This document shows, in pieces, positions 1 to 64,000 of a stretch of 64,000 bases of DNA (positions are counted from its first letter, which is position 1; the number at the start of each line of letters is the position of its first letter). Both the position numbers and the translations under genes were made by a program. The DNA is from Streptomyces sp. I6 (GTDB lineage Bacteria > Actinomycetota > Actinomycetes > Streptomycetales > Streptomycetaceae). Below the pieces are notes generated by a model. The model did not search any database. It worked only from the letters and a program-made list of their open reading frames with translations, and was not told the DNA's origin. The stretch covers positions 4,968,501 through 5,032,500 of the forward strand of contig RHDP01000001.1 of NCBI GenBank assembly GCA_003725745.1, in the 5' to 3' direction.

Positions 1-2
1 CC

Positions 3-152
3 AACGCGATCAACGACCGCCCCGTCGTGATCGACTTCATCGTCCACGAGGACGCCATGGTGTGGCCGATGGTCGCCGCCGGCACCTCCAACGACGAGGT
101 CATGGCCGCGCGCGGGGTCCGCCCCGACTTCGGCGACAACGAAGACGACTGA
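3..152 (+). CDS. ilvB: Acetolactate synthase large subunit, C-terminal end (partial)
   Basis: Only the last 49 residues are present; the gene begins before the window. The readable end ([20 protein letters not shown], then an acidic tail ending in DNEDD) matches the C-terminus of actinobacterial acetolactate synthase catalytic subunits. These are ThDP/FAD enzymes that condense pyruvate with pyruvate or 2-ketobutyrate in valine, leucine and isoleucine synthesis. The gene stops 23 bases before ilvN, and ilvC follows, giving the usual ilvBNC arrangement. Identity rests on the tail plus this context. Confidence 0.9.
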
Positions 153-175
153 GCGAAGAGAGAGACACGACGACC

Positions 176-1811
<1,636 letters not shown>

Positions 1812-1817
1812 GCGCCC

Positions 1818-1853
1818 CGGTACGGCGGGCCCCTCGAGGGGCCCGCCGTACCG
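1818..1853 (+). terminator. Perfect 36-base palindromic terminator after ilvC
   Basis: A perfect 36-base palindrome centred on CCTCGAGG starts seven bases after the ilvC stop codon. It has no T-run, as is usual in Streptomyces. It should end the ilvBNC transcript. Confidence 0.8.
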
Positions 1854-1917
1854 CGTCCCGGGACTGCGCGACGGTCGCGAGCGCTCGGGGACCCCGCGCC
1901 GCATCCCGGGACCGCCG

Positions 1918-1934
1918 TTGGACAGCAAGTCCAA
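1918..1934. promoter_or_regulatory. Inverted repeat upstream of serA, possible operator
   Basis: TTGGAC-agcaa-GTCCAA is a 6-base inverted repeat with a 5-base spacer, about 175 bases before the serA start, in a 255-base stretch between the ilvC terminator and serA that otherwise shows nothing clear. No regulator can be assigned from sequence alone; it may be chance. Confidence 0.3.
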
Positions 1935-2108
1935 CCCGGACGGGTGATCCTTCCGTCAAGGCGGAAAAGACCCCCGCCACCCCACTAGAGTGGTCAGCAC
2001 ATACGCGTCAGGTCAGGCCCACAGCGTCGTGCGTCTTCCACGCGGCTAGCCCCTTCACCGCCAGCGGCCGTCGGGACGGCCGTCCGCATTGGACCAGTGA
2101 GGACTCAC

Positions 2109-3710
2109 GTGAGCACTGCGCCCCGTAAACCCGTTGTACTCATCGCCGAAGAGCTGTCGCCCGCCACCGTGGACGCGCTCGGTCCGGACTTCGAGATCCG
2201 GCACTGCAACGGCGCGGACCGCGCCGAGCTGATCCCCGCCGTCGCCGATGTCGACGCCGTCCTCGTGCGGTCCGCGACCAAGATCGACGCTGAGGCCGTC
2301 GCCGCCGCCAGGAAGCTCAGGGTGGTCGCCCGCGCCGGTGTCGGACTGGACAACGTCGACGTCTCCGCGGCCACCAAGGCCGGCGTCATGGTGGTGAACG
2401 CGCCGACGTCCAACATCGTGACCGCCGCCGAACTCGCCTGCGGTCTGATCGTCGCCACCGCGCGCAACATCCCGCAGGCCAACACCGCGCTGAAGAACGG
2501 CGAGTGGAAGCGCTCGAAGTACACCGGCGTGGAGCTGAGCGAGAAGACCCTCGGAGTCGTCGGCCTCGGCCGCATCGGCGTACTGGTGGCCCAGCGGATG
2601 TCCGCCTTCGGGATGCGGATCGTCGCCTTCGACCCCTATGTGCAGCCCGCACGCGCCGCGCAGATGGGCGTCAAGCTGCTCTCGCTGGATGAACTGCTCG
2701 AGGTCTCGGACTTCATCACCGTCCACCTGCCCAAGACCCCCGAGACCATCGGGCTCATCGGCGACGAGGCGCTGCACCGGGTGAAGCCGACCGTCCGCAT
2801 CGTCAACGCAGCGCGCGGCGGAATCGTCGACGAGGAGGCGCTGGCCAGCGCGCTCAAGGAGGGCCGGGTCGCGGGCGCGGGCCTGGACGTGTACGCGAAG
2901 GAGCCGTGCACGGACTCCCCGCTGTTCCAGTTCGACCAGGTCGTCTGCACCCCGCACCTCGGCGCGTCCACGGACGAGGCCCAGGAGAAGGCCGGTATCG
3001 CGGTCGCCAAGTCCGTCCGCCTCGCGCTCGCCGGGGAGCTGGTGCCGGACGCGGTCAACGTCCAGGGCGGGGTCATCGCCGAGGACGTCCGCCCCGGTCT
3101 GCCGCTCGCCGAGAAGCTCGGCCGGATCTTCACCGCGCTGGCGGGCGAGGTCGCGGTCCGGCTCGACGTCGAGGTGTACGGCGAGATCACCCAGCACGAT
3201 GTGAAGGTGCTCGAACTCTCGGCGCTGAAGGGCGTGTTCGAGGACGTCATCGACGAGACCGTGTCGTATGTGAACGCCCCGCTGTTCGCGCAGGAGCGCG
3301 GCGTCGAGGTCCGTCTGACCACCAGCTCGGACTCCCCGGACCACCGCAACGTGGTGACGGTGCGCGGCACGCTCGCGGGCGGCGAGGAGGTCGCCGTCTC
3401 CGGCACCCTGGCCGGACCCAAGCACCTGCAGAAGATCGTGGCCATCGGCGACTACGACATCGACCTGGCGCTGGCGGACCACATGGTCGTCGCGCGCTAC
3501 GAGGACCGTCCGGGCGTGGTCGGCACCGTCGGCCGCATCCTCGGTGAGGCCGGGCTCAACATCGCCGGCATGCAGGTCTCGCGTCAGGAGGAGGGCGGTG
3601 AGGCGCTGGTCGTGCTCACCGTCGACGACACCGTGCCGCCGAACGTGCTCAACGAGATCGCCGAGGAGATCGGCGCCACGTCGGCCCGTTCGGTGAACCT
3701 CGACACCTGA
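2109..3710 (+). CDS. serA: D-3-phosphoglycerate dehydrogenase
   Basis: First committed step of serine synthesis, oxidising 3-phosphoglycerate with NAD. 533 residues, the long form found in mycobacteria and streptomycetes. Substrate-domain start KPVVLIAEELSPATVDALG; NAD-binding glycine motif VVGLGRIG near residue 155; catalytic NAARGGIVDEEAL and the active-site histidine in CTPHLGASTDEAQ; an intervening domain (about 320-450); and a C-terminal ACT domain (ARYEDRPGVVGTVGRIL) that mediates serine inhibition. GTG at 2109 fits the family N-terminus and has GAGGACT upstream. It is transcribed alone between two strong hairpins. Confidence 0.97.
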   Translation: MSTAPRKPVVLIAEELSPATVDALGPDFEIRHCNGADRAELIPAVADVDAVLVRSATKIDAEAVAAARKLRVVARAGVGLDNVDVSAATKAGVMVVNAPTSNIVTAAELACGLIVATARNIPQANTALKNGEWKRSKYTGVELSEKTLGVVGLGRIGVLVAQRMSAFGMRIVAFDPYVQPARAAQMGVKLLSLDELLEVSDFITVHLPKTPETIGLIGDEALHRVKPTVRIVNAARGGIVDEEALASALKEGRVAGAGLDVYAKEPCTDSPLFQFDQVVCTPHLGASTDEAQEKAGIAVAKSVRLALAGELVPDAVNVQGGVIAEDVRPGLPLAEKLGRIFTALAGEVAVRLDVEVYGEITQHDVKVLELSALKGVFEDVIDETVSYVNAPLFAQERGVEVRLTTSSDSPDHRNVVTVRGTLAGGEEVAVSGTLAGPKHLQKIVAIGDYDIDLALADHMVVARYEDRPGVVGTVGRILGEAGLNIAGMQVSRQEEGGEALVVLTVDDTVPPNVLNEIAEEIGATSARSVNLDT

Positions 3711-3732
3711 GGCCCGGCTCCCCGCGCTTCGC

Positions 3733-3781
3733 GCACCCGCCCCCGCACGCCCGTCCCGCTCGGGTGTGCGGGGGCGGGTGC
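3733..3781 (+). terminator. Terminator after serA
   Basis: A 16-base perfect stem (3733-3748 with 3766-3781) and a 17-base loop, 23 bases beyond the serA stop codon. It is nearly pure G/C and lacks a U-tract. Confidence 0.8.
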
Positions 3782-3886
3782 TTCCGTTCGCCTCGAGACG
3801 GAGGCGGATCATCCGGTACGCCGGCGACTTCCCGGTGCCGCGAAGGCGAGCGCGAGGACGCCTGCCCGACGCCGGTAACAGGCGAT

Positions 3887-3930
3887 CGCACCGCACAGCG
3901 CCGCACCGCACAGCGCCGCACCGCGCCGCG
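3887..3930. repeat. Short tandem repeat, 15-base unit
   Basis: The unit CGCACCGCACAGCGC occurs at 3887-3901 and 3902-3916, followed by a partial third copy. It lies in the 418-base gap 3711-4128 between serA and the convergent PucR-type gene. Apart from the serA terminator and this repeat, nothing gene-like was seen in that gap. Confidence 0.7.
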
Positions 3931-4128
3931 CTCCGCACGAAGGAAGGGAGACCGGAGGTCATGCCGCTCCTGGAGGCGGATCCGTACGGGCGACCCCCGG
4001 AAGTACTCCCACCGCCCTCGCGCCACCGGGACCCGCCCTGGCCCGGACCGGTCACCCCGGGAACGGGATCGGGACGACGAGTCGCTGCTCCTCGCGTCCT
4101 TCGCTGATCCTCGAGTCCTCGGACCGGG

Positions 4129-5473
4129 TCACAGCCGGGCGGTTTTCAGCGCCATGTGCAGCAGCAGCCGGTCCTCGCCGTCGTCCAGATCGAGTCCGGT
4201 GAGCCGCTCCACCCGGGACAGCCGGTAGTAGAGGGTCTGGCGGTGGATGCCCAGGGCGGTGGCCGCACGGCCCGCCTGGCCGGCGCAGTCCAGGAACACC
4301 TCGGCGGTCCGGGCGAGTTCGGCGTGCGCCGGTGCGAGCAGGGCCGCGGCCGCGGGGTCCGGGGACAGACCGGGAGGGAGCCCGGTCAGCAGCCGGTACG
4401 GGCCGATCGAGGCCCAGTCGGCGACCGGGCCGCGCCGGGGCTCGGCGAGGACGGCCCGCGCGGCCGAAGCGGCCTCCCGCCAGGAGGCGTCGAGGTCGGC
4501 CGTACCCCGGCGGGGGAGGGCGATGCCCGCGGCACCGGGTCCGGCGGCCTCCGCGAGCCGGCCGGCCGCACCGAGAGCGGGTGCGAGCACGTCGGCGGCG
4601 CGCAGTCGCACCAGCACGGCGAGGGCGCGCCCGTCCGCGCGCCCGTCCGCGTGTCCGTCGCCGGCCGTGTCCACGACGGTACGGGGGCCCTCGTCCGGGC
4701 CCCGCCCGCCGCGAGCGCCCTTCCCGGTCCGTCCCGGCGAGGCCGCGGCGCCCAGGCCCGGGTCGCCGGGGCCGGAAGGAGCCGCTCCGGTGGACGCACG
4801 GAGCCCGGGAACCGCGGACGGGCGCTGCGCGGCGGGACCCCGCGGCCCCTGCCAGGGCACCGTGCACAGCGCCGACGCCCCGGCGACGGCGCGGACCGAC
4901 GGGGCCTCGCCGGAGGGCCAGGGGCCACGCACACCACGGTGTGGAGCCCCTCCGCGGCCGGGCCGAGCGCCGTGCGGAGGGCCGCCAGGGCCATGTCGTA
5001 CTGCCAGCCGCGCTCGGCGGTGAGCACGGCGCGGAACTCCCGGGACAGATCCGCGCCCGCCCGTTCCTCGTCGGCGAGCAGGGCCCCGATCCGGTCGGTC
5101 ACGTCCATGGCCGAAGCCAGCTGCGCGGCCGTCGGCCCGGGCCGGGAGTCGAGCAGCCACACATAGCCGAGGACGACCCCGCGATGGCGGACGGGCAGGC
5201 AGATCCGGCCACGGAGGACGCCGGCCTCGGGGCCGCGGGGATCCGCACCGGGCCGGCCGCCCGGGTGATGCCGAAGCCCTCGAACCAGGACCGCACCGCG
5301 GTGGTGGACTTCCTGGTGAGGATCGAACGGGTGCGGACGGGGTCCATGGCGCTGTCGTCGTCGCTGTCGTGCGCGCCGAAGGCGATCAGTTCGAAGTCCC
5401 GGTTCTCCAGCGTCGCCGGGACGCCCAGCAGGCCCGATATCTCGTCCACCAGTTCCTGGTAATCGCCCTTCAC
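4129..5473 (-). CDS. PucR/CdaR-family transcriptional regulator of proline catabolism (frame broken twice)
   Basis: The C-terminus is a clear PucR-type helix-turn-helix: [20 protein letters not shown], then [20 protein letters not shown]. The N-terminal part ([20 protein letters not shown] and onward) resembles the sensory half of these regulators. The GTG at 5473 has GGGAG eight bases upstream. Two frame changes occur, at the G runs 5229-5232 and 4921-4924 (C runs on the coding strand); adding one base at each restores one protein of about 448 residues. The gene is divergent from proline dehydrogenase across a 30-base palindrome, so it probably regulates the two proline genes. Effector and sign of control are inferred, not seen. 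Confidence 0.82.
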
Positions 5474-5498
5474 CCGGTCATTCTCCCACCGGGCGCCA

Positions 5499-5528
5499 CA
5501 CCTCTTCAGACACATGTCTGAAGAGGTG
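5499..5528. promoter_or_regulatory. Large palindrome between pucR-type gene and proline dehydrogenase
   Basis: A 14-base perfect inverted repeat (CACCTCTTCAGACA and its complement) with a 2-base centre. It ends 26 bases before the start of the minus-strand regulator and lies about 130 bases before the proline dehydrogenase. It is a good candidate operator for the PucR-type protein acting on both promoters. Confidence 0.65.
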
Positions 5529-5657
5529 CGGCTGGACGCGTGACAGCTGTCGATGGCCCGGCGCCGGAGCGATATTTAGGTTTCACGGTGGTTATCCGTG
5601 CCGTACACCGAGCGGTCGGTTTCCGGCCCCCGCTACCCGTGTTCCGTGGAGGTGCCC

Positions 5658-6584
5658 GTGCTGGGTCCCCTGATCCTCGCCGCGTCGCGCAGCGACAGGA
5701 TGCGCCGTCTGGTCTCGGCCGCCCCGATGACGAAGCCGGTCGTCGACCGCTTCATCCCCGGGGAGACGGTCGACCAGGTCATTCCGATCGTGGCCGGGCT
5801 CACGGAGAGGGGGCTGGAGGTCACCCTGGACGTGGTGGGCGAGGACATCACCACCCGTGAGCAGGCCACCGCGGCACGCGACGCGTATCTGCGGCTGATC
5901 GAGCAGCTCGAGCCCCTGGCCCTGGGCGCCCGGGCCGAGATGTCGGTCAAGCTGTCGATGTTCGGCCAGTCCCTGGAGGGCGGCCACGAGCTTGCGCTGG
6001 AGAACGTCCGCCCGGTCGTCGAGGCCGCCGCCGCGATCGGCACCACGGTCACCCTGGACGCCGAGGACCACACCACCCTGGACTCGATGTTCGCCGTCCA
6101 CGAGGAGCTCCGGAAGGACTTCCCGGGGACCGGATGCGTGATCCAGTCCTATCTGTTCCGCACCGAGGAGGACGCCCGCCGGCTCGCCGCCGACGGCAGC
6201 CGCGTCCGTCTGGTGAAGGGCGCCTACAAGGAGCCGGCCTCCGTCGCCCACCAGGACAGGGCCGAGATCGACAAGGCGTACGTCCGCATCCTGCGGACCC
6301 TGATGGAGGGCGCGGGCTACCCGATGATCGGGTCCCACGACCCGCGGCTGATCTCTGTCAGCCAGGAGCTCGCGCGCCGTGCCGGGCGCAAACTGGATGA
6401 GTACGAGTTCCAGATGCTGTACGGGATCCGGAGCGACGAGCACCTGCGGCTGGCGGCCCAGGGCCACCGGATGCGGGTGTACACGGCGTACGGGACCGAC
6501 TGGTACGGCTACTTCATGCGCCGTCTCGCCGAGAAGCCGGCCAACCTGTTGTTCTTCGTCCGCTCGATGATCACCAAGAACTGA
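5658..6584 (+). CDS. Proline dehydrogenase (monofunctional)
   Basis: FAD-dependent oxidation of L-proline to pyrroline-5-carboxylate, the first step of proline catabolism, probably membrane-associated. 308 residues, typical of the short monofunctional enzyme. TIM-barrel motifs are visible: LDAEDHTTLDSM, VRLVKGAYKEP, GSHDPRLI and the C-terminal EFQMLYGIRSDEHLRL with YGTDWYGYFMRRLAEKPAN, which contribute to FAD and proline binding. The GTG at 5658 is preceded by GGAGG five bases upstream; the longer frame from 5598 lacks such a site. The P5C dehydrogenase gene follows in the same direction after 269 bases. Confidence 0.95.
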   Translation: MLGPLILAASRSDRMRRLVSAAPMTKPVVDRFIPGETVDQVIPIVAGLTERGLEVTLDVVGEDITTREQATAARDAYLRLIEQLEPLALGARAEMSVKLSMFGQSLEGGHELALENVRPVVEAAAAIGTTVTLDAEDHTTLDSMFAVHEELRKDFPGTGCVIQSYLFRTEEDARRLAADGSRVRLVKGAYKEPASVAHQDRAEIDKAYVRILRTLMEGAGYPMIGSHDPRLISVSQELARRAGRKLDEYEFQMLYGIRSDEHLRLAAQGHRMRVYTAYGTDWYGYFMRRLAEKPANLLFFVRSMITKN

Positions 6585-6853
6585 TGGGGAGGGATCGGCG
6601 ACGGTCATCACCCGGACCCATGCCGGACGGCGACACCCGCCGCCCTCCGGCCCCACCGGGCCGGACCCGGTTCCGCGCACGGTGCCCCAGGGGCCGCGGG
6701 ACCCGTGACTCCGCCCCGAGTCGCTTCCCGCCCACCCGCCGCGGCGGGTGCGTGGCGGTCGAGCCCTGACCGCGACGCACCCCGTGCCACCGCTTCAGCT
6801 CCTCCCGGCTGGAGTCAGCCACCCACTTGGAAATTCACTCGGAAGAGGTAGCC

Positions 6854-8485
<1,632 letters not shown>

Positions 8486-8490
8486 CACCC

Positions 8491-8514
8491 GGGCCGGGCC
8501 GGACGGCCCGGCCC
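8491..8514 (+). terminator. Terminator after P5C dehydrogenase
   Basis: An 11-base perfect stem (8491-8501 with 8504-8514) around a two-base centre, starting five bases past the stop codon. Confidence 0.75.
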
Positions 8515-8630
8515 CGTGAGCACCGCCCCCGCCGGTTCTCCCCTTACCGGCCGGGGGCGCCGCACGTCCCGCGCCCGGCCGGGCGCGGGCATAGGCTGCT
8601 GGGGAGGGGGCCCGCGCGAGGAGGCACGCC

Positions 8631-8870
8631 ATGCCCGGTTCCACCACACTCGGCCCCGGCCACGGAGCCGACGCCATCGAGCATTCCGACGCTCAGCGGC
8701 TCGCTTCCGTCATGAAGGAGCTCCACCGGCTCCTGGTGGCGGCGGGGCCGGACAGAATCACGGATCCGCAGGTCGCCGAGCTGTGCGGCGGCGAGGCGCA
8801 CCGCCGCGAGGATTTCACCGACTGGGTGGACCGGGTCGCGCACCAGCTGGAGAAGGCCGTCTCGCGCTAG
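8631..8870 (+). CDS. Small conserved-looking protein of unknown function
   Basis: 79 residues, acidic and helical, with no recognised domain: an N-terminal disordered stretch, then DAQRLASVMKELHRLLVAAG and an amphipathic C-terminal helix (FTDWVDRVAHQLEKAV). Reality is supported by AGGAGG eight bases before the ATG, third-position G/C bias and a normal stop. It lies alone downstream of the proline genes and upstream of a 550-base gap. I do not recognise the family. Confidence 0.75.
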   Translation: MPGSTTLGPGHGADAIEHSDAQRLASVMKELHRLLVAAGPDRITDPQVAELCGGEAHRREDFTDWVDRVAHQLEKAVSR

Positions 8871-9424
8871 TCGTTCCGCCCCGCGAGGGCGTGGACGGTG
8901 AGCCGGGTCCGGCCGCCGGGTCGGGTACGGGCGGGCCTTCCGGGGCCGGTCCGGGTTCGGCGTCCACACCGGTGCGAAGGCCCCGCGCCGGACGACCGGG
9001 GTCCGCCCGGCCCGCCGCGGCCCCGGGCGCATCGGTGCACCCGCTGGGCCGGCCCCTTCACCGCCCGTCGTGTTCCCGTCGCGGACCGGCGGAACCGGTG
9101 GACCTGCGGAACCGTGGACGGGCCGAGGGAACCGGCCGACGGCTCGACCGACGGACCGGCCGGCCCGGCTCGCGCTCCCGGCTCGCGCTCCCGGCCCGTG
9201 TGCCCGGCCTGGGGCGGGCCTGGGGCGGGCCGGGGCCGGCCGGCACCGTTCCCGCGGCCTGGTGGTTCCCGGGGCGACGTGGTTCCCGCGGCCGAGCGGT
9301 TCCCCGGCGGCACGGGGCCACCTCGGCGGAGGCACGGCCAACTCGCCCCAGGGGTGGCGTATTAGCGACGCCGTGACGGCCTTCGGCAAGGGCGGGAGCG
9401 CCCGTGCCTGAGAGAGTTGCCCGC
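8871..9424. other. 554-base gap, low-complexity G/C sequence
   Basis: No convincing gene. The stretch is very G/C-rich with short imperfect direct repeats, for example GGCTCGCGCTCCC twice near 9167-9192, CCTGGGGCGGG twice near 9208-9229, and several GGTTCCC units between 9260 and 9302. Frames here are open on both strands, but they have no ribosome site and their compositions are biased toward P, R and G. Confidence 0.6.
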
Positions 9425-9982
9425 ATGACGGACAACACGACCGGGTCGCTGCGCACGGCCCACACCTACCAGCTGTCCGAAGCCGCCCTCGGCGAGATCC
9501 GCGCACTGCTCGACGCAGCCTTCGACGGCGACTTCGACGACGGCGACTGGTCCCACGGGCTCGGCGGCATCCACGCCTTCATCCGCGACCGGGACGGCCT
9601 GGCCGCCCACGGCAGCGTGATCATGCGCCGGGTGGTGCACGGCGAACGCTCCTACCGCGTCGGCTACCTCGAGGCGGTGGCCGTCCGGGCCGACCGCCGG
9701 CGGCAAGGGCTGGGTGGGCGGGTGACGGGCGCTCTGGAGAGGGTGATCGACGGCGCGTACGAGCTGGGGGCCCTCTCGGCGTCCGACGACGGTGCGGAGC
9801 TGTACCGCTCCCGCGGCTGGCGGTCGTGGCGCGGCAGGGTCGAGGTCCTCAGCCCCGGCGGCGTCGTCCCCCTGCCGGGCGAGGAGGACTCCACCTTCCT
9901 CCGGCAGCCGCCGGGGCGGTCCCTTCCGGACCCCTCGGCGGGCTCCCTGCTCTTCGACTGGCGCGACGGCGACGTGCTCTGA
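9425..9982 (+). CDS. AAC(2')-like aminoglycoside 2'-N-acetyltransferase (GNAT)
   Basis: 185 residues, close to the mycobacterial AAC(2')-I enzymes. The match is specific: a lead segment LLDAAFDGDFDDGDWSHGLG followed by GGIHAFI; the acetyl-CoA motif VGYLEAVAVRADRRRQGLGG; LGALSASDDGAELYRSRGWR; and the C-terminal FDWRDGDVL, which mirrors the CDWRAGDVW end of the mycobacterial proteins. These enzymes acetylate the 2'-amino group of gentamicin- or tobramycin-type drugs, though the natural role in actinomycetes is uncertain. The ATG at 9425 fits the family; the in-frame ATG-less extension to 9404 does not. A direct repeat of GACGGCGACGTGCTC (9965-9979 and 9981-9995) straddles the stop codon. Confidence 0.85.
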   Translation: MTDNTTGSLRTAHTYQLSEAALGEIRALLDAAFDGDFDDGDWSHGLGGIHAFIRDRDGLAAHGSVIMRRVVHGERSYRVGYLEAVAVRADRRRQGLGGRVTGALERVIDGAYELGALSASDDGAELYRSRGWRSWRGRVEVLSPGGVVPLPGEEDSTFLRQPPGRSLPDPSAGSLLFDWRDGDVL

Positions 9983-10435
9983 CGGCGACGTGCTCCGGCG
10001 GCGACCGTGCCCGCGAGGGCAGCGCGGTGCGTCCGGGCCGGGTGAGGCGGGAGGCCGGCCGGAGTCCGGTCGTCCTGCGACCCGCGCGACCCGCACGGCC
10101 CGTCTCGGTCCCGCGGTGAAGCCGCAGCACCCCGTCAGCCGTCGGACGGGCCCGCCCTGCTGAGTCCTCGTCGGACGCGTGCGGAGGACGCCCGGACCAC
10201 CATGGCGCACCGCTCCGACCAGCGATTCTTCAAGATCGCGTCTCAGATTGTAGGAAGTCCGACTAATTGTGGAGACAGCCGGGCCACGGTCCCTTAGCTT
10301 TGTAGGAGCCGAACGTCTCGCTCGATCCAGCGAATGGCGGCCCGAGCCGGAGCCCCGAGGCAGGCAACCCCTGCGGCCCGCTCCCCGCCCCTTCCGGCGC
10401 CTTCGATCGTTCCCGATCTCAAGGAGTCGACGACC
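9983..10435. other. 453-base gap holding the promoter of a small gene
   Basis: The first 200 bases show nothing clear. From about 10225 to 10315 there is an A/T-richer pocket (CAGATTGTAGGAAGTCCGAC and on through CTAATTGTGG), unusual for this sequence. It probably carries the promoter of the small gene starting at 10436. I could not fix a -35/-10 pair. Confidence 0.4.
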
Positions 10436-10582
10436 ATGCCCGAGCAGACCCTTCTCCGTCGCCGCGTCCGCCACGCGCCCCGCATCAGCGAGACCGACCG
10501 CAGGAGCACCGCCGCGAACGCCGCCGCGGCCCTGCAGCGCGCCCTGGACCGCAGGGACAACGGCGGCGAGACCGGCCACTGA
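10436..10582 (+). CDS. Small basic protein, 48 residues, unknown function
   Basis: Starts MPEQTLLRRRVRHAPRISET and continues with an alanine-rich probable helix (STAANAAAALQRALDRRD). AAGGAG lies ten bases before the ATG. The N-terminal half is strongly basic, so nucleic-acid contact is possible but unproven. It lies alone between an A/T-rich promoter-like pocket and a strong hairpin (10814-10854). No family recognised. Confidence 0.65.
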   Translation: MPEQTLLRRRVRHAPRISETDRRSTAANAAAALQRALDRRDNGGETGH

Positions 10583-11030
10583 CCGGCCACTGACCGGCGG
10601 CACCGGCCGGTGGCGCCCGGGGGTCACCGGCCGGTCCCGCCGGCCCCGCGTCCGGCCGCGCAGCCCGGCGGCGAAGTATCCGTCGTGCTCGCGGTCGTTG
10701 ACGCCCGCCCTCGCCCTCCGGTCTCCCGCTCCGCCCTTCCGGCCGTCCTTCCGCGTGGCTGCGCTCCGGTCGGCCGTCCCCCGTCGGCGGTGCGCTCCGT
10801 CTGCCGCGGGTGCCGCACGGGTTCGCCGGACCGGAGAGCCGGCGAACCCGTGCGTACGCCGACTCGACGCGCCGGGGCGGCATCCGGGGGCGGGGTGCCG
10901 GGTGGCGCGGATGCCGAACTGCCGTGAGAGGCGGGAGCCGGTGCGCGGCTGAAGCGGGCACGGACGGCGGGGCACGTCCGCATGGTGGACGTCGAGTGTC
11001 ATCCGATGGGACGCGGAGTACGGTGCGGTT
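10583..11030. other. 448-base leader region before leuB
   Basis: No gene was seen. The region contains a 16-base perfect hairpin (10814-10854) about 175 bases before the leuB start. Open frames here are compositional and lack ribosome sites. Confidence 0.5.
10814..10854 (+). terminator. Strong hairpin between the small gene and leuB
   Basis: A 16-base perfect stem (10814-10829 with 10839-10854) and a 9-base loop. It has no U-tract. It may end the small upstream transcript; being 230 bases from that gene, it could instead lie in the leuB leader. Confidence 0.55.
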
Positions 11031-12104
11031 ATGTCTCGCAGCCTCAATCTCGCAGTGATCCCCGGCGACGGCATCGGCCAGGAGGTCGTGGCCCAGGGCC
11101 TCAAGGTCCTCTCGGCCGTGCTTCCTCAGGATGTGAAGCTGGAGACCCGGGAGTACGACCTCGGTGCCAAGCGCTGGCACCGCACCGGCGAGACCCTCCC
11201 GGAGGCGGAACTCGGCTCCCTCAGGGACCACGACGCGATCCTCCTCGGAGCGATCGGCGACCCGTCCGTGCCGGCCGGTGTCCTGGAGCGAGGGCTGCTG
11301 CTCAAGCTGCGGTTCGCCTTCGACCACTACGTCAACCTGCGTCCCTCGAAGCTCTTTCCGAACACCGCTACCCCGCTGGCCGGCCGCCCCGAGATCGACT
11401 TCGTGGTCGTCCGCGAGGGCACCGAGGGCCCGTACACCGGCAACGGCGGTTCCCTGCGCACCGGTACGCCCGCGGAGGTCGCCACCGAGGTGAGCGTCAA
11501 CACGGCGTACGGCGTCGAGCGGGTCGTCAGGGACGCGTTCGCGCGCGCCGACGCCCGCCCCCGCAAGAAGCTGACGCTGGTTCACAAGAACAACGTCCTC
11601 GTCCACGCGGGCCACATGTGGAAGAAAATCTTCGACGAGGTCGCCGAGGAGTACCCCGCGGTCACCACCGACTATCTGCACGTCGACGCCGCGACGATCT
11701 TCTTCGTCACCCAGCCCGAGCGCTTCGACGTCATCGTCACCGACAACCTCTTCGGTGACATCCTCACGGATCTGGCCGCGGCCGTGACCGGCGGCATCGG
11801 CCTGGCCGCCTCCGGGAACATCAACCCGACGGGTGAGTTCCCGTCGATGTTCGAGCCCGTCCACGGCTCCGCTCCCGACATCGCCGGCACCGGCAAGGCA
11901 GACCCCACTGCCACGGTGCTGTCCGTCGCCCTCCTGCTGCGCCACCTCGGTCACGAGGCCGAGGCCGCCCGAGTCGAGGACGCCGTCGCCGCCGATCTGG
12001 CGGACCGGGGGCAGTCCCGTCCCGGCCCGGAGGGGTCGGCGGGAGGCCGCCCGCGGACCACCGACGAGATCGGCGACGCGATCGCGGCGCGAGTAGCGGG
12101 CTGA
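11031..12104 (+). CDS. leuB: 3-isopropylmalate dehydrogenase
   Basis: NAD-dependent oxidative decarboxylation of 3-isopropylmalate in leucine synthesis. 357 residues, somewhat longer than the compact actinobacterial type because of a loop near the C-terminus (about 325-345, [15 protein letters not shown]). Motifs: [15 protein letters not shown] at the N-terminus, substrate and metal residues in [37 protein letters not shown], and the nucleotide-binding [21 protein letters not shown] at 11031 matches the family start. ilvE lies 260 bases downstream behind a terminator, so the two are probably separate transcripts. Confidence 0.97.
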
Positions 12105-12128
12105 CCCGTCGGATCCCGAAACCTCGGA

Positions 12129-12166
12129 GCCGCCGGGTCGCACACGCACCCGGCGGCTTCTCCTCT
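12129..12166 (+). terminator. Terminator after leuB with pyrimidine tract
   Basis: A 10-base stem (12129-12138 with 12148-12157) and a 9-base loop, followed by TTCTCCTCT, 24 bases past the stop codon. It is one of the better intrinsic terminators in the window. Confidence 0.8.
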
Positions 12167-12365
12167 GCGGCCTCCGGGTGCCACCATCGACCCATGGGCC
12201 GCAGCCCACGCTGTTCCGTTCCCGCCCCCACGCACTGCGATAATCGAACGTGGGGCCGCATCATGCGGGGAAGCTCGGACGTCCTGGTACCGATGTACAC
12301 GGGGCGAGCAGACGTACAGACGTGAGCGCGGTCCGTCACAAACACACGGTGAAGGACACGCAGAC

Positions 12366-13454
12366 ATGACGACGCCCTCGATCGAGCTCAAGCCCTCCTC
12401 GACCCCCCTGTCCGACGCGGAGCGCGAGGCGATCCTGGCCAACCCGGGATTCGGCCGCCACTTCACCGATCACATGGTGACGATCAAGTGGACGGAGGGC
12501 CGGGGCTGGCACGACGCCCAGCTGACCCCCTATGCGCAGCTGTCGATCGACCCGGCCAACATGACCCTGCACTACGCGCAGGAGATCTTCGAGGGGCTGA
12601 AGGCCTACCGCAGGCCCGACGGTTCGGTCGCCACCTTCCGGCCCGAGGCGAACGCCCGCCGCTTCCAGCTCTCCGCCCGCCGACTGGCCATGCCGGAGCT
12701 GCCGGTCGAGACCTTCATCGCGGCCTGCGACGCACTCGTCCAGCAGGACAAGGCATGGGTCCCGGAGCACGGTGGCGAGGCCTCCCTCTATCTGCGCCCG
12801 TTCATGTTCGCCAACGAGGTCGGCCTGGGTGTCCGCCCGGCCAACGAGTACCTCTTCATCGTCATCGCCTCGCCGGCCGGCGCGTACTTCCCCGGCGGCG
12901 TCAAGCCCGTCTCCGTCTGGCTGTCGGAGAACTACGTCCGCGCGGTCCCCGGCGGCATGGGCTTCGCCAAGACCGGCGGCAACTACGCCGCCTCCCTCCT
13001 CGCCCAGGCCGAGGCCGCGGCCGAGGGCTGCGACCAGGTCGTCTGGCTCGACGCCCTGGAGCACAGGACCGTGGAGGAGATGGGCGGTATGAACCTGTAC
13101 TTCGTGTACGGGGACAGGATCGTCACACCCGAGCTCACCGGCTCGCTGCTGGCCGGCATCACCCGCGACTCGCTGCTCACCCTCGCACGCGACCTCGGCT
13201 ACGAGTCCGAGGAGGCCACGATCACCACCGACCAGTGGAAGCGCGACACCGAGAACGGCACTCTCACCGAGGTCTTCGCCTGCGGTACCGCCGCCGCCAT
13301 CACGCCCGTGGGCACCGTCAAGTCCACCGGCGGTGAGTGGACCCAGTCCAACGGCGAGCCGGGCAAGGTCACGATGGAGCTGCGCAAGGCCCTCCTGGCC
13401 ATCCAGACCGGTACGGCCGAGGACCGGCACGGCTGGATGCACGAACTCGGCTGA
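12366..13454 (+). CDS. ilvE: Branched-chain amino acid aminotransferase
   Basis: PLP enzyme of fold type IV that transfers the amino group between glutamate and the branched-chain 2-keto acids. 362 residues. Motifs: [20 protein letters not shown] (substrate side), [17 protein letters not shown], the PLP lysine in [16 protein letters not shown], the glutamate in [11 protein letters not shown], and [16 protein letters not shown] for phosphate binding. ATG at 12366; upstream GAAGGA is seen. It lies between leuB and a convergent permease gene. In this organism it serves ilvBNC and leuBCD products. Confidence 0.96.
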
Positions 13455-13496
13455 CGCGCCGGGTCCGGTCATGCCCCGGGACGCACCCGGCACCCT

Positions 13497-13514
13497 CCCG
13501 CCGCCGGCGGCGGG
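13497..13514. terminator. G/C-only palindrome between convergent ilvE and permease
   Basis: An 18-base perfect palindrome (nine-base arms, no loop spacer) about 45 bases past the ilvE stop codon, in the 236-base gap between convergent genes. A role as bidirectional terminator is plausible but weakly supported. Confidence 0.4.
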
Positions 13515-13690
13515 AACCGCGGGGTTGCCGACCACGGGACCGCGCGGCCCCGTCCGGGCCGCGCGGCTCCGCTGCACGACGGTGCGGCCGCACCGCTCGC
13601 CGGGCCCGTGGGCGGTCCGGAGAGCCGCACGGGTCGCCGGCCCTGGACGCCCCGGCCGCCGGGGGCGATCGAGCCGCTCTCGCGGCGGCT

Positions 13691-15139
13691 TCAGGACGCC
13701 CCCGCCGCCGCCCGCTCGGCCCGGCTCGGGGCGGCACCGGGCGCCCCGTCGGCGCCGTTCCGGTTCCGGCGGGGTCGGAGCACCCCGTACGTGAGCCCAC
13801 CCACCAGGCCCGACAGTACGAAGCTGCAGTCCACACCCGCGGTCAGGCCGATCAGTGGGCCCTCGTGGAACGGGGTCGACACGGCGAGGAGCCCGACGGC
13901 CGCGCCGAGTGCCCAGGCCGCCGTGGCCCGGGGTTCCCAGCCGGCGCGGAACCAGTACACGCCGCCACGGGCACGCCGGTTGTAGACCTGGAGCGCGTCG
14001 GCGTCGTAGCGGCCGCGGCAGCGCAGATGACCCATGAGGGTGATCACGGCCCATGGCGTGCCGATCGCGGTGAGCAGCAGCACGAACGAGGTCATCGCCG
14101 ACCGCGCGTCCCAGGCGAAGTGCCCGAGGAAGACGAACGCCGTGGCCACGACGGCGACGATCACGGTGGCCGCCGTGCGGCCGGCCCGGGGCACGATCGC
14201 GTCGAGGTCGAGGCCCATCGAGTAGAGCATCAGTCCGGCGTTGCCGACCGAGCCGGCCGTGGCGGCCAGCAGCAGTGGCAGGACGTACCAGGCGGGAGCG
14301 GCCTCCACCAGGGGCCCCGCGTAGTCGGCCGAGGCCCGGGCCGCCAGCGCGGTCACCGTGCCGAACAGCTGCGGGATCAGCAGTCCGGCGAAGAGGCCCA
14401 GACAGGTGGCGGCCAGCACGGCCCGGGGACTGTGCCGCACGGGGGAGATGTAGCGGGTGTAGTCGCCGAGGAGCGTGATGAACGCGATCGGCCCGCTGAG
14501 TCCGGCGGCCACGGCGGACAGGATCCAGGTGGGCCAGAAGGAGCCCAGCACATACGGGGTGTGCGCCGGCGCCGCCGTGGTGAGGTCCGGTGCGTAGGCG
14601 GCCAGACCCAGGGCGAGGAGCACGGTCATGCCGACGCACAGGATCCGGCTCATCCGCAGCAGCAGTCGGTAGCCGAAGACCGCGCCGACGACGGTGAGCG
14701 CGGCCAGCAGGCCGTAGGCGAGTGCGTGGGAGGCGTCCCCGGACGGCAGGCCGAGCGCCCTGGCGAGGGTTCCGGCCATGACGTCACCGCCGATCCACAG
14801 CGTCAGAGCGGTGTAGCCGAGCGACAGCAGCAGCCCGACGACCGAGCCGATCAGCCGTCCACGCACACCGAAGAACGCGCCGCTGGACGTGGACAGATTG
14901 GTCGCCGTGCGCAGCGAGACGAGGGCGAGCGGTGCCGTCACGGCCACACCGGCGACGGTGCCCGCGACGACCGAGGTGACCGCGTCCCGGAGTCCCAGGC
15001 CGAAGGACACCGGCAGCCAGCCGAAGACGATCACGCCGAGGCACAGGTTGGAGCCCAGCAGGATCGCCACCAGATCGCGGGGGCCGCTCGTTCGCTCCGC
15101 TTCGGGGACGGTGCCGACTCCCCGCTCTTCGATCGGCAT
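13691..15139 (-). CDS. NCS1-family permease (cytosine/purine/allantoin type)
   Basis: About 482 residues with roughly 12 hydrophobic segments, e.g. LVAILLGSNLCLGVIVFGW, VVGLLLSLGYTALTLWIGGD and WILSAVAAGLSGPIAFITLL. LLGDYTRYI and the N-terminal GSNLCLGVIVFGW pattern are typical of NCS1 nucleobase/cation symporters such as CodB. ATG at 15139 is preceded by AGGAG; the in-frame TTG at 15181 lacks such a site. The gene is divergent from the urease-like genes across 192 bases, suggesting it imports the nitrogen compound those enzymes process. Substrate is unknown; cytosine, allantoin, uracil and hydantoin are all handled in this family. Confidence 0.88.
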   Translation of the reverse strand: MPIEERGVGTVPEAERTSGPRDLVAILLGSNLCLGVIVFGWLPVSFGLGLRDAVTSVVAGTVAGVAVTAPLALVSLRTATNLSTSSGAFFGVRGRLIGSVVGLLLSLGYTALTLWIGGDVMAGTLARALGLPSGDASHALAYGLLAALTVVGAVFGYRLLLRMSRILCVGMTVLLALGLAAYAPDLTTAAPAHTPYVLGSFWPTWILSAVAAGLSGPIAFITLLGDYTRYISPVRHSPRAVLAATCLGLFAGLLIPQLFGTVTALAARASADYAGPLVEAAPAWYVLPLLLAATAGSVGNAGLMLYSMGLDLDAIVPRAGRTAATVIVAVVATAFVFLGHFAWDARSAMTSFVLLLTAIGTPWAVITLMGHLRCRGRYDADALQVYNRRARGGVYWFRAGWEPRATAAWALGAAVGLLAVSTPFHEGPLIGLTAGVDCSFVLSGLVGGLTYGVLRPRRNRNGADGAPGAAPSRAERAAAGAS

Positions 15140-15216
15140 GCGGCTCTCCTGCCTCGTCGGAATGATTTGAGTGCTGCTCAATGTGGACCCGGTGTCGCCT
15201 CCTCGTCAATGCTTCC

Positions 15217-15226
15217 CACCTAGGTG
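15217..15226. promoter_or_regulatory. Short palindrome in the permease/urease divergent promoter region
   Basis: CACCTAGGTG, a 10-base perfect palindrome, lies in the 192-base region between the divergent permease and fused urease genes. It could be an operator for a shared regulator (the TetR gene at the end of the island is a candidate), but a 10-base palindrome may be chance. Confidence 0.3.
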
Positions 15227-15331
15227 AGTCGGGGTTAGAGTGTCATTCGAACACCCGGAACCGGACGAGTGGACTCCGGTGCGGTGCATCCAGCGCGAGG
15301 GCCCGGCGGGCCTCCAGGGAGGCGTGGTGAC

Positions 15332-16327
15332 GTGCGACTGACCCCGACCGAACGGGACCGGCTGCTGCTGTTCGGCGCGGCCGAACTGGCCAGGGCCCGG
15401 CGTGCCCGAGGGCTCAAGCTCAATGTCCCCGAGGCGACGGCGCTGATCGCCGACACGGTCTGCGAGGCGGCCAGGGACGGCCGTCGGCTCGCCGAGGCCG
15501 TCGAGGCGGCCCGTGGCGTGCTCGGTCCCGAGGACGTCCTCCCCGGCGTCGCCGACGTCGTGACCGAGATCCACGTCGAGGCCGTATTCGACGACGGATC
15601 ACGGCTGGCCGTCGTCTCCGACCCGATCGGCGGCGGGGGACTCGGCGACTCCGCGCCCGGCGCCGTGCTGCCCGGACCCGCGGACCCAGAGCCGGAACCC
15701 GTGGTACGCCTCACGGTGCGCAACACCGCTGCCGTGCCGGTCAGCGTCACCTCCCACTTCCACTTCTTCGAGGCCAATCCGCGGCTCGACTTCGACCGGG
15801 CGGCGGCCTACGGCATGCGGCTCTGCGTCCCTGCGGGCTCGTCCGTCCGCTTCGGCCCCGGCGACGAGGTCCGGGTCGGGCTTCTGCCGATCGGCGGCGA
15901 CCGCGTCGCGATCGGCTTCGCGGGCCTGGTCGACGGCCCGCTGGACGCTCCGGGAGCGAAGGCGCATGCCCTGCACCGGGCCGCCGCCTGCGGCTATCTC
16001 GGGGCCACCGGCGGACAGCGGCCCCTCGACCGGAGCACCGTCGGGCAGGAGTCCGCCGAGGGGGAGTCCGCCGTGCCGGAGTCTGCTCGGAGGGAGACCG
16101 CTGGGAGGGAGACCGCTGGGAGGGAGACCGCTCAGCGCAGGGCCGCTCGGCTCGGGACCGGTCCGCAGGAAACGCCTGAGGAAGCGGCTCCTGAGGAAGC
16201 GGCTCCTGAGGAAACGGCTGAGGAATCGGCTCCAGGGGAACCCGGCCCCCACGACCCCGCCCACCAGCACCCCGCACCACGGGAATCCCGGCAGCAGGCG
16301 CCCTGCCGGCCGGAGGAGGACCAGTGA
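15332..16327 (+). CDS. ureAB: Fused urease gamma/beta subunit with long repetitive tail
   Basis: Residues about 1-100 match UreA (LTPTERDRLLLFGAAELARA, RGLKLNVPEATALI, ARDGRRLAE, VLPGVADVVTEIHVEAVFDD). Residues about 125-235 match UreB (VTSHFHFFEANPRLDFDRAA, GMRLCVPAGSSVRFGPG, and VAIGFAGLVDGPLD). After that comes a roughly 95-residue tail without urease similarity. It holds repeats of RETAG (DNA 16091-16130) and of EEAAP (DNA about 16177-16216). The total of 331 residues is about 100 more than a usual gamma-beta fusion. GTG at 15332 has AGGGAGG upstream. It overlaps the alpha gene by four bases (ATGA-like coupling with GTGA), so the two are co-translated. Confidence 0.92.
   Translation: MRLTPTERDRLLLFGAAELARARRARGLKLNVPEATALIADTVCEAARDGRRLAEAVEAARGVLGPEDVLPGVADVVTEIHVEAVFDDGSRLAVVSDPIGGGGLGDSAPGAVLPGPADPEPEPVVRLTVRNTAAVPVSVTSHFHFFEANPRLDFDRAAAYGMRLCVPAGSSVRFGPGDEVRVGLLPIGGDRVAIGFAGLVDGPLDAPGAKAHALHRAAACGYLGATGGQRPLDRSTVGQESAEGESAVPESARRETAGRETAGRETAQRRAARLGTGPQETPEEAAPEEAAPEETAEESAPGEPGPHDPAHQHPAPRESRQQAPCRPEEDQ
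16091..16216 (+). repeat. In-frame tandem repeats in the ureAB tail
   Basis: Two 15-base tandem arrays stay in frame: GGGAGGGAGACCGCT-type units around 16091-16130 (RETAG repeats) and GAGGAAGCGGCTCCT-type units around 16177-16216 (EEAAP repeats). The resulting acidic, alanine/proline-rich tail looks disordered. Confidence 0.75.
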
Positions 16328-18014
16328 CCGGCATCGATCCGCACGAGTACGCGAGCGTGCACGGCCCGCGCGCCGGGGACCGGGTGGTCCTCGGCGACTC
16401 CGGCCTGGTCGTCCGCGTCGAGTCCGACTCGCAGCAGCCCGGGGACGAGTTCCTCGCGGGCTTCGGCAAGACCGCCCGTGACGGACTGCACCTCAGGGCG
16501 GCCGCCGTCCGCGACACCTGCGACGTGGTCATCAGCAACGTGCTCGTCATCGACGCCGTCCAGGGCGTCCGCAAGGTGTCCATCGGCATCCGCGAGGGCC
16601 GCATCGCCGGCATCGGCCGGGCCGGCAACCCGGACACCCTCGACGGCGTGGACGTCGTCGCCGGCACCGGAACGACGATCGTGTCCGGCGAAGGGCTCAT
16701 CGCCACCGCCGGTGCCGTGGACACCCATGTCCATCTCCTCTCGCCCCGGGTGATGGAGGCGTCGCTCGCTTCCGGTGTCACGACGATCATCGGACAGGAG
16801 TTCGGCCCGGTCTGGGGTGTCGGTGTCAACTCCCCCTGGGCGCTCGGGCACGCCTTCGGCGCCTTCGACGCCTGGCCCGTCAACATCGGCTTCCTGGCGC
16901 GCGGCTCGTCCTCCGGCGAGGCCCCGCTCGTGGAGGCCCTCGCCGAGGGCGGGGCGTCCGGCTTCAAGGTCCACGAGGACATGGGCGCCCACACCCGCGC
17001 GCTCGACACGGCCCTGCGGGTGGCCGAGGAGTACGACGTCCAGGTCGCCCTGCACAGCGACGGCCTCAACGAGTGCCTCTCCGTCGAGGACACGCTGAAG
17101 GTCCTGGAGGGCCGCACCATCCACGCCTTCCACATCGAGGGCTGCGGCGGGGGACACGTGCCGAACGTGCTCAGGATGGCGGGCGTGCCCAACGTCATCG
17201 GCTCCTCCACCAACCCCACCCTGCCCTTCGGCCGGGACGCGGTCGCCGAGCACTACGGGATGATCGTCTCCGTACACGACCTCAAGACCGACCTGCCCGG
17301 CGACGCGGCCATGGCCCGGGACCGGATCCGCGCCGGGACGATGGGGCCGAGGACGTGCTGCACGACCTCGGCGCGATCGGCATCACCTCCTCCGACGCCC
17401 AGGGCATGGGCCGCGCGGGCGAGACCGTGCGGCGCACCTTCGCCCTGGCCGGGAAGATGAAGGCGGAACTGGGCCCGATGGCGGGCGACGGGGCGCACGA
17501 CGACAACGCCCGCGTCCTGCGCTACATGGCCAAGCTGACCATCAACCCCGCGATCGCCCACGGGCTGTCGCACGAGATCGGCTCGATCGAGCCGGGCAAG
17601 CTCGCCGACATCGTGCTGTGGAAGCCGCAGTTCTTCGGCGCGAAACCGCAACTGGTGCTGAAGTCGGGCTTCCCCGCGTACGGGGTGACCGGCGACCCGA
17701 ACGCGGCGACCGACACCTGTGAACCGCTGGTCCTCGGGCCGCAGTTCGGGGCCCACGGCGCGACCCCCGCCGAGATCTCCGTGGCCTTCGTGTCCCAGGC
17801 CGCGGTCGCGCTCGGCGACGACACCATGCCCACCCGCCGGCGGCGTGTCGCGGTGCGCGGCACCCGCGGCATCGGCCCCCGCGACCTGCTCCTCAACTCC
17901 CGCGTCGGCCGGGTGGACGTGGACGCGCGCAGCGGCCTCGTCACGCTCGACGGGGATCCCCTGCGCTCCGATCCGGCCGAGTCGATGTCCCTGAACCGCC
18001 TGTACTTCCTCTGA
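16324..18014 (+). CDS. ureC: Urease alpha-like amidohydrolase, divergent pocket (frame broken)
   Basis: 563 residues once one G is restored in the run 17343-17346. All metal ligands are present: THVHLL (two His), GFKVHED (carbamylated Lys and its neighbouring His), VALHSDGLNE, GGGHVPN and SSDAQGMGR (Asp). The flap histidine is kept in SVHDLK, but the flap cysteine next to it in Klebsiella UreC is Val here. The pocket segment GGGTGPAAGTHAT of that enzyme reads GQEFGPVWGVGVN. The C-terminal NRLYFL is urease-like. No ureD, E, F or G lies in the window. Being coupled to ureAB and followed by agmatine deiminase, it may act on another urea-type substrate, or be a poor true urease. Confidence 0.88.
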
Positions 18015-18083
18015 GCCGCCCGACCCCGGGCCCCCGAGTTCTGCTCCGAGTTCTGCTCCGAACCCTCTGCACAAGGACCTGTG

Positions 18084-19102
18084 ATGACGTTCCGTATGCC
18101 GCCCGAGTGGGCCCCGCACGAGCGCACCTGGATGGCCTGGCCCGGCCCCAATCCGACCTTCCGCGACGACGGGGAACTCGCGGCGGCCCGTGCCGCCTGG
18201 GCCTGTGTCGCCCGCGCCGTACGCCGTTTCGAGCCGGTCACCATGGTGGTGGGACGGGGGCAGGCGGAGGGCGCGCGCGAACTGCTCGGCGGGGAGGTCG
18301 AGATCGTGGAGCGCGAGCTGGACGACGCGTGGATGCGGGACATCGGCCCGACGTTCGTCACCGACGGCGAGGGCGGGCTGGCCGCCGTGGACTGGGTGTT
18401 CAACGGTTGGGGCGCCCAGGACTGGGCCCGCTGGGAGCACGACTCCAAGATCGCCGGCCAGGTGGCCGACCTGGCGGGCGCCCCCGTCCACTCCTCGCCG
18501 CTCGTCAACGAGGGCGGCGCGATCCACGTCGACGGCGAGGGCACGGTCCTGCTCACCGACACCGTCCAGCTCGGCGCCGGGCGCAACCCCGACTGGACGC
18601 GCGAGCAGGTCGAGGCGGAGATCCACGCCAGGCTCGGCACGAGCAAGGCGATCTGGCTGCCGCACGGCCTGGCCGGCGACTACGGACGGTACGGCACGCA
18701 GGGCCACGTCGACATCGTCGCGGCGTTCGCCCGGCCGGGTGTGGTGCTCGTCCACAGCCAGCAGGACCCGGCCCACCCGGACCACGAGCGGTCGAGGACC
18801 TACGCGGAGATCCTGCGCGGCACCACCGACGCCCGCGGCCGCACTCTGGAGGTCGTGCAGGTCCCGGCGCCGACCGTACTGAAGGACGAGGATGGGGAGT
18901 GGGTCGACTACTCCTACATCAACCACTACCTCTGCAACGGGGGAGTGGTCCTGTGCTCCTTCGACGACCCCAACGACGAGATCGCGGCCGGCGTCTTCCG
19001 CCGCCTCTTCCCGGAGCGGACGGTGACGCTCGTCGACGCCCGCACGATCTTCGCGGGCGGCGGGGGATCCACTGCATCACCCAGCAGCAGCCGCGGGTCT
19101 GA
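18084..19102 (+). CDS. aguA: Agmatine deiminase (frame broken near its end)
   Basis: Hydrolyses agmatine to N-carbamoylputrescine and ammonia. Family features: PPEWAPHERTWMAWP at the N-terminus, DDAWMRDIGPTFV, LVNEGGAIHVDGEGT, GLAGDYGRYGTQGHVDIVAAF, DYSYINHYLCNGGV. The catalytic cysteine motif GGGGIHCITQQQPR at the C-terminus is reached only after adding one G in the run 19062-19066; as written the frame runs on to 19178 without that cysteine. Restored length 339 residues, normal. ATG at 18084 follows AAGGA. It lies 69 bases after the urease alpha-like gene in the same direction and before a TetR gene, probably one operon. Confidence 0.92.
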
Positions 19103-19187
19103 CCCCGTGCCCGGTCTCCGGGCGGCGGCCCGCGGATCCGCCCGGGGGCCGCCACCGGACGGCCGGGGGATCGGGTAGAACGTACGG

Positions 19188-19796
19188 GTGAACGTTCCCC
19201 CGGGCCCCCGACGCCGCAACACCGCACCACCCCGCGAGGAGGTGCTCGCCGCGGCGATGGCGACCATCGCCGAGCACGGGCTCGACGGGCTCACCATGGC
19301 CGGGCTCGGCCGCGAGGTCGGGATGAGCAGCGGCCACCTGCTGTACTACTTCCGCACCAAGGACGAGCTGCTGCTGCGGACCCTGGAGTGGAGCGAGGGC
19401 AGGCTCGGCGCCGAGCGGAGCGCGCTGCTGTCCCGTCCGGCCACCGCGGCCGAGCGGCTCGAGGCGTATGTGGACCTGTACGTTCCCGACGGGCCCCGCG
19501 ACCCGCACTGGACGCTGTGGCTGGAGGTCTGGAACCGCTCGCAGAGCGCCGACGACGACGCACGCGCCCGGCAGGCCGCCATCGAGGGGGCCTGGCACCG
19601 GGATCTCGTCGCCCTGCTCGCCGAGGGAGTCTCACGCGGCGAGTTCCGCGCCGTCGACCCGGACCGCTACGCCGCGCGGCTGCGTGCCCTGCTCGACGGC
19701 TTCAGCGTGCATGTGGCGGTCGGCATACCGGGCACCGGCCGGGACCAGGTCCTGGCCCATGTGCGGGAGTTCATCGCCGACTCGTTGCTCCCGTGA
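19188..19796 (+). CDS. TetR-family transcriptional regulator
   Basis: 202 residues. The N-terminal helix-turn-helix is clear: EEVLAAAMATIAEHGLDGLT, MAGLGREVGMSSGHLLYYF, RTKDELLL (residues about 15-60). The remaining domain is helical (WLEVWNRSQSADDDARARQA) and resembles BetI-like TetR_C regulators. GTG at 19188. It starts 85 bases after agmatine deiminase, last in the permease/urease/deiminase island, so local control by a polyamine or related ligand is a reasonable inference. Confidence 0.88.
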   Translation: MNVPPGPRRRNTAPPREEVLAAAMATIAEHGLDGLTMAGLGREVGMSSGHLLYYFRTKDELLLRTLEWSEGRLGAERSALLSRPATAAERLEAYVDLYVPDGPRDPHWTLWLEVWNRSQSADDDARARQAAIEGAWHRDLVALLAEGVSRGEFRAVDPDRYAARLRALLDGFSVHVAVGIPGTGRDQVLAHVREFIADSLLP

Positions 19797-19817
19797 CCGC
19801 GGTCCCGTCACCCGCGC

Positions 19818-19929
19818 CGGCCGTCCCCTGACTGCCGTCCCCTGACCCCTGACCGCTGACCGCCGTCCCCTGACCGCTGTCAGCCGTGAGCCGTGAGCCG
19901 TGAGCCGTGAGCCGTGAGCCGTGAGCCGT
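19818..19929. repeat. Degenerate and perfect short tandem repeats after tetR
   Basis: Three CCGTCCCCTGAC-type units occur between about 19823 and 19875. They are followed by seven copies of a heptamer, the first CAGCCGT (19881-19887) and six perfect GAGCCGT (19888-19929). The array lies between the TetR gene and the convergent membrane protein. Such arrays are typical replication-slippage tracts; no gene seen. Confidence 0.8.
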
Positions 19930-20070
19930 CCGCTGGCCGGTGACCGCCGCCGGCCGTCAGCCCGCGCGGGGGACCCGCACGCGCGGCTCCTCTCGTCGCG
20001 GCGCCGCCGGGCGTGCGGGCGCCGGCCGGTGAGCGGCCCGGACGGTCCGCGGGCGCGGCCGCCGCGGCGG

Positions 20071-20967
20071 TCACCGCCCCGCGGCCGCCTCCGGCTGCTG
20101 CCCGAGGCGCCGGTGCATCTCGCGCAGCGTGTCGGCTGCGTACTGCTCGATCCGCGCGTCCAGAGCGGCCTTGCCGACCACATAGGCGCTGAGGATGTTC
20201 CGGCCGTCCCGCCCGGTGGCGATCACATAGACGTCGTTGACCTTGGCCCCCTTCGCCGTGACGACCTGGCGGCCCTCCTCGGCGACCAGTTCGTCGAAGC
20301 CCGCCACCTCCGGGGGGTTCGCCTCGCGTACACCGCTCCAGCGCTCCTTGCCGCGGAACTGGTCCGGGCAGCGGTGGATGTCGTCCCGGGCGTCGGCGAG
20401 GTACCGCTGCGCCGTGGCGTCGTCGGCGAACACCCTGACCTCGGACGTCCCCGCGATACCGGACGCGGTCTCGGCCACATTGCGCTGGAGCGAGGCCAGC
20501 GTGCCGATACGGCTGGGCCGGCCGGCCAACTCGCAGTTCTCCCGCACCACCGGCTCCGGGGCGGGATCCACCTCGTACGGCGTGTGCCGGGTGAAGCCGG
20601 ACCCCCAGTCCGGGGGTGTGAGCGCCACCCGCGTCGCGACGGCCCGCGCCTCGGCCTCCGCCGCCTTCGTGTCGGTGGCCTTCGTACCGGTCGGCTCTGT
20701 ACCGGTCGGCTCCGTACCGGTGGGCTTCGTGCCGGTGGGCGCGGGCGAGACCGCACTCCCACCGCCGTCCTCACCTCCGCCGCCGAGCGACCTCACCAGC
20801 ACCGCGGTGAGCACCAGTACCGCGGCCGCGCCCCCCGCGATCAGCGCGCGCCTGCGCCGGCCGCCTCCTCGGCGAGCCCCACCCCCTGGGGGCGGCGGAC
20901 CGGGAGGCGGTCCGGCGGGCCGGGGGACGGGTCCGGTGGGCGGACCCGTGGGAGGGGGTGAGCTCAT
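20071..20967 (-). CDS. Membrane-anchored extracytoplasmic protein, unknown function
   Basis: 298 residues. The first 45 are Pro/Gly-rich (SSPPPTGPPTGPVPRPAGPP) and cytoplasmic by the positive-inside rule. One transmembrane segment follows the RRRR stretch (ALIAGGAAAVLVLTAVLVRS). A Thr/Pro/Gly linker with PTGTE repeats (DNA about 20687-20745) then leads to an external domain of about 190 residues (from TPPDWGSGFTRHTPYEVDPA), which resembles sensor-like lipoprotein domains near kinases. ATG at 20967. It is convergent with the TetR gene and divergent from cimA. I do not recognise a specific family. Confidence 0.75.
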   Translation of the reverse strand: MSSPPPTGPPTGPVPRPAGPPPGPPPPGGGARRGGGRRRRALIAGGAAAVLVLTAVLVRSLGGGGEDGGGSAVSPAPTGTKPTGTEPTGTEPTGTKATDTKAAEAEARAVATRVALTPPDWGSGFTRHTPYEVDPAPEPVVRENCELAGRPSRIGTLASLQRNVAETASGIAGTSEVRVFADDATAQRYLADARDDIHRCPDQFRGKERWSGVREANPPEVAGFDELVAEEGRQVVTAKGAKVNDVYVIATGRDGRNILSAYVVGKAALDARIEQYAADTLREMHRRLGQQPEAAAGR

Positions 20968-21077
20968 GGGGATTCCCCTACCACCCGGCCGGGCCGACCC
21001 CGCCCGGCCGATCGGGTGCCGGAGCGCGCCGACGCCCATGCGGTCGGCGCACCGCCCGCATGCTGAGACCGCTGTCC

Positions 21078-21128
21078 ATGCAGGCGCGACTCTGTGGCAC
21101 ACTGCCACCGTGCTCGCATTCGCCATGA
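21078..21128 (+). CDS. Possible 16-residue leader peptide upstream of cimA
   Basis: ATG at 21078 encodes MQARLCGTLPPCSHSP, with its stop (TGA) overlapping an ATG at 21125. It has no Ile, Leu or Val run apart from two Leu, and no strong ribosome site, so it is a weak candidate. It is listed because it precedes the terminator at 21222-21247, and its overlap with the next reading frame resembles leader arrangements. Confidence 0.25.
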   Translation: MQARLCGTLPPCSHSP

Positions 21129-21166
21129 TTATCGGCAGCAGCGCGCCGGTCCGCAGTGACCGCTGA
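21110..21166 (+). CDS. Possible isoleucine-containing leader peptide before cimA
   Basis: GTG 21110 (or ATG 21125) opens a short frame of 18 codons: MLAFAMIIGSSAPVRSDR. It holds adjacent Ile codons ATT-ATC; ATT is rare in Streptomyces. The stop codon is 55 bases before an intrinsic terminator with six T. Together they suggest translation-coupled attenuation of citramalate synthase by isoleucine supply. No clear Shine-Dalgarno sequence is seen, so the start is uncertain. Confidence 0.4.
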   Translation: MLAFAMIIGSSAPVRSDR

Positions 21167-21221
21167 ACCGTGGACAGCACCCCCCGCGGCGGCGGCACCG
21201 TGCCCCAGACCCGCGCGCAGA

Positions 21222-21247
21222 CCTCTCGCACCCGCGAGGGGTTTTTT
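21222..21247 (+). terminator. Intrinsic terminator in the cimA leader, candidate attenuator
   Basis: CCTCTCGC-accc-GCGAGGGG is an 8-base stem with one wobble pair, followed directly by TTTTTT (21242-21247). A six-T run is very unusual for this G/C-rich sequence, and it lies 105 bases before the cimA start rather than after a gene. That placement argues for attenuation. Confidence 0.7.
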
Positions 21248-21352
21248 CGTTTTACGGCCCCAACCCCCGGCCGGAGACCGAGGCGCGCGAAGATGGGGGC
21301 AAGTGGAGCCAGAGCTTCCGGAGCCACTCATCCGACAGGAGTCACAACAGCC

Positions 21353-22978
21353 ATGACCACAGAGGCCACCGACACCGATAGGTCCACGGTCCTCGACGAC
21401 GGCTTCCATGTCTTCGACACCACGCTGCGCGACGGAGCGCAGCGCGAGGGCGTCAACCTCACCGTCGCGGACAAGCTGACCATCGCCCGGCACCTCGACG
21501 AGTTCGGCGTGGGCTTCATCGAGGGCGGCTGGCCGGGTGCCAACCCCCGGGACACGGAGTTCTTCGCCCGGGCCCGCCAGGAGATCGACTTCAGGCACGC
21601 CCAGCTCGTCGCCTTCGGCGCCACCCGCCGCCCTGGCGCGGCCGCCGCCGAGGACCCGCAGGTCAAGGCGCTGCTGGACTCCGGTGCCCCGGTGATCACC
21701 CTGGTGGCCAAGTCCCACGACCGCCATGTCGAACTGGCGCTGCGCACGACCCTGGACGAGAACCTGGAGATGGTCCGTGACACCGTCTCCCACCTGCGCT
21801 CACAGGGCCGGCGCGTGTTCGTCGACTGCGAGCACTTCTTCGACGGCTACCGGGCCAACCCCGGGTATGCGAAGGCGGTCGTCCGCACCGCCCACGAGGC
21901 GGGCGCCGACGTGGTCATCCTCTGCGACACCAACGGCGGCATGCTGCCTGCCCAGGTCCAGGCGGTCGTCGCCACCGTCCTCGCCGACACCGGCGCGCGC
22001 CTCGGCATCCACGCCCAGGACGACACCGGATGCGCCGTGGCGAACACGCTCGCCGCCGTCGACGCGGGTGCGACGCACGTCCAGTGCACCGCCAACGGCT
22101 ACGGGGAGCGCGTCGGCAACGCCAACCTCTTCCCGGTCGTCGCGGCGCTGGAGCTGAAGTACGGCAAGCGGGTGCTGCCGCCCGGCGCGCTGCGGGAGAT
22201 GACCCGTATCTCGCACGCCATCGCCGAGGTCGTCAACCTCACGCCGTCCACCCACCAGCCCTACGTGGGTGTCTCCGCCTTCGCCCACAAGGCCGGACTG
22301 CACGCCTCCGCGATCAAGGTCGATCCCGATCTGTACCAGCACATCGACCCCGAGCAGGTCGGCAACACCATGCGGATGCTGGTCTCCGACATGGCGGGCC
22401 GGGCCTCCGTCGAACTCAAGGGCAGGGAGCTGGGCGTCGACCTCGGCGGCGACCGGGAGCTCGTCGGCCGGGTCGTCGAGCGCGTCAAGGATCGCGAACT
22501 GCGCGGCTACACGTACGAGGCCGCCGACGCCTCCTTCGAGCTGCTGCTGCGGGCGGAGGCGGAGGGGCGTGCGCTCGGCTACTTCCGCACCGAGTCCTGG
22601 CGGGTCATCGTCGAGGACCGCCCCGACGGCAGCCACGCCAACGAGGCCACGGTGAAACTGTGGGCCAAGGGCGAGCGCATCGTCGCGACCGCCGAGGGGA
22701 ACGGTCCCGTCAACGCGCTGGACCGGGCGATGCGGGTGGGTCTGGAGCGGATCTACCCCCAGCTCGCCAAGCTGGAGCTGGTCGACTACCGCGTCCGCAT
22801 TCTCGAGGGCCGGCACGGCACGGGCTCGACCACCCGGGTGCTGACGACCACCGGCGACGGCACCGGTGAGTGGTCCACGGTCGGAGTGGGCGACAACATC
22901 ATCGCCGCTTCCTGGCAGGCACTGGAGGACGCGTACACCTATGGACTGCTGCGCGCGGGCGTCGAGCCCGCGGAGTAG
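21353..22978 (+). CDS. cimA: (R)-citramalate synthase
   Basis: Condenses pyruvate and acetyl-CoA to citramalate, a threonine-independent entry to isoleucine; a member of the LeuA/HMGL family. 541 residues. Motifs: FDTTLRDGAQREGVNLTVAD (metal and pyruvate site), EGGWPGANPRDTEFF, DCEHFFDGYRANP, ILCDTNGGMLPAQ, GIHAQDDTGCAVANTLAAV, and a C-terminal LeuA_dimer regulatory region from about residue 410. The TRDGAQ-type with EGGWP favours citramalate synthase over 2-isopropylmalate synthase. ATG at 21353 has CAGGAG upstream. The leader has an intrinsic terminator (21222-21247). Confidence 0.92.
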   Translation: MTTEATDTDRSTVLDDGFHVFDTTLRDGAQREGVNLTVADKLTIARHLDEFGVGFIEGGWPGANPRDTEFFARARQEIDFRHAQLVAFGATRRPGAAAAEDPQVKALLDSGAPVITLVAKSHDRHVELALRTTLDENLEMVRDTVSHLRSQGRRVFVDCEHFFDGYRANPGYAKAVVRTAHEAGADVVILCDTNGGMLPAQVQAVVATVLADTGARLGIHAQDDTGCAVANTLAAVDAGATHVQCTANGYGERVGNANLFPVVAALELKYGKRVLPPGALREMTRISHAIAEVVNLTPSTHQPYVGVSAFAHKAGLHASAIKVDPDLYQHIDPEQVGNTMRMLVSDMAGRASVELKGRELGVDLGGDRELVGRVVERVKDRELRGYTYEAADASFELLLRAEAEGRALGYFRTESWRVIVEDRPDGSHANEATVKLWAKGERIVATAEGNGPVNALDRAMRVGLERIYPQLAKLELVDYRVRILEGRHGTGSTTRVLTTTGDGTGEWSTVGVGDNIIAASWQALEDAYTYGLLRAGVEPAE

Positions 22979-23111
22979 CCCGGTCCGTCGCGAGGCCCCC
23001 GGTCCGTCGGGAGGCCCCGGCCGGTCGGGAGGCCTCCGCTGCGGCACCGGCCCCTGGCGGCGCGACCAGGGGCAATGTCCTCCTTCGTGGTGTTCGGGTA
23101 GTTTCGATGCT

Positions 23112-24437
23112 ATGAGGACCAGGCCGTTCGCCCTGCTGTCCGCCCTCGCCGGGCTGGCACTCCTGCTGCTGCTGGCCCTGGCTCCGGGCGCGGGCGCCGC
23201 AACCACGGGCATCTCCGACGCGGCCGCCGCACTGAAGCAGGACCCGGTCTATGTGGACCCGGCCGCCCGTACCCAGCTGTCCCAGGCCGACGAGAAGGCC
23301 CTCGAGCAGAGGATCGTGAACGCGGACAAGCCCGTGTTCGTCGCCGTCCTGCCCGAGAGTCCGCAGTTCCCCGCGGACAGCGTGCTGCGCGATCTGCGTA
23401 CCGCCACCGGAATCACCGGGCTGTACGGCATCCGCCTCGGCGACCGCTTCGACGCGGGCGCCGACGGCACCGTGATGCCGCGGAACGCGGTGCGCGACAT
23501 CGTCTCCGGGGTGAACACCCCGGGCACGGACGCCGCCACACAGCTCGGCAACTTCGTCGACCAGGCCCTCCCGACCGCCCGCGGCAGCGCACCGGCGTCC
23601 TGGAGCGACGGGTCCGCCCCCACGGGCGCCGACACGGGCTCGCTGATCGCCGTCGGTGCCGTGCTCGTCGCGGGCGGGGCGGGCGCCTACGCCGTGGTCC
23701 GACGCAACCGCCGCCGCAGGGCCGAGGAGGAGCGGGCCGCGCTGGAGAAGCTGCGGGTGGTCGTCGACGAGGACATCACCGCCTACGGCGAGGAACTGGA
23801 CCGGCTGGACTTCCACCCGTCCGAGCCGGGCGCCGACGACGCGATGCGCGCCGACTACGAACGCGCCCTGGACTCCTACGAGGAGGCCAAGGCCGCCATG
23901 GCGGCCGCGGAGCACCCCCATGACGTGCGGGTGGTCACCGGCGCGCTGGAGGAGGGCCGCTTCGCGCTGGCGGTGCTGGCCGCGCGCAGGGAAGGCGCCC
24001 CGCTGCCGGAGCGCCGCGCTCCGTGCTTCTTCGACCCGCGCCACGGCCCGTCCACGACCGATACGAGCTGGACCCCGGCGGCCGGCGCCCCCCGCGAGGT
24101 GCCCGTGTGCGCCGCCGACGCGGCCCGCCTCCAGGACGGCGAGGAGCCGATGACCCGGACCGTGGAGACCGAGTCCGGCCGCCGCCCGTACTGGGAGGCC
24201 GGACCCGCCTACGGGCCCTGGGCGGGCGGCTACTTCGGCGGCGCACTGCTGCCCGGCCTGCTCGCCGGCACGCTGCTGGGCAGTGCCCTGGCCACCCCGG
24301 CGTACGGCGCCGAGTACGGCGGCGGCGATTTCGCCGGCGGCGACTTCTCCGGAGCCGACGCCAACTCCTCCGACTTCGGCGGCGGCTTCGGCGACTGGGG
24401 TTCCGGCGGCGGCTTCGACGCAGGCGGTGGTTTCTGA
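23112..24437 (+). CDS. Secreted/membrane protein with glycine-rich C-terminus, unknown function
   Basis: 441 residues. Signal peptide at 1-30 (RPFALLSALAGLALLLLLAL, then AGAAT). An extracytoplasmic domain follows to about residue 175 (DPVYVDPAARTQLSQADEKA and later). One transmembrane segment is near 178-198 (SLIAVGAVLVAGGAGAYAVV), with a basic RRNRRRR after it. A cytoplasmic coiled-coil-like part (EEERAALEKLRVVVDEDITA) comes next. The C-terminus has a hydrophobic stretch and a Gly/Asp/Phe-rich tail (YGGGDFAGGDF type). The start has TATGAGG context without a strong ribosome site. It overlaps the next gene by one base (TGATG), so they are coupled. Confidence 0.78.
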   Translation: MRTRPFALLSALAGLALLLLLALAPGAGAATTGISDAAAALKQDPVYVDPAARTQLSQADEKALEQRIVNADKPVFVAVLPESPQFPADSVLRDLRTATGITGLYGIRLGDRFDAGADGTVMPRNAVRDIVSGVNTPGTDAATQLGNFVDQALPTARGSAPASWSDGSAPTGADTGSLIAVGAVLVAGGAGAYAVVRRNRRRRAEEERAALEKLRVVVDEDITAYGEELDRLDFHPSEPGADDAMRADYERALDSYEEAKAAMAAAEHPHDVRVVTGALEEGRFALAVLAARREGAPLPERRAPCFFDPRHGPSTTDTSWTPAAGAPREVPVCAADAARLQDGEEPMTRTVETESGRRPYWEAGPAYGPWAGGYFGGALLPGLLAGTLLGSALATPAYGAEYGGGDFAGGDFSGADANSSDFGGGFGDWGSGGGFDAGGGF

Positions 24438-24709
24438 TGCGCACCAAGAAGTGGAACGTCGAGATCGTCATCACCGAGAGTGACCGCACCACCCAGGCCG
24501 AGGCGCGGCTGCGGGGTCAGAACGCGGAACTGTACGTCGGCGAGGGCACGGCCCACCGCAACCGCGCGGACCGGGACATCCCCCACATCGGCGATGAACT
24601 GGCGGTGGCGCGGGCCCTGAACGGAGTGAGCCACTCGCTGCTGCACGAGGTGGCCACGGAGATCGAGTCCCGCACGGGCGAGCCGGTCCGCCGCCTGCGC
24701 GAAGGCTGA
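24437..24709 (+). CDS. DUF1876 (dsRBD-like) domain protein
   Basis: 90 residues: WNVEIVITESDRTTQAEARL, then GEGTAHRNRADRDIPHIGDE and a C-terminal ATEIESRTGEPVRRL. This matches the DUF1876 family of small actinobacterial proteins with a double-stranded-RNA-binding-like fold; the function is unknown. The ATG overlaps the stop codon of the preceding membrane protein, so the pair is probably translated together. Confidence 0.85.
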   Translation: MRTKKWNVEIVITESDRTTQAEARLRGQNAELYVGEGTAHRNRADRDIPHIGDELAVARALNGVSHSLLHEVATEIESRTGEPVRRLREG

Positions 24710-25051
24710 ACCGCCGGTCCGGGGAGCCGCGAGCGCCGGGCCTGCCCGCCCCGGTCACGGGCCCTGCGTCCGCGGCCTGCGAGCCCCACGCCGCCACGCC
24801 CGCCTGAGGTGTGCTCGCGCACGGGGAGGGCCTCCGTGCGGCGCCGGGTGCATCCGCGCCGCGACCGCGCGCGCCACCGCTGATCAGCTCCGTTCGGTGA
24901 CGCCACCTGTGCGAAGCGTAGCCAGGATGGCGCGAACCCCTCTTGAGACGGCCTTGCGGACGCAAAAGACTGTGTCATGTGCCGCGACGGGTGTCCGCCC
25001 GCACGGGGGTCAGCGGCACTCCACGTACCGGCCGACCGAGGAGGCCCCCGT
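24710..25051. other. 342-base gap before GNAT gene
   Basis: No gene was seen. A possible promoter TTGAGA-17-AAGACT (around 24943-24971) precedes the GNAT gene by about 80 bases; it is only a rough match. The rest is G/C-rich and featureless. Confidence 0.35.
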
Positions 25052-25579
25052 ATGTCCGCACCCGGGACGCGACGCACCGGACACCCCATCACCCTGGCCG
25101 ACGGCACGCTCACCCGCACGAGGGAGGCGGCCCCTGCCGACCTCGGTCCGGTCCAGGCGCTGCACCGCCGCTGCTCGGTCGGCAGCCGCGCCATGCGCTA
25201 TCACGCGGGGACACCCGGACTGTCCGCAGCCGGCTGGCGGCTGCTGTGCGATCCGCAGCGCGGCACCACCCTGGTCACCGCCACCGCCCAGCGTGCGGAC
25301 CGCATCATCGCCATGACGAACGTCATGCGCACCGACCGGCAGGGCGTCGGAGAGTTCGCCGTGCTGATCGAGGACGCCTGGCAGTCCAAGGGGCTGGGTA
25401 CGGCGCTCGCCGCCCACGCGGCCGAGGTCGCCCGGCGGATCGGGCTTCACACCCTGACCGCCGCGGTCGCCGCGGCCAACGCGCCGATGCTCCATGTGCT
25501 GGAGCGCCTTGACGTGCCGGCCGCCCACGTCACCGGCCCGGTCGTCGACATCGAGATACCACTGCGGCGAGGGCGGTGA
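25052..25579 (+). CDS. GNAT-family N-acetyltransferase
   Basis: 175 residues, with a single GNAT fold: TRTREAAPADLGPVQALHRR at the N-terminus, the acyl-CoA loop EDAWQSKGLGTALAAHAAEV, and a C-terminal TLTAAVAAANAPMLHVLERL. ATG at 25052 has GAGGAGG nine bases upstream; an in-frame start at 24977 has no such site. The substrate is unknown. The same fold appears as the C-terminal part of larger acyl-CoA synthetase-type protein acetyltransferases, but here it stands alone. Confidence 0.85.
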   Translation: MSAPGTRRTGHPITLADGTLTRTREAAPADLGPVQALHRRCSVGSRAMRYHAGTPGLSAAGWRLLCDPQRGTTLVTATAQRADRIIAMTNVMRTDRQGVGEFAVLIEDAWQSKGLGTALAAHAAEVARRIGLHTLTAAVAAANAPMLHVLERLDVPAAHVTGPVVDIEIPLRRGR

Positions 25580-25768
25580 CCGGCCCACCCGGTCGCGGCC
25601 GGGACGCCGACGCGCGCGGGGCGCGGGGGCATGCCCGGGCGCGGAGGGCGGTCCTCGGGGTGCCGGGTGACCGCGCGCGAGGCTACGGGGGCCGTCCGGG
25701 CGGAACCCCCGTCCCCGTGGATCCAACGGATCCACGGGGACGGGGGCTCATGGCGCGAGGGCGCGCGG

Positions 25769-26407
25769 TCAGGCGGCCTGCTTGATCGCCGAGATGTCGA
25801 AGCCGAGCTTCACCTTGTCGCTGACCATCACACCGCCGGTCTCCAGCGCCGCATTCCAGGTCAGGCCCCAGTCGGAGCGCAGGATCTCGGCGCTGCCCTC
25901 GAAGCCGACGCGCTCGTTGCCGTAGACGTCGGTCGCCGCGCCGTTGAACTCCAGGTCGATGGAGAGCGGGCGGGTGACGTCCTTGATGGTGAGGTCGCCG
26001 CTGACGCGGTACTTCCCGCCATCGAGCTGCTCGGCCCGGTTCGATCGGAAGGACATCACCGGGAACGTCTCGACGTCGAAGAAGTCGCCGCTGCGCAGGT
26101 GGCCGTCGCGGTCGGCGATGCCGGTGTCGATGCTGGCGATCCTGACGTCGATGGCCGCGGTGGAGCGGGAGGGGTCGGTGCCGTCCAGGTGCAGCGTGCC
26201 CTCGTGGTCGCCGAACGTGCCGCGGACGTTGGTGACCATGGCGTGGCGCACGGTGAAGCCGATGCGGCTGTGGGCGGGGTCGATGGTGTAGGTGCCGGTC
26301 AGCGCCGCCAGGGCCGGCTCCGCCGCGTGTGTGGTGGTGGCGGTGGTGGCGGCAGTGGAGGTGGTGCCGGCAGTGGCGGCAGCGGTCTTGCGGTTGAACA
26401 GGCCCAT
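25769..26407 (-). CDS. YceI-like isoprenoid-binding family protein
   Basis: 212 residues. After an alanine/threonine-rich N-terminal segment (AATAGTTSTAATTATTTHAA) comes the YceI lipocalin-like domain from about residue 45: TGTYTIDPAHSRIGFTVRHA, TNVRGTFGDHEGT, FDVETFPVMSFRSN, GDLTIKDVTRPLSIDLEF. No signal peptide is seen, so it is probably cytoplasmic. ATG at 26407 follows GAGGAG; the 32-codon in-frame extension lies over the promoter region. It is downstream of a 15-base inverted repeat pair (26460-26512), suggesting control by a MarR-type or similar repressor. Confidence 0.9.
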   Translation of the reverse strand: MGLFNRKTAAATAGTTSTAATTATTTHAAEPALAALTGTYTIDPAHSRIGFTVRHAMVTNVRGTFGDHEGTLHLDGTDPSRSTAAIDVRIASIDTGIADRDGHLRSGDFFDVETFPVMSFRSNRAEQLDGGKYRVSGDLTIKDVTRPLSIDLEFNGAATDVYGNERVGFEGSAEILRSDWGLTWNAALETGGVMVSDKVKLGFDISAIKQAA

Positions 26408-27271
26408 GATCTGCTCCTCGGGACGTGGTCGGGCGGGGTGGTGGCCTTCCCGGCCACTCGTTGAACCTTCAACGATGTCCACCATAGAAGCATTCCCGTT
26501 CAAGGTTCAACTTTTCCGTCGGTGCGGATCGCCCCCGCGGCGCGCGGCCTGCGCAAGGTGCCGGCCGGAGCGCGGCGGGGCGCGGCGGGGCGTCGGCGTC
26601 TGCGGCGCCCCGGACGGCGGATCCGTCACCGCACGGGGCCGGTCGCTAACGGACCCGTCACCCCGGGACCCGTTGGCCCGGCCAGGGGACCGATCCGGTG
26701 AACTCGTCGTACGGGTGCTTCCCGGCCTCCTGGGCCTTCCGGCCGGCGGTGGCGGCCCGTGCATGCGGCCGGGGCCGGCTGGAGATCCTCGACAACGCGG
26801 AGTTCCGCCGGCCGGCCGTGGCCCGCCCGACCGGACCAGCCGCGGTGAACTTCCGGCAGGCCGCCACCGCGGGTGCGCCGATCGTCGTGTCCCCGGCGCC
26901 CGTGCCGCGGCGGGCGTTCACCCGGGCCCGTGGTCGGCGCGACGGCGAACCCCCGTGCCCCGGGTAGCTGTTGGAGCGCGTCCACGGCCGACCGGTGCGC
27001 CGGGTCACGGACCCCGCTCCCGCGGCGGGAGCGCCTGGCGCCGGCCCCTGTGCCGGGCCGCACGACGCTCCGGGAGCATCGGGTGCCATACCTTGCCGTC
27101 GGGTGACCGTGGCCTGACGTCATTGTCGGACCACAACAAATCCCAGGGGCGTTCAACTGGTAGTTCACCTGTGGTGCGAAACGGTTCTGTGCGGGGCTGA
27201 CAGCAGAACGGGCGCGAGACTGTACGGAGTCAACGGCAGGATTTTCTCGGTCGGCTCCGTAGGGTTCGTAC
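26408..27271. other. 864-base gap, promoter repeats at one end, no gene seen
   Basis: Apart from the YceI promoter element, the sequence between the YceI gene and accB shows no frame with a ribosome site and convincing composition. Frames on both strands (e.g. around 26660-27089) overlap and are Pro/Arg/Ala-biased. GCGGGGCGCGGCGGGGCG near 26575-26592 is low complexity. The 150 bases before accB are less G/C-rich and likely hold its promoter. Confidence 0.5.
26460..26512 (-). promoter_or_regulatory. Promoter and paired operator-like repeats of the YceI gene
   Basis: GTTGAACCTTCAACG (26460-26474) and CGTTCAAGGTTCAAC (26498-26512) are inverted repeats with one mismatch. Read on the minus strand, TTGAAC and TATGGT are spaced 18 bases apart and fall between the repeats, forming a credible promoter 60-110 bases upstream of the YceI start. 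Each half is itself near-palindromic (TTGAACCTTCAA-like), as in MarR-type operators. Confidence 0.55.
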
Positions 27272-28855
27272 ATGACCGTTTTGGACGAGACCGCGGGCGA
27301 GCCGACCGACGCGCGAGGGCGTGTGGCCGAGCTGCACGCCCTTCGTGAGCAGGCGCGGCGCGGCCCCAGCGACCGGGCCACCGAGGCGCAGCACGCCAAG
27401 GGCAAGCTGACCGCGCGGGAGCGCATCGAGCTGCTGCTGGACGCGGGGTCGTTCCGAGAGGTCGAGCAGCTCCGGCGGCACCGGGCTTCGGGTTTCGGGC
27501 TCGAATCGAAGAAGCCCTACACCGACGGTGTGATCACGGGCTGGGGCACGGTCGAGGGCCGCACGGTCTTCGTCTACGCACACGACTTCCGGATCTTCGG
27601 CGGTGCCCTCGGCGAGGCGCACGCCACGAAGATCCACAAGATCATGGACATGGCGATCGCGGCCGGTGCGCCACTGGTGTCGCTGAACGACGGCGCCGGC
27701 GCCCGTATCCAGGAGGGCGTCTCCGCCCTCGCGGGCTACGGCGGCATCTTCCAGCGCAACACCAGGGCCTCGGGTGTCATCCCGCAGATCAGCGTCATGC
27801 TCGGCCCGTGCGCGGGCGGCGCGGCCTACTCGCCCGCGCTGACCGACTTCGTGTTCATGGTCCGTGAGACCTCGCAGATGTTCATCACCGGCCCGGACGT
27901 GGTCAAGGCGGTCACCGGGGAGGACATCACGCAGAACGGCCTCGGCGGCGCCGACGTGCACGCCGAGACGAGCGGTGTGGCGCACTTCGCCTACGACGAC
28001 GAGGAGACCTGCATCGCGGAGGTCCGCTACCTGCTGTCGATGCTCCCGCAGAACAACCGGGAGAACCCGCCGCAGGTGCCGAGCGAGGACCCGGCGGACC
28101 GCCGCTCCGACGTCCTGCTCGACCTGGTCCCGGCCGACGGCAACCGCCCCTACGACATGCACAAGGTCATCGAGGAGATCGTCGACGACGGTGACTACCT
28201 GGAGATCCACGAGCGCTGGGCGCGCAACATCATCTGCGCCCTCGGCCGTCTGGACGGCCAGGTCGTCGGGATCGTCGCCAACCAGCCGCAGTCGCTGGCC
28301 GGTGTCCTCGACATCGAGGCAAGCGAGAAGGCCGCCCGCTTCGTCCAGATGTGCGACGCCTTCAACATCCCGATCGTCACGCTGCTGGACGTCCCCGGCT
28401 TCCTTCCCGGAGTCGACCAGGAGCACGGCGGCATCATCCGCCACGGTGCGAAACTCCTCTACGCCTACTGCAACGCGACCGTGCCCCGGATCTCGCTGAT
28501 CCTGCGCAAGGCCTACGGCGGCGCGTACATCGTCATGGACTCCCAGTCCATCGGCGCCGACCTCACCTACGCCTGGCCCACCAACGAGATCGCCGTGATG
28601 GGCGCCGAGGGCGCGGCCAACGTCATCTTCCGCCGTCAGATCGCCGACGCCGAGGACCCCGACGCCATGCGCGCCCGCATGGTCAAGGAGTACAAGGCCG
28701 AGCTGATGCACCCCTACTACGCGGCGGAGCGCGGACTGGTCGACGACGTCATCGACCCGGCCGAGACCCGCGAGGTGCTGATCCGCTCCCTCGCGATGCT
28801 CCGCACGAAGCACGCCGACCTGCCGTCCCGCAAGCACGGCAACCCCCCGCAGTGA
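27272..28855 (+). CDS. accB: Acyl-CoA carboxylase beta subunit (carboxyltransferase)
   Basis: Biotin-dependent carboxyltransferase that makes malonyl-CoA (and often methylmalonyl-CoA) for fatty acids and polyketides. 527 residues, crotonase-like. Motifs: HAKGKLTARERIELLLD, DFRIFGGALGEAHATKIHKI, the oxyanion hole in GPCAGGAAYSPALTDFVFM, ETSGVAHFAYDDEE, DVPGFLPGVDQEHGGIIRHG, KAYGGAYIVMDSQSIGADL. Several Streptomyces paralogues exist (accB/pccB type); the downstream epsilon subunit and neighbourhood favour accB. ATG at 27272 has only a weak AGGG upstream. It is followed after 22 bases by accE, and both act with a biotinylated alpha subunit encoded elsewhere. Confidence 0.95.
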   Translation: MTVLDETAGEPTDARGRVAELHALREQARRGPSDRATEAQHAKGKLTARERIELLLDAGSFREVEQLRRHRASGFGLESKKPYTDGVITGWGTVEGRTVFVYAHDFRIFGGALGEAHATKIHKIMDMAIAAGAPLVSLNDGAGARIQEGVSALAGYGGIFQRNTRASGVIPQISVMLGPCAGGAAYSPALTDFVFMVRETSQMFITGPDVVKAVTGEDITQNGLGGADVHAETSGVAHFAYDDEETCIAEVRYLLSMLPQNNRENPPQVPSEDPADRRSDVLLDLVPADGNRPYDMHKVIEEIVDDGDYLEIHERWARNIICALGRLDGQVVGIVANQPQSLAGVLDIEASEKAARFVQMCDAFNIPIVTLLDVPGFLPGVDQEHGGIIRHGAKLLYAYCNATVPRISLILRKAYGGAYIVMDSQSIGADLTYAWPTNEIAVMGAEGAANVIFRRQIADAEDPDAMRARMVKEYKAELMHPYYAAERGLVDDVIDPAETREVLIRSLAMLRTKHADLPSRKHGNPPQ

Positions 28856-28877
28856 ACCCACGAGGAGAATGCTGCAC

Positions 28878-29081
28878 ATGATCACGCCTGCCGAGTCCCT
28901 GCTCCGCGTCGAGAAGGGGCACGCCGACCCCGAGGAACTCGCCGCCATCACGGCCGTTCTCCTCGCCCGCGCCGCGTCGCAGCCGCAGACCGCGCCGGCC
29001 CATCGCGGCCGCAGCACCGCCGGGTGGCGCCGCCTGGAGCGCCAGTCCGGCTTCCGCGCGCCGCACTCCTGGCAGGGCTGA
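28878..29081 (+). CDS. accE: Acyl-CoA carboxylase epsilon subunit
   Basis: 67 residues. The core pattern RVEKGHADPEELAAITAVLL with a helix and C-terminal W..RQSGFR.PHSW is diagnostic of the small actinobacterial epsilon subunit, which stimulates and stabilises the carboxylase complex. The ATG at 28878 is preferred because GAGGAG (28862-28867) is 10 bases upstream; the ATG at 28869 would leave only one base. It is 22 bases after accB and ends at a strong hairpin. Confidence 0.92.
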   Translation: MITPAESLLRVEKGHADPEELAAITAVLLARAASQPQTAPAHRGRSTAGWRRLERQSGFRAPHSWQG

Positions 29082-29158
29082 CGCCCCTCCGGGCCCCGAG
29101 GCGCCGTCCGGGAGCGGACGCTACCTGCCGCCCCGGAGCCTGTGAGACGACGGCCTGT

Positions 29159-29207
29159 ACGACGACGGCCTGCACGACCCGTTCGGGGTCGCGCAGGCCG
29201 TCGTCGT
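29159..29207 (+). terminator. Terminator after accE
   Basis: A 15-base perfect stem (29159-29173 with 29193-29207), 19-base loop, 78 bases past the accE stop codon. Confidence 0.75.
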
Positions 29208-29229
29208 GTTCGGGGCGTACCGTCATCGG

Positions 29230-29277
29230 CCTGCCCGCCTGCCCGCCTGCCCGCCTGCCCGCCTGCCCGCCTGCCCG
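29230..29277. repeat. Octamer tandem repeat, six copies
   Basis: CCTGCCCG is repeated six times without error, in the 407-base gap 29082-29488 between accE and the convergent conservon. Apart from the accE terminator, nothing else gene-like lies in this gap. Confidence 0.9.
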
Positions 29278-29488
29278 CCCGGCGCGCGGGCACCGCACGC
29301 GATGGGCGGGCGCCCGGCATCCCGCCCCACGCAGCCGTCCGCCCCGCCGGACGAGGTCCAGGCGGGGCGGATCGACCGACGGCGTCGGGGGGACGGACGG
29401 GGCCCTCACCGTACCCGTCCCGGCCGGGACGGGGGAGGGGCCGCGGACGCGCTGGGACGGCGCGCCCGCGGCTGGCGGCGCGACGGCC

Positions 29489-30070
29489 CTACCGCAGCCG
29501 GGCCATGAGTGCGTGTTCGACGAGGGTGATGAGGGCGCTTTTGGCGTCGGCGCGGTGGCGGGCGTCGGTGGTGATGATGGGTGCGTCGGGTCCGATCTGG
29601 AGGGCTTCGCGGACTTCGTCGGGGGTGTAGGGCTGGTGTCCGTCGAAGCCGTTGAGGGCGATGACGAAGGGGAGGCCGCTGTTCTCGAAGTAGTCGACGG
29701 CGGGGAAGCAGTCGGCGAGTCTGCGGGTGTCGACGAGGACGACGGCGCCGATGGCGCCGCGGACGAGGTCGTCCCACATGAACCAGAAGCGGTCCTGTCC
29801 GGGGGTGCCGAAGAGGTAGAGGATGAGGTCCTGGTCGAGTGTGATGCGGCCGAAGTCCATGGCCACGGTGGTGGTGGTCTTGTCGCCGGTGTGTGTGAGG
29901 TCGTCGATGCCGGCCGACGCGGACGTCATGACGGCCTCGGTGCGCAGCGGGTTGATCTCCGAGACGGCGCCGACGAACGTGGTCTTGCCCACGCCGAAGC
30001 CACCCGCCACCACGATCTTCGCACTGGTGGTTGAGCGGGCAGCACCGCCGCTAGAGCTTGCGAAGTCCAC
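29489..30070 (-). CDS. cvnD: Conservon CvnD GTPase (distal copy)
   Basis: 193 residues, Ras/MglA-like small GTPase. P-loop GGFGVGKTTF near residue 23; switch region with TSASAGIDDLT; G3-like LFGTPGQDRFWFMWDDLVRG; G4-like ALNGFDGH. CvnD proteins work at the membrane with the kinase-like CvnA and the CvnB and CvnC proteins. The ATG overlaps the end of cvnC by 20 bases. The coding DNA is identical to the other cvnD (34824-35405) except in the last codons: bases 29496-30098 equal 34831-35433. Confidence 0.95.
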   Translation of the reverse strand: MDFASSSGGAARSTTSAKIVVAGGFGVGKTTFVGAVSEINPLRTEAVMTSASAGIDDLTHTGDKTTTTVAMDFGRITLDQDLILYLFGTPGQDRFWFMWDDLVRGAIGAVVLVDTRRLADCFPAVDYFENSGLPFVIALNGFDGHQPYTPDEVREALQIGPDAPIITTDARHRADAKSALITLVEHALMARLR

Positions 30071-30617
30071 TGAGCACCCTTTCGAGCAGTGTCACGTCTG
30101 GCTGGCCGCCGGCGGTCTCGTCACCGCCGGGCTGGTGAATGGCGACGAGTCCGGCCTCGGCCAGGTCGGCTACGAGGATCCGGGCGACGCCGAGGGGGAT
30201 GGAGAGGAGTGCCGAGATCTCGGCCACCGACTTGATCTCGAAGCACAGCCGGCAGATCCGCTGGTGCTCGGGCAACTGCCCTTGCAGCCGCGCGGGATCG
30301 GCCGTGGTACTGACCAGCGCCTCGATGGCGAGCTGGTAGCGCGGCCGGGTCCGGCCGCCGGTCATCGCGTACGGACGCACCAACGGGTTGCTGCCGCCCG
30401 ACGCGGAAGCCGGTTCCGGGGCCCGGCGGGGAGCCGCCGGGTGGCTCCGGGGTCCCTGCGGCTGGTGGTACGGGTCGTACGGCTGCTGCGGCCGATGGTA
30501 GGGCTGGGGACCACCGCCCCTGCTCGGTGAAGAGGGGAAGTTGAAGCGGTTCTGAGAGTGCTCACCCGGAGACTGCTGGGCCCCGTCGTATGGGTGTCCG
30601 CCTGGTGGTGTTGCCAC
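30051..30617 (-). CDS. cvnC: Conservon CvnC, DUF742 protein (distal copy)
   Basis: 188 residues. A long Pro/Gln/Tyr-rich N-terminal region (QPYHRPQQPYDPYHQPQGPR) is followed by the DUF742 winged-helix-like domain (NPLVRPYAMTGGRTRPRYQL, LPEHQRICRLC, SVAEISALLSIPLGVARILV, PDVTLLERVLSGLRKL). GTG at 30617 has GGAGGAGG just upstream. The N-terminal extension is about 50 residues longer than in the other conservon copy. A central 85-base segment (30298-30382) is identical to 35630-35714; the rest has diverged. Confidence 0.92.
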   Translation of the reverse strand: MATPPGGHPYDGAQQSPGEHSQNRFNFPSSPSRGGGPQPYHRPQQPYDPYHQPQGPRSHPAAPRRAPEPASASGGSNPLVRPYAMTGGRTRPRYQLAIEALVSTTADPARLQGQLPEHQRICRLCFEIKSVAEISALLSIPLGVARILVADLAEAGLVAIHQPGGDETAGGQPDVTLLERVLSGLRKL

Positions 30618-30713
30618 GATTCCTCCTCCGAGTGCCGTACGTCGGTCCATGTCCCTGTGGAGCCGCGCCACCGCACCCTATGGTGCGGTGGCGGCAAACG
30701 CACTGCCGTTCAG

Positions 30714-31136
30714 CTAGTTGAGAAGACTTCCCTGCAGTTCGGCACGCAGGTCCGGGGTGAGGACGGTGCCGGCGCGGTCGACTAGGAGGGCCATCTCGTA
30801 GCCCACGAGGCCGATGTCCGCGTCGGGGTGGGCGAGTACGGCCAGTGAGGAGCCGTCGGAGATGGACATGATGAAGAGGAAGCCGCGCTCCATCTCCACG
30901 ACGGTCTGGTTGACCGCTCCGCCTTCGAAGATCCGGGACGCTCCCGCGGTCAGCGAGGTCAGTCCGGACGCCACCGCCGCCAGCTGGTCGGCGCGGTCGC
31001 GCGGAAACCCTTCGGACATCGCCAGCAGGAGTCCGTCGGCGGAGACCACCACGGTGTGGGACACCCCGGGGGTGTTGTCCACGAAGTTGGTGATCAACCA
31101 GTTGAGATTCTGCGCCGCCTGGCTCATCGGGCTCAC
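30714..31136 (-). CDS. cvnB: Conservon CvnB, roadblock/LC7 protein (distal copy)
   Basis: 140 residues, a roadblock/LC7 fold: AAQNLNWLITNFVDNTPGVS, VSADGLLLAMSEGFPRDRAD, LSLTAGASRIFEGG-type core (SGLTSLTAGASRIFEGGAVN), ERGFLFIMSISDGSSLAVLA. These proteins act as GTPase partners. GTG at 31136 starts one base after the cvnA stop codon and is served by AGGAG inside the cvnA end; ATG at 31127 is an alternative. Bases 30737-31135 match 35961-36359 of the other copy with a single mismatch (30783). Confidence 0.95.
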   Translation of the reverse strand: MSPMSQAAQNLNWLITNFVDNTPGVSHTVVVSADGLLLAMSEGFPRDRADQLAAVASGLTSLTAGASRIFEGGAVNQTVVEMERGFLFIMSISDGSSLAVLAHPDADIGLVGYEMALLVDRAGTVLTPDLRAELQGSLLN

Positions 31137-31137
31137 A

Positions 31138-34100
31138 CTAACGCTCCTGGTTGTAGGTACTGCCCGGGCCGAAGCCCGATCCGTTCGTGTCCGTTCCCGC
31201 GCTGCGTCCCTGCTGGACACCGCGCCGCAGGTTGCTCAACCTGCCACGCACGTCCTCAGGGGCGCGGGACACCTGAGGGCCGCTCTGCGGGGTCTGCTCC
31301 GCCGTGCCCTCGATCAGATTGGCCTTGGGAACCCGGCGGGGAAGCCCTGACGAGGTGACTCCGCCGGCCGCAGGCTTGCGGAGCTTCTCGGCCCGCTGCC
31401 AGCGCTCGTCGTTCTTCGAGCGCCACTCGTCGGGGCCGTCCGCCTCCGTGCCTCCGGCCTGGTCCGGCTGGGGGGCCTGCTCGGCCCGTCCCCCGTCCGG
31501 CCGCCGCCGGCGGTGGAGGACTGCCACTGCGCTCCCTGCTGCGCCGGCTGTCCCTGCTGTCCTGGCTGGCTGCTGCCGCGGCGCGGCAGACCGGCGTCGG
31601 TCAGCTGGTGGCCGGAACCGGTGGCCGGACCCGGACGTTCGAAGCCTACGCGCTCCGCGCCGTTCGCGGGAGCGGGGGGAGCAGATTCCGCATCCGCCCG
31701 GTACTCCGGCTCGTACGCCTCCTGGTACGCGTTCCGGTCCGTCCACTCCCCCTGGCGGGACCGGGAGGCGTAGCCGTTGCCGTACTCCGGCGCGGAGCCC
31801 TGCGGGCCATCGTACGAGGCTTCCGGATACGCCTGCTCCTGGCGCTCCGGGTAACCGCCGGAAACCTGGAACTCGCCGGTGTTCTCGTAGCCGTTGGCGT
31901 CGTAGCCGCTGCGGTCGTGGCCGTTCCGGTCGTAGCCGCCGGGCTCGTAGCCGCCCGGCTCGTGCCCGTTCCGGTCGTACCCGTTCCGGTCGTACGCGGA
32001 CTGCCGCTCCTGTGCGTAGCCCTGCTCGTACTGCTCCTCGGCGTAGCTCCCCTGATCGGCGTAGCCCTGCTCGGTGTCTTCGGGGAACGGCGGGTGGTCG
32101 CCGTCTGCCTGTGCCTCCAGCGCCGCACGCCGTTCCCCGCGCATCAGCGAGCGGTTGACCGGGTCCAGCCGACGGGAACCGGACGGCTGCTCCTCGTAGC
32201 GCGAGTCGTCGAAACCGAGTTCCTCGGCGGTGAGCACCGGAGCGGCCTCAAAGGACGTCTGCGCCGGGATCATCTGGGAGACCGTGAAGTCGTCCTCGGG
32301 GACCTCCTCGCCACCGCCACCGTGGGTGATCGCGTCCGGGAGCATGACCAGCGACGTCGTACCGGCCTGCTCGCCCGAGGGGCGGAGCTGGACGCGGATG
32401 CCGTGGCGGTCGGACAGCCGGCCGACCACGAAGAGGCCCATGCGCTGCGAGACGGCGGCGTCCACCGTCGGCGGGTTGGCCAGCTTGTGGTTGATGTCGG
32501 CGAAGTCCTCGGCGGTCAGGCCGATGCCCTTGTCATGGATCTCGATCATGACCCGGCCGTCGGGCAGCCGCGTCGCGGTGACCCGGACCTTGGTCTGCGG
32601 GGAGGAGAACGTCGTGGCGTTCTCCAGCAGCTCGGCGAGCAGGTGCACGAGGTCGGTCACGGCACGGCCGTGGATCTCGGTCTCGGGGACGCCGGTGAGC
32701 TCGATGCGCTCGTAGGACTCCACCTCGGAGGAGGCGGCCCGGAGCACGTCCACCAGCGGCACCGGCTGGTTCCAGCGGCGGCCGGGCTCCTCGCCGGCCA
32801 GGACGAGGAGGTTCTCGCCGTTGCGGCGCATACGGGTCGCCAGGTGGTCCAGCTTGAAGAGGTTCTCCAGCTGGTCCGGGTCGGCCTCGTTGTTCTCCAG
32901 GTCGGTGATCAGGGTCAGCTGCCCCTCGATCAGGGACTGGTTGCGCCGGGACAGATTGGTGAAGATCGCGTTGACGTTCCCGCGGAGCATGGCCTGCTCG
33001 GCGGCGAGCCGCACGGCCTCGCGGTGCACCTGGTCGAAGGCGCGGGCGACCTCGCCGATCTCGTCCTGGCTGTCGATCGGGATCGGCTGCACACGGGTGT
33101 CCACCCGGCCCGGCTCGGTGCGCGAGAGCTGGTCGACGAGCATGGGCAGGCGCTGCTCGGCGATACCGAAGGCGGCGGTGCGCAGCCGGTGCATCGAGCG
33201 GCTCATCTGACGGGCCACCATGCCGGCCAGGATGAACGCGGTGAGCAGGGCGATGACGACGATCAGACCGTTGACGAAGGCATCGGTCCTGGCCTCGTCG
33301 GAGATCCGTGCCGCCTCGGCCACGGCCTTGTCGACGAGTTCCTTCTCGACCTCGCTGTAGCCCTCGAACTTGGCGGTCGCGGCGGGCATCCAGACGTCCT
33401 TGGTGACGCCGATCTGCGCGAGCTCGTCGGGGCCGGCACCGGTGCTGATCGCACCGACCATGCCGCCGAGGACCGAGCCGTCCTCGTCCTTGGGCGGGGG
33501 CCGGAACTCCCGGCCCGAGGCGGCCGCGGCGGTGGCGGCGGCGGCCAGCGCCTTCCGGCCCTCCTCCGTCTTCTTGGCCATGACCTCCTTCAGCCGGTCC
33601 ACGTCGGCCTGGGTGCCACCGGACTGGTACTCACCGAGGGCGATGCCCTCGAGGTAGGCGTAGGAGCTGAAGGCGATGGTCTGACCGGCCCTGATGTCCT
33701 GCTTCTTGCTCGGGCGGACGAGCAGTTCCATGCCGATGGAGCGCTGGAGCGACTCGGCGGCCTTGGCCAGCTGGATCGCGTACACCATCCGGCCGTAGCT
33801 CGTGACGTTGCCGGTGCCGAGGCCGAGTTCGTTGGCGAACTCCATGAGGTAGTGCTGGACGCCGACGTAGCTCTCCTGGGTGGCGACCGGGCCCCGCAGG
33901 TCGTCGGACGGGTCGTCGGGGTCCTCGCCCTCGGACTTGGCCGCCGTCTCGAACTGGGTCGTGTAGGCGACCTCGCGCAGCTTCTCGAGGCCGGGTTCCG
34001 CGGCACGGAACAGGTTCAGGCGCCGCTGGAGGCCCTCCTTCTGCGGCATGTCCTTGACGGCCTCGTCGAACTTCCGCTTGGCGGCGTCCGTGGCGGCTCG

Positions 34101-34487
34101 CGCCTCCGTGACGACCCTGCTCTCCCTGTCGCCCTTCAGCAGGGGCTCCGCGGTGAGGTCCCGCTCGTTGAGGAGGGCCTGGCCGTACTCCGACGCGGCG
34201 CGGACGATGAGCGCCGTCTTCTCGGCGTCCTGGGCCTCGTTCCAGGTGTCGATCGACCCCTTCACCTGGAAGCCGCCCATGACGAGGCCGACCAGCACGG
34301 GTATGAGGAGGATCGCGTTCAGCCGGGTCGGCACACGCCAGTTGCGCGGCGACAGCCTGCTGGAGCTGCCACCGGCACTGGTGGGCTCCACGGGCTGCGC
34401 CTCCGCGGGCGACGCCGCTGCGCGCAGGGGCGGGGTGAAGTTGCCCCGCGACTGCTGCTCCGCGGAGCTCGTCTTGCTTCGCCTCAC
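31138..34487 (-). CDS. cvnA: Conservon CvnA, nitrate/nitrite-sensor-type histidine kinase (distal copy, frame broken)
   Basis: About 1116 residues after repair. One transmembrane segment near 57-72 (LNAILLIPVLVGLVMGGFQV), an external NIT-type sensor domain, a second transmembrane segment (IVVIALLTAFILAGMVARQM), HAMP, a dimerisation segment with KLDHLATRMRR, and an ATPase domain with N-box LLAELLENATTFSSP and G-box IEIHDKGIGL. A long disordered tail carries YDRNGH/YEPGGY-type repeats (DNA about 31890-31995). The tail changes frame at the CCCCC run 31490-31494; one extra base gives GGRAEQAPQPDQAGG and the conserved end TSSGLPRRVPKANL...NLRRGVQQGR. GTG at 34487. First gene of cvnABCD; the peptide ligand or signal is unknown. 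Confidence 0.9.
31890..31995 (-). repeat. In-frame repeats in the CvnA1 tail
   Basis: Degenerate repeats of about 21-24 bases encode YDRNGYDRNGH, EPGGYEPGGYDRNGH, DRSGYDANGYENTG. They are low-complexity Gly/Tyr/Asn/Asp-rich units in the cytoplasmic tail of the kinase. Confidence 0.7.
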
Positions 34488-34823
34488 TCGACCAACAACC
34501 TCTCGGCGTCGGCACCTAGGTTGTGCCGATAATTGTTCAGGGCCGTACTACTCATGAGTTCGTTGATTTCAGCACGCCCGGGGGGTCGGCTCCAAACAGC
34601 GGGAACCGGCCGAGCCTGGCTCGTCGAACCGGAGATAAAACGGGCATAAATAGCGAGCCCCGGCAAAAAACGGGGCCTGCGTGAGCACAGCGGTACCAGC
34701 CGGATGCGTCGGGTGTCCGAGCCCTCCGAATTCTCTGTCGAAACGTTATGAACATGGAGGCGGGCCGTGTCGAACGACACGGCCCGCTCATCAAGGTCTA
34801 CGACAACTGCCTTGTGATCACTT
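34488..34823. other. 336-base intergenic region between the two conservons
   Basis: Contains the terminator of the upstream conservon (34760-34787) and, nearer to cvnA, an A/T-rich stretch unusual for the window (GATAAAACGGGCATAAATAG at about 34633-34652 and CCGATAATTGTTCA at about 34526-34539). It likely holds the promoter of the distal conservon. A weak hairpin GCCCCG-gcaaaaaa-CGGGGC lies at about 34657-34676. No gene. Confidence 0.5.
34760..34787. terminator. Terminator after the proximal cvnD
   Basis: A 13-base perfect stem (34760-34772 with 34775-34787) around two bases, 37 bases beyond the cvnD stop codon on the minus strand. It separates the two conservons into two transcripts. Confidence 0.8.
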
Positions 34824-35405
34824 CTACTTGAGCCGGGCCATGAGTGCGTGTTCGACGAGGGTGATGAGGGCGCTTTTGGCGTCGGCGCGGTGGCGGGCGT
34901 CGGTGGTGATGATGGGTGCGTCGGGTCCGATCTGGAGGGCTTCGCGGACTTCGTCGGGGGTGTAGGGCTGGTGTCCGTCGAAGCCGTTGAGGGCGATGAC
35001 GAAGGGGAGGCCGCTGTTCTCGAAGTAGTCGACGGCGGGGAAGCAGTCGGCGAGTCTGCGGGTGTCGACGAGGACGACGGCGCCGATGGCGCCGCGGACG
35101 AGGTCGTCCCACATGAACCAGAAGCGGTCCTGTCCGGGGGTGCCGAAGAGGTAGAGGATGAGGTCCTGGTCGAGTGTGATGCGGCCGAAGTCCATGGCCA
35201 CGGTGGTGGTGGTCTTGTCGCCGGTGTGTGTGAGGTCGTCGATGCCGGCCGACGCGGACGTCATGACGGCCTCGGTGCGCAGCGGGTTGATCTCCGAGAC
35301 GGCGCCGACGAACGTGGTCTTGCCCACGCCGAAGCCACCCGCCACCACGATCTTCGCACTGGTGGTTGAGCGGGCAGCACCGCCGCTAGAGCTTGCGAAG
35401 TCCAC
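34824..35405 (-). CDS. cvnD: Conservon CvnD GTPase (proximal copy)
   Basis: 193 residues, identical to the distal CvnD except the last residue (Lys for Arg). It has the same P-loop GGFGVGKTTF, GTPGQDRF and ALNGFDGH motifs. The DNA identity is complete over 603 bases (34831-35433 equals 29496-30098), including silent positions, and extends upstream into the end of cvnC. That indicates recent gene conversion or duplication rather than conservation of the protein alone. It overlaps cvnC by 20 bases. Confidence 0.95.
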   Translation of the reverse strand: MDFASSSGGAARSTTSAKIVVAGGFGVGKTTFVGAVSEINPLRTEAVMTSASAGIDDLTHTGDKTTTTVAMDFGRITLDQDLILYLFGTPGQDRFWFMWDDLVRGAIGAVVLVDTRRLADCFPAVDYFENSGLPFVIALNGFDGHQPYTPDEVREALQIGPDAPIITTDARHRADAKSALITLVEHALMARLK

Positions 35406-35793
35406 TGAGCACCCTTTCGAGCAGTGTCACGTCCGGCGTACCGCCGGCCTCTCCGTTACCCGGCTGGTGGATCGCCACCATGCCGGCCTCCGCCAGGTCC
35501 GCCACCAGGATCCGCGCCACGCCCAGAGGCATCGACAGCAGCGCCGACACCTCGGCGACGGACTTGACCTCCCGGCAGAGATGGCAGATCCGCTGGTGCT
35601 CGGGCAGCAGCGTCGACAGGTGCGCCGGGTCGGCCGTGGTACTGACCAGCGCCTCGATGGCGAGCTGGTAGCGCGGCCGGGTCCGGCCGCCGGTCATCGC
35701 GTACGGACGCACCAGCGGCTGGTCGCCTTCATGACCGTAGTCGGTGTCCATGGGGACACCGTACGGATCGTGAGAGGCGGGGGGCGGGGTCAT
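35386..35793 (-). CDS. cvnC: Conservon CvnC, DUF742 protein (proximal copy)
   Basis: 135 residues: a short N-terminus (TPPPASHDPYGVPMDTDYGH) then the DUF742 domain (QPLVRPYAMTGGRTRPRYQL, LPEHQRICHLCREVKS, LSMPLGVARILVADLAEAGM, PDVTLLERVLSGLRKL). ATG at 35793 has CGGAGG four bases upstream; the longer open frame to 35913 has no ribosome site. It lies between cvnB (144-base gap) and cvnD (20-base overlap). It differs from the distal copy mainly by lacking the Pro/Gln/Tyr-rich extension. Confidence 0.92.
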   Translation of the reverse strand: MTPPPASHDPYGVPMDTDYGHEGDQPLVRPYAMTGGRTRPRYQLAIEALVSTTADPAHLSTLLPEHQRICHLCREVKSVAEVSALLSMPLGVARILVADLAEAGMVAIHQPGNGEAGGTPDVTLLERVLSGLRKL

Positions 35794-35937
35794 GAATCCT
35801 CCGGGCGTGACAGCAAGTGGTCGGCTGTGCCGTCTGACTGGGCCGGTGGGGGGCCGGTTGGGGCGGCCGGACGGTGAGTGGACGGATGTGGGGTTGCCTG
35901 GGGCGCATCCCACGGACGGCGGACTCGCCGAGGGTTC

Positions 35938-36360
35938 CTAGTGGAGAAGGCTCCCTTGGAGTTCGGCACGCAGGTCCGGGGTGAGGACGGTGCCGGCGCG
36001 GTCGACCAGGAGGGCCATCTCGTAGCCCACGAGGCCGATGTCCGCGTCGGGGTGGGCGAGTACGGCCAGTGAGGAGCCGTCGGAGATGGACATGATGAAG
36101 AGGAAGCCGCGCTCCATCTCCACGACGGTCTGGTTGACCGCTCCGCCTTCGAAGATCCGGGACGCTCCCGCGGTCAGCGAGGTCAGTCCGGACGCCACCG
36201 CCGCCAGCTGGTCGGCGCGGTCGCGCGGAAACCCTTCGGACATCGCCAGCAGGAGTCCGTCGGCGGAGACCACCACGGTGTGGGACACCCCGGGGGTGTT
36301 GTCCACGAAGTTGGTGATCAACCAGTTGAGATTCTGCGCCGCCTGGCTCATCGGGCTCAA
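35938..36360 (-). CDS. cvnB: Conservon CvnB, roadblock/LC7 protein (proximal copy)
   Basis: 140 residues, identical in protein to the distal CvnB except the final residue (His for Asn). TTG at 36360 lies directly after the cvnA stop codon with AGGAG eight bases upstream; the distal copy uses GTG at the same place. The ATG nine bases further in is an alternative start in both. The near-identity (399 bases with one difference) parallels that of cvnD. Confidence 0.94.
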   Translation of the reverse strand: MSPMSQAAQNLNWLITNFVDNTPGVSHTVVVSADGLLLAMSEGFPRDRADQLAAVASGLTSLTAGASRIFEGGAVNQTVVEMERGFLFIMSISDGSSLAVLAHPDADIGLVGYEMALLVDRAGTVLTPDLRAELQGSLLH

Positions 36361-39300
36361 CTAACGCTCCTGCTGGTGAGTGGGGCCGATGTTGAAGCTG
36401 CCGGTGTTTCCGGAGCCGCCCGCCTGGCGCCCCTGCTGGATGCCCCGGCGGAGATTGGTCAGCCGGCCCGCACGTCGTCCGGCGCGCGGGACACCTGCGG
36501 ACCGGCCTGGTGGGGCTGCTCCTGCGCGGTTCCCGGCACGAGGTTGGCGCGCGGGACCCGCCGGGGCAGACCCGAGGTGGTGACACCGCCGGCCGCGGGC
36601 TTGCGGACCCGCTCGGCCTGGCGCACCAGCTCGTCGTTGGGCGAGGTCCGCCACGAGGCGGCACCCGCGTTGTGCTGGCCGCCCTGGGCCGGCTGGCCCT
36701 GGTCGGCCCCCGGGTGGCGGGACGGGCCCGACGGGGCGGGGCGCCCGGCCGGCTGGGACTGCGGCGGCTCGGCCGGGGGCTGCGCGGCTCCGTTCACCCC
36801 GCCGCCCTGGTTCTGGTGGAACCAGTTCGTCTCCAGCGTGTCGTACAGCGGCGTACGGCCGTCGCCGGGGCCCGACGCCGGCGGCAGTGCCTCCGGCTGC
36901 GGCTGGGCGGGCAGGCTGCCCACGGCCGGACGCGGGGCGCCGAAATCGGCACCGCCCCGCCGCGGACGCGGGGCTCCGGGCCGGCCCTCGCCCGCCGCAG
37001 GCGGACGCGGGGCGCTGAAGTCGGGACGCGCGAACTGCTCGGTGGCCGCCGGGTCCTGGGCCGAGGGCCGGCCCCCGTAGCCGTCGCCGCCGGCACCGGG
37101 CGCGGCGAACCGGCCCGTGGACTCCGGGTCCTCGTGGCCCCGCGGCGCCTCCTGGGCGGAACGCGACTGCTCCCCGCCCCATTCGGCGGGCTGCGGGCGC
37201 TGCCGGCGGCCGCCGCTGCCCGGCAGTTCGGCGCGCGGACCGCCGCCGGGCGCCGGGCGCCCGGAGTCACGGCCCCGCTCGCCCCGGCCCCGGTCCTGCA
37301 TGCCCGGTCCGGCCGTACGGCCGCGGCCGGAGTCCGTGCCGAACGCGGCGAACGTGCCCGTGGAGGCGCCGCCCTGCCGGGAGAAGTCCTGTCCGGAGAA
37401 GTCCTGCTGTGCCGGACCCTGTGCCGGACCGCCCTGCTGCGGGCCGCCGTCGCGGCCCGGAAGCGCCGCACGGGGAGCAGACCCCGCGCCGACCTGTCCG
37501 CGCTCTCCGCCCGGGGCGGGCCGACCGCCCGGGCCGGCCTGGGGACCGCTGCCGAGACCGGGGCGTCCACCGCCGGCGGGAGCCTGCGGAGCGCCGTTCT
37601 GCCCGCCCGCACCGGGCTTGCCCGGAGCCCTCTTGCCGCCGTGGGCGACATCGACGGGGAGCATGACCAGCGCGGTGGTGCCTCCGGAGTCGGAGGGGCG
37701 GAGCTGGATGCGGATGCCGTGCCGCAGGGACAGGCGGCCGACCACGAACAGACCCATGCGGCGGGACACCGAGACGTCCACGGTCGGCGGCGAAGCCAGC
37801 CGCTCGTTGATCGCGGCGAGGTCCTCCGGGGAGAGTCCGATACCGGTGTCGTGGATCTCTACGAGCACCCGGCCGTCGGGCAGCGCGTGACCGGTCACGC
37901 GCACCTTGGTCTGCGGCGAGGAGAACGACGTCGCGTTCTCCAGCAGCTCTGCGAGGAGGTGCACGAGGTCGTTGACCACACGGCCCGCGACATCGGTCGC
38001 CGGGACGGAGGCCAGCTCGATGCGCTCGTACTGCTCCACCTCGGAGGCGGCGGCACGGAGCACGTCGACCAGGGGGACGGGCCTGGTCCAGCGGCGGCCC
38101 GGCTCCTCACCCGCGAGGACGAGGAGGTTCTCGCCGTTGCGTCGCATACGCGTCGCCAGGTGGTCCAGCTTGAAGAGGGAGGAGAGCTGGTCCGGGTCGG
38201 CCTCGCGGGACTCCAGCTCGGAGATCAGCGACAGCTGACGCTGGATCAGACCCTGCGAACGGCGCGACAGGTTGGTGAACATCGCGTTGACGTTGCCTCG
38301 CAGGAGGGCCTGCTCGGCGGCGAGGCGGACCGCCTCGCGGTGCACGTCGTCGAAGGCCGCGGCCACCTTGCCGATCTCGTCCGGGAGTGCACGCCCACGG
38401 ACTCGACCGTGGTGTCCACGTCCTGCGGGTCGGCCTCGGAGAGCTGCTTGACCAGCTCGGGCAGGCGATCCTGGGCGACCCTGGTGGCGGTGTCCTGCAG
38501 CCGGCGCAGCGAGCGGATCATGGACCGGGCGACGACGAAGGCGCCGACGAGCGACACGCCGAGCACCAGCAGGATGAGCGCACCGTTGATGATGGCGTCC
38601 TGCTGCGACTCCTGCTTGAGCTCGCGGGCCTTGCTCTCCATCTCACCGAGAAGCGTCTTCTCGATGGTGTTCATCGCGTCGATCTTGGTGTCGGCCTGGT
38701 CCGTCCAGTCCTTGTAGCCGCGGCGCTCGGCACCGGCGAGGCCGCTGGGGCGGCTGAGGACGCGGGTGGCGTACTCGTTCGCCTCCTCGATCTCGGAGTT
38801 GCCGTCCACCAGCGGCGCGGTCAGCTCCTCGGCGTTGCCGCCGAGAGAGGCGTAGATGCGCTTGAACGAGGCGAGGGCCTGCTTCTCGTTCTCGGCGGCG
38901 TCGTCACCGGTGAGGCGGTCGTTCTCGCTCATCTCGCCGGCGGTCTTGGCGTTGGCCGGGAGCGCGGCCGCGATGACTGCGCGCTGGATGGACGCGTACT
39001 CCTTGGCGGCGGAGAAGGCCGCCAGGGCACGGGTACGCTTGATCATCTCGGGGTTGTTGGTGGCCTGGGCCATGTCCTGGGACAGCGTGAGCAGCGACGT
39101 GATCAGCCGGTTGTACCGGTTCACCGTCTGCGTGGTCGAACCCTCGCCGTCGTAGGCGGTGCCCCGGATCTTGGCGATCGTCGTCACCTGCTGGGCGATC
39201 TGGCTGACATTGGCGTGGATGCTCTCCAGCGCCTCGTCGCCCGAGGTGTCGCCGACGGACACGGTCGCGGCGAGGAAGGCTTCCCTCCGGCGGTCCGTCT

Positions 39301-39808
39301 CCCGGCGGGGCTGGGTGACCTCGAAGGCGTCGGCGTTGCCGTTGTTCGCCAGCGGACCGGCCGCGTGGTCGCGCTCCTCCTGGAGCGCCTCGGCGAGGGC
39401 CGTGGCCTCCTTGGTCAGCTTGGTGAGCAGCTGCATGTGGTCCAGCTGCTCGATGTCGTTCATCGACTCGTTGATCCGCAGGCCACCCAGAGTGGTCGCC
39501 GCGACGACGGGGAGCGCGAGCAGGGAGACCAGCCGGGTGCTGATGCGCCAGTTGCGCAGGGCGATACGGGAGCCCGTGTCGGACGGGCTCTTGGCCTTGG
39601 GCCGGTCCGCCGGTTCCGCGGCGGCGGGGGCCGCGCCGTGGCGTGCTCCGCGGTCACCGCTGTCGGCTGCCGGTCCCTGGTTCTGGGCGTGCTGGGGCGA
39701 GGGGCCGCGGTCACTCGCGCCGCGCGGCTCCTTCTCAGCGGCAGCTTCCCCTTGGCCCTTGCGGGCCTGGGGACGCCCCATGCCATCCCTCTTGAAACGT
39801 CCCTGCAC
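36361..39808 (-). CDS. cvnA: Conservon CvnA, sensor histidine kinase (proximal copy, frame broken twice)
   Basis: About 1149 residues after repair. A transmembrane segment near 99-113 (LVSLLALPVVAATTLGGLRI), an external NIT-type sensor domain (DHMQLLTKLTKEATALAEAL and on), a second segment (GALILLVLGVSLVGAFVVAR), HAMP, KLDHLATRMRRNGENLLVLA, N-box LLAELLENATSFSSP, G-box VEIHDTGIGL and GLFVVGRLSLRHG. A Pro/Gly/Gln-rich tail of about 350 residues follows, ending in the conserved SGLPRRVPRANL and LTNLRRGIQQGR. Frame changes lie near 38381 (between VGVHSR and DEIGKVAAAFDD) and at the CCC run 36477-36479; one base at each repairs them. GTG at 39808. First gene of the proximal cvnABCD. Confidence 0.9.
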
Positions 39809-40342
39809 TAGCGTCGCAACCTCTGGACCAGGCGTCCCCCGCGGTACGGAAGGACGGTGTCGGCGTCATAGGGGCGGTGGAGGCGCCCCCAGGTGGTCGT
39901 GGACCGGCGCTTCCCCCCTTCTCCGCCGCCACTCGGCGCTGCGTTGCGCCCCCTGCGCGCCGGTCGTAACCCGCGGCGGTGCGTGGAATTCCAGCACAGT
40001 GCCGGATCTCCAACAAGGGCCGTGTACCGGCCTGTGATCTGGATGACGGGGCGTGAGGGGAACGTCACAAAGTGTAGAAATGGATCGCGGAGGAATCGGG
40101 CGTTTATTGACGAGTCGCTTACGGGTGGGGGGTGTCCCAGTCGCGATGATCGGGAGCGGAATGGCGTGTTCAAGTCCGCGATGTCCGTTTCCGAGCGAGC
40201 GTTCGGTTGCCCAGAATGACGGAATTGCACTCGAGTCCGTGAGCAAACTCACACGTAGATCGTTGGCTCTTCCGTGCTTTCGCAGGGAAATCGCTGCTTA
40301 GCCTGACGCTTTACAAGCACCGGCACACCGACTAGGCGAGCG
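39809..40342. other. 534-base divergent intergenic region
   Basis: Between the proximal cvnA (minus) and a small peptide gene (plus). The stretch from about 40030 to 40320 is clearly less G/C-rich than the genes (e.g. AACGTCACAAAGTGTAGAAA, GGCGTTTATTGACGAGTCGC) and should contain promoters for both. No frame is convincing. I could not place -10/-35 boxes firmly. Confidence 0.5.
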
Positions 40343-40519
40343 ATGAAGACGACGACGATGTTCCGCAACATAGCCAACCCCCGCCGCACGACCCTGGCGC
40401 ACCTCGACGACGCCGGCGAACTGCAGCCGGAGGCACGGCCGGAACCGTCCGCCGCACTCCCCACCCAGACGGCCAACCCCCGCCGGACGACCCTGGTGGA
40501 CGCCCCCGCGGCGTTCTGA
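40343..40519 (+). CDS. Small peptide with duplicated ANPRRTTL motif
   Basis: 58 residues. It begins KTTTMFRNIANPRRTTLAHL, has an acidic/proline-rich middle (DDAGELQPEARPEPSAALPT) and ends QTANPRRTTLVDAPAAF. The motif ANPRRTTL occurs twice, 33 codons apart, and the DNA (40373-40397 and 40472-40496) differs at a single base. GAGCG precedes the ATG at a short distance. No signal peptide or modification enzyme was seen nearby. It is divergent from the conservon kinase and 81 bases before the FAH-family gene. The family is unknown to me; a precursor peptide or a small regulator are both possible. Confidence 0.65.
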   Translation: MKTTTMFRNIANPRRTTLAHLDDAGELQPEARPEPSAALPTQTANPRRTTLVDAPAAF

Positions 40520-40600
40520 CCCGGCAGGACGGCCCCCTCCCGCGCGTTAGCCTGGAGCGTCAGACTCCGGCCAGTGGACACAGAGGGGCGCGAGGCACCC

Positions 40601-41395
40601 GTGCGGATCGCCAGATTCTCCATCGACGGCAATGTCGCCTTCGGCGCGGTCGAGGGCGAGGGGACCGGCGATCCGGCCGGCCTCGTCCTCGACGTCATCA
40701 AGGGCATCCCCTACGGCGACTTCGAGCTCTCGGGCACGAAGATCCCGGTGAGCAAGGTCAGGCTGCTGCCGCCCGTCCTGCCGAACAAGGTGGTGGCCAT
40801 CGGCCGCAACTACGCGGAGCACGCCGCGGAACTCGGCAACGAGGTCCCCGAGGTGCCGGTCGCCTTCTTCAAGCCCACCACCTCGGTGATCGGCACCGGT
40901 GACGCGATCGAGTACCCGTCCTTCTCCGGCGAAGTGCACCACGAGGCCGAACTCGCCGTCGTGATCGGCCGGCTGTGCCGCGACGTCCCGCGCGACCGGG
41001 TCAAGGACGTCGTCCTCGGCTACACCTGCGCCAACGACGTCACCGCCCGCGACGCCCAGAGGCGTGAGAAGCAGTGGGCCCGGGCCAAGGGCTTCGACAC
41101 GTCCTGCCCGCTCGGCCCCTGGGTGGAGACCGGGATCGACCTGGCCCGCGCCGGCGACCTCACCATCCAGTGCACGGTCAACGGCGAGCAGCGCCAGCTG
41201 GGTCGCACCAGCGACATGATCCGCTCCATCGAGGACCTGGTCGTCCACATCACCGAGGCCATGACGCTGCTGCCCGGAGACGTCATCCTCACCGGCACAC
41301 CCGCCGGGGTCGGCCCCCTCAACGTCGGCGACGAGGTCGCCGTCACCATCGAAGGCATCGGCACTCTCACCAACAAGGTGATCAAGCGTGGCTAA
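40601..41395 (+). CDS. Fumarylacetoacetate hydrolase-family protein
   Basis: 264 residues with the FAH fold: VRIARFSIDGNVAFGAVEGE at the N-terminus, KVVAIGRNYAEHAAELGNEV, the metal and substrate site FSGEVHHEAELAVVIGR, VLGYTCANDVTARDAQR, and LLPGDVILTGTPAGVGPLNV. Such proteins include acylpyruvases and 2-hydroxyhepta-2,4-diene-1,7-dioate isomerases; the substrate here is unknown. GTG at 40601 is chosen because the family starts there; the frame from 40574 adds nine residues without homology. It overlaps the start of gltX by eight bases, so both are in one transcript. Confidence 0.9.
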   Translation: MRIARFSIDGNVAFGAVEGEGTGDPAGLVLDVIKGIPYGDFELSGTKIPVSKVRLLPPVLPNKVVAIGRNYAEHAAELGNEVPEVPVAFFKPTTSVIGTGDAIEYPSFSGEVHHEAELAVVIGRLCRDVPRDRVKDVVLGYTCANDVTARDAQRREKQWARAKGFDTSCPLGPWVETGIDLARAGDLTIQCTVNGEQRQLGRTSDMIRSIEDLVVHITEAMTLLPGDVILTGTPAGVGPLNVGDEVAVTIEGIGTLTNKVIKRG

Positions 41396-42901
41396 CGGAC
41401 CCTCCCCCCTGCTCTCGGCTCCGCTCGGGCAGGGGGTACCCCCCGCGTACGTTTCTGTCCCTCGCCGACCGGCAACCCCCATGTGGGTCTGGTCCGCACC
41501 GCCCTGTTCAACTGGGCCTTCGCCCGGCACAACCAGGGCACCATGGTCTTCCGCATCGAGGACACGGACGCGGCACGCGACTCCGAGGAGTCGTACGCCC
41601 AGCTCCTGGAATCACTGCGCTGGCTGGGGCTCGACTGGGACGAGGGGCCCGAGGTCGGCGGGCCGCACGAGCCGTACCGCCAGTCGCAGCGCATGGACCT
41701 CTACCGGGACGTCGCCGGGAAGCTGCTGGCCGGCGGGTACGCCTACCGCTGCTACTGCACGGTCACCGAGCTCGACGAGCGCCGCGAGGCCGCCCGCGCC
41801 GCCGGCCGGCCCTCCGGCTACGACGGCCACTGCCGCGAGCTGCCCGGCGACCGGAAGGCCGCCTACGAGCGCGAGGGCCGCGAGTCGATCATCCGGTTCC
41901 GGATGCCCGACGAGCCGATCACCTTCACCGACCTGGTCCGCGGTGAGCTCACCTTCACCCCGGACAACGTGCCGGACTACGGCATCGTCCGGGCCAACGG
42001 CGCGCCCCTCTACACGCTGGTCAACCCGGTCGACGACGCGCTGATGGACATCACCCACGTGCTGCGCGGCGAGGACCTGCTCTCCTCCACCCCGCGCCAG
42101 ATCGCGCTCTACGGGGCACTGATCGAGCTCGGCGTCGCCCATCGGATCCCTGCTTTCGGGCATCTGCCGTACGTCATGGGCGAGGGCAACAAGAAGCTCT
42201 CCAAGCGCGACCCGCAGGCGTCGCTCAACCTCTACCGGGAGCGCGGCTTCCTGCCGGAGGGCCTGCTCAACTACCTCTCCCTGCTCGGCTGGTCCTTCTC
42301 CGCGGACCAGGATGTCTTCTCCCTCGCCGAGATGGTCGGGAGGTTCGACATCGCGGACGTCAACGCCAACCCGGCCCGCTTCGACCTCAAGAAGGCCGAG
42401 GCGATCAACGCCGACCACATCCGCCGGCTGGACGTCAAGGCGTTCGCCGAGGCCTGCGAGCCATGGCTGCGGGCCCCGCACGCGAACTGGGAGCCCGAGG
42501 ACTTCGACCGGCCCGCGTGGGAGGCCGTCGCCCCGTACGCCCAGACCCGGCTGACGGTCCTCTCCGACATCACCGCCAACGTCGACTTCCTCTTCCGCAA
42601 GGAGCCGGTCGAGGACGGGGCCTCCTGGCAGAAGGCGATGAAGGAGGGCTCCGACGCCCTGCTGCGCACGGCCCGCGAGAAGCTCGCGGCCGCCGACTGG
42701 GCAAGCCCGGAGGCGCTGAAGGAGGCGGTCCTGGCCGCGGGCGGGGAACACGGCCTCAAGCTCGGCAAGGCACAGGCCCCCGTCCGGGTCGCGGTCACCG
42801 GCCGCACGGTGGGCCTGCCGCTGTTCGAGTCGCTGCAGATCCTGGGCCGCGAGAGGTCGCTGGCGCGCATCGACGCGGCGCTGGAGAAGCTCGGGGCGTA
42901 A
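41388..42901 (+). CDS. gltX: Glutamyl-tRNA synthetase (frame broken near start, odd N-terminus)
   Basis: Charges tRNA-Glu; its tRNAs lie 1.1 kb downstream. Class I synthetase: HIGH-type PSPTGNPHVGLVRTALFNW, FRIEDTDAARDSEESY, PDYGIVRANGAPLYTLVNPV, HVLRGEDLLSSTPRQI, KLSKRDPQ (KMSKS equivalent), and an anticodon-binding C-terminal domain. The GTG at 41388 overlaps the previous gene. From MAN the next 16 codons read through a palindromic element (41405-41436). The frame then shifts in the C run 41439-41444; one more C gives GVPPRVRFCPSPTGNPHVG and about 504 residues. Without repair the HIGH motif is lost, so a sequencing error is likely. Confidence 0.9.
41405..41436. repeat. Palindromic element inside the gltX N-terminus
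   Basis: CCCCCTGC (41405-41412) pairs with GCAGGGGG (41429-41436) around a loop TCTCGGCTCCGCTCGG. From memory, hairpins with a GGCTxCGCTCG loop and a following GGTACCCCC recur between Streptomyces genes. Here one appears to sit within a coding start. Confidence 0.55.
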
Positions 42902-43112
42902 CCCCGCCGCCGTGCGTCCCGAGGGCGGCAGCCGCACGCCGCCGCCCTCGGCTCGGCTCCCGGGCGCGGGTGTCCTCCGCGCCGGGCACCCTCCCGGCTC
43001 CCGCCCCGCCTAACGGCGGCGGGCCTCCGGCGGAGGGACCGGGTCCCCGGGCCGTCCGCCGCCCCCGCTCCTCCCCGGCCGGGAGGTCACCTCTTCGGCG
43101 TAGCCTCGGACC

Positions 43113-43835
43113 ATGCCGATCCGAGCCGTCCTGTGGGACATCGATGACACGATCTTCGACTACGCCGGAGCCGACCGCGCGGGCATGGAACGGCACCTTC
43201 GGGCCGAGGGCCTGGCCGGGGCCTACGCGTCCGTCGACCAGGCCCTGGTCCGCTGGAGGGAGCTCACCCGGATCCACTGGCGGCGCTTCGAGGCCGGAGG
43301 AGTGGACTTCGAGGCCCAGCGGCGCGACCGGGTCAGGGACTTCCTCGGGGCGCCGGCCATGAGCGACGCCCGCGCGGAGGAGTGGTTCGCCCGCTATGTC
43401 GCCCACTACGAGGCCGCCTGGCAGCTGTTCCCCGACGCCGTACCCGCGCTGGACCGGCTGGCGGACGGCTTCCGGCACGCCGTGCTGTCGAACTCCTCCC
43501 TCCGCAACCAGCACCGCAAGCTGACCGTGCTGGGTGTGCGCGACCGCTTCGAGGCGGTCGTCTGCGCCGCGGAGCTGGGCGTCGCCAAGCCCCGGCCCGC
43601 CGCCTTCCACGCCGCGTGCGACGCGCTCGGGCTGCCGCCGGGGCAGGTGGCGTACGTCGGCGACCACCCGGACATCGACGCCCGGGGAGCCGTCGCCGCC
43701 GGGCTGACCGGCATCTGGCTGGACCGCGGCGGGGTGGGCGGGCGGCCGGAGCTGACCAGGATCACCGGTCTCGGCGAGCTGCCCGCGCTGGTGCGGGGGG
43801 ATACCCGTTTTGGAGCGCCGTCCTCCTTCGGGTAA
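43113..43835 (+). CDS. HAD-family hydrolase
   Basis: 240 residues. All HAD motifs are visible: motif I AVLWDIDDTIFDY with the nucleophile Asp and general acid Asp; motif II AVLSNSSLRNQH (Ser-Asn); motif III lysine in ELGVAKPRPAAFH; motif IV VAYVGDHPDIDARGA. The cap is of the helical C1 type (YgfB/HAD-IA group). These proteins are usually phosphatases of small phosphorylated compounds; the substrate is unknown. ATG at 43113. It lies alone between gltX and the tRNA cluster and ends near a small hairpin. Confidence 0.9.
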   Translation: MPIRAVLWDIDDTIFDYAGADRAGMERHLRAEGLAGAYASVDQALVRWRELTRIHWRRFEAGGVDFEAQRRDRVRDFLGAPAMSDARAEEWFARYVAHYEAAWQLFPDAVPALDRLADGFRHAVLSNSSLRNQHRKLTVLGVRDRFEAVVCAAELGVAKPRPAAFHAACDALGLPPGQVAYVGDHPDIDARGAVAAGLTGIWLDRGGVGGRPELTRITGLGELPALVRGDTRFGAPSSFG

Positions 43836-43899
43836 TGTTCTTCCTGCGCCGAGGGAAGCGGGCCGAAAGGCCGGAACCGGAAGCGCACAACCTGAACGA

Positions 43900-43916
43900 A
43901 ACCCCCGCAGGGGGTT
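43900..43916 (+). terminator. Small terminator after the HAD gene
   Basis: AACCCCC-gca-GGGGGTT, a 7-base stem with a 3-base loop and trailing GAGTTTT, 64 bases after the stop codon and 9 bases before the first tRNA. Confidence 0.55.
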
Positions 43917-43925
43917 GAGTTTTGG

Positions 43926-43997
43926 TGGCCTATGGTGTAATTGGCAGCACGACTGATTCTGGTTCAGTTAGTCTTGGTTCGAGTCCAGGTAGGCCAG
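43926..43997 (+). tRNA. tRNA-Gln (CTG), first copy
   Basis: 72 bases. Acceptor TGGCCTA pairs with TAGGCCA; D-arm GGTGTAATTGGCAGC; anticodon loop TTCTGGT in stem ACTGA/TCAGT, giving anticodon CTG; T-arm CTTGG-TTCGAGT-CCAGG. CCA is not encoded. Confidence 0.95.
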
Positions 43998-44018
43998 CTC
44001 GCAGAGCTCATCTGCAAA

Positions 44019-44091
44019 GCCCCCGTTGTGTAGCGGCCTAGCACGCTGCCCTCTCAAGGCAGTAGCGCCGGTTCGAATCCGGTCGGGGGTA
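44019..44091 (+). tRNA. tRNA-Glu (CTC), first copy
   Basis: 73 bases. Acceptor GCCCCCG... pairs with CGGGGGT; anticodon loop CTCTCAA, anticodon CTC; T-loop GTTCGAATC. The anticodon stem is CTGCC/GGCAG, with a U-A pair where the other two copies have C-G. Confidence 0.95.
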
Positions 44092-44178
44092 CAGATCCTT
44101 CCCGTGTGATCACCAGGTCGCTCCCGGTGGTCCCGCAGTGAAAAAACATCCGGTTCCGACCGGGTGGGGATCGTCCAG

Positions 44179-44251
44179 GCCCCCGTTGTGTAGCGGCCTA
44201 GCACGCCGCCCTCTCAAGGCGGTAGCGCCGGTTCGAATCCGGTCGGGGGTA
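44179..44251 (+). tRNA. tRNA-Glu (CTC), second copy
   Basis: 73 bases, same as the first copy except for the anticodon stem CCGCC/GGCGG. Anticodon CTC. Confidence 0.95.
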
Positions 44252-44272
44252 CCAGCTGGTCTAAACCACCAG

Positions 44273-44344
44273 TGGCCTATGGTGTAATTGGCAGCACGAC
44301 TGATTCTGGTTCAGTTAGTCTTGGTTCGAGTCCAGGTAGGCCAG
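44273..44344 (+). tRNA. tRNA-Gln (CTG), second copy
   Basis: 72 bases, identical to 43926-43997. Anticodon CTG. Confidence 0.95.
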
Positions 44345-44372
44345 CTGATCCGTCTTGATGGATCGAGATCTT

Positions 44373-44445
44373 GCCCCCGTTGTGTAGCGGCCTAGCACGC
44401 CGCCCTCTCAAGGCGGTAGCGCCGGTTCGAATCCGGTCGGGGGTA
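44373..44445 (+). tRNA. tRNA-Glu (CTC), third copy
   Basis: 73 bases, identical to 44179-44251. Anticodon CTC. Last tRNA of the cluster; a strong terminator begins seven bases after it. Confidence 0.95.
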
Positions 44446-44451
44446 CACCGA

Positions 44452-44483
44452 GGAGAGGCCCTCCCGTCCGGGAGGGCCTCTCC
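44452..44483 (+). terminator. Terminator of the tRNA cluster
   Basis: A 14-base perfect stem (44452-44465 with 44470-44483) with a GTCC loop, followed by GCCTTTCC. It also lies 31 bases before the end of the convergent MerR gene. Confidence 0.85.
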
Positions 44484-44513
44484 GCCTTTCCTGCTCGGCG
44501 AGGCCTTTCCCGG

Positions 44514-45152
44514 TCAGCCGAAGCGCCGGTTCGACTCCTCGGCCTGGGCCAGCCTGCGCAGTCCGAGCAGCACCGGCTCGTAGAGCACGGTCAGCGCCAC
44601 CGCCGCCTCCACCTGCTCCTCCCCGGGCTCGTACCGCTCCACCGAGTCCAGGTCCGTGACGGCCAGTTCGGCAGCGCTCCGGCCGTACGGCAGCAGCTGG
44701 CCGACGTCGCAGGGATATCCGAGGCGCACCATCGTGGCGATCCCGGAGACCACCATCCGGTAGGCGGGTGACTGCGCGCCCGCCTCCCGGCCGAACGTCC
44801 AGCCCAACTGCTCCAGCAGAGCGTCCACCGCGCGGTGTGCCGCGTCCGCGGCCGGGTCGTCCTCGCCCGGCTCCGGATCGTCCGGGATGGCCCAGACGGC
44901 CGCGCCGAACCGCCTGTGCGGGTCGAGGCCGTCGTCGGCGACGGCCGCCAGCACCTCGCGCGCCGTCGCCACCGGCATCCGGCCGACCTGGATCAGCGCG
45001 CGGACCAGGCGCAGCCGGCGCAGATGCCCCTCGTCGTACTCGGACTGCCTGGCGCTGATCCGGTGGCCGGGCGGCAGCAGCCGCTCACGCAGGTAGTACT
45101 TGATCGTCGGTATCGGCACCCCGCTGCGTTCGCTGAGTTCCGCGAGCCTCAT
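44514..45152 (-). CDS. MerR-family transcriptional regulator
   Basis: 212 residues. N-terminal MerR winged helix-turn-helix: MRLAELSERSGVPIPTIKYY, LRERLLPPG, then RQSEYDEGHLRRLRLVRALI (residues 1-65). The C-terminal part is long and helical without metal-binding cysteines, so an organic ligand is more likely than a metal. ATG at 45152 has GAAGGGG upstream; the in-frame extension would cross the operator. It is divergent from a DUF4188 gene, and a 22-base near-palindrome lies between them. Confidence 0.9.
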   Translation of the reverse strand: MRLAELSERSGVPIPTIKYYLRERLLPPGHRISARQSEYDEGHLRRLRLVRALIQVGRMPVATAREVLAAVADDGLDPHRRFGAAVWAIPDDPEPGEDDPAADAAHRAVDALLEQLGWTFGREAGAQSPAYRMVVSGIATMVRLGYPCDVGQLLPYGRSAAELAVTDLDSVERYEPGEEQVEAAVALTVLYEPVLLGLRRLAQAEESNRRFG

Positions 45153-45179
45153 GCCCTTGCGCCCCTTCGTGGAGAGTGT

Positions 45180-45201
45180 CACTATCCAATCATGGATAGT
45201 G
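45180..45201. promoter_or_regulatory. Probable MerR operator between divergent genes
   Basis: CACTATCCA-atca-TGGATAGTG is a 9-base perfect inverted repeat with a 4-base spacer, followed by a third half-site ACTATCC at 45205-45211. It sits 28 bases upstream of the MerR start and 35 bases upstream of the DUF4188 start, as expected for MerR autoregulation and activation of the partner. Confidence 0.75.
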
Positions 45202-45235
45202 AGACTATCCAAGGTGAGTCCAAGGGGAAACAGCG

Positions 45236-45721
45236 ATGGGCAGCACTCCGATCCAGGGTCGTATGACCGCCGATGCGCAGGGCGACGTGACCGTCTTCCT
45301 CATCGGGATGCGAATCAACAGCTTCCGTGCGGTGCGGAGTTGGTGGCCGGTGTTCCGGGCCATGTCGCGGATGCTGAAGGAGTTGTCGCGGGACGAGGGC
45401 GGCGGGCTGCTCGGCCACCGGCTGCTGCTGGGCGGGCCGCGTGTCCTCGTCGTCGTCCAGTACTGGGACAGCGTGGAGAAGCTCTTCGCCTACGCGGCGG
45501 ACCAGGGCAGGGATCACCGCCCCGCCTGGGCGGCGTTCAACAGGCGGATGCGCGAGGGCAGGGGCCGGGTCGGCTTCTGGCACGAGACCTACATCGTGCC
45601 GGCGGGCTCGTACGAGAACGTCTACGTGAACATGCCCGCGTACGGGCTGGGGGCGGCGACCGGGGTCGTCCCCGTCGCCCGCCGCGGCGACCGGGCGGCG
45701 GAGCGCCTGCGCTCCGCGTGA
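45236..45721 (+). CDS. DUF4188 (monooxygenase-like) protein
   Basis: 161 residues with the DUF4188 pattern: TVFLIGMRINSFRAVRSWWP, then ELSRDEGGGLLGHRLLLGGP, VVVQYWDSVEKLFAYA, FNRRMREGRGRVGFWHETYI, and SYENVYVNMPAYGLG. The fold is related to ABM-type monooxygenases; the function is unknown. ATG at 45236 has AAGGGG seven bases upstream. It is divergent from the MerR gene and almost certainly its target. Confidence 0.88.
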   Translation: MGSTPIQGRMTADAQGDVTVFLIGMRINSFRAVRSWWPVFRAMSRMLKELSRDEGGGLLGHRLLLGGPRVLVVVQYWDSVEKLFAYAADQGRDHRPAWAAFNRRMREGRGRVGFWHETYIVPAGSYENVYVNMPAYGLGAATGVVPVARRGDRAAERLRSA

Positions 45722-45922
45722 TCGCGGGGCGCCCGGCCGTGCGCCCCGCCGCCGGAGGGTGCCGCTCCTTCGGCGGCGGGAGGGCTCCGCCCGTGCGGGC
45801 CGCGGGCGCGGGCCGGGATGCAGGGGCCAGCCATGCGGCAGGTCGCTCCGCCCGTGCGGGCGGCGGCCGCGGGACGGCACCGGGGGAGCGCCGCCGGCGC
45901 GACGCCGTGGGGGGCAGAGGCG

Positions 45923-46639
45923 TCAGCCGGAGCGGCGCAGGGCGTCGGAGAGGCGCGCCGCCGCGTCGATCACGGCCTGCGCGTGCATCCGGCCGGGGTG
46001 CCGGGTGAGGCGCTCGATCGGCCCCGAGACCGATACGGCGGCGACGACCCGGTTGGAGGGGCCGCGCACCGGCGCCGAGACGGAGGCGACGCCCGGCTCG
46101 CGCTCGCCGATCGACTGCGCCCAGCCCCGGCGCCGTACGCCGGACAGCGCCGTCGCCGTGAAGCGGGCCCCCTGCAGGCCCCGGTGCAGCCGCTCCGGCT
46201 CCTCCCACGCCATCAGGATCTGGGCCGAGGAGCCCGCCTTCATCGTGAGCGTGGAGCCGACGGGTACCGTGTCCCGCAGTCCGGACAGCCGCTCGGCGGC
46301 CGCCACGCAGATGCGCATGTCCCCCTGCCGGCGGTAGAGCTGCGCGCTCTCGCCCGTGACGTCGCGCAGATGCGTCAGCACCGGCCCGGCCGTGGCCAGC
46401 AGCCGGTCCTCGCCCGCCGCTGCGGCGAGCTCCGCCAGCCGCGGGCCGAGGATGAACCGGCCCTGCATGTCCCTCGCCACCATCCGGTGGTGTTCCAGAG
46501 CCACGGCGAGGCGGTGGGCCGTGGGTCGTGCGAGCCCTGTCGCCGCGACCAGCCCGGCGAGGGTGGCCGGACCGGACTCCAGGGCGCTCAGCACCAGAGC
46601 TGCCTTGTCGAGAACGCCGACACCGCTAGAGTTGTCCAT
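45923..46639 (-). CDS. ndgR: IclR-family regulator of amino acid metabolism
   Basis: 238 residues, matching NdgR of S. coelicolor in length, sequence feel and location beside leuCD. N-terminal winged helix ([39 protein letters not shown]) and IclR effector domain ([60 protein letters not shown]). ATG at 46639 ([20 protein letters not shown]) is the family start; the longer open frame runs through the divergent promoter. It is known in Streptomyces as an activator of leuCD and a regulator of leucine and nitrogen metabolism. Confidence 0.93.
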
Positions 46640-46648
46640 GCAACGATA

Positions 46649-46680
46649 TTCACGTCTCACTCTGTGAAACGCAAGTTCAC
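46649..46680. promoter_or_regulatory. Candidate NdgR operator between ndgR and leuC
   Basis: TTCAC (46649-46653) and GTGAA (46664-46668) form an inverted repeat with a 10-base spacer; a third TTCAC (46676-46680) pairs with the same GTGAA across 7 bases. The sites lie just upstream of the ndgR start in a short A/T-richer stretch. Confidence 0.5.
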
Positions 46681-46815
46681 ATTCTCCGAGAAGTTGCGAC
46701 TCTGGATGTGTGCCCGCACAAGGGCCCGCGCTCTCCGCCCGGCCCGACATGCGGACGGAGGTGCAATCGATCTCTAGCTGGTGCCCGGCGACGCTGCCGG
46801 GCCGGAGGGAAAGCG

Positions 46816-48249
46816 ATGGGCAGGACACTCGCGGAGAAGGTCTGGGACGATCATGTCGTCCGGCGCGCCGAGGGCGAGCCAGACCTCCTCTTCATCGATC
46901 TCCACCTCCTGCACGAGGTGACGAGCCCGCAGGCGTTCGACGGTCTTCGCCAGAACGGCCGCCGGGTGCGGAGGCTCGACCTCACCATCGCGACCGAGGA
47001 CCACAACACACCGACGCTGGACATCGACAAGCCCATCGCGGACCCGGTGTCCCGGGCCCAGCTGGAGACCCTGCGCAAGAACTGCGCGGAGTTCGGGGTC
47101 CGGCTGCACCCGCTGGGCGACGTCGAGCAGGGTGTGGTGCATGTGGTGGGGCCGCAGCTGGGGCTGACCCAGCCGGGTACCACGGTGGTCTGCGGTGACT
47201 CCCACACCTCCACCCACGGCGCTTTCGGCGCGCTGGCGTTCGGTATCGGCACCTCGCAGGTCGAGCACGTGCTGGCCACCCAGACGCTGCCCATGACGCG
47301 CCCCAGGACGATGGCGATCACCGTCGAGGGGGAGCTGCCCGAAGGGGTCACCGCCAAGGACCTGATCCTGGCCATCATCGCCAGGATCGGCACCGGCGGA
47401 GGCCAGGGCTACGTCCTGGAGTACCGCGGCTCCGCCATCGAGAAGCTCTCGATGGAGGCCCGCATGACCATCTGCAACATGTCGATCGAGGCCGGCGCCC
47501 GGGCAGGCATGATCGCCCCCGACCAGACCACGTTCGACTACCTGGAGGGACGCGACCACGCCCCCGGGGGCGAGGAGTGGGACGCCGCGGTCGCGTACTG
47601 GAAGACCCTGCGCACCGACGACGACGCGGTCTTCGACGCCGAGGTGTTCATCGACGCCGCCGAACTGTCCCCCTTCGTCACCTGGGGCACCAACCCCGGC
47701 CAGGGCGCACCGCTGTCCGCCAGCGTCCCCGACCCGGCATCGTACGAGGACGCATCGGAGCGGCACGCCGCCGAAAAGGCCCTGGAGTACATGGGGTTGA
47801 CCGCCGGGCAGCCGCTGCGCGACATCCGGGTCGACACCGTCTTCGTAGGCTCCTGCACCAACGGCCGTATCGAGGACCTGCGCGCCGCCGCGGACATCCT
47901 CGCCGACCGCAAAGTCGCCGACGGCGTACGGATGCTGGTCGTCCCCGGCTCGGTACGCGTCGCACTGCAGGCCGTCGAGGAGGGCCTGGACAAGGTCTTC
48001 AAGGAAGCCGGCGCCGAATGGCGGCACGCGGGTTGCTCGATGTGCCTGGGCATGAACCCCGACCAGCTCGCTCCCGGGGAGCGCTCGGCCTCCACCTCCA
48101 ACCGCAACTTCGAGGGGCGCCAGGGCAAGGGCGGCCGCACCCATCTGGTCTCGCCGCAGGTCGCCGCCGCCACCGCGGTGCTCGGCCACCTCGCCTCCCC
48201 CGCCGACCTGACCGACGCGTCCGCCACGCCCGCACCAGCCGGAGTCTGA
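46816..48249 (+). CDS. leuC: 3-isopropylmalate dehydratase large subunit
   Basis: 477 residues, aconitase family. Isomerises 2-isopropylmalate to 3-isopropylmalate in leucine synthesis. Motifs: [40 protein letters not shown], the [4Fe-4S] cysteines in [20 protein letters not shown] and [15 protein letters not shown], then [23 protein letters not shown] at 46816 has GGAGGGA eight bases upstream. leuD follows after five bases. ndgR is divergent and probably activates this operon. Confidence 0.97.
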
Positions 48250-48254
48250 CCACC

Positions 48255-48848
48255 ATGGAAGCCTTCACCACCCACACCGGCCGGGCCGTCCCGCTGCGCC
48301 GCAGCAACGTCGACACCGACCAGATCATCCCCGCTCACTGGCTGAAGAAGGTCACCCGCGACGGCTTCGAGGACGGACTGTTCGAGGCCTGGCGCAAGAA
48401 CGACGACTTCGTCCTCAACCAGCGCGAACGGCAGGGCGCGACCGTCCTGGTCGCCGGCCCCGACTTCGGCACCGGCTCGTCCCGGGAGCACGCCGTATGG
48501 GCCTTGCAGAACTACGGCTTCAAGGCGGTGGTCTCCTCCCGCTTCGCCGACATCTTCCGCGGCAACTCCCTCAAGAACGGCCTGCTGACCGTGGTCCTCC
48601 CGCAGGGCACGGTGGACCGGCTGTGGGAGCTGACCGAGGCCGACCCCGGCACCGAGATCACCGTCGACCTGCACGCCCGGGAGGTCCGCGCCCAGGGCCT
48701 CACCGCCGCCTTCGAGCTCGACGAGAACGCCCGATGGAGGCTGCTCAACGGACTCGACGACATCAGCCTCACCCTTCAGAACGAAGCGGACATCGCCGCG
48801 CACGAAGCCTCCAGGCACTCGTTCAAGCCCCGCACGATGGAGGTCTGA
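48255..48848 (+). CDS. leuD: 3-isopropylmalate dehydratase small subunit
   Basis: 197 residues, the swivel-domain partner of LeuC. Motifs: [40 protein letters not shown] and [19 protein letters not shown] at 48255 is five bases after leuC, in the same operon. A hairpin follows at 48866-48897. Confidence 0.97.
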
Positions 48849-48865
48849 GCAGCGGTTTCCCGGTG

Positions 48866-48897
48866 CTGCGCCCCTCACCGCCCGGTGGGGGGCGCAG
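48866..48897 (+). terminator. Terminator after leuD
   Basis: CTGCGCCCC pairs with GGGGCGCAG at the base of an imperfect hairpin (48866-48897) 17 bases past the leuD stop codon. Confidence 0.65.
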
Positions 48898-48952
48898 TCG
48901 CATGTTGAGGCCCCCCGGGGCGACAACTCGCCCCAGATGGCACAATCGGTGC

Positions 48953-49180
48953 ATGGAACGCGACAGCCAACTCGAGCTCTACGAGGCGGTCGCGGCCCGA
49001 CTGAAGGAAGCGCACACAAGGGTGCGCGAACTGCATGTTCCGGAGAGCGTGCGGATGGCGCTGTCCCGGAAGCTGCTGGCAGTGACGGCCGTGGCGAAGC
49101 ACGATCTCGCAGACGCCGCAAGGCGCCTGGACCGGTTGATGAAGGACCTCGATGAAGGTCGATTCCCCCAAGGTGACTGA
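48953..49180 (+). CDS. Small helical protein of unknown function
   Basis: 75 residues, all helical by composition: SQLELYEAVAARLKEAHTRV, HVPESVRMALSRKLLAVTAV, LADAARRLDRLMKDLDEGRF. Third-position G/C bias and position between leuD and hupS in the same order as in S. coelicolor support a real gene. No clear ribosome site precedes the ATG. Function not known to me. Confidence 0.7.
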   Translation: MERDSQLELYEAVAARLKEAHTRVRELHVPESVRMALSRKLLAVTAVAKHDLADAARRLDRLMKDLDEGRFPQGD

Positions 49181-49350
49181 CCGCCCGGCGACGGGGCCGA
49201 TATGCGGCGCGGTCGCGTGCCGCGACGGTCGACTTCGTTGCGGCACTAGGGTGATTAGCCCGTTTCGTGTTTGATTTGCGGTATATATCTGCCTAACGTG
49301 CGAAATAGCTTGAACAGTTTCGTTCCGGCGATGTCTCCGAAGGGGAAGAC

Positions 49351-49971
49351 GTGAACAAGGCGCAGCTCGTAGAAGCGATTGCCGACAAGATGGGCGGTCG
49401 GCAGCAGGCCGCCGACGCTGTCGACGCGGTCCTCGACGCGATCGTCCGCGCGGTTGTCGGCGGCGACCGGGTTTCGGTCACCGGCTTCGGCTCGTTCGAG
49501 AAGGTGGACCGTCCGGCCCGCTACGCCCGCAACCCGCAGACGGGCGAGCGCGTACGGGTCAAGAAGACCTCGGTGCCGCGGTTCCGCGCGGGCCAGGGCT
49601 TCAAGGACCTGGTGAGCGGCACGAAGAAGCTCCCCAGGGGTGGCGAAGTGTCCGTCAAGAAGGCTCCCAAGGGCAGCCTTCAGATGGGGGCCGCCGCGAA
49701 GAAGGCCGCAGCCAAGAAGGCGACGGCCAAGAAGGCCGCGGCGAAGAAGACCACCGCCAAGAAGACCACCGCCAAGAAGACGGCGGCGAAGAAGACCACC
49801 GCCAAGAAGACCACCGCCAAGAAGACGGCGGCGAAGAAGACCACCGCCAAGAAGACGGCCGCGGCGAAGAAGACCGCTCCCGCCAAGAAGGCGACGGCCA
49901 AGAAGGCGCCGGCGAAGAAGGCCAGCGCGCGCAAGACCTCCGCCAAGAAGGCCACCGCCCGCAAGAAGTAA
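49351..49971 (+). CDS. hupS: HU-family nucleoid protein with lysine-rich tail
   Basis: 206 residues. Residues 1-90 are a full HU domain ([60 protein letters not shown]). The remaining 115 residues consist of KKTTA, KKAAA and KKATA repeats like those of histone H1 and mycobacterial Hlp. HupS is the sporulation-associated HU of Streptomyces; it binds DNA and compacts spore nucleoids. GTG at 49351 is preceded by GGGGAAG. An A/T-rich upstream stretch (TTTGATTTGCGGTATATATC at about 49269-49288) probably holds the promoter. Confidence 0.97.
49700..49960 (+). repeat. Repeats encoding the HupS lysine tail
   Basis: Imperfect 15-base units of the AAGAAGACCACCGCC and AAGAAGACGGCGGCG types. They keep frame throughout. 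Confidence 0.85.
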
Positions 49972-50002
49972 GCGGCGCAGCGGTTCAGGGCCACTCACGC
50001 GA

Positions 50003-50034
50003 CGGGCCGGACTCCCCTGGGGGAGCCCGGCCCG
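50003..50034. terminator. Terminator between convergent hupS and small gene
   Basis: CGGGCCGG (50003-50010) pairs with CCGGCCCG (50027-50034), with further pairs CTCCCC/GGGGAG inside and one bulge on each side. It lies between convergent genes and may serve both. Confidence 0.7.
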
Positions 50035-50077
50035 CGGCGTTTCCCGGATCGCTCCGGACCGTCCCGTCCCGGGCCGG

Positions 50078-50281
50078 TCACAGCGTCTGCAGGGTCACCA
50101 GGGTGATGCGGAAGGCGTCGCCCTCGCCCTCGGTCTCGATGCGGACCCGCTGGCCCGGGCGCAGCAGCCGCAGCCCCCCGGCGTCGAACGCCGCGGTGCC
50201 GAAGTCCACCGGAGTCCCGTCGTCGAGCAGCACACTCCCGCTGCGGGTCGATGGGTCGTACGTGTACGCGGTCGCCTGCAT
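50078..50281 (-). CDS. Small cold-shock-like OB-fold protein
   Basis: 67 residues: MQATAYTYDPSTRSGSVLLD, then DGTPVDFGTAAFDAGGLRLL and RPGQRVRIETEGEGDAFRIT. The pattern (G-V-L-DDGT, F...F, GLR-LR-GQRV) resembles cold shock domains, but the RNP aromatic residues are mostly missing, so RNA binding is not assured. The gene is convergent with hupS and upstream of the guanylyltransferase gene, in the same direction. Confidence 0.7.
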   Translation of the reverse strand: MQATAYTYDPSTRSGSVLLDDGTPVDFGTAAFDAGGLRLLRPGQRVRIETEGEGDAFRITLVTLQTL

Positions 50282-50398
50282 GCCCCGAGCCTATCCGGCA
50301 CCGGCGGAGGGCGTTCCGCCGCGGTCCGCCCCCGGTCCGGGTCCAGTCCGGGGCGGTCCGGGGCCGTCAGGGGCCGTCAGGGGGCCGGCGGCGCGAGT

Positions 50399-51046
50399 TC
50401 AGCGGCACCAGGCGGCCGGTGCCGCCGCGCACCGGGCGGCGGTTCGCGGACCGACTCCCAGCGCGAGGGCGGCCCGCAGATCGTCCCCGGTGTCCACGTC
50501 GCGGCGCACCGACTCCACCCCGTCCAATTCGATTTCCACGGCTCCCGAGGCCGAATGCCGGTGCCGCGAGGGCCCGCCGAATGCGGGACGCAATTCCGTG
50601 CCGGGTGCCGCCGACAGGAATGTCGTGCCAATTCCGGCGGCGTCCGCCAGGAAAGCCCTGGGGAATTGCCGGGCCGCGGCGAGCACCCGCTCCAATTCCT
50701 CCGGGCGCAGCGCCGGCAGGTCCGCGTTGAGCGCCGCCACCGCGGCGCCCGGGCGCCGCGCACGCACCTCGGCGGCCCCGTGGGCCAGTGCCGCGTTGAG
50801 CCCGGCGCCCGGCGAGTCCGGGACGGTACGCGCGCCCAGCGCGGCCAGCTCGGCCGCCGCCAGCGGATCGTCGGTGACGACCACCACGTCCCGCACCGCA
50901 CGGCAGCACAGCGCCCGGGAGACCGTGTCCTGCGCGAAGGCGAGCGCGAACCGCGGACGCATGGCACCACCCGCGGCCTCCGACAGCCGGCTCTTGGCCA
51001 GTGCCAGTGGTTTCAGCGGGACGACCAGTGACCAGTGCACGGGCAC
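50399..51046 (-). CDS. Phosphoenolpyruvate/2-phospholactate guanylyltransferase (CofC/FbiD type)
   Basis: 215 residues. Activates PEP or 2-phospholactate with GTP for coenzyme F420 synthesis. Family marks: VPLKPLALAKSRLSEAAGGA at the N-terminus, VVVTDDPLAAAELAALGART, PDSPGAGLNAALAHGA, AAVAALNADLPALRPEELER, GIGTTFLSAAPGTELRPAFG and PSRHRHSASGAVEIE. GTG at 51046 fits the family start; the frame runs on to 51136 without homology. The other F420 genes are not here. It is divergent from the acyltransferase gene. Confidence 0.88.
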   Translation of the reverse strand: MPVHWSLVVPLKPLALAKSRLSEAAGGAMRPRFALAFAQDTVSRALCCRAVRDVVVVTDDPLAAAELAALGARTVPDSPGAGLNAALAHGAAEVRARRPGAAVAALNADLPALRPEELERVLAAARQFPRAFLADAAGIGTTFLSAAPGTELRPAFGGPSRHRHSASGAVEIELDGVESVRRDVDTGDDLRAALALGVGPRTAARCAAAPAAWCR

Positions 51047-51198
51047 ATTGTCACCCGCGGCCGCGGCGGCCCGGCGGCCCGGTGCCACGAGCGGGGCGTA
51101 CGGTGTTCTCGACAGACCAGGGGCCTGGGGCGACACTTGACCCCCAGCAGCCGGGCACCAGCCGGGCGGCAGTCAGGTCCAAAGAGGAAGGTGTCCGA

Positions 51199-51950
51199 GT
51201 GTCCCGCCGCAGAATCGGCTTCTGGTACCGCCTTGCAGCGGTCATCGCGAAACCGCCGCTGGTGGTTCTGTTCAAGCGGGACTGGCGGGGAATGGACCAC
51301 ATTCCGGCCGACGGCGGATTCATCACCGCGGTGAATCACAACTCCTACCTGGACCCGCTCTCCTACGCGCACTACCAGTACAACACCGGACGTGTCCCGC
51401 GCTTCCTTGCGAAGGCCGGGCTCTTCGAGGGCTCTTTCGTCGGCCTGATGCTCCGCCGCACGGGCCAGATCCCCGTCTACCGGGAGACGACGAACGCCCT
51501 CGACGCCTTCCGGGCCGCCGTCGACGCCATCGAGCGCGGCGAGTGCGTCGCGTTCTACCCCGAGGGCACGCTGACCCGGGACCCCGCCATGTGGCCGATG
51601 GCCGGCAAGACCGGCGCGGCCCGCGTCGCGCTCCTCACCAAGGCGCCGGTCATTCCCGTCGCCCAGTGGGGCGCCAACCTGGCGATGCCGCCGTACGCCA
51701 GGGAGAACAAGCTGCGGCTGTTCCCCGGAAGACCCTGACCGTGCAGGCGGGGCCGCCCGTGGACCTGTCCCGGTTCCACGGTATGGAGCCCACCCCCGAC
51801 GTCCTGCGCGAGGCCACCGAGGCCATCATGGCCGCGATCACCGCGCAGCTGGCGGAGATCCGCGGCGAGCGGGCGCCGGCCCTGCCGTACGACCACCGCC
51901 GGGCGCGGGCCGATCAGCGGCACAAGGCCGCCGGGGAGGGGACCAAGTGA
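51199..51950 (+). CDS. plsC: 1-acyl-sn-glycerol-3-phosphate acyltransferase (frame broken)
   Basis: 250 residues after repair. Transfers an acyl chain to lysophosphatidic acid at the membrane. PlsC motifs: block I FITAVNHNSYLDPLSY (NHxxxxD type), RRTGQIPVYR, block III VAFYPEGTLTRDP, and VIPVAQWGANLAMPPYARE. A C-run 51723-51726 is one base short; adding one gives FPRKTLTVQAGPPVDLSRFH and continues to the stop codon overlapping gpsA. As written the product stops at 51738 and loses 70 residues. GTG at 51199 follows GAGGAAGG. It is coupled to gpsA (GTGA overlap), and both genes make phosphatidic acid precursors. Confidence 0.9.
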
Positions 51951-52984
51951 CTCGTTCCGTCAAAGCCGCCGTCTTCGGCACGGGCTCCTGGGGCACGGCC
52001 TTCTCGATGGTCCTGGCGGACGCCGGCTGCGAGGTGACCCTCTGGGGCCGCCGCGCCGGGCTGGTCGACGCCGTCAACAGCACCCGCACCAACCCCGACT
52101 ACCTGCCGGGGGTCCAGCTCCCCGAGGCGGTCCGGGCCACGACCGACCCCGCCGAAGCGGCCCGGGACGCCGACTTCACCGTCCTCGTCGTCCCCTCCCA
52201 GACCCTGCGTGCCAACCTCACGGAATGGGCGCCGCTGCTGGCCCCCGGCACCGTGCTGGTCTCGCTGATGAAGGGGGTCGAACTCGGCACGGCCAAGCGG
52301 ATGAGCGAGGTCATCGAGGAGGTGGTCGCCAAGGCGCCCGCCGGGGGCGCCCCGGACGAGGTCAGGCGGAGGGTCGCCGTCCTCACCGGGCCCAACCTGG
52401 CCAAGGAGATCGCCGACCGCCAGCCCGCCGCGGCGGTGGTCGCCTGCGCCGACGAGGACGTCGCCCGGCGCCTCCAGTCCGCCTGCATGACCCCGTACTT
52501 CCGCGCCTACACCAACACCGACGTCGTCGGCTGCGAACTCGGCGGTGCGGTCAAGAACGTGATCGGCCTGGCCGTCGGCATCGCGGACGGCATGGGTCTC
52601 GGCGACAACTCCAAGGCCACCCTCATCACCCGGGGACTCGCCGAGACGACCCGCCTCGGACTCGCCATGGGCGCCGACCCGATGACGTTCTCGGGCCTCG
52701 CCGGCCTCGGCGACCTCGTGGCCACCTGTTCCTCGCCGCTCTCCCGGAACCACACCTTCGGCACCAACCTCGGCCGCGGGATGACGCTCCGGGAGACCAT
52801 CGCCGCGACCAAGCAGACGGCCGAGGGCGTGAAGTCCTGCGAGTCCGTCCTGGACCTGGCCCGCCGGCACGGCGTCGACATGCCCATCACCGAGACGGTC
52901 GTGTCGATCGTCCACGAGGGCAAGCCGCCGGTCGTCGCGCTCAAGGAGCTGATGTCCCGCAGCGCCAAGCCCGAGCGCCACTGA
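51947..52984 (+). CDS. gpsA: Glycerol-3-phosphate dehydrogenase (NAD(P)+)
   Basis: 345 residues. Reduces dihydroxyacetone phosphate to glycerol-3-phosphate for phospholipids. Rossmann motif AVFGTGSWGTAFSMVLADAG at residues 8-27, VVPSQTLRANLTEW, the catalytic lysine region LVSLMKGVELGTAKRM, LTGPNLAKEIA and GCELGGAVKNVIGLAVGIAD, then LAGLGDLVATCSSPLSRNH. GTG at 51947 overlaps the acyltransferase stop codon by four bases. Confidence 0.97.
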   Translation: MTRSVKAAVFGTGSWGTAFSMVLADAGCEVTLWGRRAGLVDAVNSTRTNPDYLPGVQLPEAVRATTDPAEAARDADFTVLVVPSQTLRANLTEWAPLLAPGTVLVSLMKGVELGTAKRMSEVIEEVVAKAPAGGAPDEVRRRVAVLTGPNLAKEIADRQPAAAVVACADEDVARRLQSACMTPYFRAYTNTDVVGCELGGAVKNVIGLAVGIADGMGLGDNSKATLITRGLAETTRLGLAMGADPMTFSGLAGLGDLVATCSSPLSRNHTFGTNLGRGMTLRETIAATKQTAEGVKSCESVLDLARRHGVDMPITETVVSIVHEGKPPVVALKELMSRSAKPERH

Positions 52985-53069
52985 GGAAAGGCGGCCGGAG
53001 CCTGCTCTTCCGTCCGGTGGCCGCGCGCCCCTTCGACCCGGCGGAGGCGCAGGGTACGCTCGTCGCGAT

Positions 53070-54242
<1,173 letters not shown>

Positions 54243-54251
54243 ACCGCCACG

Positions 54252-54275
54252 CCCGCACCCGCCGACGGGTGCGGG
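54252..54275 (+). terminator. Terminator after ddl
   Basis: A 10-base perfect stem (54252-54261 with 54266-54275) with a CCGA loop, nine bases past the stop codon. Confidence 0.75.
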
Positions 54276-54497
54276 GCGGCGCCGGGGAAGCCGTGCCTCC
54301 CGGGCCCCGGGGCCGGTTCCGAAAGCCCCGCGGGGCGTACGGCGCGAACTCCCCCGCAGCCCTTCGGGTCCGGGCGGTCCCCGGCGCGGCGTCGCCACAC
54401 CCCGCGCGGACCGACGCGCTCACCTCCCTCCGGTGCGATCGCGCGCACCGGACGCCACCCCCGCCGCGCGGGCGGGAGCGCCCCCGCCGGAGCACGC

Positions 54498-54971
54498 CTA
54501 GGGAGTGCGGGCGAAGCGCGGCGGGACGGCCCTGGCGACCGGTTCCGCCAGATCCGTCAGCGGTCCCATGTCCGTGAACCGGTCCGAGAGCGTCACCTCG
54601 ACATACGTCCTGCGGTACGTGGTGGTGAACCTGGCGCCGTCCTCCAGTTCCTCGGAGAACCAGCTGACGCCGTTCACCTCCACCCCGTCCGCCTGCGAAC
54701 TCTGCAGCCCCGCGGGGCGGGGAACGCCGCAGCGCAGTACGATCGCGGCGTCCCCCCACCCGGCGGTCAGCTCGGATCGGGGCTCGGGATCCCGGCGGCT
54801 CTCACCGGCCACCGACTCCGGCAACGCCTTGTGCAGCGCCAGGCACAGGGCCTTCTCCTCGGCGGGGGGAGCGGGAACGGTGACCGACCGGGCGGCGTCC
54901 GCGGAGGAGCAGCCCGCGGCGGCCAGCAGCACGGCGGCGAGGGGCAGGAACGGGAGCCGGCGGTGAGTCAT
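54498..54971 (-). CDS. DUF3515 lipoprotein
   Basis: 157 residues. An N-terminal lipoprotein signal with lipobox LAAAGC (residues 16-21) after RRLPFLPLAAVLL. The mature domain (APPAEEKALCLALHKALPES, IVLRCGVPRPAGLQ, VNGVSWFSEELEDGARFTTT, YRRTYVEVTLSDRF) matches DUF3515, found beside ddl or thiL in actinobacteria. It is probably anchored to the outer face of the membrane. Function unknown. The start could also be GTG at 54974. Confidence 0.9.
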   Translation of the reverse strand: MTHRRLPFLPLAAVLLAAAGCSSADAARSVTVPAPPAEEKALCLALHKALPESVAGESRRDPEPRSELTAGWGDAAIVLRCGVPRPAGLQSSQADGVEVNGVSWFSEELEDGARFTTTYRRTYVEVTLSDRFTDMGPLTDLAEPVARAVPPRFARTP

Positions 54972-54994
54972 CACCGGCCAAGGGTAGACGGGGG

Positions 54995-55228
54995 CTAGAG
55001 GTGCACGACGGGGCAGGTGAGCGTACGGGTGATGCCGTCCACTTGCTGAACCTTGGCGACCACCATCCGGCCCAGCTCGTCGACGGTGTCGGCCTGGGCG
55101 CGCACGATCACGTCGTAGGGACCCGTCACGTCCTCGGCCTGGATCACTCCCGGGATCTTGGAGATGGTGTCGGCGACCGTCGACGCCTTGCCCACCTCGG
55201 TCTGGATGAGGATGTACGCCTGTACCAC
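54995..55228 (-). CDS. Stand-alone Lrp/AsnC ligand-binding (RAM) domain protein
   Basis: 77 residues: VQAYILIQTEVGKASTVADT, ISKIPGVIQAEDVTGPYDVI, VRAQADTVDELGRMVVAKVQ. Only the RAM (AsnC effector) domain is present, with no DNA-binding part, so it is probably an oligomeric amino-acid-binding module. GTG at 55228 follows GGAGGT. It is convergent in no pair and lies 23 bases downstream of nothing else; the lipoprotein gene follows it in the same direction. Confidence 0.9.
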   Translation of the reverse strand: MVQAYILIQTEVGKASTVADTISKIPGVIQAEDVTGPYDVIVRAQADTVDELGRMVVAKVQQVDGITRTLTCPVVHL

Positions 55229-55470
55229 GGAACCTCCAGGGCGGCCACGAGGATCATGTGGGGAGAAGGGACGCCACGGTATCGCGTCGCCGCGGGCCGC
55301 GGGGAGACCCGCGCGCCCCGGGGCGCGCGCAGCGTGGCGTACCGGGCACAGAAGTTGACGGCCGACGGGGCCTACTCGACGGTACCTACAGCGGTGACGG
55401 CTCGCGACCGCACGACGAACAGGTGGGCCGGGCCGTCCGGCGGCACCGCGGCGACGAAGGGCATGACGAG

Positions 55471-56433
55471 ATGAAGGGCACTGTGGGCGAGCTGGGGGAG
55501 TTCGGGCTCATCAGGGAGCTCACCTCCAGGCTCACCTCCACCCCCGCGGTACGGCTCGGACCGGGCGACGACGCCGCGGTCGTGTCCGCACCCGACCGCC
55601 GGGTCGTGGCCAGCACCGACCTGCTGCTGGAGGGACGGCACTTCCGGCGCGACTGGTCCACCGCCTACGACGTGGGCCGCAAGGCGGCGGCGCAGAACCT
55701 CGCCGACATCGCCGCCATGGGCGCCGTGCCCACCGCGCTGCTGCTCGGTCTGGTGGTGCCCGCCGACCTGCCGGTCACCTGGGCCACCGAGCTGATGGAC
55801 GGCATCCGGGACGAGTGCCAGGTCGCCGGCGCGGCCGTCGTCGGCGGCGACGTCGTCCGCGGCGACACGATCACCCTGGCGATCACCGCTCTCGGCGACC
55901 TCCGCAACCACGACCCGGTGACCAGGGCCGGAGCCCAGCCCGGCGATGTCGTCGCGTACACCGGGTGGTTGGGCTGGTCCGCCGCCGGCCACGCGGTGCT
56001 GTCGCGCGGGTTCCGCTCGCCGCGCGCGTTCGTCGAGGCGCACCGTCGCCCCGAACCGCCGTACCACGCGGGTCCCGCTGCCGCCGGACTGGGCGCCACG
56101 GCCATGACCGACGTCAGCGACGGCCTGGTCGCCGACCTCGGCCACATCGCCGAGGCCAGCAAGGTCCGCATCGATCTGCGCGCCGGACTGATCGACATCC
56201 CCTCGCAGATGAACGACATCGGCCAGGCCGTCGGCGTCGACCCCCTCCAGTGGGTGCTCAGCGGCGGCGAGGACCACGCGATCGTCGCCACCTTCCCGCC
56301 GGACGCGAAGCTGCCCGCCCGGTGGAAGGTGATCGGCGAGGTGCTCAACCCGTCGGCGCTGCCCCAGGTGACCGTCGACGGCGCACCCTGGACCAGCAAG
56401 GGCGGCTGGGACCACTTCGGGGCGGAGGCGTGA
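55471..56433 (+). CDS. thiL: Thiamine-monophosphate kinase
   Basis: 320 residues, PurM-like ATPase superfamily. Phosphorylates thiamine phosphate to thiamine diphosphate. Motifs: [128 protein letters not shown] at 55471 is chosen on the GAAGG upstream and on the family start; the in-frame frame from 55258 lacks homology. It overlaps thiD by four bases (GTGA). Confidence 0.96.
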
Positions 56434-57236
56434 CGCGGCAGGCACCGCCGCGGGTGCTCACCGTCGCCGGATCCGACTCCGGCGGCGGCGCCGGCATCCA
56501 GGCGGACCTGAAGGCCATGCTCGCCCTCGGCGTGCACGGGATGAGCGTCGTCACGGCCGTCACCGCGCAGAACTCGCTCGGGGTGCAGGGGGCCTGGGAG
56601 CTGCCGGCCGAGGCGGTACGGGCCCAGTACCGGAGCGTCGTGGACGACATCGGCGTCCAGGCCGTGAAGACCGGGATGCTCGCCTCCGCGGGACTCGTCG
56701 AGGCCGTCGCGGACCTGCTGGCCGGCACGGACGCCCCCGTGGTCGTCGACCCGGTCGGCGTCTCCAAGCACGGCGACCCCCTGCTGGCCGCGTCCGCGCT
56801 CGAGTCCGTCCGCACGGTGCTGCTGCCGACGGCCACGGTCGCGACCCCCAACCTCGACGAGGTCGCCCGTCTCACCGGCGTGCGCGTGGAGAGCGAGGAC
56901 GACCTGCCCCGTGCGGCGGACGCGGTGCTCGCGCTCGGGCCGCGCTGGGCGCTGATCAAAGGCGGCCATCTCGCCGGGGACGCGGTGGACCTGCTCACCG
57001 ACGGCACCGTGACCCACCGGCTGCGCGCCCCGCGGCACGACAACCGGCACACGCACGGCACCGGCTGCACCCTCGCCTCGGCCGTCGCGGCGGAACTCGC
57101 CAAGGGGCGGAACGTCCCGGAGGCCGTCGCGGCCGCCAAGGCGTATGTGACGGGCGCGATCGCCGCGGGCTTCCCGCTCGGCGGCGGGATCGGGCCCGTC
57201 GACCACGCCTGGGAGCGGCGCCGGCCGGGCGGCTGA
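56430..57236 (+). CDS. thiD: Hydroxymethylpyrimidine/phosphomethylpyrimidine kinase
   Basis: 268 residues, ribokinase fold. Makes HMP-PP for thiamine phosphate. Motifs: [92 protein letters not shown], and [20 protein letters not shown] with the catalytic Asp region. GTG at 56430 overlaps thiL. It is convergent with rpmB across a bidirectional terminator. Confidence 0.96.
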
Positions 57237-57294
57237 CGGCGCCCGGGCAGGGCACGCCCGCGCCGGACACCGGCCGGGCGGCGCCGCGAACGGT

Positions 57295-57330
57295 GAAAAG
57301 CCGGCCCACCGAGAGGTGGACCGGCTTTTC
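57295..57330. terminator. Bidirectional terminator between thiD and rpmB
   Basis: GAAAAGCCGG-C-CCACC (57295-57310) pairs with GGTGG-A-CCGGCTTTTC (57315-57330): 15 pairs with one mismatch, a GAGA loop, and A/T tracts at both edges that give T-runs on both strands. Confidence 0.9.
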
Positions 57331-57402
57331 ACGGCAACCGGAGGGCTGCGCTACGACGGAGCGTCGGCGGGATCATCCCCGCACGAACGCGGGGAGCATC
57401 AC

Positions 57403-57588
57403 TTAGCGCGAGACCTTGCCGGCCTTGATGCACGAGGTGCAGACGTTGAGCCGCTTCGGCGTCCGACCGACCACGGCACGCACACGCTGGATGTTCGGGT
57501 TCCAGCGACGGGACGTGCGGCGGTGCGAGTGGGAGATGTTGTTGCCGAAGCCCGGCCCCTTGCCGCAGACGTCGCAGTTGGCAGCCAC
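57403..57588 (-). CDS. rpmB: Ribosomal protein L28, zinc-ribbon form
   Basis: 61 residues: [55 protein letters not shown]. Both CxxC pairs (CDVC and CTSC) are present, so this is the zinc-binding form of L28. It is convergent with thiD and its promoter faces the DAK2 gene across about 270 bases. Confidence 0.96.
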
Positions 57589-57856
57589 GGGTCACTCCAA
57601 AGACTTCAGATGCACTTACAGTGAAATCCGGCGTGCCGGAATCAGTGGTCTGAAGTGGCTTGCCGGGGGAATGGCCCGATTTTCATCGGGCAACCGGAGC
57701 AGCATACAACGGCTGCGTCCGTAGAACGAAACTACCACGGTCGTCAGCGCCCCCACCCCGGCTCCGGGCACTGCCCGGGTCTACCCTGCGGTGCAGCCCA
57801 GCCTGCCCGCCCACGTCCGCCCCGCCGTGTGGAGGGACCGCCGAAGGAGGACCTCG

Positions 57857-59448
57857 TTGCCCCAGCCCCTCGATGCCCTGGCGGTCCGCACCTGGTGCTC
57901 GCTCGCGCTGGACGCACTGGGCCGGGAGCGCGAGGAGATCGACGCGATCAACGTCTACCCGGTCGCGGACGGTGACACCGGCACCAACCTCTACCTGACC
58001 GTCGAGTCGGCGGCCACCGCCGTGGAGGCGGTGTTCGCGGCGTACGAGACCGGCTCGGCCGCACCCGCGCTCGCCGACACCGTGCGGGCCATGGCGCACG
58101 GCGCGCTGATCGGGGCGCGGGGCAACTCGGGAACGATCCTGGCGCAGTTGCTGCGCGGTATGGCCGAGGTGCTCGGGGACAGCGGCGGCGGGGCCGCCGG
58201 CGCGCTCCGGCGGGCCGCGGAGTCCGCACACCGGGCGGTGGCGCACCCCGTGGAGGGCACGATTCTGAGCGTCGCCTCCGCCGCCGCCCGGGCGGCGTGC
58301 GGCACGGCACCCGGCGACGACGCGGCGGCCGTCGCAGCGGCCTACGCGGCCGCGCGCCGTGCCCTGGAGGAGACTCCGGCACAGCTCGACGTGCTGGGAC
58401 GGGCCGGTGTCGTGGACGCGGGCGGGCAGGGTCTGGTGGCGGTACTGGGCGCCCTGGCCGAGGCCGTCTCGGGGGAGGCCCCGGTACGCCCCGCACCACG
58501 GGCCCACCCGGACGTGGCGACGGCCGCCCAGGGGTGCGCGGGTGGCGGGCCGGCCTTCGAGGTGATCTATCTGCTGGAGGCCGGCGACGACGCCGTGGCC
58601 CGGCTGAGGGCCCGGCTCGACGCGCTCGGCGACTCGCTGGTCGTGGTCGGCGGAGACGGTCTGTGGAACGTCCATGTGCACGCCGACGACGCGGGCGCGG
58701 CGGTGGAGGCCGGTGTGGAGGCGGGCCGGCCGTACCGGATCCGGATCACCCACTTCGCGGCGGCCGGGCATCCCGAGCCGCGGGAGCGCATCCAGCGGGC
58801 CGTCGTCGCCGTGGTGCCGGGGGAGGGGCTGGCCGGGCTCTGCGCCGAGGCCGGCGCGACCACGGTGCTCGCACGACCGGGAGAGCCGCCCGCCAGCGGC
58901 GAACTCGTCGAGGCCATCCGGCGTGCGCACGCCCGCGAGGTCGTGCTCCTGCCGAACGACACCGAGCTGCGGCACACCGCGGCGGCGGCTGCGGAACAGG
59001 CCCGGAACGAGGGCGTCCGAGTCGCCCTCATCCCCACCCGCTCGGCGGTCCAGGGCATCGCCGCACTCGCCGTCCACGAACCCGGGCGCCGCTTCGACGA
59101 GGACGTCGTCGCCATGACCTCGGCGGCGGGGGCGACGCGCTACGGCGAACTGGCCGTCGCCGAACGGCAGTCCTTCACCTCCGCCGGCGTCTGCCAGGCA
59201 GGCGACGTGCTGGGGCTCATCGAGGGCGATGTGGCGGTGATCGGCGCGGACCTCGCGACCACCGCCGAAACGGTTCTGGACCGCATGCTCTCGGCCGGCG
59301 GCGAACTCGTCACCCTGGTCCTCCCGAGGACGCCCCGCCGGAGCTGGGCGAGCGGCTGGAGGCGCATGTGCGCGCGGGCCACCTGGCGGTGGACACGGTG
59401 ATCTACCACGGGGGAGCGGGGGCCCCGCTCCTCGTGGGCGTGGAGTGA
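57857..59448 (+). CDS. DAK2 domain / FakA-like fatty-acid kinase subunit (frame broken)
   Basis: About 530 residues after repair. N-terminal DAK2 domain with phosphate-site residues (INVYPVADGDTGTNLYLTVE, AHGALIGARGNSGTILAQLL, VVDAGGQGLVAVLGALAEAV), then a FakA-type C-terminal region (NVHVHADDAGAAVEAGVEAG, GGELVEAI-type ASGELVEAIRRAHAREVVLL, TAAAAAEQARNEGVRVALIP, and SFTSAGVCQAGDVLGLIEGD). FakA proteins phosphorylate fatty acids held by FakB. TTG at 57857 is selected because AAGGAGG is six bases upstream. The C-run 59333-59335 is one base short: with it, EDAPPELGERLEAHVRAGHL continues to 59448; otherwise the frame ends at 59401. It precedes recG. Confidence 0.9.
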
Positions 59449-59687
59449 CCGCCCGCCGGCGGACGGCCGCGCCGTAGCGGCCGCCCGGCGGCTGCCCGCG
59501 GTCCGCAGGGTGTTCGTACCGGTTCACAGCGGTACGCAGGAGTCGGCGGCGGTACGCAGGAGTCGGCGGTGGTGCGCGGCCCGCCGGAGGGCTCGCCGCA
59601 CCTCCCGGGCGCCTCCCCCGGGCCGCACGCGCCGCGGAACGCGCCGTTCCCGCGGGCGCGCGACGGTTGTCGGTGCCGTGGTGTGCA

Positions 59688-61874
59688 ATGGACGGCGTGC
59701 TGGACGAACCGCTGACCAAGACGCTCGGCCCCGTGACCGCCAAGGTCATGGCCGAGAACCTCGACCTGCGCACCGTCGGTGATCTGCTGCACCACTATCC
59801 GCGCCGGTACGAGGAGCGCGGGCAGCTGACCCGGCTCGCCGAGCTGCCGCTGGACGAGCATGTGACCGTCGTCGCCCAGGTCGCCGACGCCCGTGTGCTC
59901 ACGTTCAACGGCGGGCGCGGCCGGCGGCTGGAGGTCACCATCACCGACGGCACCGGACGGCTCCAGCTGGTGTTCTTCGGGCGCGGTGTGCACCGGCCCC
60001 AAAAGGATCTGCTGCCCGGCACCCGCGCCATGTTCGCGGGCAGGGTCTCCGTGTTCAACCGCAAGCTGCAACTCGCCCACCCCACGTACGAGCGGCTCGA
60101 CGCCGAGAGCGGCGAGGGCGCGGTCAGCGCCTTCGCCGGAAGGCTCATCCCGATCTACCCGGCCTGCAAGGGCCTGGAGTCCTGGAAGATCGCCAAGGCC
60201 GTCGACGCCGTCCTCCCGCACGCGACGGAGGCCGTCGACCCGCTGCCGGCCACGCTGCGCGAGGGTCGCGGTCTCGTCCCTCTCCCGCAAGCCCTGCTGA
60301 AGATCCACCGCCCGCAGACCAAGGCCGACGTGGAGGCGGCGAGACAGCGGCTGAAGTGGGACGAGGCCTTCGTCCTCCAAGTCGCCCTCGCCCGGCGCCG
60401 GTACGCGGACGCGCAGCTCCCCGCCGTCGCCCGCAGGCCCGTGCCGGACGGACTGCTCGACGTCTTCGACGCACGGCTGCCGTTCACCCTCACCGAGGGC
60501 CAGCGGAAGGTCTCCGCCGAGATCTTCGGCGATCTGGCCACGGAGCATCCGATGCACCGGCTGCTCCAAGGGGAGGTCGGCAGCGGCAAGACCCTGGTCG
60601 CCCTGCGCGCCATGCTCGCCGTGGTGGACGCGGGAGGGCAGTCGGCGATGCTGGCGCCCACCGAGGTCCTCGCCCAGCAGCACCACCGGTCCGTCGTCGA
60701 GATGATGGGCGACCTCGCGGAGGGCGGGATGCTCGGCGGCGCCGAGCGTGCCACCAAGGTCGTGCTGCTCACCGGATCGATGGGTGCGGCCGCCCGCCGC
60801 CATGCCCTGCTCGACCTCGCCACCGGCGAGGCGGGGATCGTCATCGGCACGCACGCCCTGATCGAGGACAAGGTGCAGTTCCACGACCTGGGCCTGGTCG
60901 TCGTGGACGAGCAGCACCGATTCGGTGTCGAGCAGCGCGACGCCCTGCGCGGCAAGGGCAGGCAGCCGCCGCATCTGCTGGTGATGACCGCCACCCCGAT
61001 CCCCCGCACGGTCGCCATGACCGTCTTCGGCGATCTGGAGACGTCCGTGCTGGACCAGCTGCCCGCCGGGCGCTCGCCGATCGCCTCGCACGTGGTCCCC
61101 GCCGCGGACAAGCCGCACTTCCTGGCGCGGGCCTGGGAGCGGGTGCGCGAGGAGGTGGAGACCGGTCACCAGGCGTACGTCGTCTGCCCGCGCATCGGCG
61201 ACGACCTCGACAGCTCCGCCGATGCCCGGGGGAGGTCGCCGGAGGACGAGGCCGAGAAGCGTCCGCCGCTGGCCGTGCTGGACGTGGCCGGGCAGCTGGC
61301 GGCCGGTCCGCTGAAGGGCCTGCGCGTGGAGGTGCTGCACGGCCGCATGGCGCCCGACGACAAGGACGCGGTCATGCGCCGCTTCGCCGCGGGCGAGGTG
61401 GACGTGCTCGTCGCCACGACCGTCATCGAGGTCGGCGTGAACGTACCCAACGCCACCGCGATGGTGATCATGGATGCCGACCGTTTCGGCGTCTCCCAGC
61501 TCCACCAACTGCGCGGCCGGGTCGGCCGCGGCTCGGCCCCCGGGCTCTGCCTGCTCGTCACGGAGATGCCCGAGGCGAGTCCCGCACGCGCCCGGCTCGG
61601 CGCGGTCGCCGCGACCCTGGACGGCTTCGAGCTCTCCCGTATCGACCTCGAACAGCGCCGCGAGGGCGATGTGCTGGGCCAGGCCCAGTCGGGAGTGCGC
61701 TCCTCGCTGCGGGTCCTCGCGGTCATCGAGGACGAGGAGATCATCGCCGCGGCCCGCGAGGAGGCCGTGTCCGTGGTCGCCGCCGACCCGGAGCTGGCGG
61801 CACTCCCCGAACTGAGGACCGCCCTGGACGCCCTGCTGGACAAGGACCGCGAGCAGTACCTGGACAAGGGCTGA
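59688..61874 (+). CDS. recG: ATP-dependent DNA helicase RecG
   Basis: 728 residues. Remodels stalled replication forks and Holliday junctions. Wedge (OB-fold) domain at residues about 45-150 (VTVVAQVADARVLTFNGGRG, RLQLVFFGRGV). Helicase motifs: I QGEVGSGKTLVALRAML, Ia MLAPTEVLAQQHH, II VVVDEQHRFGVEQRDALRGK (DEQH), III VMTATPIPRTVAMTVFGD, V VATTVIEVGVNVPNATAMVI, VI QLRGRVGRGSAPG. ATG at 59688 is the conserved start. It lies 239 bases after the DAK2 gene. Confidence 0.96.
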   Translation: MDGVLDEPLTKTLGPVTAKVMAENLDLRTVGDLLHHYPRRYEERGQLTRLAELPLDEHVTVVAQVADARVLTFNGGRGRRLEVTITDGTGRLQLVFFGRGVHRPQKDLLPGTRAMFAGRVSVFNRKLQLAHPTYERLDAESGEGAVSAFAGRLIPIYPACKGLESWKIAKAVDAVLPHATEAVDPLPATLREGRGLVPLPQALLKIHRPQTKADVEAARQRLKWDEAFVLQVALARRRYADAQLPAVARRPVPDGLLDVFDARLPFTLTEGQRKVSAEIFGDLATEHPMHRLLQGEVGSGKTLVALRAMLAVVDAGGQSAMLAPTEVLAQQHHRSVVEMMGDLAEGGMLGGAERATKVVLLTGSMGAAARRHALLDLATGEAGIVIGTHALIEDKVQFHDLGLVVVDEQHRFGVEQRDALRGKGRQPPHLLVMTATPIPRTVAMTVFGDLETSVLDQLPAGRSPIASHVVPAADKPHFLARAWERVREEVETGHQAYVVCPRIGDDLDSSADARGRSPEDEAEKRPPLAVLDVAGQLAAGPLKGLRVEVLHGRMAPDDKDAVMRRFAAGEVDVLVATTVIEVGVNVPNATAMVIMDADRFGVSQLHQLRGRVGRGSAPGLCLLVTEMPEASPARARLGAVAATLDGFELSRIDLEQRREGDVLGQAQSGVRSSLRVLAVIEDEEIIAAAREEAVSVVAADPELAALPELRTALDALLDKDREQYLDKG

Positions 61875-62056
61875 GCCCACGGGCGGGGCCGGGTGCGCCT
61901 GCGGCCCCGGGCCGGGCCGTGCCTCCTCCCGCACCGGGCCCGGACGGGAGGGGTCCGCAGCCGCGCGCAGCCCATATCGTGGAGATGACCGGATCGGTCC
62001 GACCGCCGCGACCAGGCCGTCGAGCCGATCGAGCGACGTCTCCGCGAAGGACCCAG

Positions 62057-62640
62057 ATGACCCGCGTGATCGCCGGTGCGGCCGGCGGACGCCGCCTGGC
62101 CGTACCGCCGGGCAACGGCACCCGCCCCACCTCCGACCGGGCCCGTGAGGGACTGTTCTCCACCTGGGAGTCGCTGCTCGGCCCCTCGGGGGACTGCGTG
62201 TCGCGGACCTCTACGCGGGCTCGGGCGCCGTCGGCCTGGAGGCGCTGTCCCGCGGCGCGTCCCACGCCCTGCTCGTCGAGGCCGACGCCCGCGCCGCCCG
62301 CACCGTCCGGGAGAACGTCAGGACCCTGGCCCTGCCCGGAGCCGAGGTCCGGTCCGGCCGGGCCGAGCAGATCGTCCAGGGGCCGCCGCCGGCGGAACCG
62401 TACGACGTGGTGTTCCTCGACCCGCCGTACGCCGTCACGGACGACGATCTTCGCGAGATTCTCCTCACACTCCGCTCGGGAGGCTGGCTCGCGGAGGACG
62501 CCGTCGTCACCGTGGAGCGCAGCACCAGGGGCGGAGAGTTCGCCTGGCCGGACGGGATCGAGCCGTTGCGGGCCCGTCGCTACGGCGAGGGGACGCTTTG
62601 GTACGGTCGCGCCGCCGCCGCGTGCGAAGACGCACCATGA
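62057..62640 (+). CDS. rsmD: 16S rRNA (guanine(966)-N2)-methyltransferase (frame broken)
   Basis: 194 residues after repair. N-terminal TRVIAGAAGGRRLAVPPGNG and RPTSDRAREGLFSTWESLL match RsmD. After the G run 62188-62192 (one base short) the frame continues as LRVADLYAGSGAVGLEALSR, GASHALLVEADARAARTVR, and catalytic motif IV VVFLDPPYAVTDDDL. As written the first frame ends early without the SAM-binding GSG motif. ATG at 62057 follows GAAGG. It overlaps the coaD frame at 62637. Confidence 0.92.
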
Positions 62641-62666
62641 CCGGACCGGAGAGCGAGGGACTTCAG

Positions 62667-63146
62667 TTGCGCCGCGCCGTCTGTCCGGGGTCGTTCGACC
62701 CCATCACCAATGGACACCTCGACATCATCGCCCGCGCCTCCAAGCTGTACGACGTGGTGCACGTGGTGGTGATGATCAACCAGTCCAAGCAGGGGCTGTT
62801 CACCGTCGACGAGCGGATCGGGCTGATCCGCGACGTCACCGCCGAGTACGGCAACGTCGAGGTCGAGGCGTACCACGGGCTGCTCGTCGACTACTGCAAG
62901 GAGCGGGACATCCCCGCCATCGTCAAGGGCCTGCGGGCGGTCAGCGACTTCGACTACGAGCTGCAGATGGCCCAGATGAACAACGGCCTGTCGGGTGTCG
63001 AGACGCTCTTCGTGCCGACCAGCCCGACCTACAGCTTCCTGTCGTCCTCGCTGGTCAAGGAAGTCGCGGCCTGGGGCGGGGACGTCTCCCACCTGGTGCC
63101 GCCGGCCGTCCTGGAGGCGCTGACCGAACGGCTCCCGGGGAAGTGA
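62667..63146 (+). CDS. coaD: Phosphopantetheine adenylyltransferase
   Basis: 159 residues, the family length. Adds AMP to phosphopantetheine in coenzyme A synthesis. Motifs: RRAVCPGSFDPITNGHLDII (T/HxGH type at residues 2-21), MINQSKQGLFTVDERIGLIR, YHGLLVDYCKERDIPAIVKG, LRAVSDFDYELQMAQMNN, ETLFVPTSPTYSFLSSSLVK. TTG at 62667 with GAGGGA upstream gives the family start. The earlier ATG at 62637, which overlaps the rsmD stop codon, would add 10 residues and is less likely. Confidence 0.94.
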   Translation: MRRAVCPGSFDPITNGHLDIIARASKLYDVVHVVVMINQSKQGLFTVDERIGLIRDVTAEYGNVEVEAYHGLLVDYCKERDIPAIVKGLRAVSDFDYELQMAQMNNGLSGVETLFVPTSPTYSFLSSSLVKEVAAWGGDVSHLVPPAVLEALTERLPGK

Positions 63147-63288
63147 CACGGGCGACGGCGCTGGCGCCGCCTCCCGGCGTTCCGCTGACGTTCCGTCATC
63201 CGGTGTCGGACCGGCACCGGCTGCCCGTACAGTCGTTGCGTCCGGCTCCAAAACGGCTGTAGTGACTGTAGAGAGTGGCGAGCACACG

Positions 63289-64000
63289 GTGGACGTGCAG
63301 AAGAAGCTCGACGACATCGTCGAGGCGGTCGGGAACGCCCGGTCCATGCCCATGTCGGCCTCCTGCGTGGTCAACCGCGCCGAACTGCTCGCCCTGCTCG
63401 AAGAGGTCCGGCAGGCGCTCCCCGGCTCGCTCGCCCAGGCCCGCGAGCTGATCGGCGACCGCGAGCAGATGGTCGAGCAGGCCCGCCAGGAGGCCGAGCG
63501 GATCATCCAGGCCGCCCACTCCGAGCGGGGCACCCTGCTCTCCGGCACGCAGCTCGCGCGGCAGTCCCAGGAGGAGGCCGACCGGATCCTCGCCGAAGCC
63601 CGCCGGGAGGCCGAGGAGATCCGCGCCGAGGCCGACGACTACGTCGACTCCAAACTCGCCAACTTCGAGGTCGTCCTCAACAAGACCATCGGCTCCGTCG
63701 ACCGGGGCCGCGAGAAGCTGCTCGGCCGCGGCCCCGGGGTGGCCGATCCCGCCGACGACGACGCCCCCGAGTACAGCGCGGATCCGCAGACGCTGGTCCG
63801 GCGCGCGGACGACTATGTGGACGCCAAGCTCAGCGCCTTCGAGGCGGTGCTCTCCAAGACGCTGGAGGCCGTCGGCCGGGGCAGGCAGAAGCTGCACGGC
63901 CGGATCGCAACGGACGACCTGGGCGCGCACATGGCCGCACAGGAGTCCGCCGGCACCGCGCGGCACACCAGCGACGCCGACTACCTCGCCGGGCTGGCGG
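63289..64000 (+). CDS. DivIVA-like coiled-coil cell division/ATP synthase B-like protein (partial)
   Basis: The window ends inside the gene; 237 codons are present. GTG at 63289 starts VDVQKKLDDIVEAVGNARSM. The protein is a long coiled coil (LSLLEEVRQ-type LLALLEEVRQALPGSLAQAR, MVEQARQEAERIIQAAHSER, EEADRILAEARREAEEIRAE). It contains two similar modules, ADDYVDSKLANFEVVLNKT and ADDYVDAKLSAFEAVLSKT, each followed by GRGREK/GRGRQKLHG. It matches the protein after coaD in S. coelicolor, usually annotated as ATP synthase F0 subunit B or DivIVA-like. It is probably cytoplasmic and involved in scaffold or membrane binding; function unproven. No clear ribosome site. Confidence 0.82.
   Translation, partial: MDVQKKLDDIVEAVGNARSMPMSASCVVNRAELLALLEEVRQALPGSLAQARELIGDREQMVEQARQEAERIIQAAHSERGTLLSGTQLARQSQEEADRILAEARREAEEIRAEADDYVDSKLANFEVVLNKTIGSVDRGREKLLGRGPGVADPADDDAPEYSADPQTLVRRADDYVDAKLSAFEAVLSKTLEAVGRGRQKLHGRIATDDLGAHMAAQESAGTARHTSDADYLAGLA

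Follow-up and report, generated by a model that had tools for sequence, protein, structure and literature searches.

The gene pair tufA/tufB, which encodes EF-Tu, offers the closest parallel: as we propose for the locus studied here, a duplicated GTPase gene whose copies occupy different genomic contexts has been kept uniform by gene conversion recurring over long times (PMC6053082; PMC5485169). A catalogue of 26 prokaryotic genes with long-lasting concerted evolution, whose paralogues are likewise alike at silent sites, assigns 22 of the 26 to proteins of stable complexes, and no word starting in Streptomyces-, GTP- or roadblock- occurs in its main text (PMC6053082). Actinobacterial conservons are described with the same cvnA-B-C-D order and the same domains as found here, and in S. 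coelicolor CvnA1 (SCO5544) and CvnA2 (SCO5540) have neighbouring locus numbers (PMC9739842; PMC13343842). Among the mycobacterial homologues MfpD is reported to be a GAP and MfpC a GEF (PMC13343842), and by analogy CvnB may be the GAP and CvnC the GEF of CvnD. In the literature searched, including a small part of the mostly unrelated papers matched by a broad query, we found no report of homogenisation between the two systems. The tuf copies lie far apart in the genome and encode one translation factor. The copies here belong to a tandem of signalling operons whose sensors differ; unlike in tuf, unconverted genes lie between converted ones. Alternation gene by gene within one operon is what distinguishes the present case of concerted evolution from tufA/tufB.

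The window, i.e. the whole stretch of 64,000 nucleotides of Streptomyces sp. I6 that was analysed, contains two tandem conservons. Based on open reading frames (ORFs) and Pfam matches, both have the order kinase (CvnA), roadblock protein (CvnB), DUF742 protein (CvnC) and small GTPase (CvnD); the genes are abbreviated A to D below. Table 1 lists the features. By synteny the upstream operon is probably cvn1 and the downstream operon cvn2; the names of the two neighbouring ORFs, accD-like and gltX-like, are provisional. The tandem pair is also present in S. violaceoruber NRRL S-981 (L028), with accD adjoining. In this assembly the reading frame of cvnA1 shifts near 38366-38381; in some relatives, e.g. 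L009 and L013, both parts match a single uninterrupted stretch. The HAMP domain of cvnA2 scored under its Pfam cut-off. We set the start of cvnB2 by hand at 31142, the position from which relatives match; the ORF opens upstream at 31220. The Pfam match of CvnD is ATP_bind_1 and its likeness to Ras-type proteins is weak. Solved homologues of the roadblock protein are a chain named cvnB5 (3leq) and 9hef.

Table 1. Genes, neighbours and shared tracts of the two conservons (positions in the window).
Feature	Position	Strand	Basis or partner
cvnA1, N-terminal part, NIT sensor domain (cvn1)	38246..39808	-	ORF; PF08376 (NIT)
cvnA1, C-terminal part, HATPase_c, shifted frame	36459..38366	-	ORF; PF02518
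cvnB1, roadblock	35938..36360	-	PF03259; tract 35961-36359 vs cvnB2
cvnC1, DUF742	35386..35913	-	PF05331; 35630-35714 identical to cvnC2
cvnD1, GTPase	34824..35405	-	PF03029; 34831-35433 identical to 29496-30098
cvnA2, sensor kinase (cvn2)	31314..34487	-	single ORF; NIT and HATPase_c
cvnB2, roadblock	30714..31142	-	ORF; PF03259
cvnC2, DUF742	30051..30671	-	PF05331
cvnD2, GTPase	29489..30070	-	PF03029
accD-like neighbour, synteny anchor	27272..28855	+	ORF; matches in relatives
gltX-like neighbour, opposite side	41483..42901	+	ORF; matches in relatives
Tract D, cvn2	29496..30098	.	34831-35433; 603/603 bases equal
Tract D, cvn1	34831..35433	.	29496-30098
Tract B, cvn2	30737..31135	.	35961-36359; 398/399 bases
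Tract B, cvn1	35961..36359	.	30737-31135
Shared tract in cvnC2, 85 bases	30298..30382	.	35630-35714; 85/85 equal

A preliminary description of the window had reported these identities (603/603, 85/85 and 398/399) with offsets of 5335, 5332 and 5224, and direct comparison reproduced all of the values exactly. Tract D begins within codon 192 of cvnD and extends 28 bases beyond the cvnD start into cvnC; the second stretch that cvnC1 has in common with cvnC2 is its end, which lies inside this tract. The sole mismatch of tract B is position 30783. Outside the tracts a self-BLAST gave 85% identity around cvnB and its flank and 78% over ~890 bases of the kinase core. Third positions of copy 1 and copy 2 agree at 0.995 for D and 0.964 for B, at 0.665 for the A core and 0.679 for the C domain. 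Of the relatives sampled, L088 is the nearest; its orthologues of the four genes agree with those of the window at 0.84-0.91 of third positions. The likeness of the two copies in D and B thus exceeds chance.

We compared 145 tandem conservon pairs from two sources: the best 80 matches to the window CvnD (79 distinct loci), which form a biased sample, and 120 genomes drawn evenly from the genus, 106 of which yielded stretches of the conservon locus or pieces of it. Excluded by name were L083 (another genus, conservons further apart), L047 (gaps), L152 (cut cvnD1) and the fragments of the window's own genome, L001 and L002. We also removed six exact duplicates and loci that were not parsed as a pair, e.g. 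where cvnD was truncated or contained gaps (L150, L151, L153, L154, L186, L187). Individual genes containing a stop or N were dropped as well, namely A in copy 1 of L045 and D in copy 1 of L060 and of L169. The exclusion of cut or gapped copies probably biases the set against the most homogenised drafts.

The gene trees differ strongly in the number of copy-label changes that they need: 1 for the A core, 3 for the C domain, 27 for B and 62 for D. A genome's own two copies were sisters in 0/134 genomes for A, 1/144 for C, 17/143 for B and 48/143 for D, and in the kinase core the own paralogue was nearest in none of the 134. Clustering by operon had been named beforehand as the outcome that speaks against conversion. 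For cvnA it was indeed found, with its one label change; cvnD does not cluster by operon, and the AU test rejected a single copy-1 clade with p 6.5e-37 in 26 genomes (10 hand-picked, 16 random). The D tree of these 26 contains an eight-genome group including S. violaceoruber, and in six of these eight, against the general pattern, the D copies stay in separate groups, though with weak support. Two genomes whose cvnD is only 75-76% identical to that of the window have own D copies that are 98.8% and 99.7% alike. Near-identical genes in tandem operons would also be expected of recent, independent duplications of the whole conservon, after which cvnA and cvnC diverged quickly. This scenario is hardly conceivable and is refuted by the trees of the kinase core and the DUF742 domain, which separate by operon, and by the 52 of 244 kinase columns in which residue frequencies distinguish the copies by at least 0.8 (59 columns by at least 0.5). 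As A and C separate by operon across the set, the duplication predates the sampled genomes and is older than the species compared; the kinase and DUF742 genes have stayed distinct, as the preliminary description had it. For D the own paralogues are in many genomes more alike than orthologues, at silent sites and after an older duplication, as in concerted evolution.

At silent sites the same order of genes appears. Third-position agreement within versus between genomes was.702/.692 for A,.649/.636 for C,.715/.633 for B and.846/.714 for D, with a similar pattern in the CvnD-match genomes (64) and the even-draw genomes (80). The own pair stood above every orthologue of either copy in 46/143 genomes for D, 13/143 for B, 0/134 for A and 1/144 for C. 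When compared with every copy 2 of other genomes only, it came out on top in 95/143 for D (failing in 48), 35/143 for B, 3/134 for A and 5/144 for C. Conversion of cvnD is common, short of universal. Exact runs of at least 100 nt in D were shared by the own copies in 88/132 genomes compared to 10 of 656 random copy-1/copy-2 pairs between genomes; for A the counts were 0/132 and 0/658. The longest shared run fell in D in 112 of the 132 genomes, in B in 17, in C in 3 and in A in none, and a run test for mosaic structure gave p<0.01 in 110/132. The segment of the 85-base cvnC tract reached an agreement of at least 0.98 in 6/132 own pairs and 13/17292 between-genome pairs. At a G+C content of 72% and with a highly conserved CvnD protein, one might suspect that common codon usage or purifying selection is enough to make the copies alike, with no recombination. 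However, A and C of the same genomes provide the baseline for common composition, and their excess of third-position agreement is ~0.010 and ~0.013 compared to 0.08 for B and 0.13 for D. Furthermore the agreement is clustered along D in 71/132 and along B in 30/132 genomes (p<0.01), which leaves this explanation extremely unlikely. Homogenisation of B and D is correlated over genomes (Spearman 0.40, p 2e-6); for A and D (-0.12, p 0.16) and for C and D (0.14, p 0.10) there was no significant correlation.

Assembly or polishing could in principle lay the bases of one copy over the other. The window assembly is 87.4% complete with a broken cvnA1 frame and thus probably carries errors. Among 28 loci inspected, 8 have a contig end within cvnB or cvnD, so near-identical copies do trouble assemblers. 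Nevertheless, 51 assemblies of few contigs agree with the full set: D agreement was.863 for the own pair compared to.707 for others, the own pair ranked top in 39/51, and A and C were hardly affected. The tracts of the window also differ in offset. We therefore regard an artefact as very unlikely; the few-contig assemblies exclude it as a general cause, in line with the initial judgement on the window.

We conclude that the two conservons undergo recurrent concerted evolution by gene conversion, with a probability of roughly 95%. The earlier claim of repeated conversion is strongly borne out for cvnD and is patchy for cvnB, given the 27 label changes and 17/143 sister pairs. An old tandem duplication with repeated conversion since is, as a whole, very probably the best explanation. 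The duplication giving cvn1 and cvn2 would have preceded the divergence of the sampled genomes. Recombination between direct repeats ~5.3 kb apart would then copy short tracts, at most roughly as long as a gene, between the operons with no exchange of flanks. In bacteria, conversion tracts of this kind can arise by RecA-type repair, the pathway we presume here. Tracts in cvnD would have been fixed repeatedly across the genus and those in cvnB in some lineages, but hardly ever those in the cvnA core or the greater part of cvnC.

Raw counts of the direction of transfer lean from cvn2 to cvn1. Based on the nearest relative, D was scored as cvn2 to cvn1 in 18 cases and as the reverse in 1, with 16 undecided (35 of 110 genomes informative); shared diagnostics gave 107 versus 19 across 132 genomes. 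Under a stricter rule the copy-2 state at informative sites made up 54% in A, 65% in C, 59% in B and 64% in D, and copy 1 was more often the odd one out in all four genes taken whole. We dropped a genus-wide donor bias because the controls A and C lean the same way; copy 1 seems to evolve faster. For the window alone, the copy-2 marker residues in CvnB1 point to a transfer of B from cvn2 to cvn1. In L152, a single contig, cvn2 is kept next to only the last two thirds of cvnD1, with no matches to cvnA1, B1 or C1 beside it, so the pair is not always retained. A crossover between the cvnD copies would leave a clean hybrid, which L152 does not show, so this genome is no evidence for loss by that step.

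The preliminary description had also suggested an interchangeable CvnB/CvnD pair, which, judged by residues, may be half right. Across CvnD 18-192, the G domain, 0/175 positions showed a copy frequency difference of at least 0.5; residues 10, 11, 13 and 193 remain copy-specific. The two proteins are seldom identical all the same (G domain identical in 10/132 genomes, median 97.7%). In most genomes the two CvnB proteins can still be told apart by residues specific to each copy, and all three marker residues are common to both in 37/143. In the window both carry N78, I91 and A108, a set found in 90/143 B2 and in 3/143 B1, the latter including the window and its nearest relative. An interchangeable CvnB would accordingly suit the window lineage and not most of the set.

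Why D and B are affected can be explained in two ways. Conversion may be passive, with protein conservation and high G+C keeping cvnD and part of cvnB recombinable and no role for shared function; we put this slightly below an even chance. The excess rises with local baseline similarity (Spearman 0.77, 90-nt windows), and baseline identity per window is 0.84-0.92 in D, 0.75-0.86 in A and 0.73-0.88 in C. At like identity, however, the genes differ: B with a baseline of 0.81-0.84 has an excess of 0.09-0.11, A with 0.82-0.86 only 0.006-0.022. B, however, borders on a segment with an identity of 0.92, and runs shared between genomes are slightly longer in B than in A (median 38 vs 31 nt), so gene-wide similarity could still explain this difference. 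Alternatively, selection may eliminate tracts from the sensor and the putative GEF (CvnC) and tolerate or favour them in the CvnD GTPase and its putative GAP (CvnB). Two sensor/GEF inputs would then fan in on what is, chemically, nearly one GTPase. A GTPase pool common to both sensors and both GEFs is a consequence that we consider about as credible as not, leaning to the negative. More tentative is the stronger version, in which selection acts through conversion so that both operons have one GTPase in common, in some lineages also one GAP. Two different kinases and GEFs would then set the GTP state of one pool, and conversions of sensor or GEF would be purged for merging the inputs.

For practical purposes, breaks within cvnB and cvnD may be expected in draft assemblies, and cvnD is ill suited as a marker to distinguish Cvn1 and Cvn2. 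Signal flow through conservons is little understood, and the genus-wide record of exchange amounts to a natural experiment in which the sensor and the DUF742 GEF appear private and the GTPase, and partly the GAP, shareable. If this is true, cross-talk between Cvn1 and Cvn2 is predicted, and deletions of a single operon may be masked or may act via GTPase dosage.

The preliminary description had reported three tracts shared between the upstream conservon (cvn1) and the downstream one (cvn2), and their coordinates and matches were borne out. In each operon Pfam found NIT and HATPase_c (CvnA), Robl_LC7 (CvnB), DUF742 (CvnC) and ATP_bind_1 (CvnD). A plus-strand gene that we take to be accD-like lies next to them, and a perfect 8-base tandem repeat (6.4 copies, 29229-29279) separates it from cvnD2. 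By gene order the two operons fit Cvn1 and Cvn2 of S. coelicolor, where CvnA1 is SCO5544 and CvnA2 is SCO5540 (PMC9739842).

Conservon features and shared tracts in the window
Feature	Position	Strand	Basis
Upstream conservon (cvn1)	~39808 to 34824	minus	ORFs
Downstream conservon (cvn2)	34487 to 29489	minus	ORFs
Presumed accD-like gene	after downstream conservon	plus	ORF
Tract in cvnD	29496-30098 and 34831-35433		
85-base tract in cvnC	30298-30382 and 35630-35714		
Tract in cvnB	30737-31135 and 35961-36359		

Third-position agreement between the two copies of the window was 0.995 for cvnD, 0.964 for cvnB, 0.679 for the cvnC domain and 0.665 for the kinase core. Against the orthologues in L088, the nearest relative among the sampled loci, we observed 0.84-0.89 (D), 0.87-0.89 (B), 0.88-0.91 (C) and 0.89-0.90 (A). 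Thus cvnD and cvnB are closer to the neighbouring operon than to their orthologues, whereas the opposite holds for cvnA and cvnC. The best of the other cvnD relatives in this genome reached 77% identity over the matched part and therefore none of these has been homogenised with the tandem pair. A tRNA array at 43926-44446 holds five genes (Gln-Glu-Glu-Gln-Glu); its tRNA-Glu copies show 97-100% identity over 74 bases and are a further small homogenised family in the conservon neighbourhood. At 49691-49959 a 15-base unit is repeated ~17 times; its candidate reading frame would be lysine- and alanine-rich, presumably resembling a basic protein tail.

The window's assembly has 2 contigs and is 87.4% complete, and the cvnA1 coding sequence occupies two overlapping frames (38246-39808 and 36459-38366) with a shift near 38366-38381, so indel errors are likely. 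The split itself looks like such an error and less probably a true break. These errors have no bearing on the shared tracts.

For the comparison we collected 79 loci from the best 80 matches of a CvnD protein search of genome contigs. A cvnD DNA search of 121 genus genomes, including the window's, matched 104 at E 1e-150 or better. After exclusions, the final set comprised 145 tandem pairs: the window, 64 protein-search loci (one of them, L075, from Streptacidiphilus) and 80 loci from the window's genus. Gene trees were built with FastTree. The kinase core showed 1 copy-label change and no sister pairs, with third-position agreement of 0.702 within and 0.692 between genomes (134 genomes), and the DUF742 domain 3 changes and 1 sister pair (0.649 and 0.636; 144 genomes). 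For CvnB we counted 27 changes and 17 sister pairs (0.715 and 0.633) and for CvnD 62 and 48 (0.846 and 0.714), each across 143 genomes; in 95 of these the own CvnD pair exceeded every copy 2 of other genomes. Both subsets gave like results, as did 51 assemblies with at most five contigs or chromosome records. A copy-1 clade for cvnD was rejected by IQ-TREE (lnL 1307 lower, p-AU 6.5e-37) for 26 genomes, 16 random and 10 hand-picked, several of the latter for strong homogenisation. Six genomes in a group of eight with S. violaceoruber keep their D copies separate in this tree, with weak support. In two loci of the window's genus (L148, L149) cvnD is 75-76% identical to the window's, yet the own copies are 98.8% and 99.7% alike; they have drifted together as a pair.

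In 110 of the 132 genomes, shuffling the variable sites along end-to-end A-B-C-D alignments showed clustered agreement (p<0.01). The longest own-pair run lay in cvnD in 112 genomes, in cvnB in 17 and in cvnC in 3. Exact own-copy runs of at least 100 nt occurred in D in 88/132 genomes, in B in 27, in C in 1 and in A in none; between genomes the counts were 10/656, 4/656, 0/651 and 0/658 for D, B, C and A. The excess, that is own-pair third-position agreement above the between-genome level, spans almost the whole of cvnD except the first codons and is lower at both ends of cvnB. The C domain has a small excess (0.036) in its first segment only, the site of the 85-base tract in the window's genome.

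Non-reciprocal transfer of this kind, in which tracts move and the flanks stay fixed, is gene conversion. A model is provided by the tuf genes, where conversion begins anywhere within the gene and is limited by the gene bounds (PMC5485169). The excess rises with local similarity (Spearman 0.77). This speaks for a passive model, which might account for the escape of cvnA and cvnC; at like local identity, however, there was excess in B segments and hardly any in A segments.

Of 28 loci chosen as cut, unpaired or divergent, 8 had a contig end within cvnB or cvnD (L063, L067, L153, L155, L183, L192, L194, L195). Such breaks are expected where repeats are nearly identical, so the most strongly homogenised cases are probably under-represented in draft assemblies. 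The single-contig genome of L152 gave no match to cvnA1-B1-C1, either at the locus or within 19.9 kb upstream of it; of cvnD1 only the last two thirds remain, within a longer open frame, and cvn2 is present (6574-7512, 7822-12710). Hence cvn1 can be lost. In L189 and L190 (small genomes of 5.8 and 6.5 Mb) cvnA1 seemingly adjoins accD, a different arrangement, and the contig ends shortly past the kinase.

Our search of mostly open-access literature found no paper joining conservons with gene conversion or concerted evolution. A 2011 paper by Takano is cited as dealing with cvn1. A catalogue of 26 genes under long-lasting concerted evolution contains, in its main text, no words starting with Streptomyces or GTP (PMC6053082). 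BldC directly targets cvn1 in S. venezuelae and WhiAB binds the cvn1 promoter (PMC6428758).

Copy-marking columns (frequency difference of 0.5 or more between copies) numbered 59/244 in the kinase, 15/132 in DUF742 and 8/142 in CvnB. Across the set the CvnD G domain (residues 18-192) had none; copy-marking CvnD residues were limited to 10, 11, 13 and 193. CvnB positions 78, 91 and 108 are copy-specific in most genomes. The copy-2 set was found in both copies of the window and its nearest relative, but in only 3/143 CvnB1 overall, so the interchangeable CvnB proposed in the preliminary description would hold for the window's lineage as a lineage trait and not set-wide.

Homogenisation of B and D co-varies over genomes (0.40), that of A and D or C and D does not. 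Among the mycobacterial homologues, the CvnB-type protein is a GAP and its CvnC-type counterpart is likely a GEF (PMC13343842); thus the homogenised parts would be the GTPase and partly its GAP, and the private ones the sensor and the GEF. The simplest functional reading is that two inputs may act on one GTPase pool.
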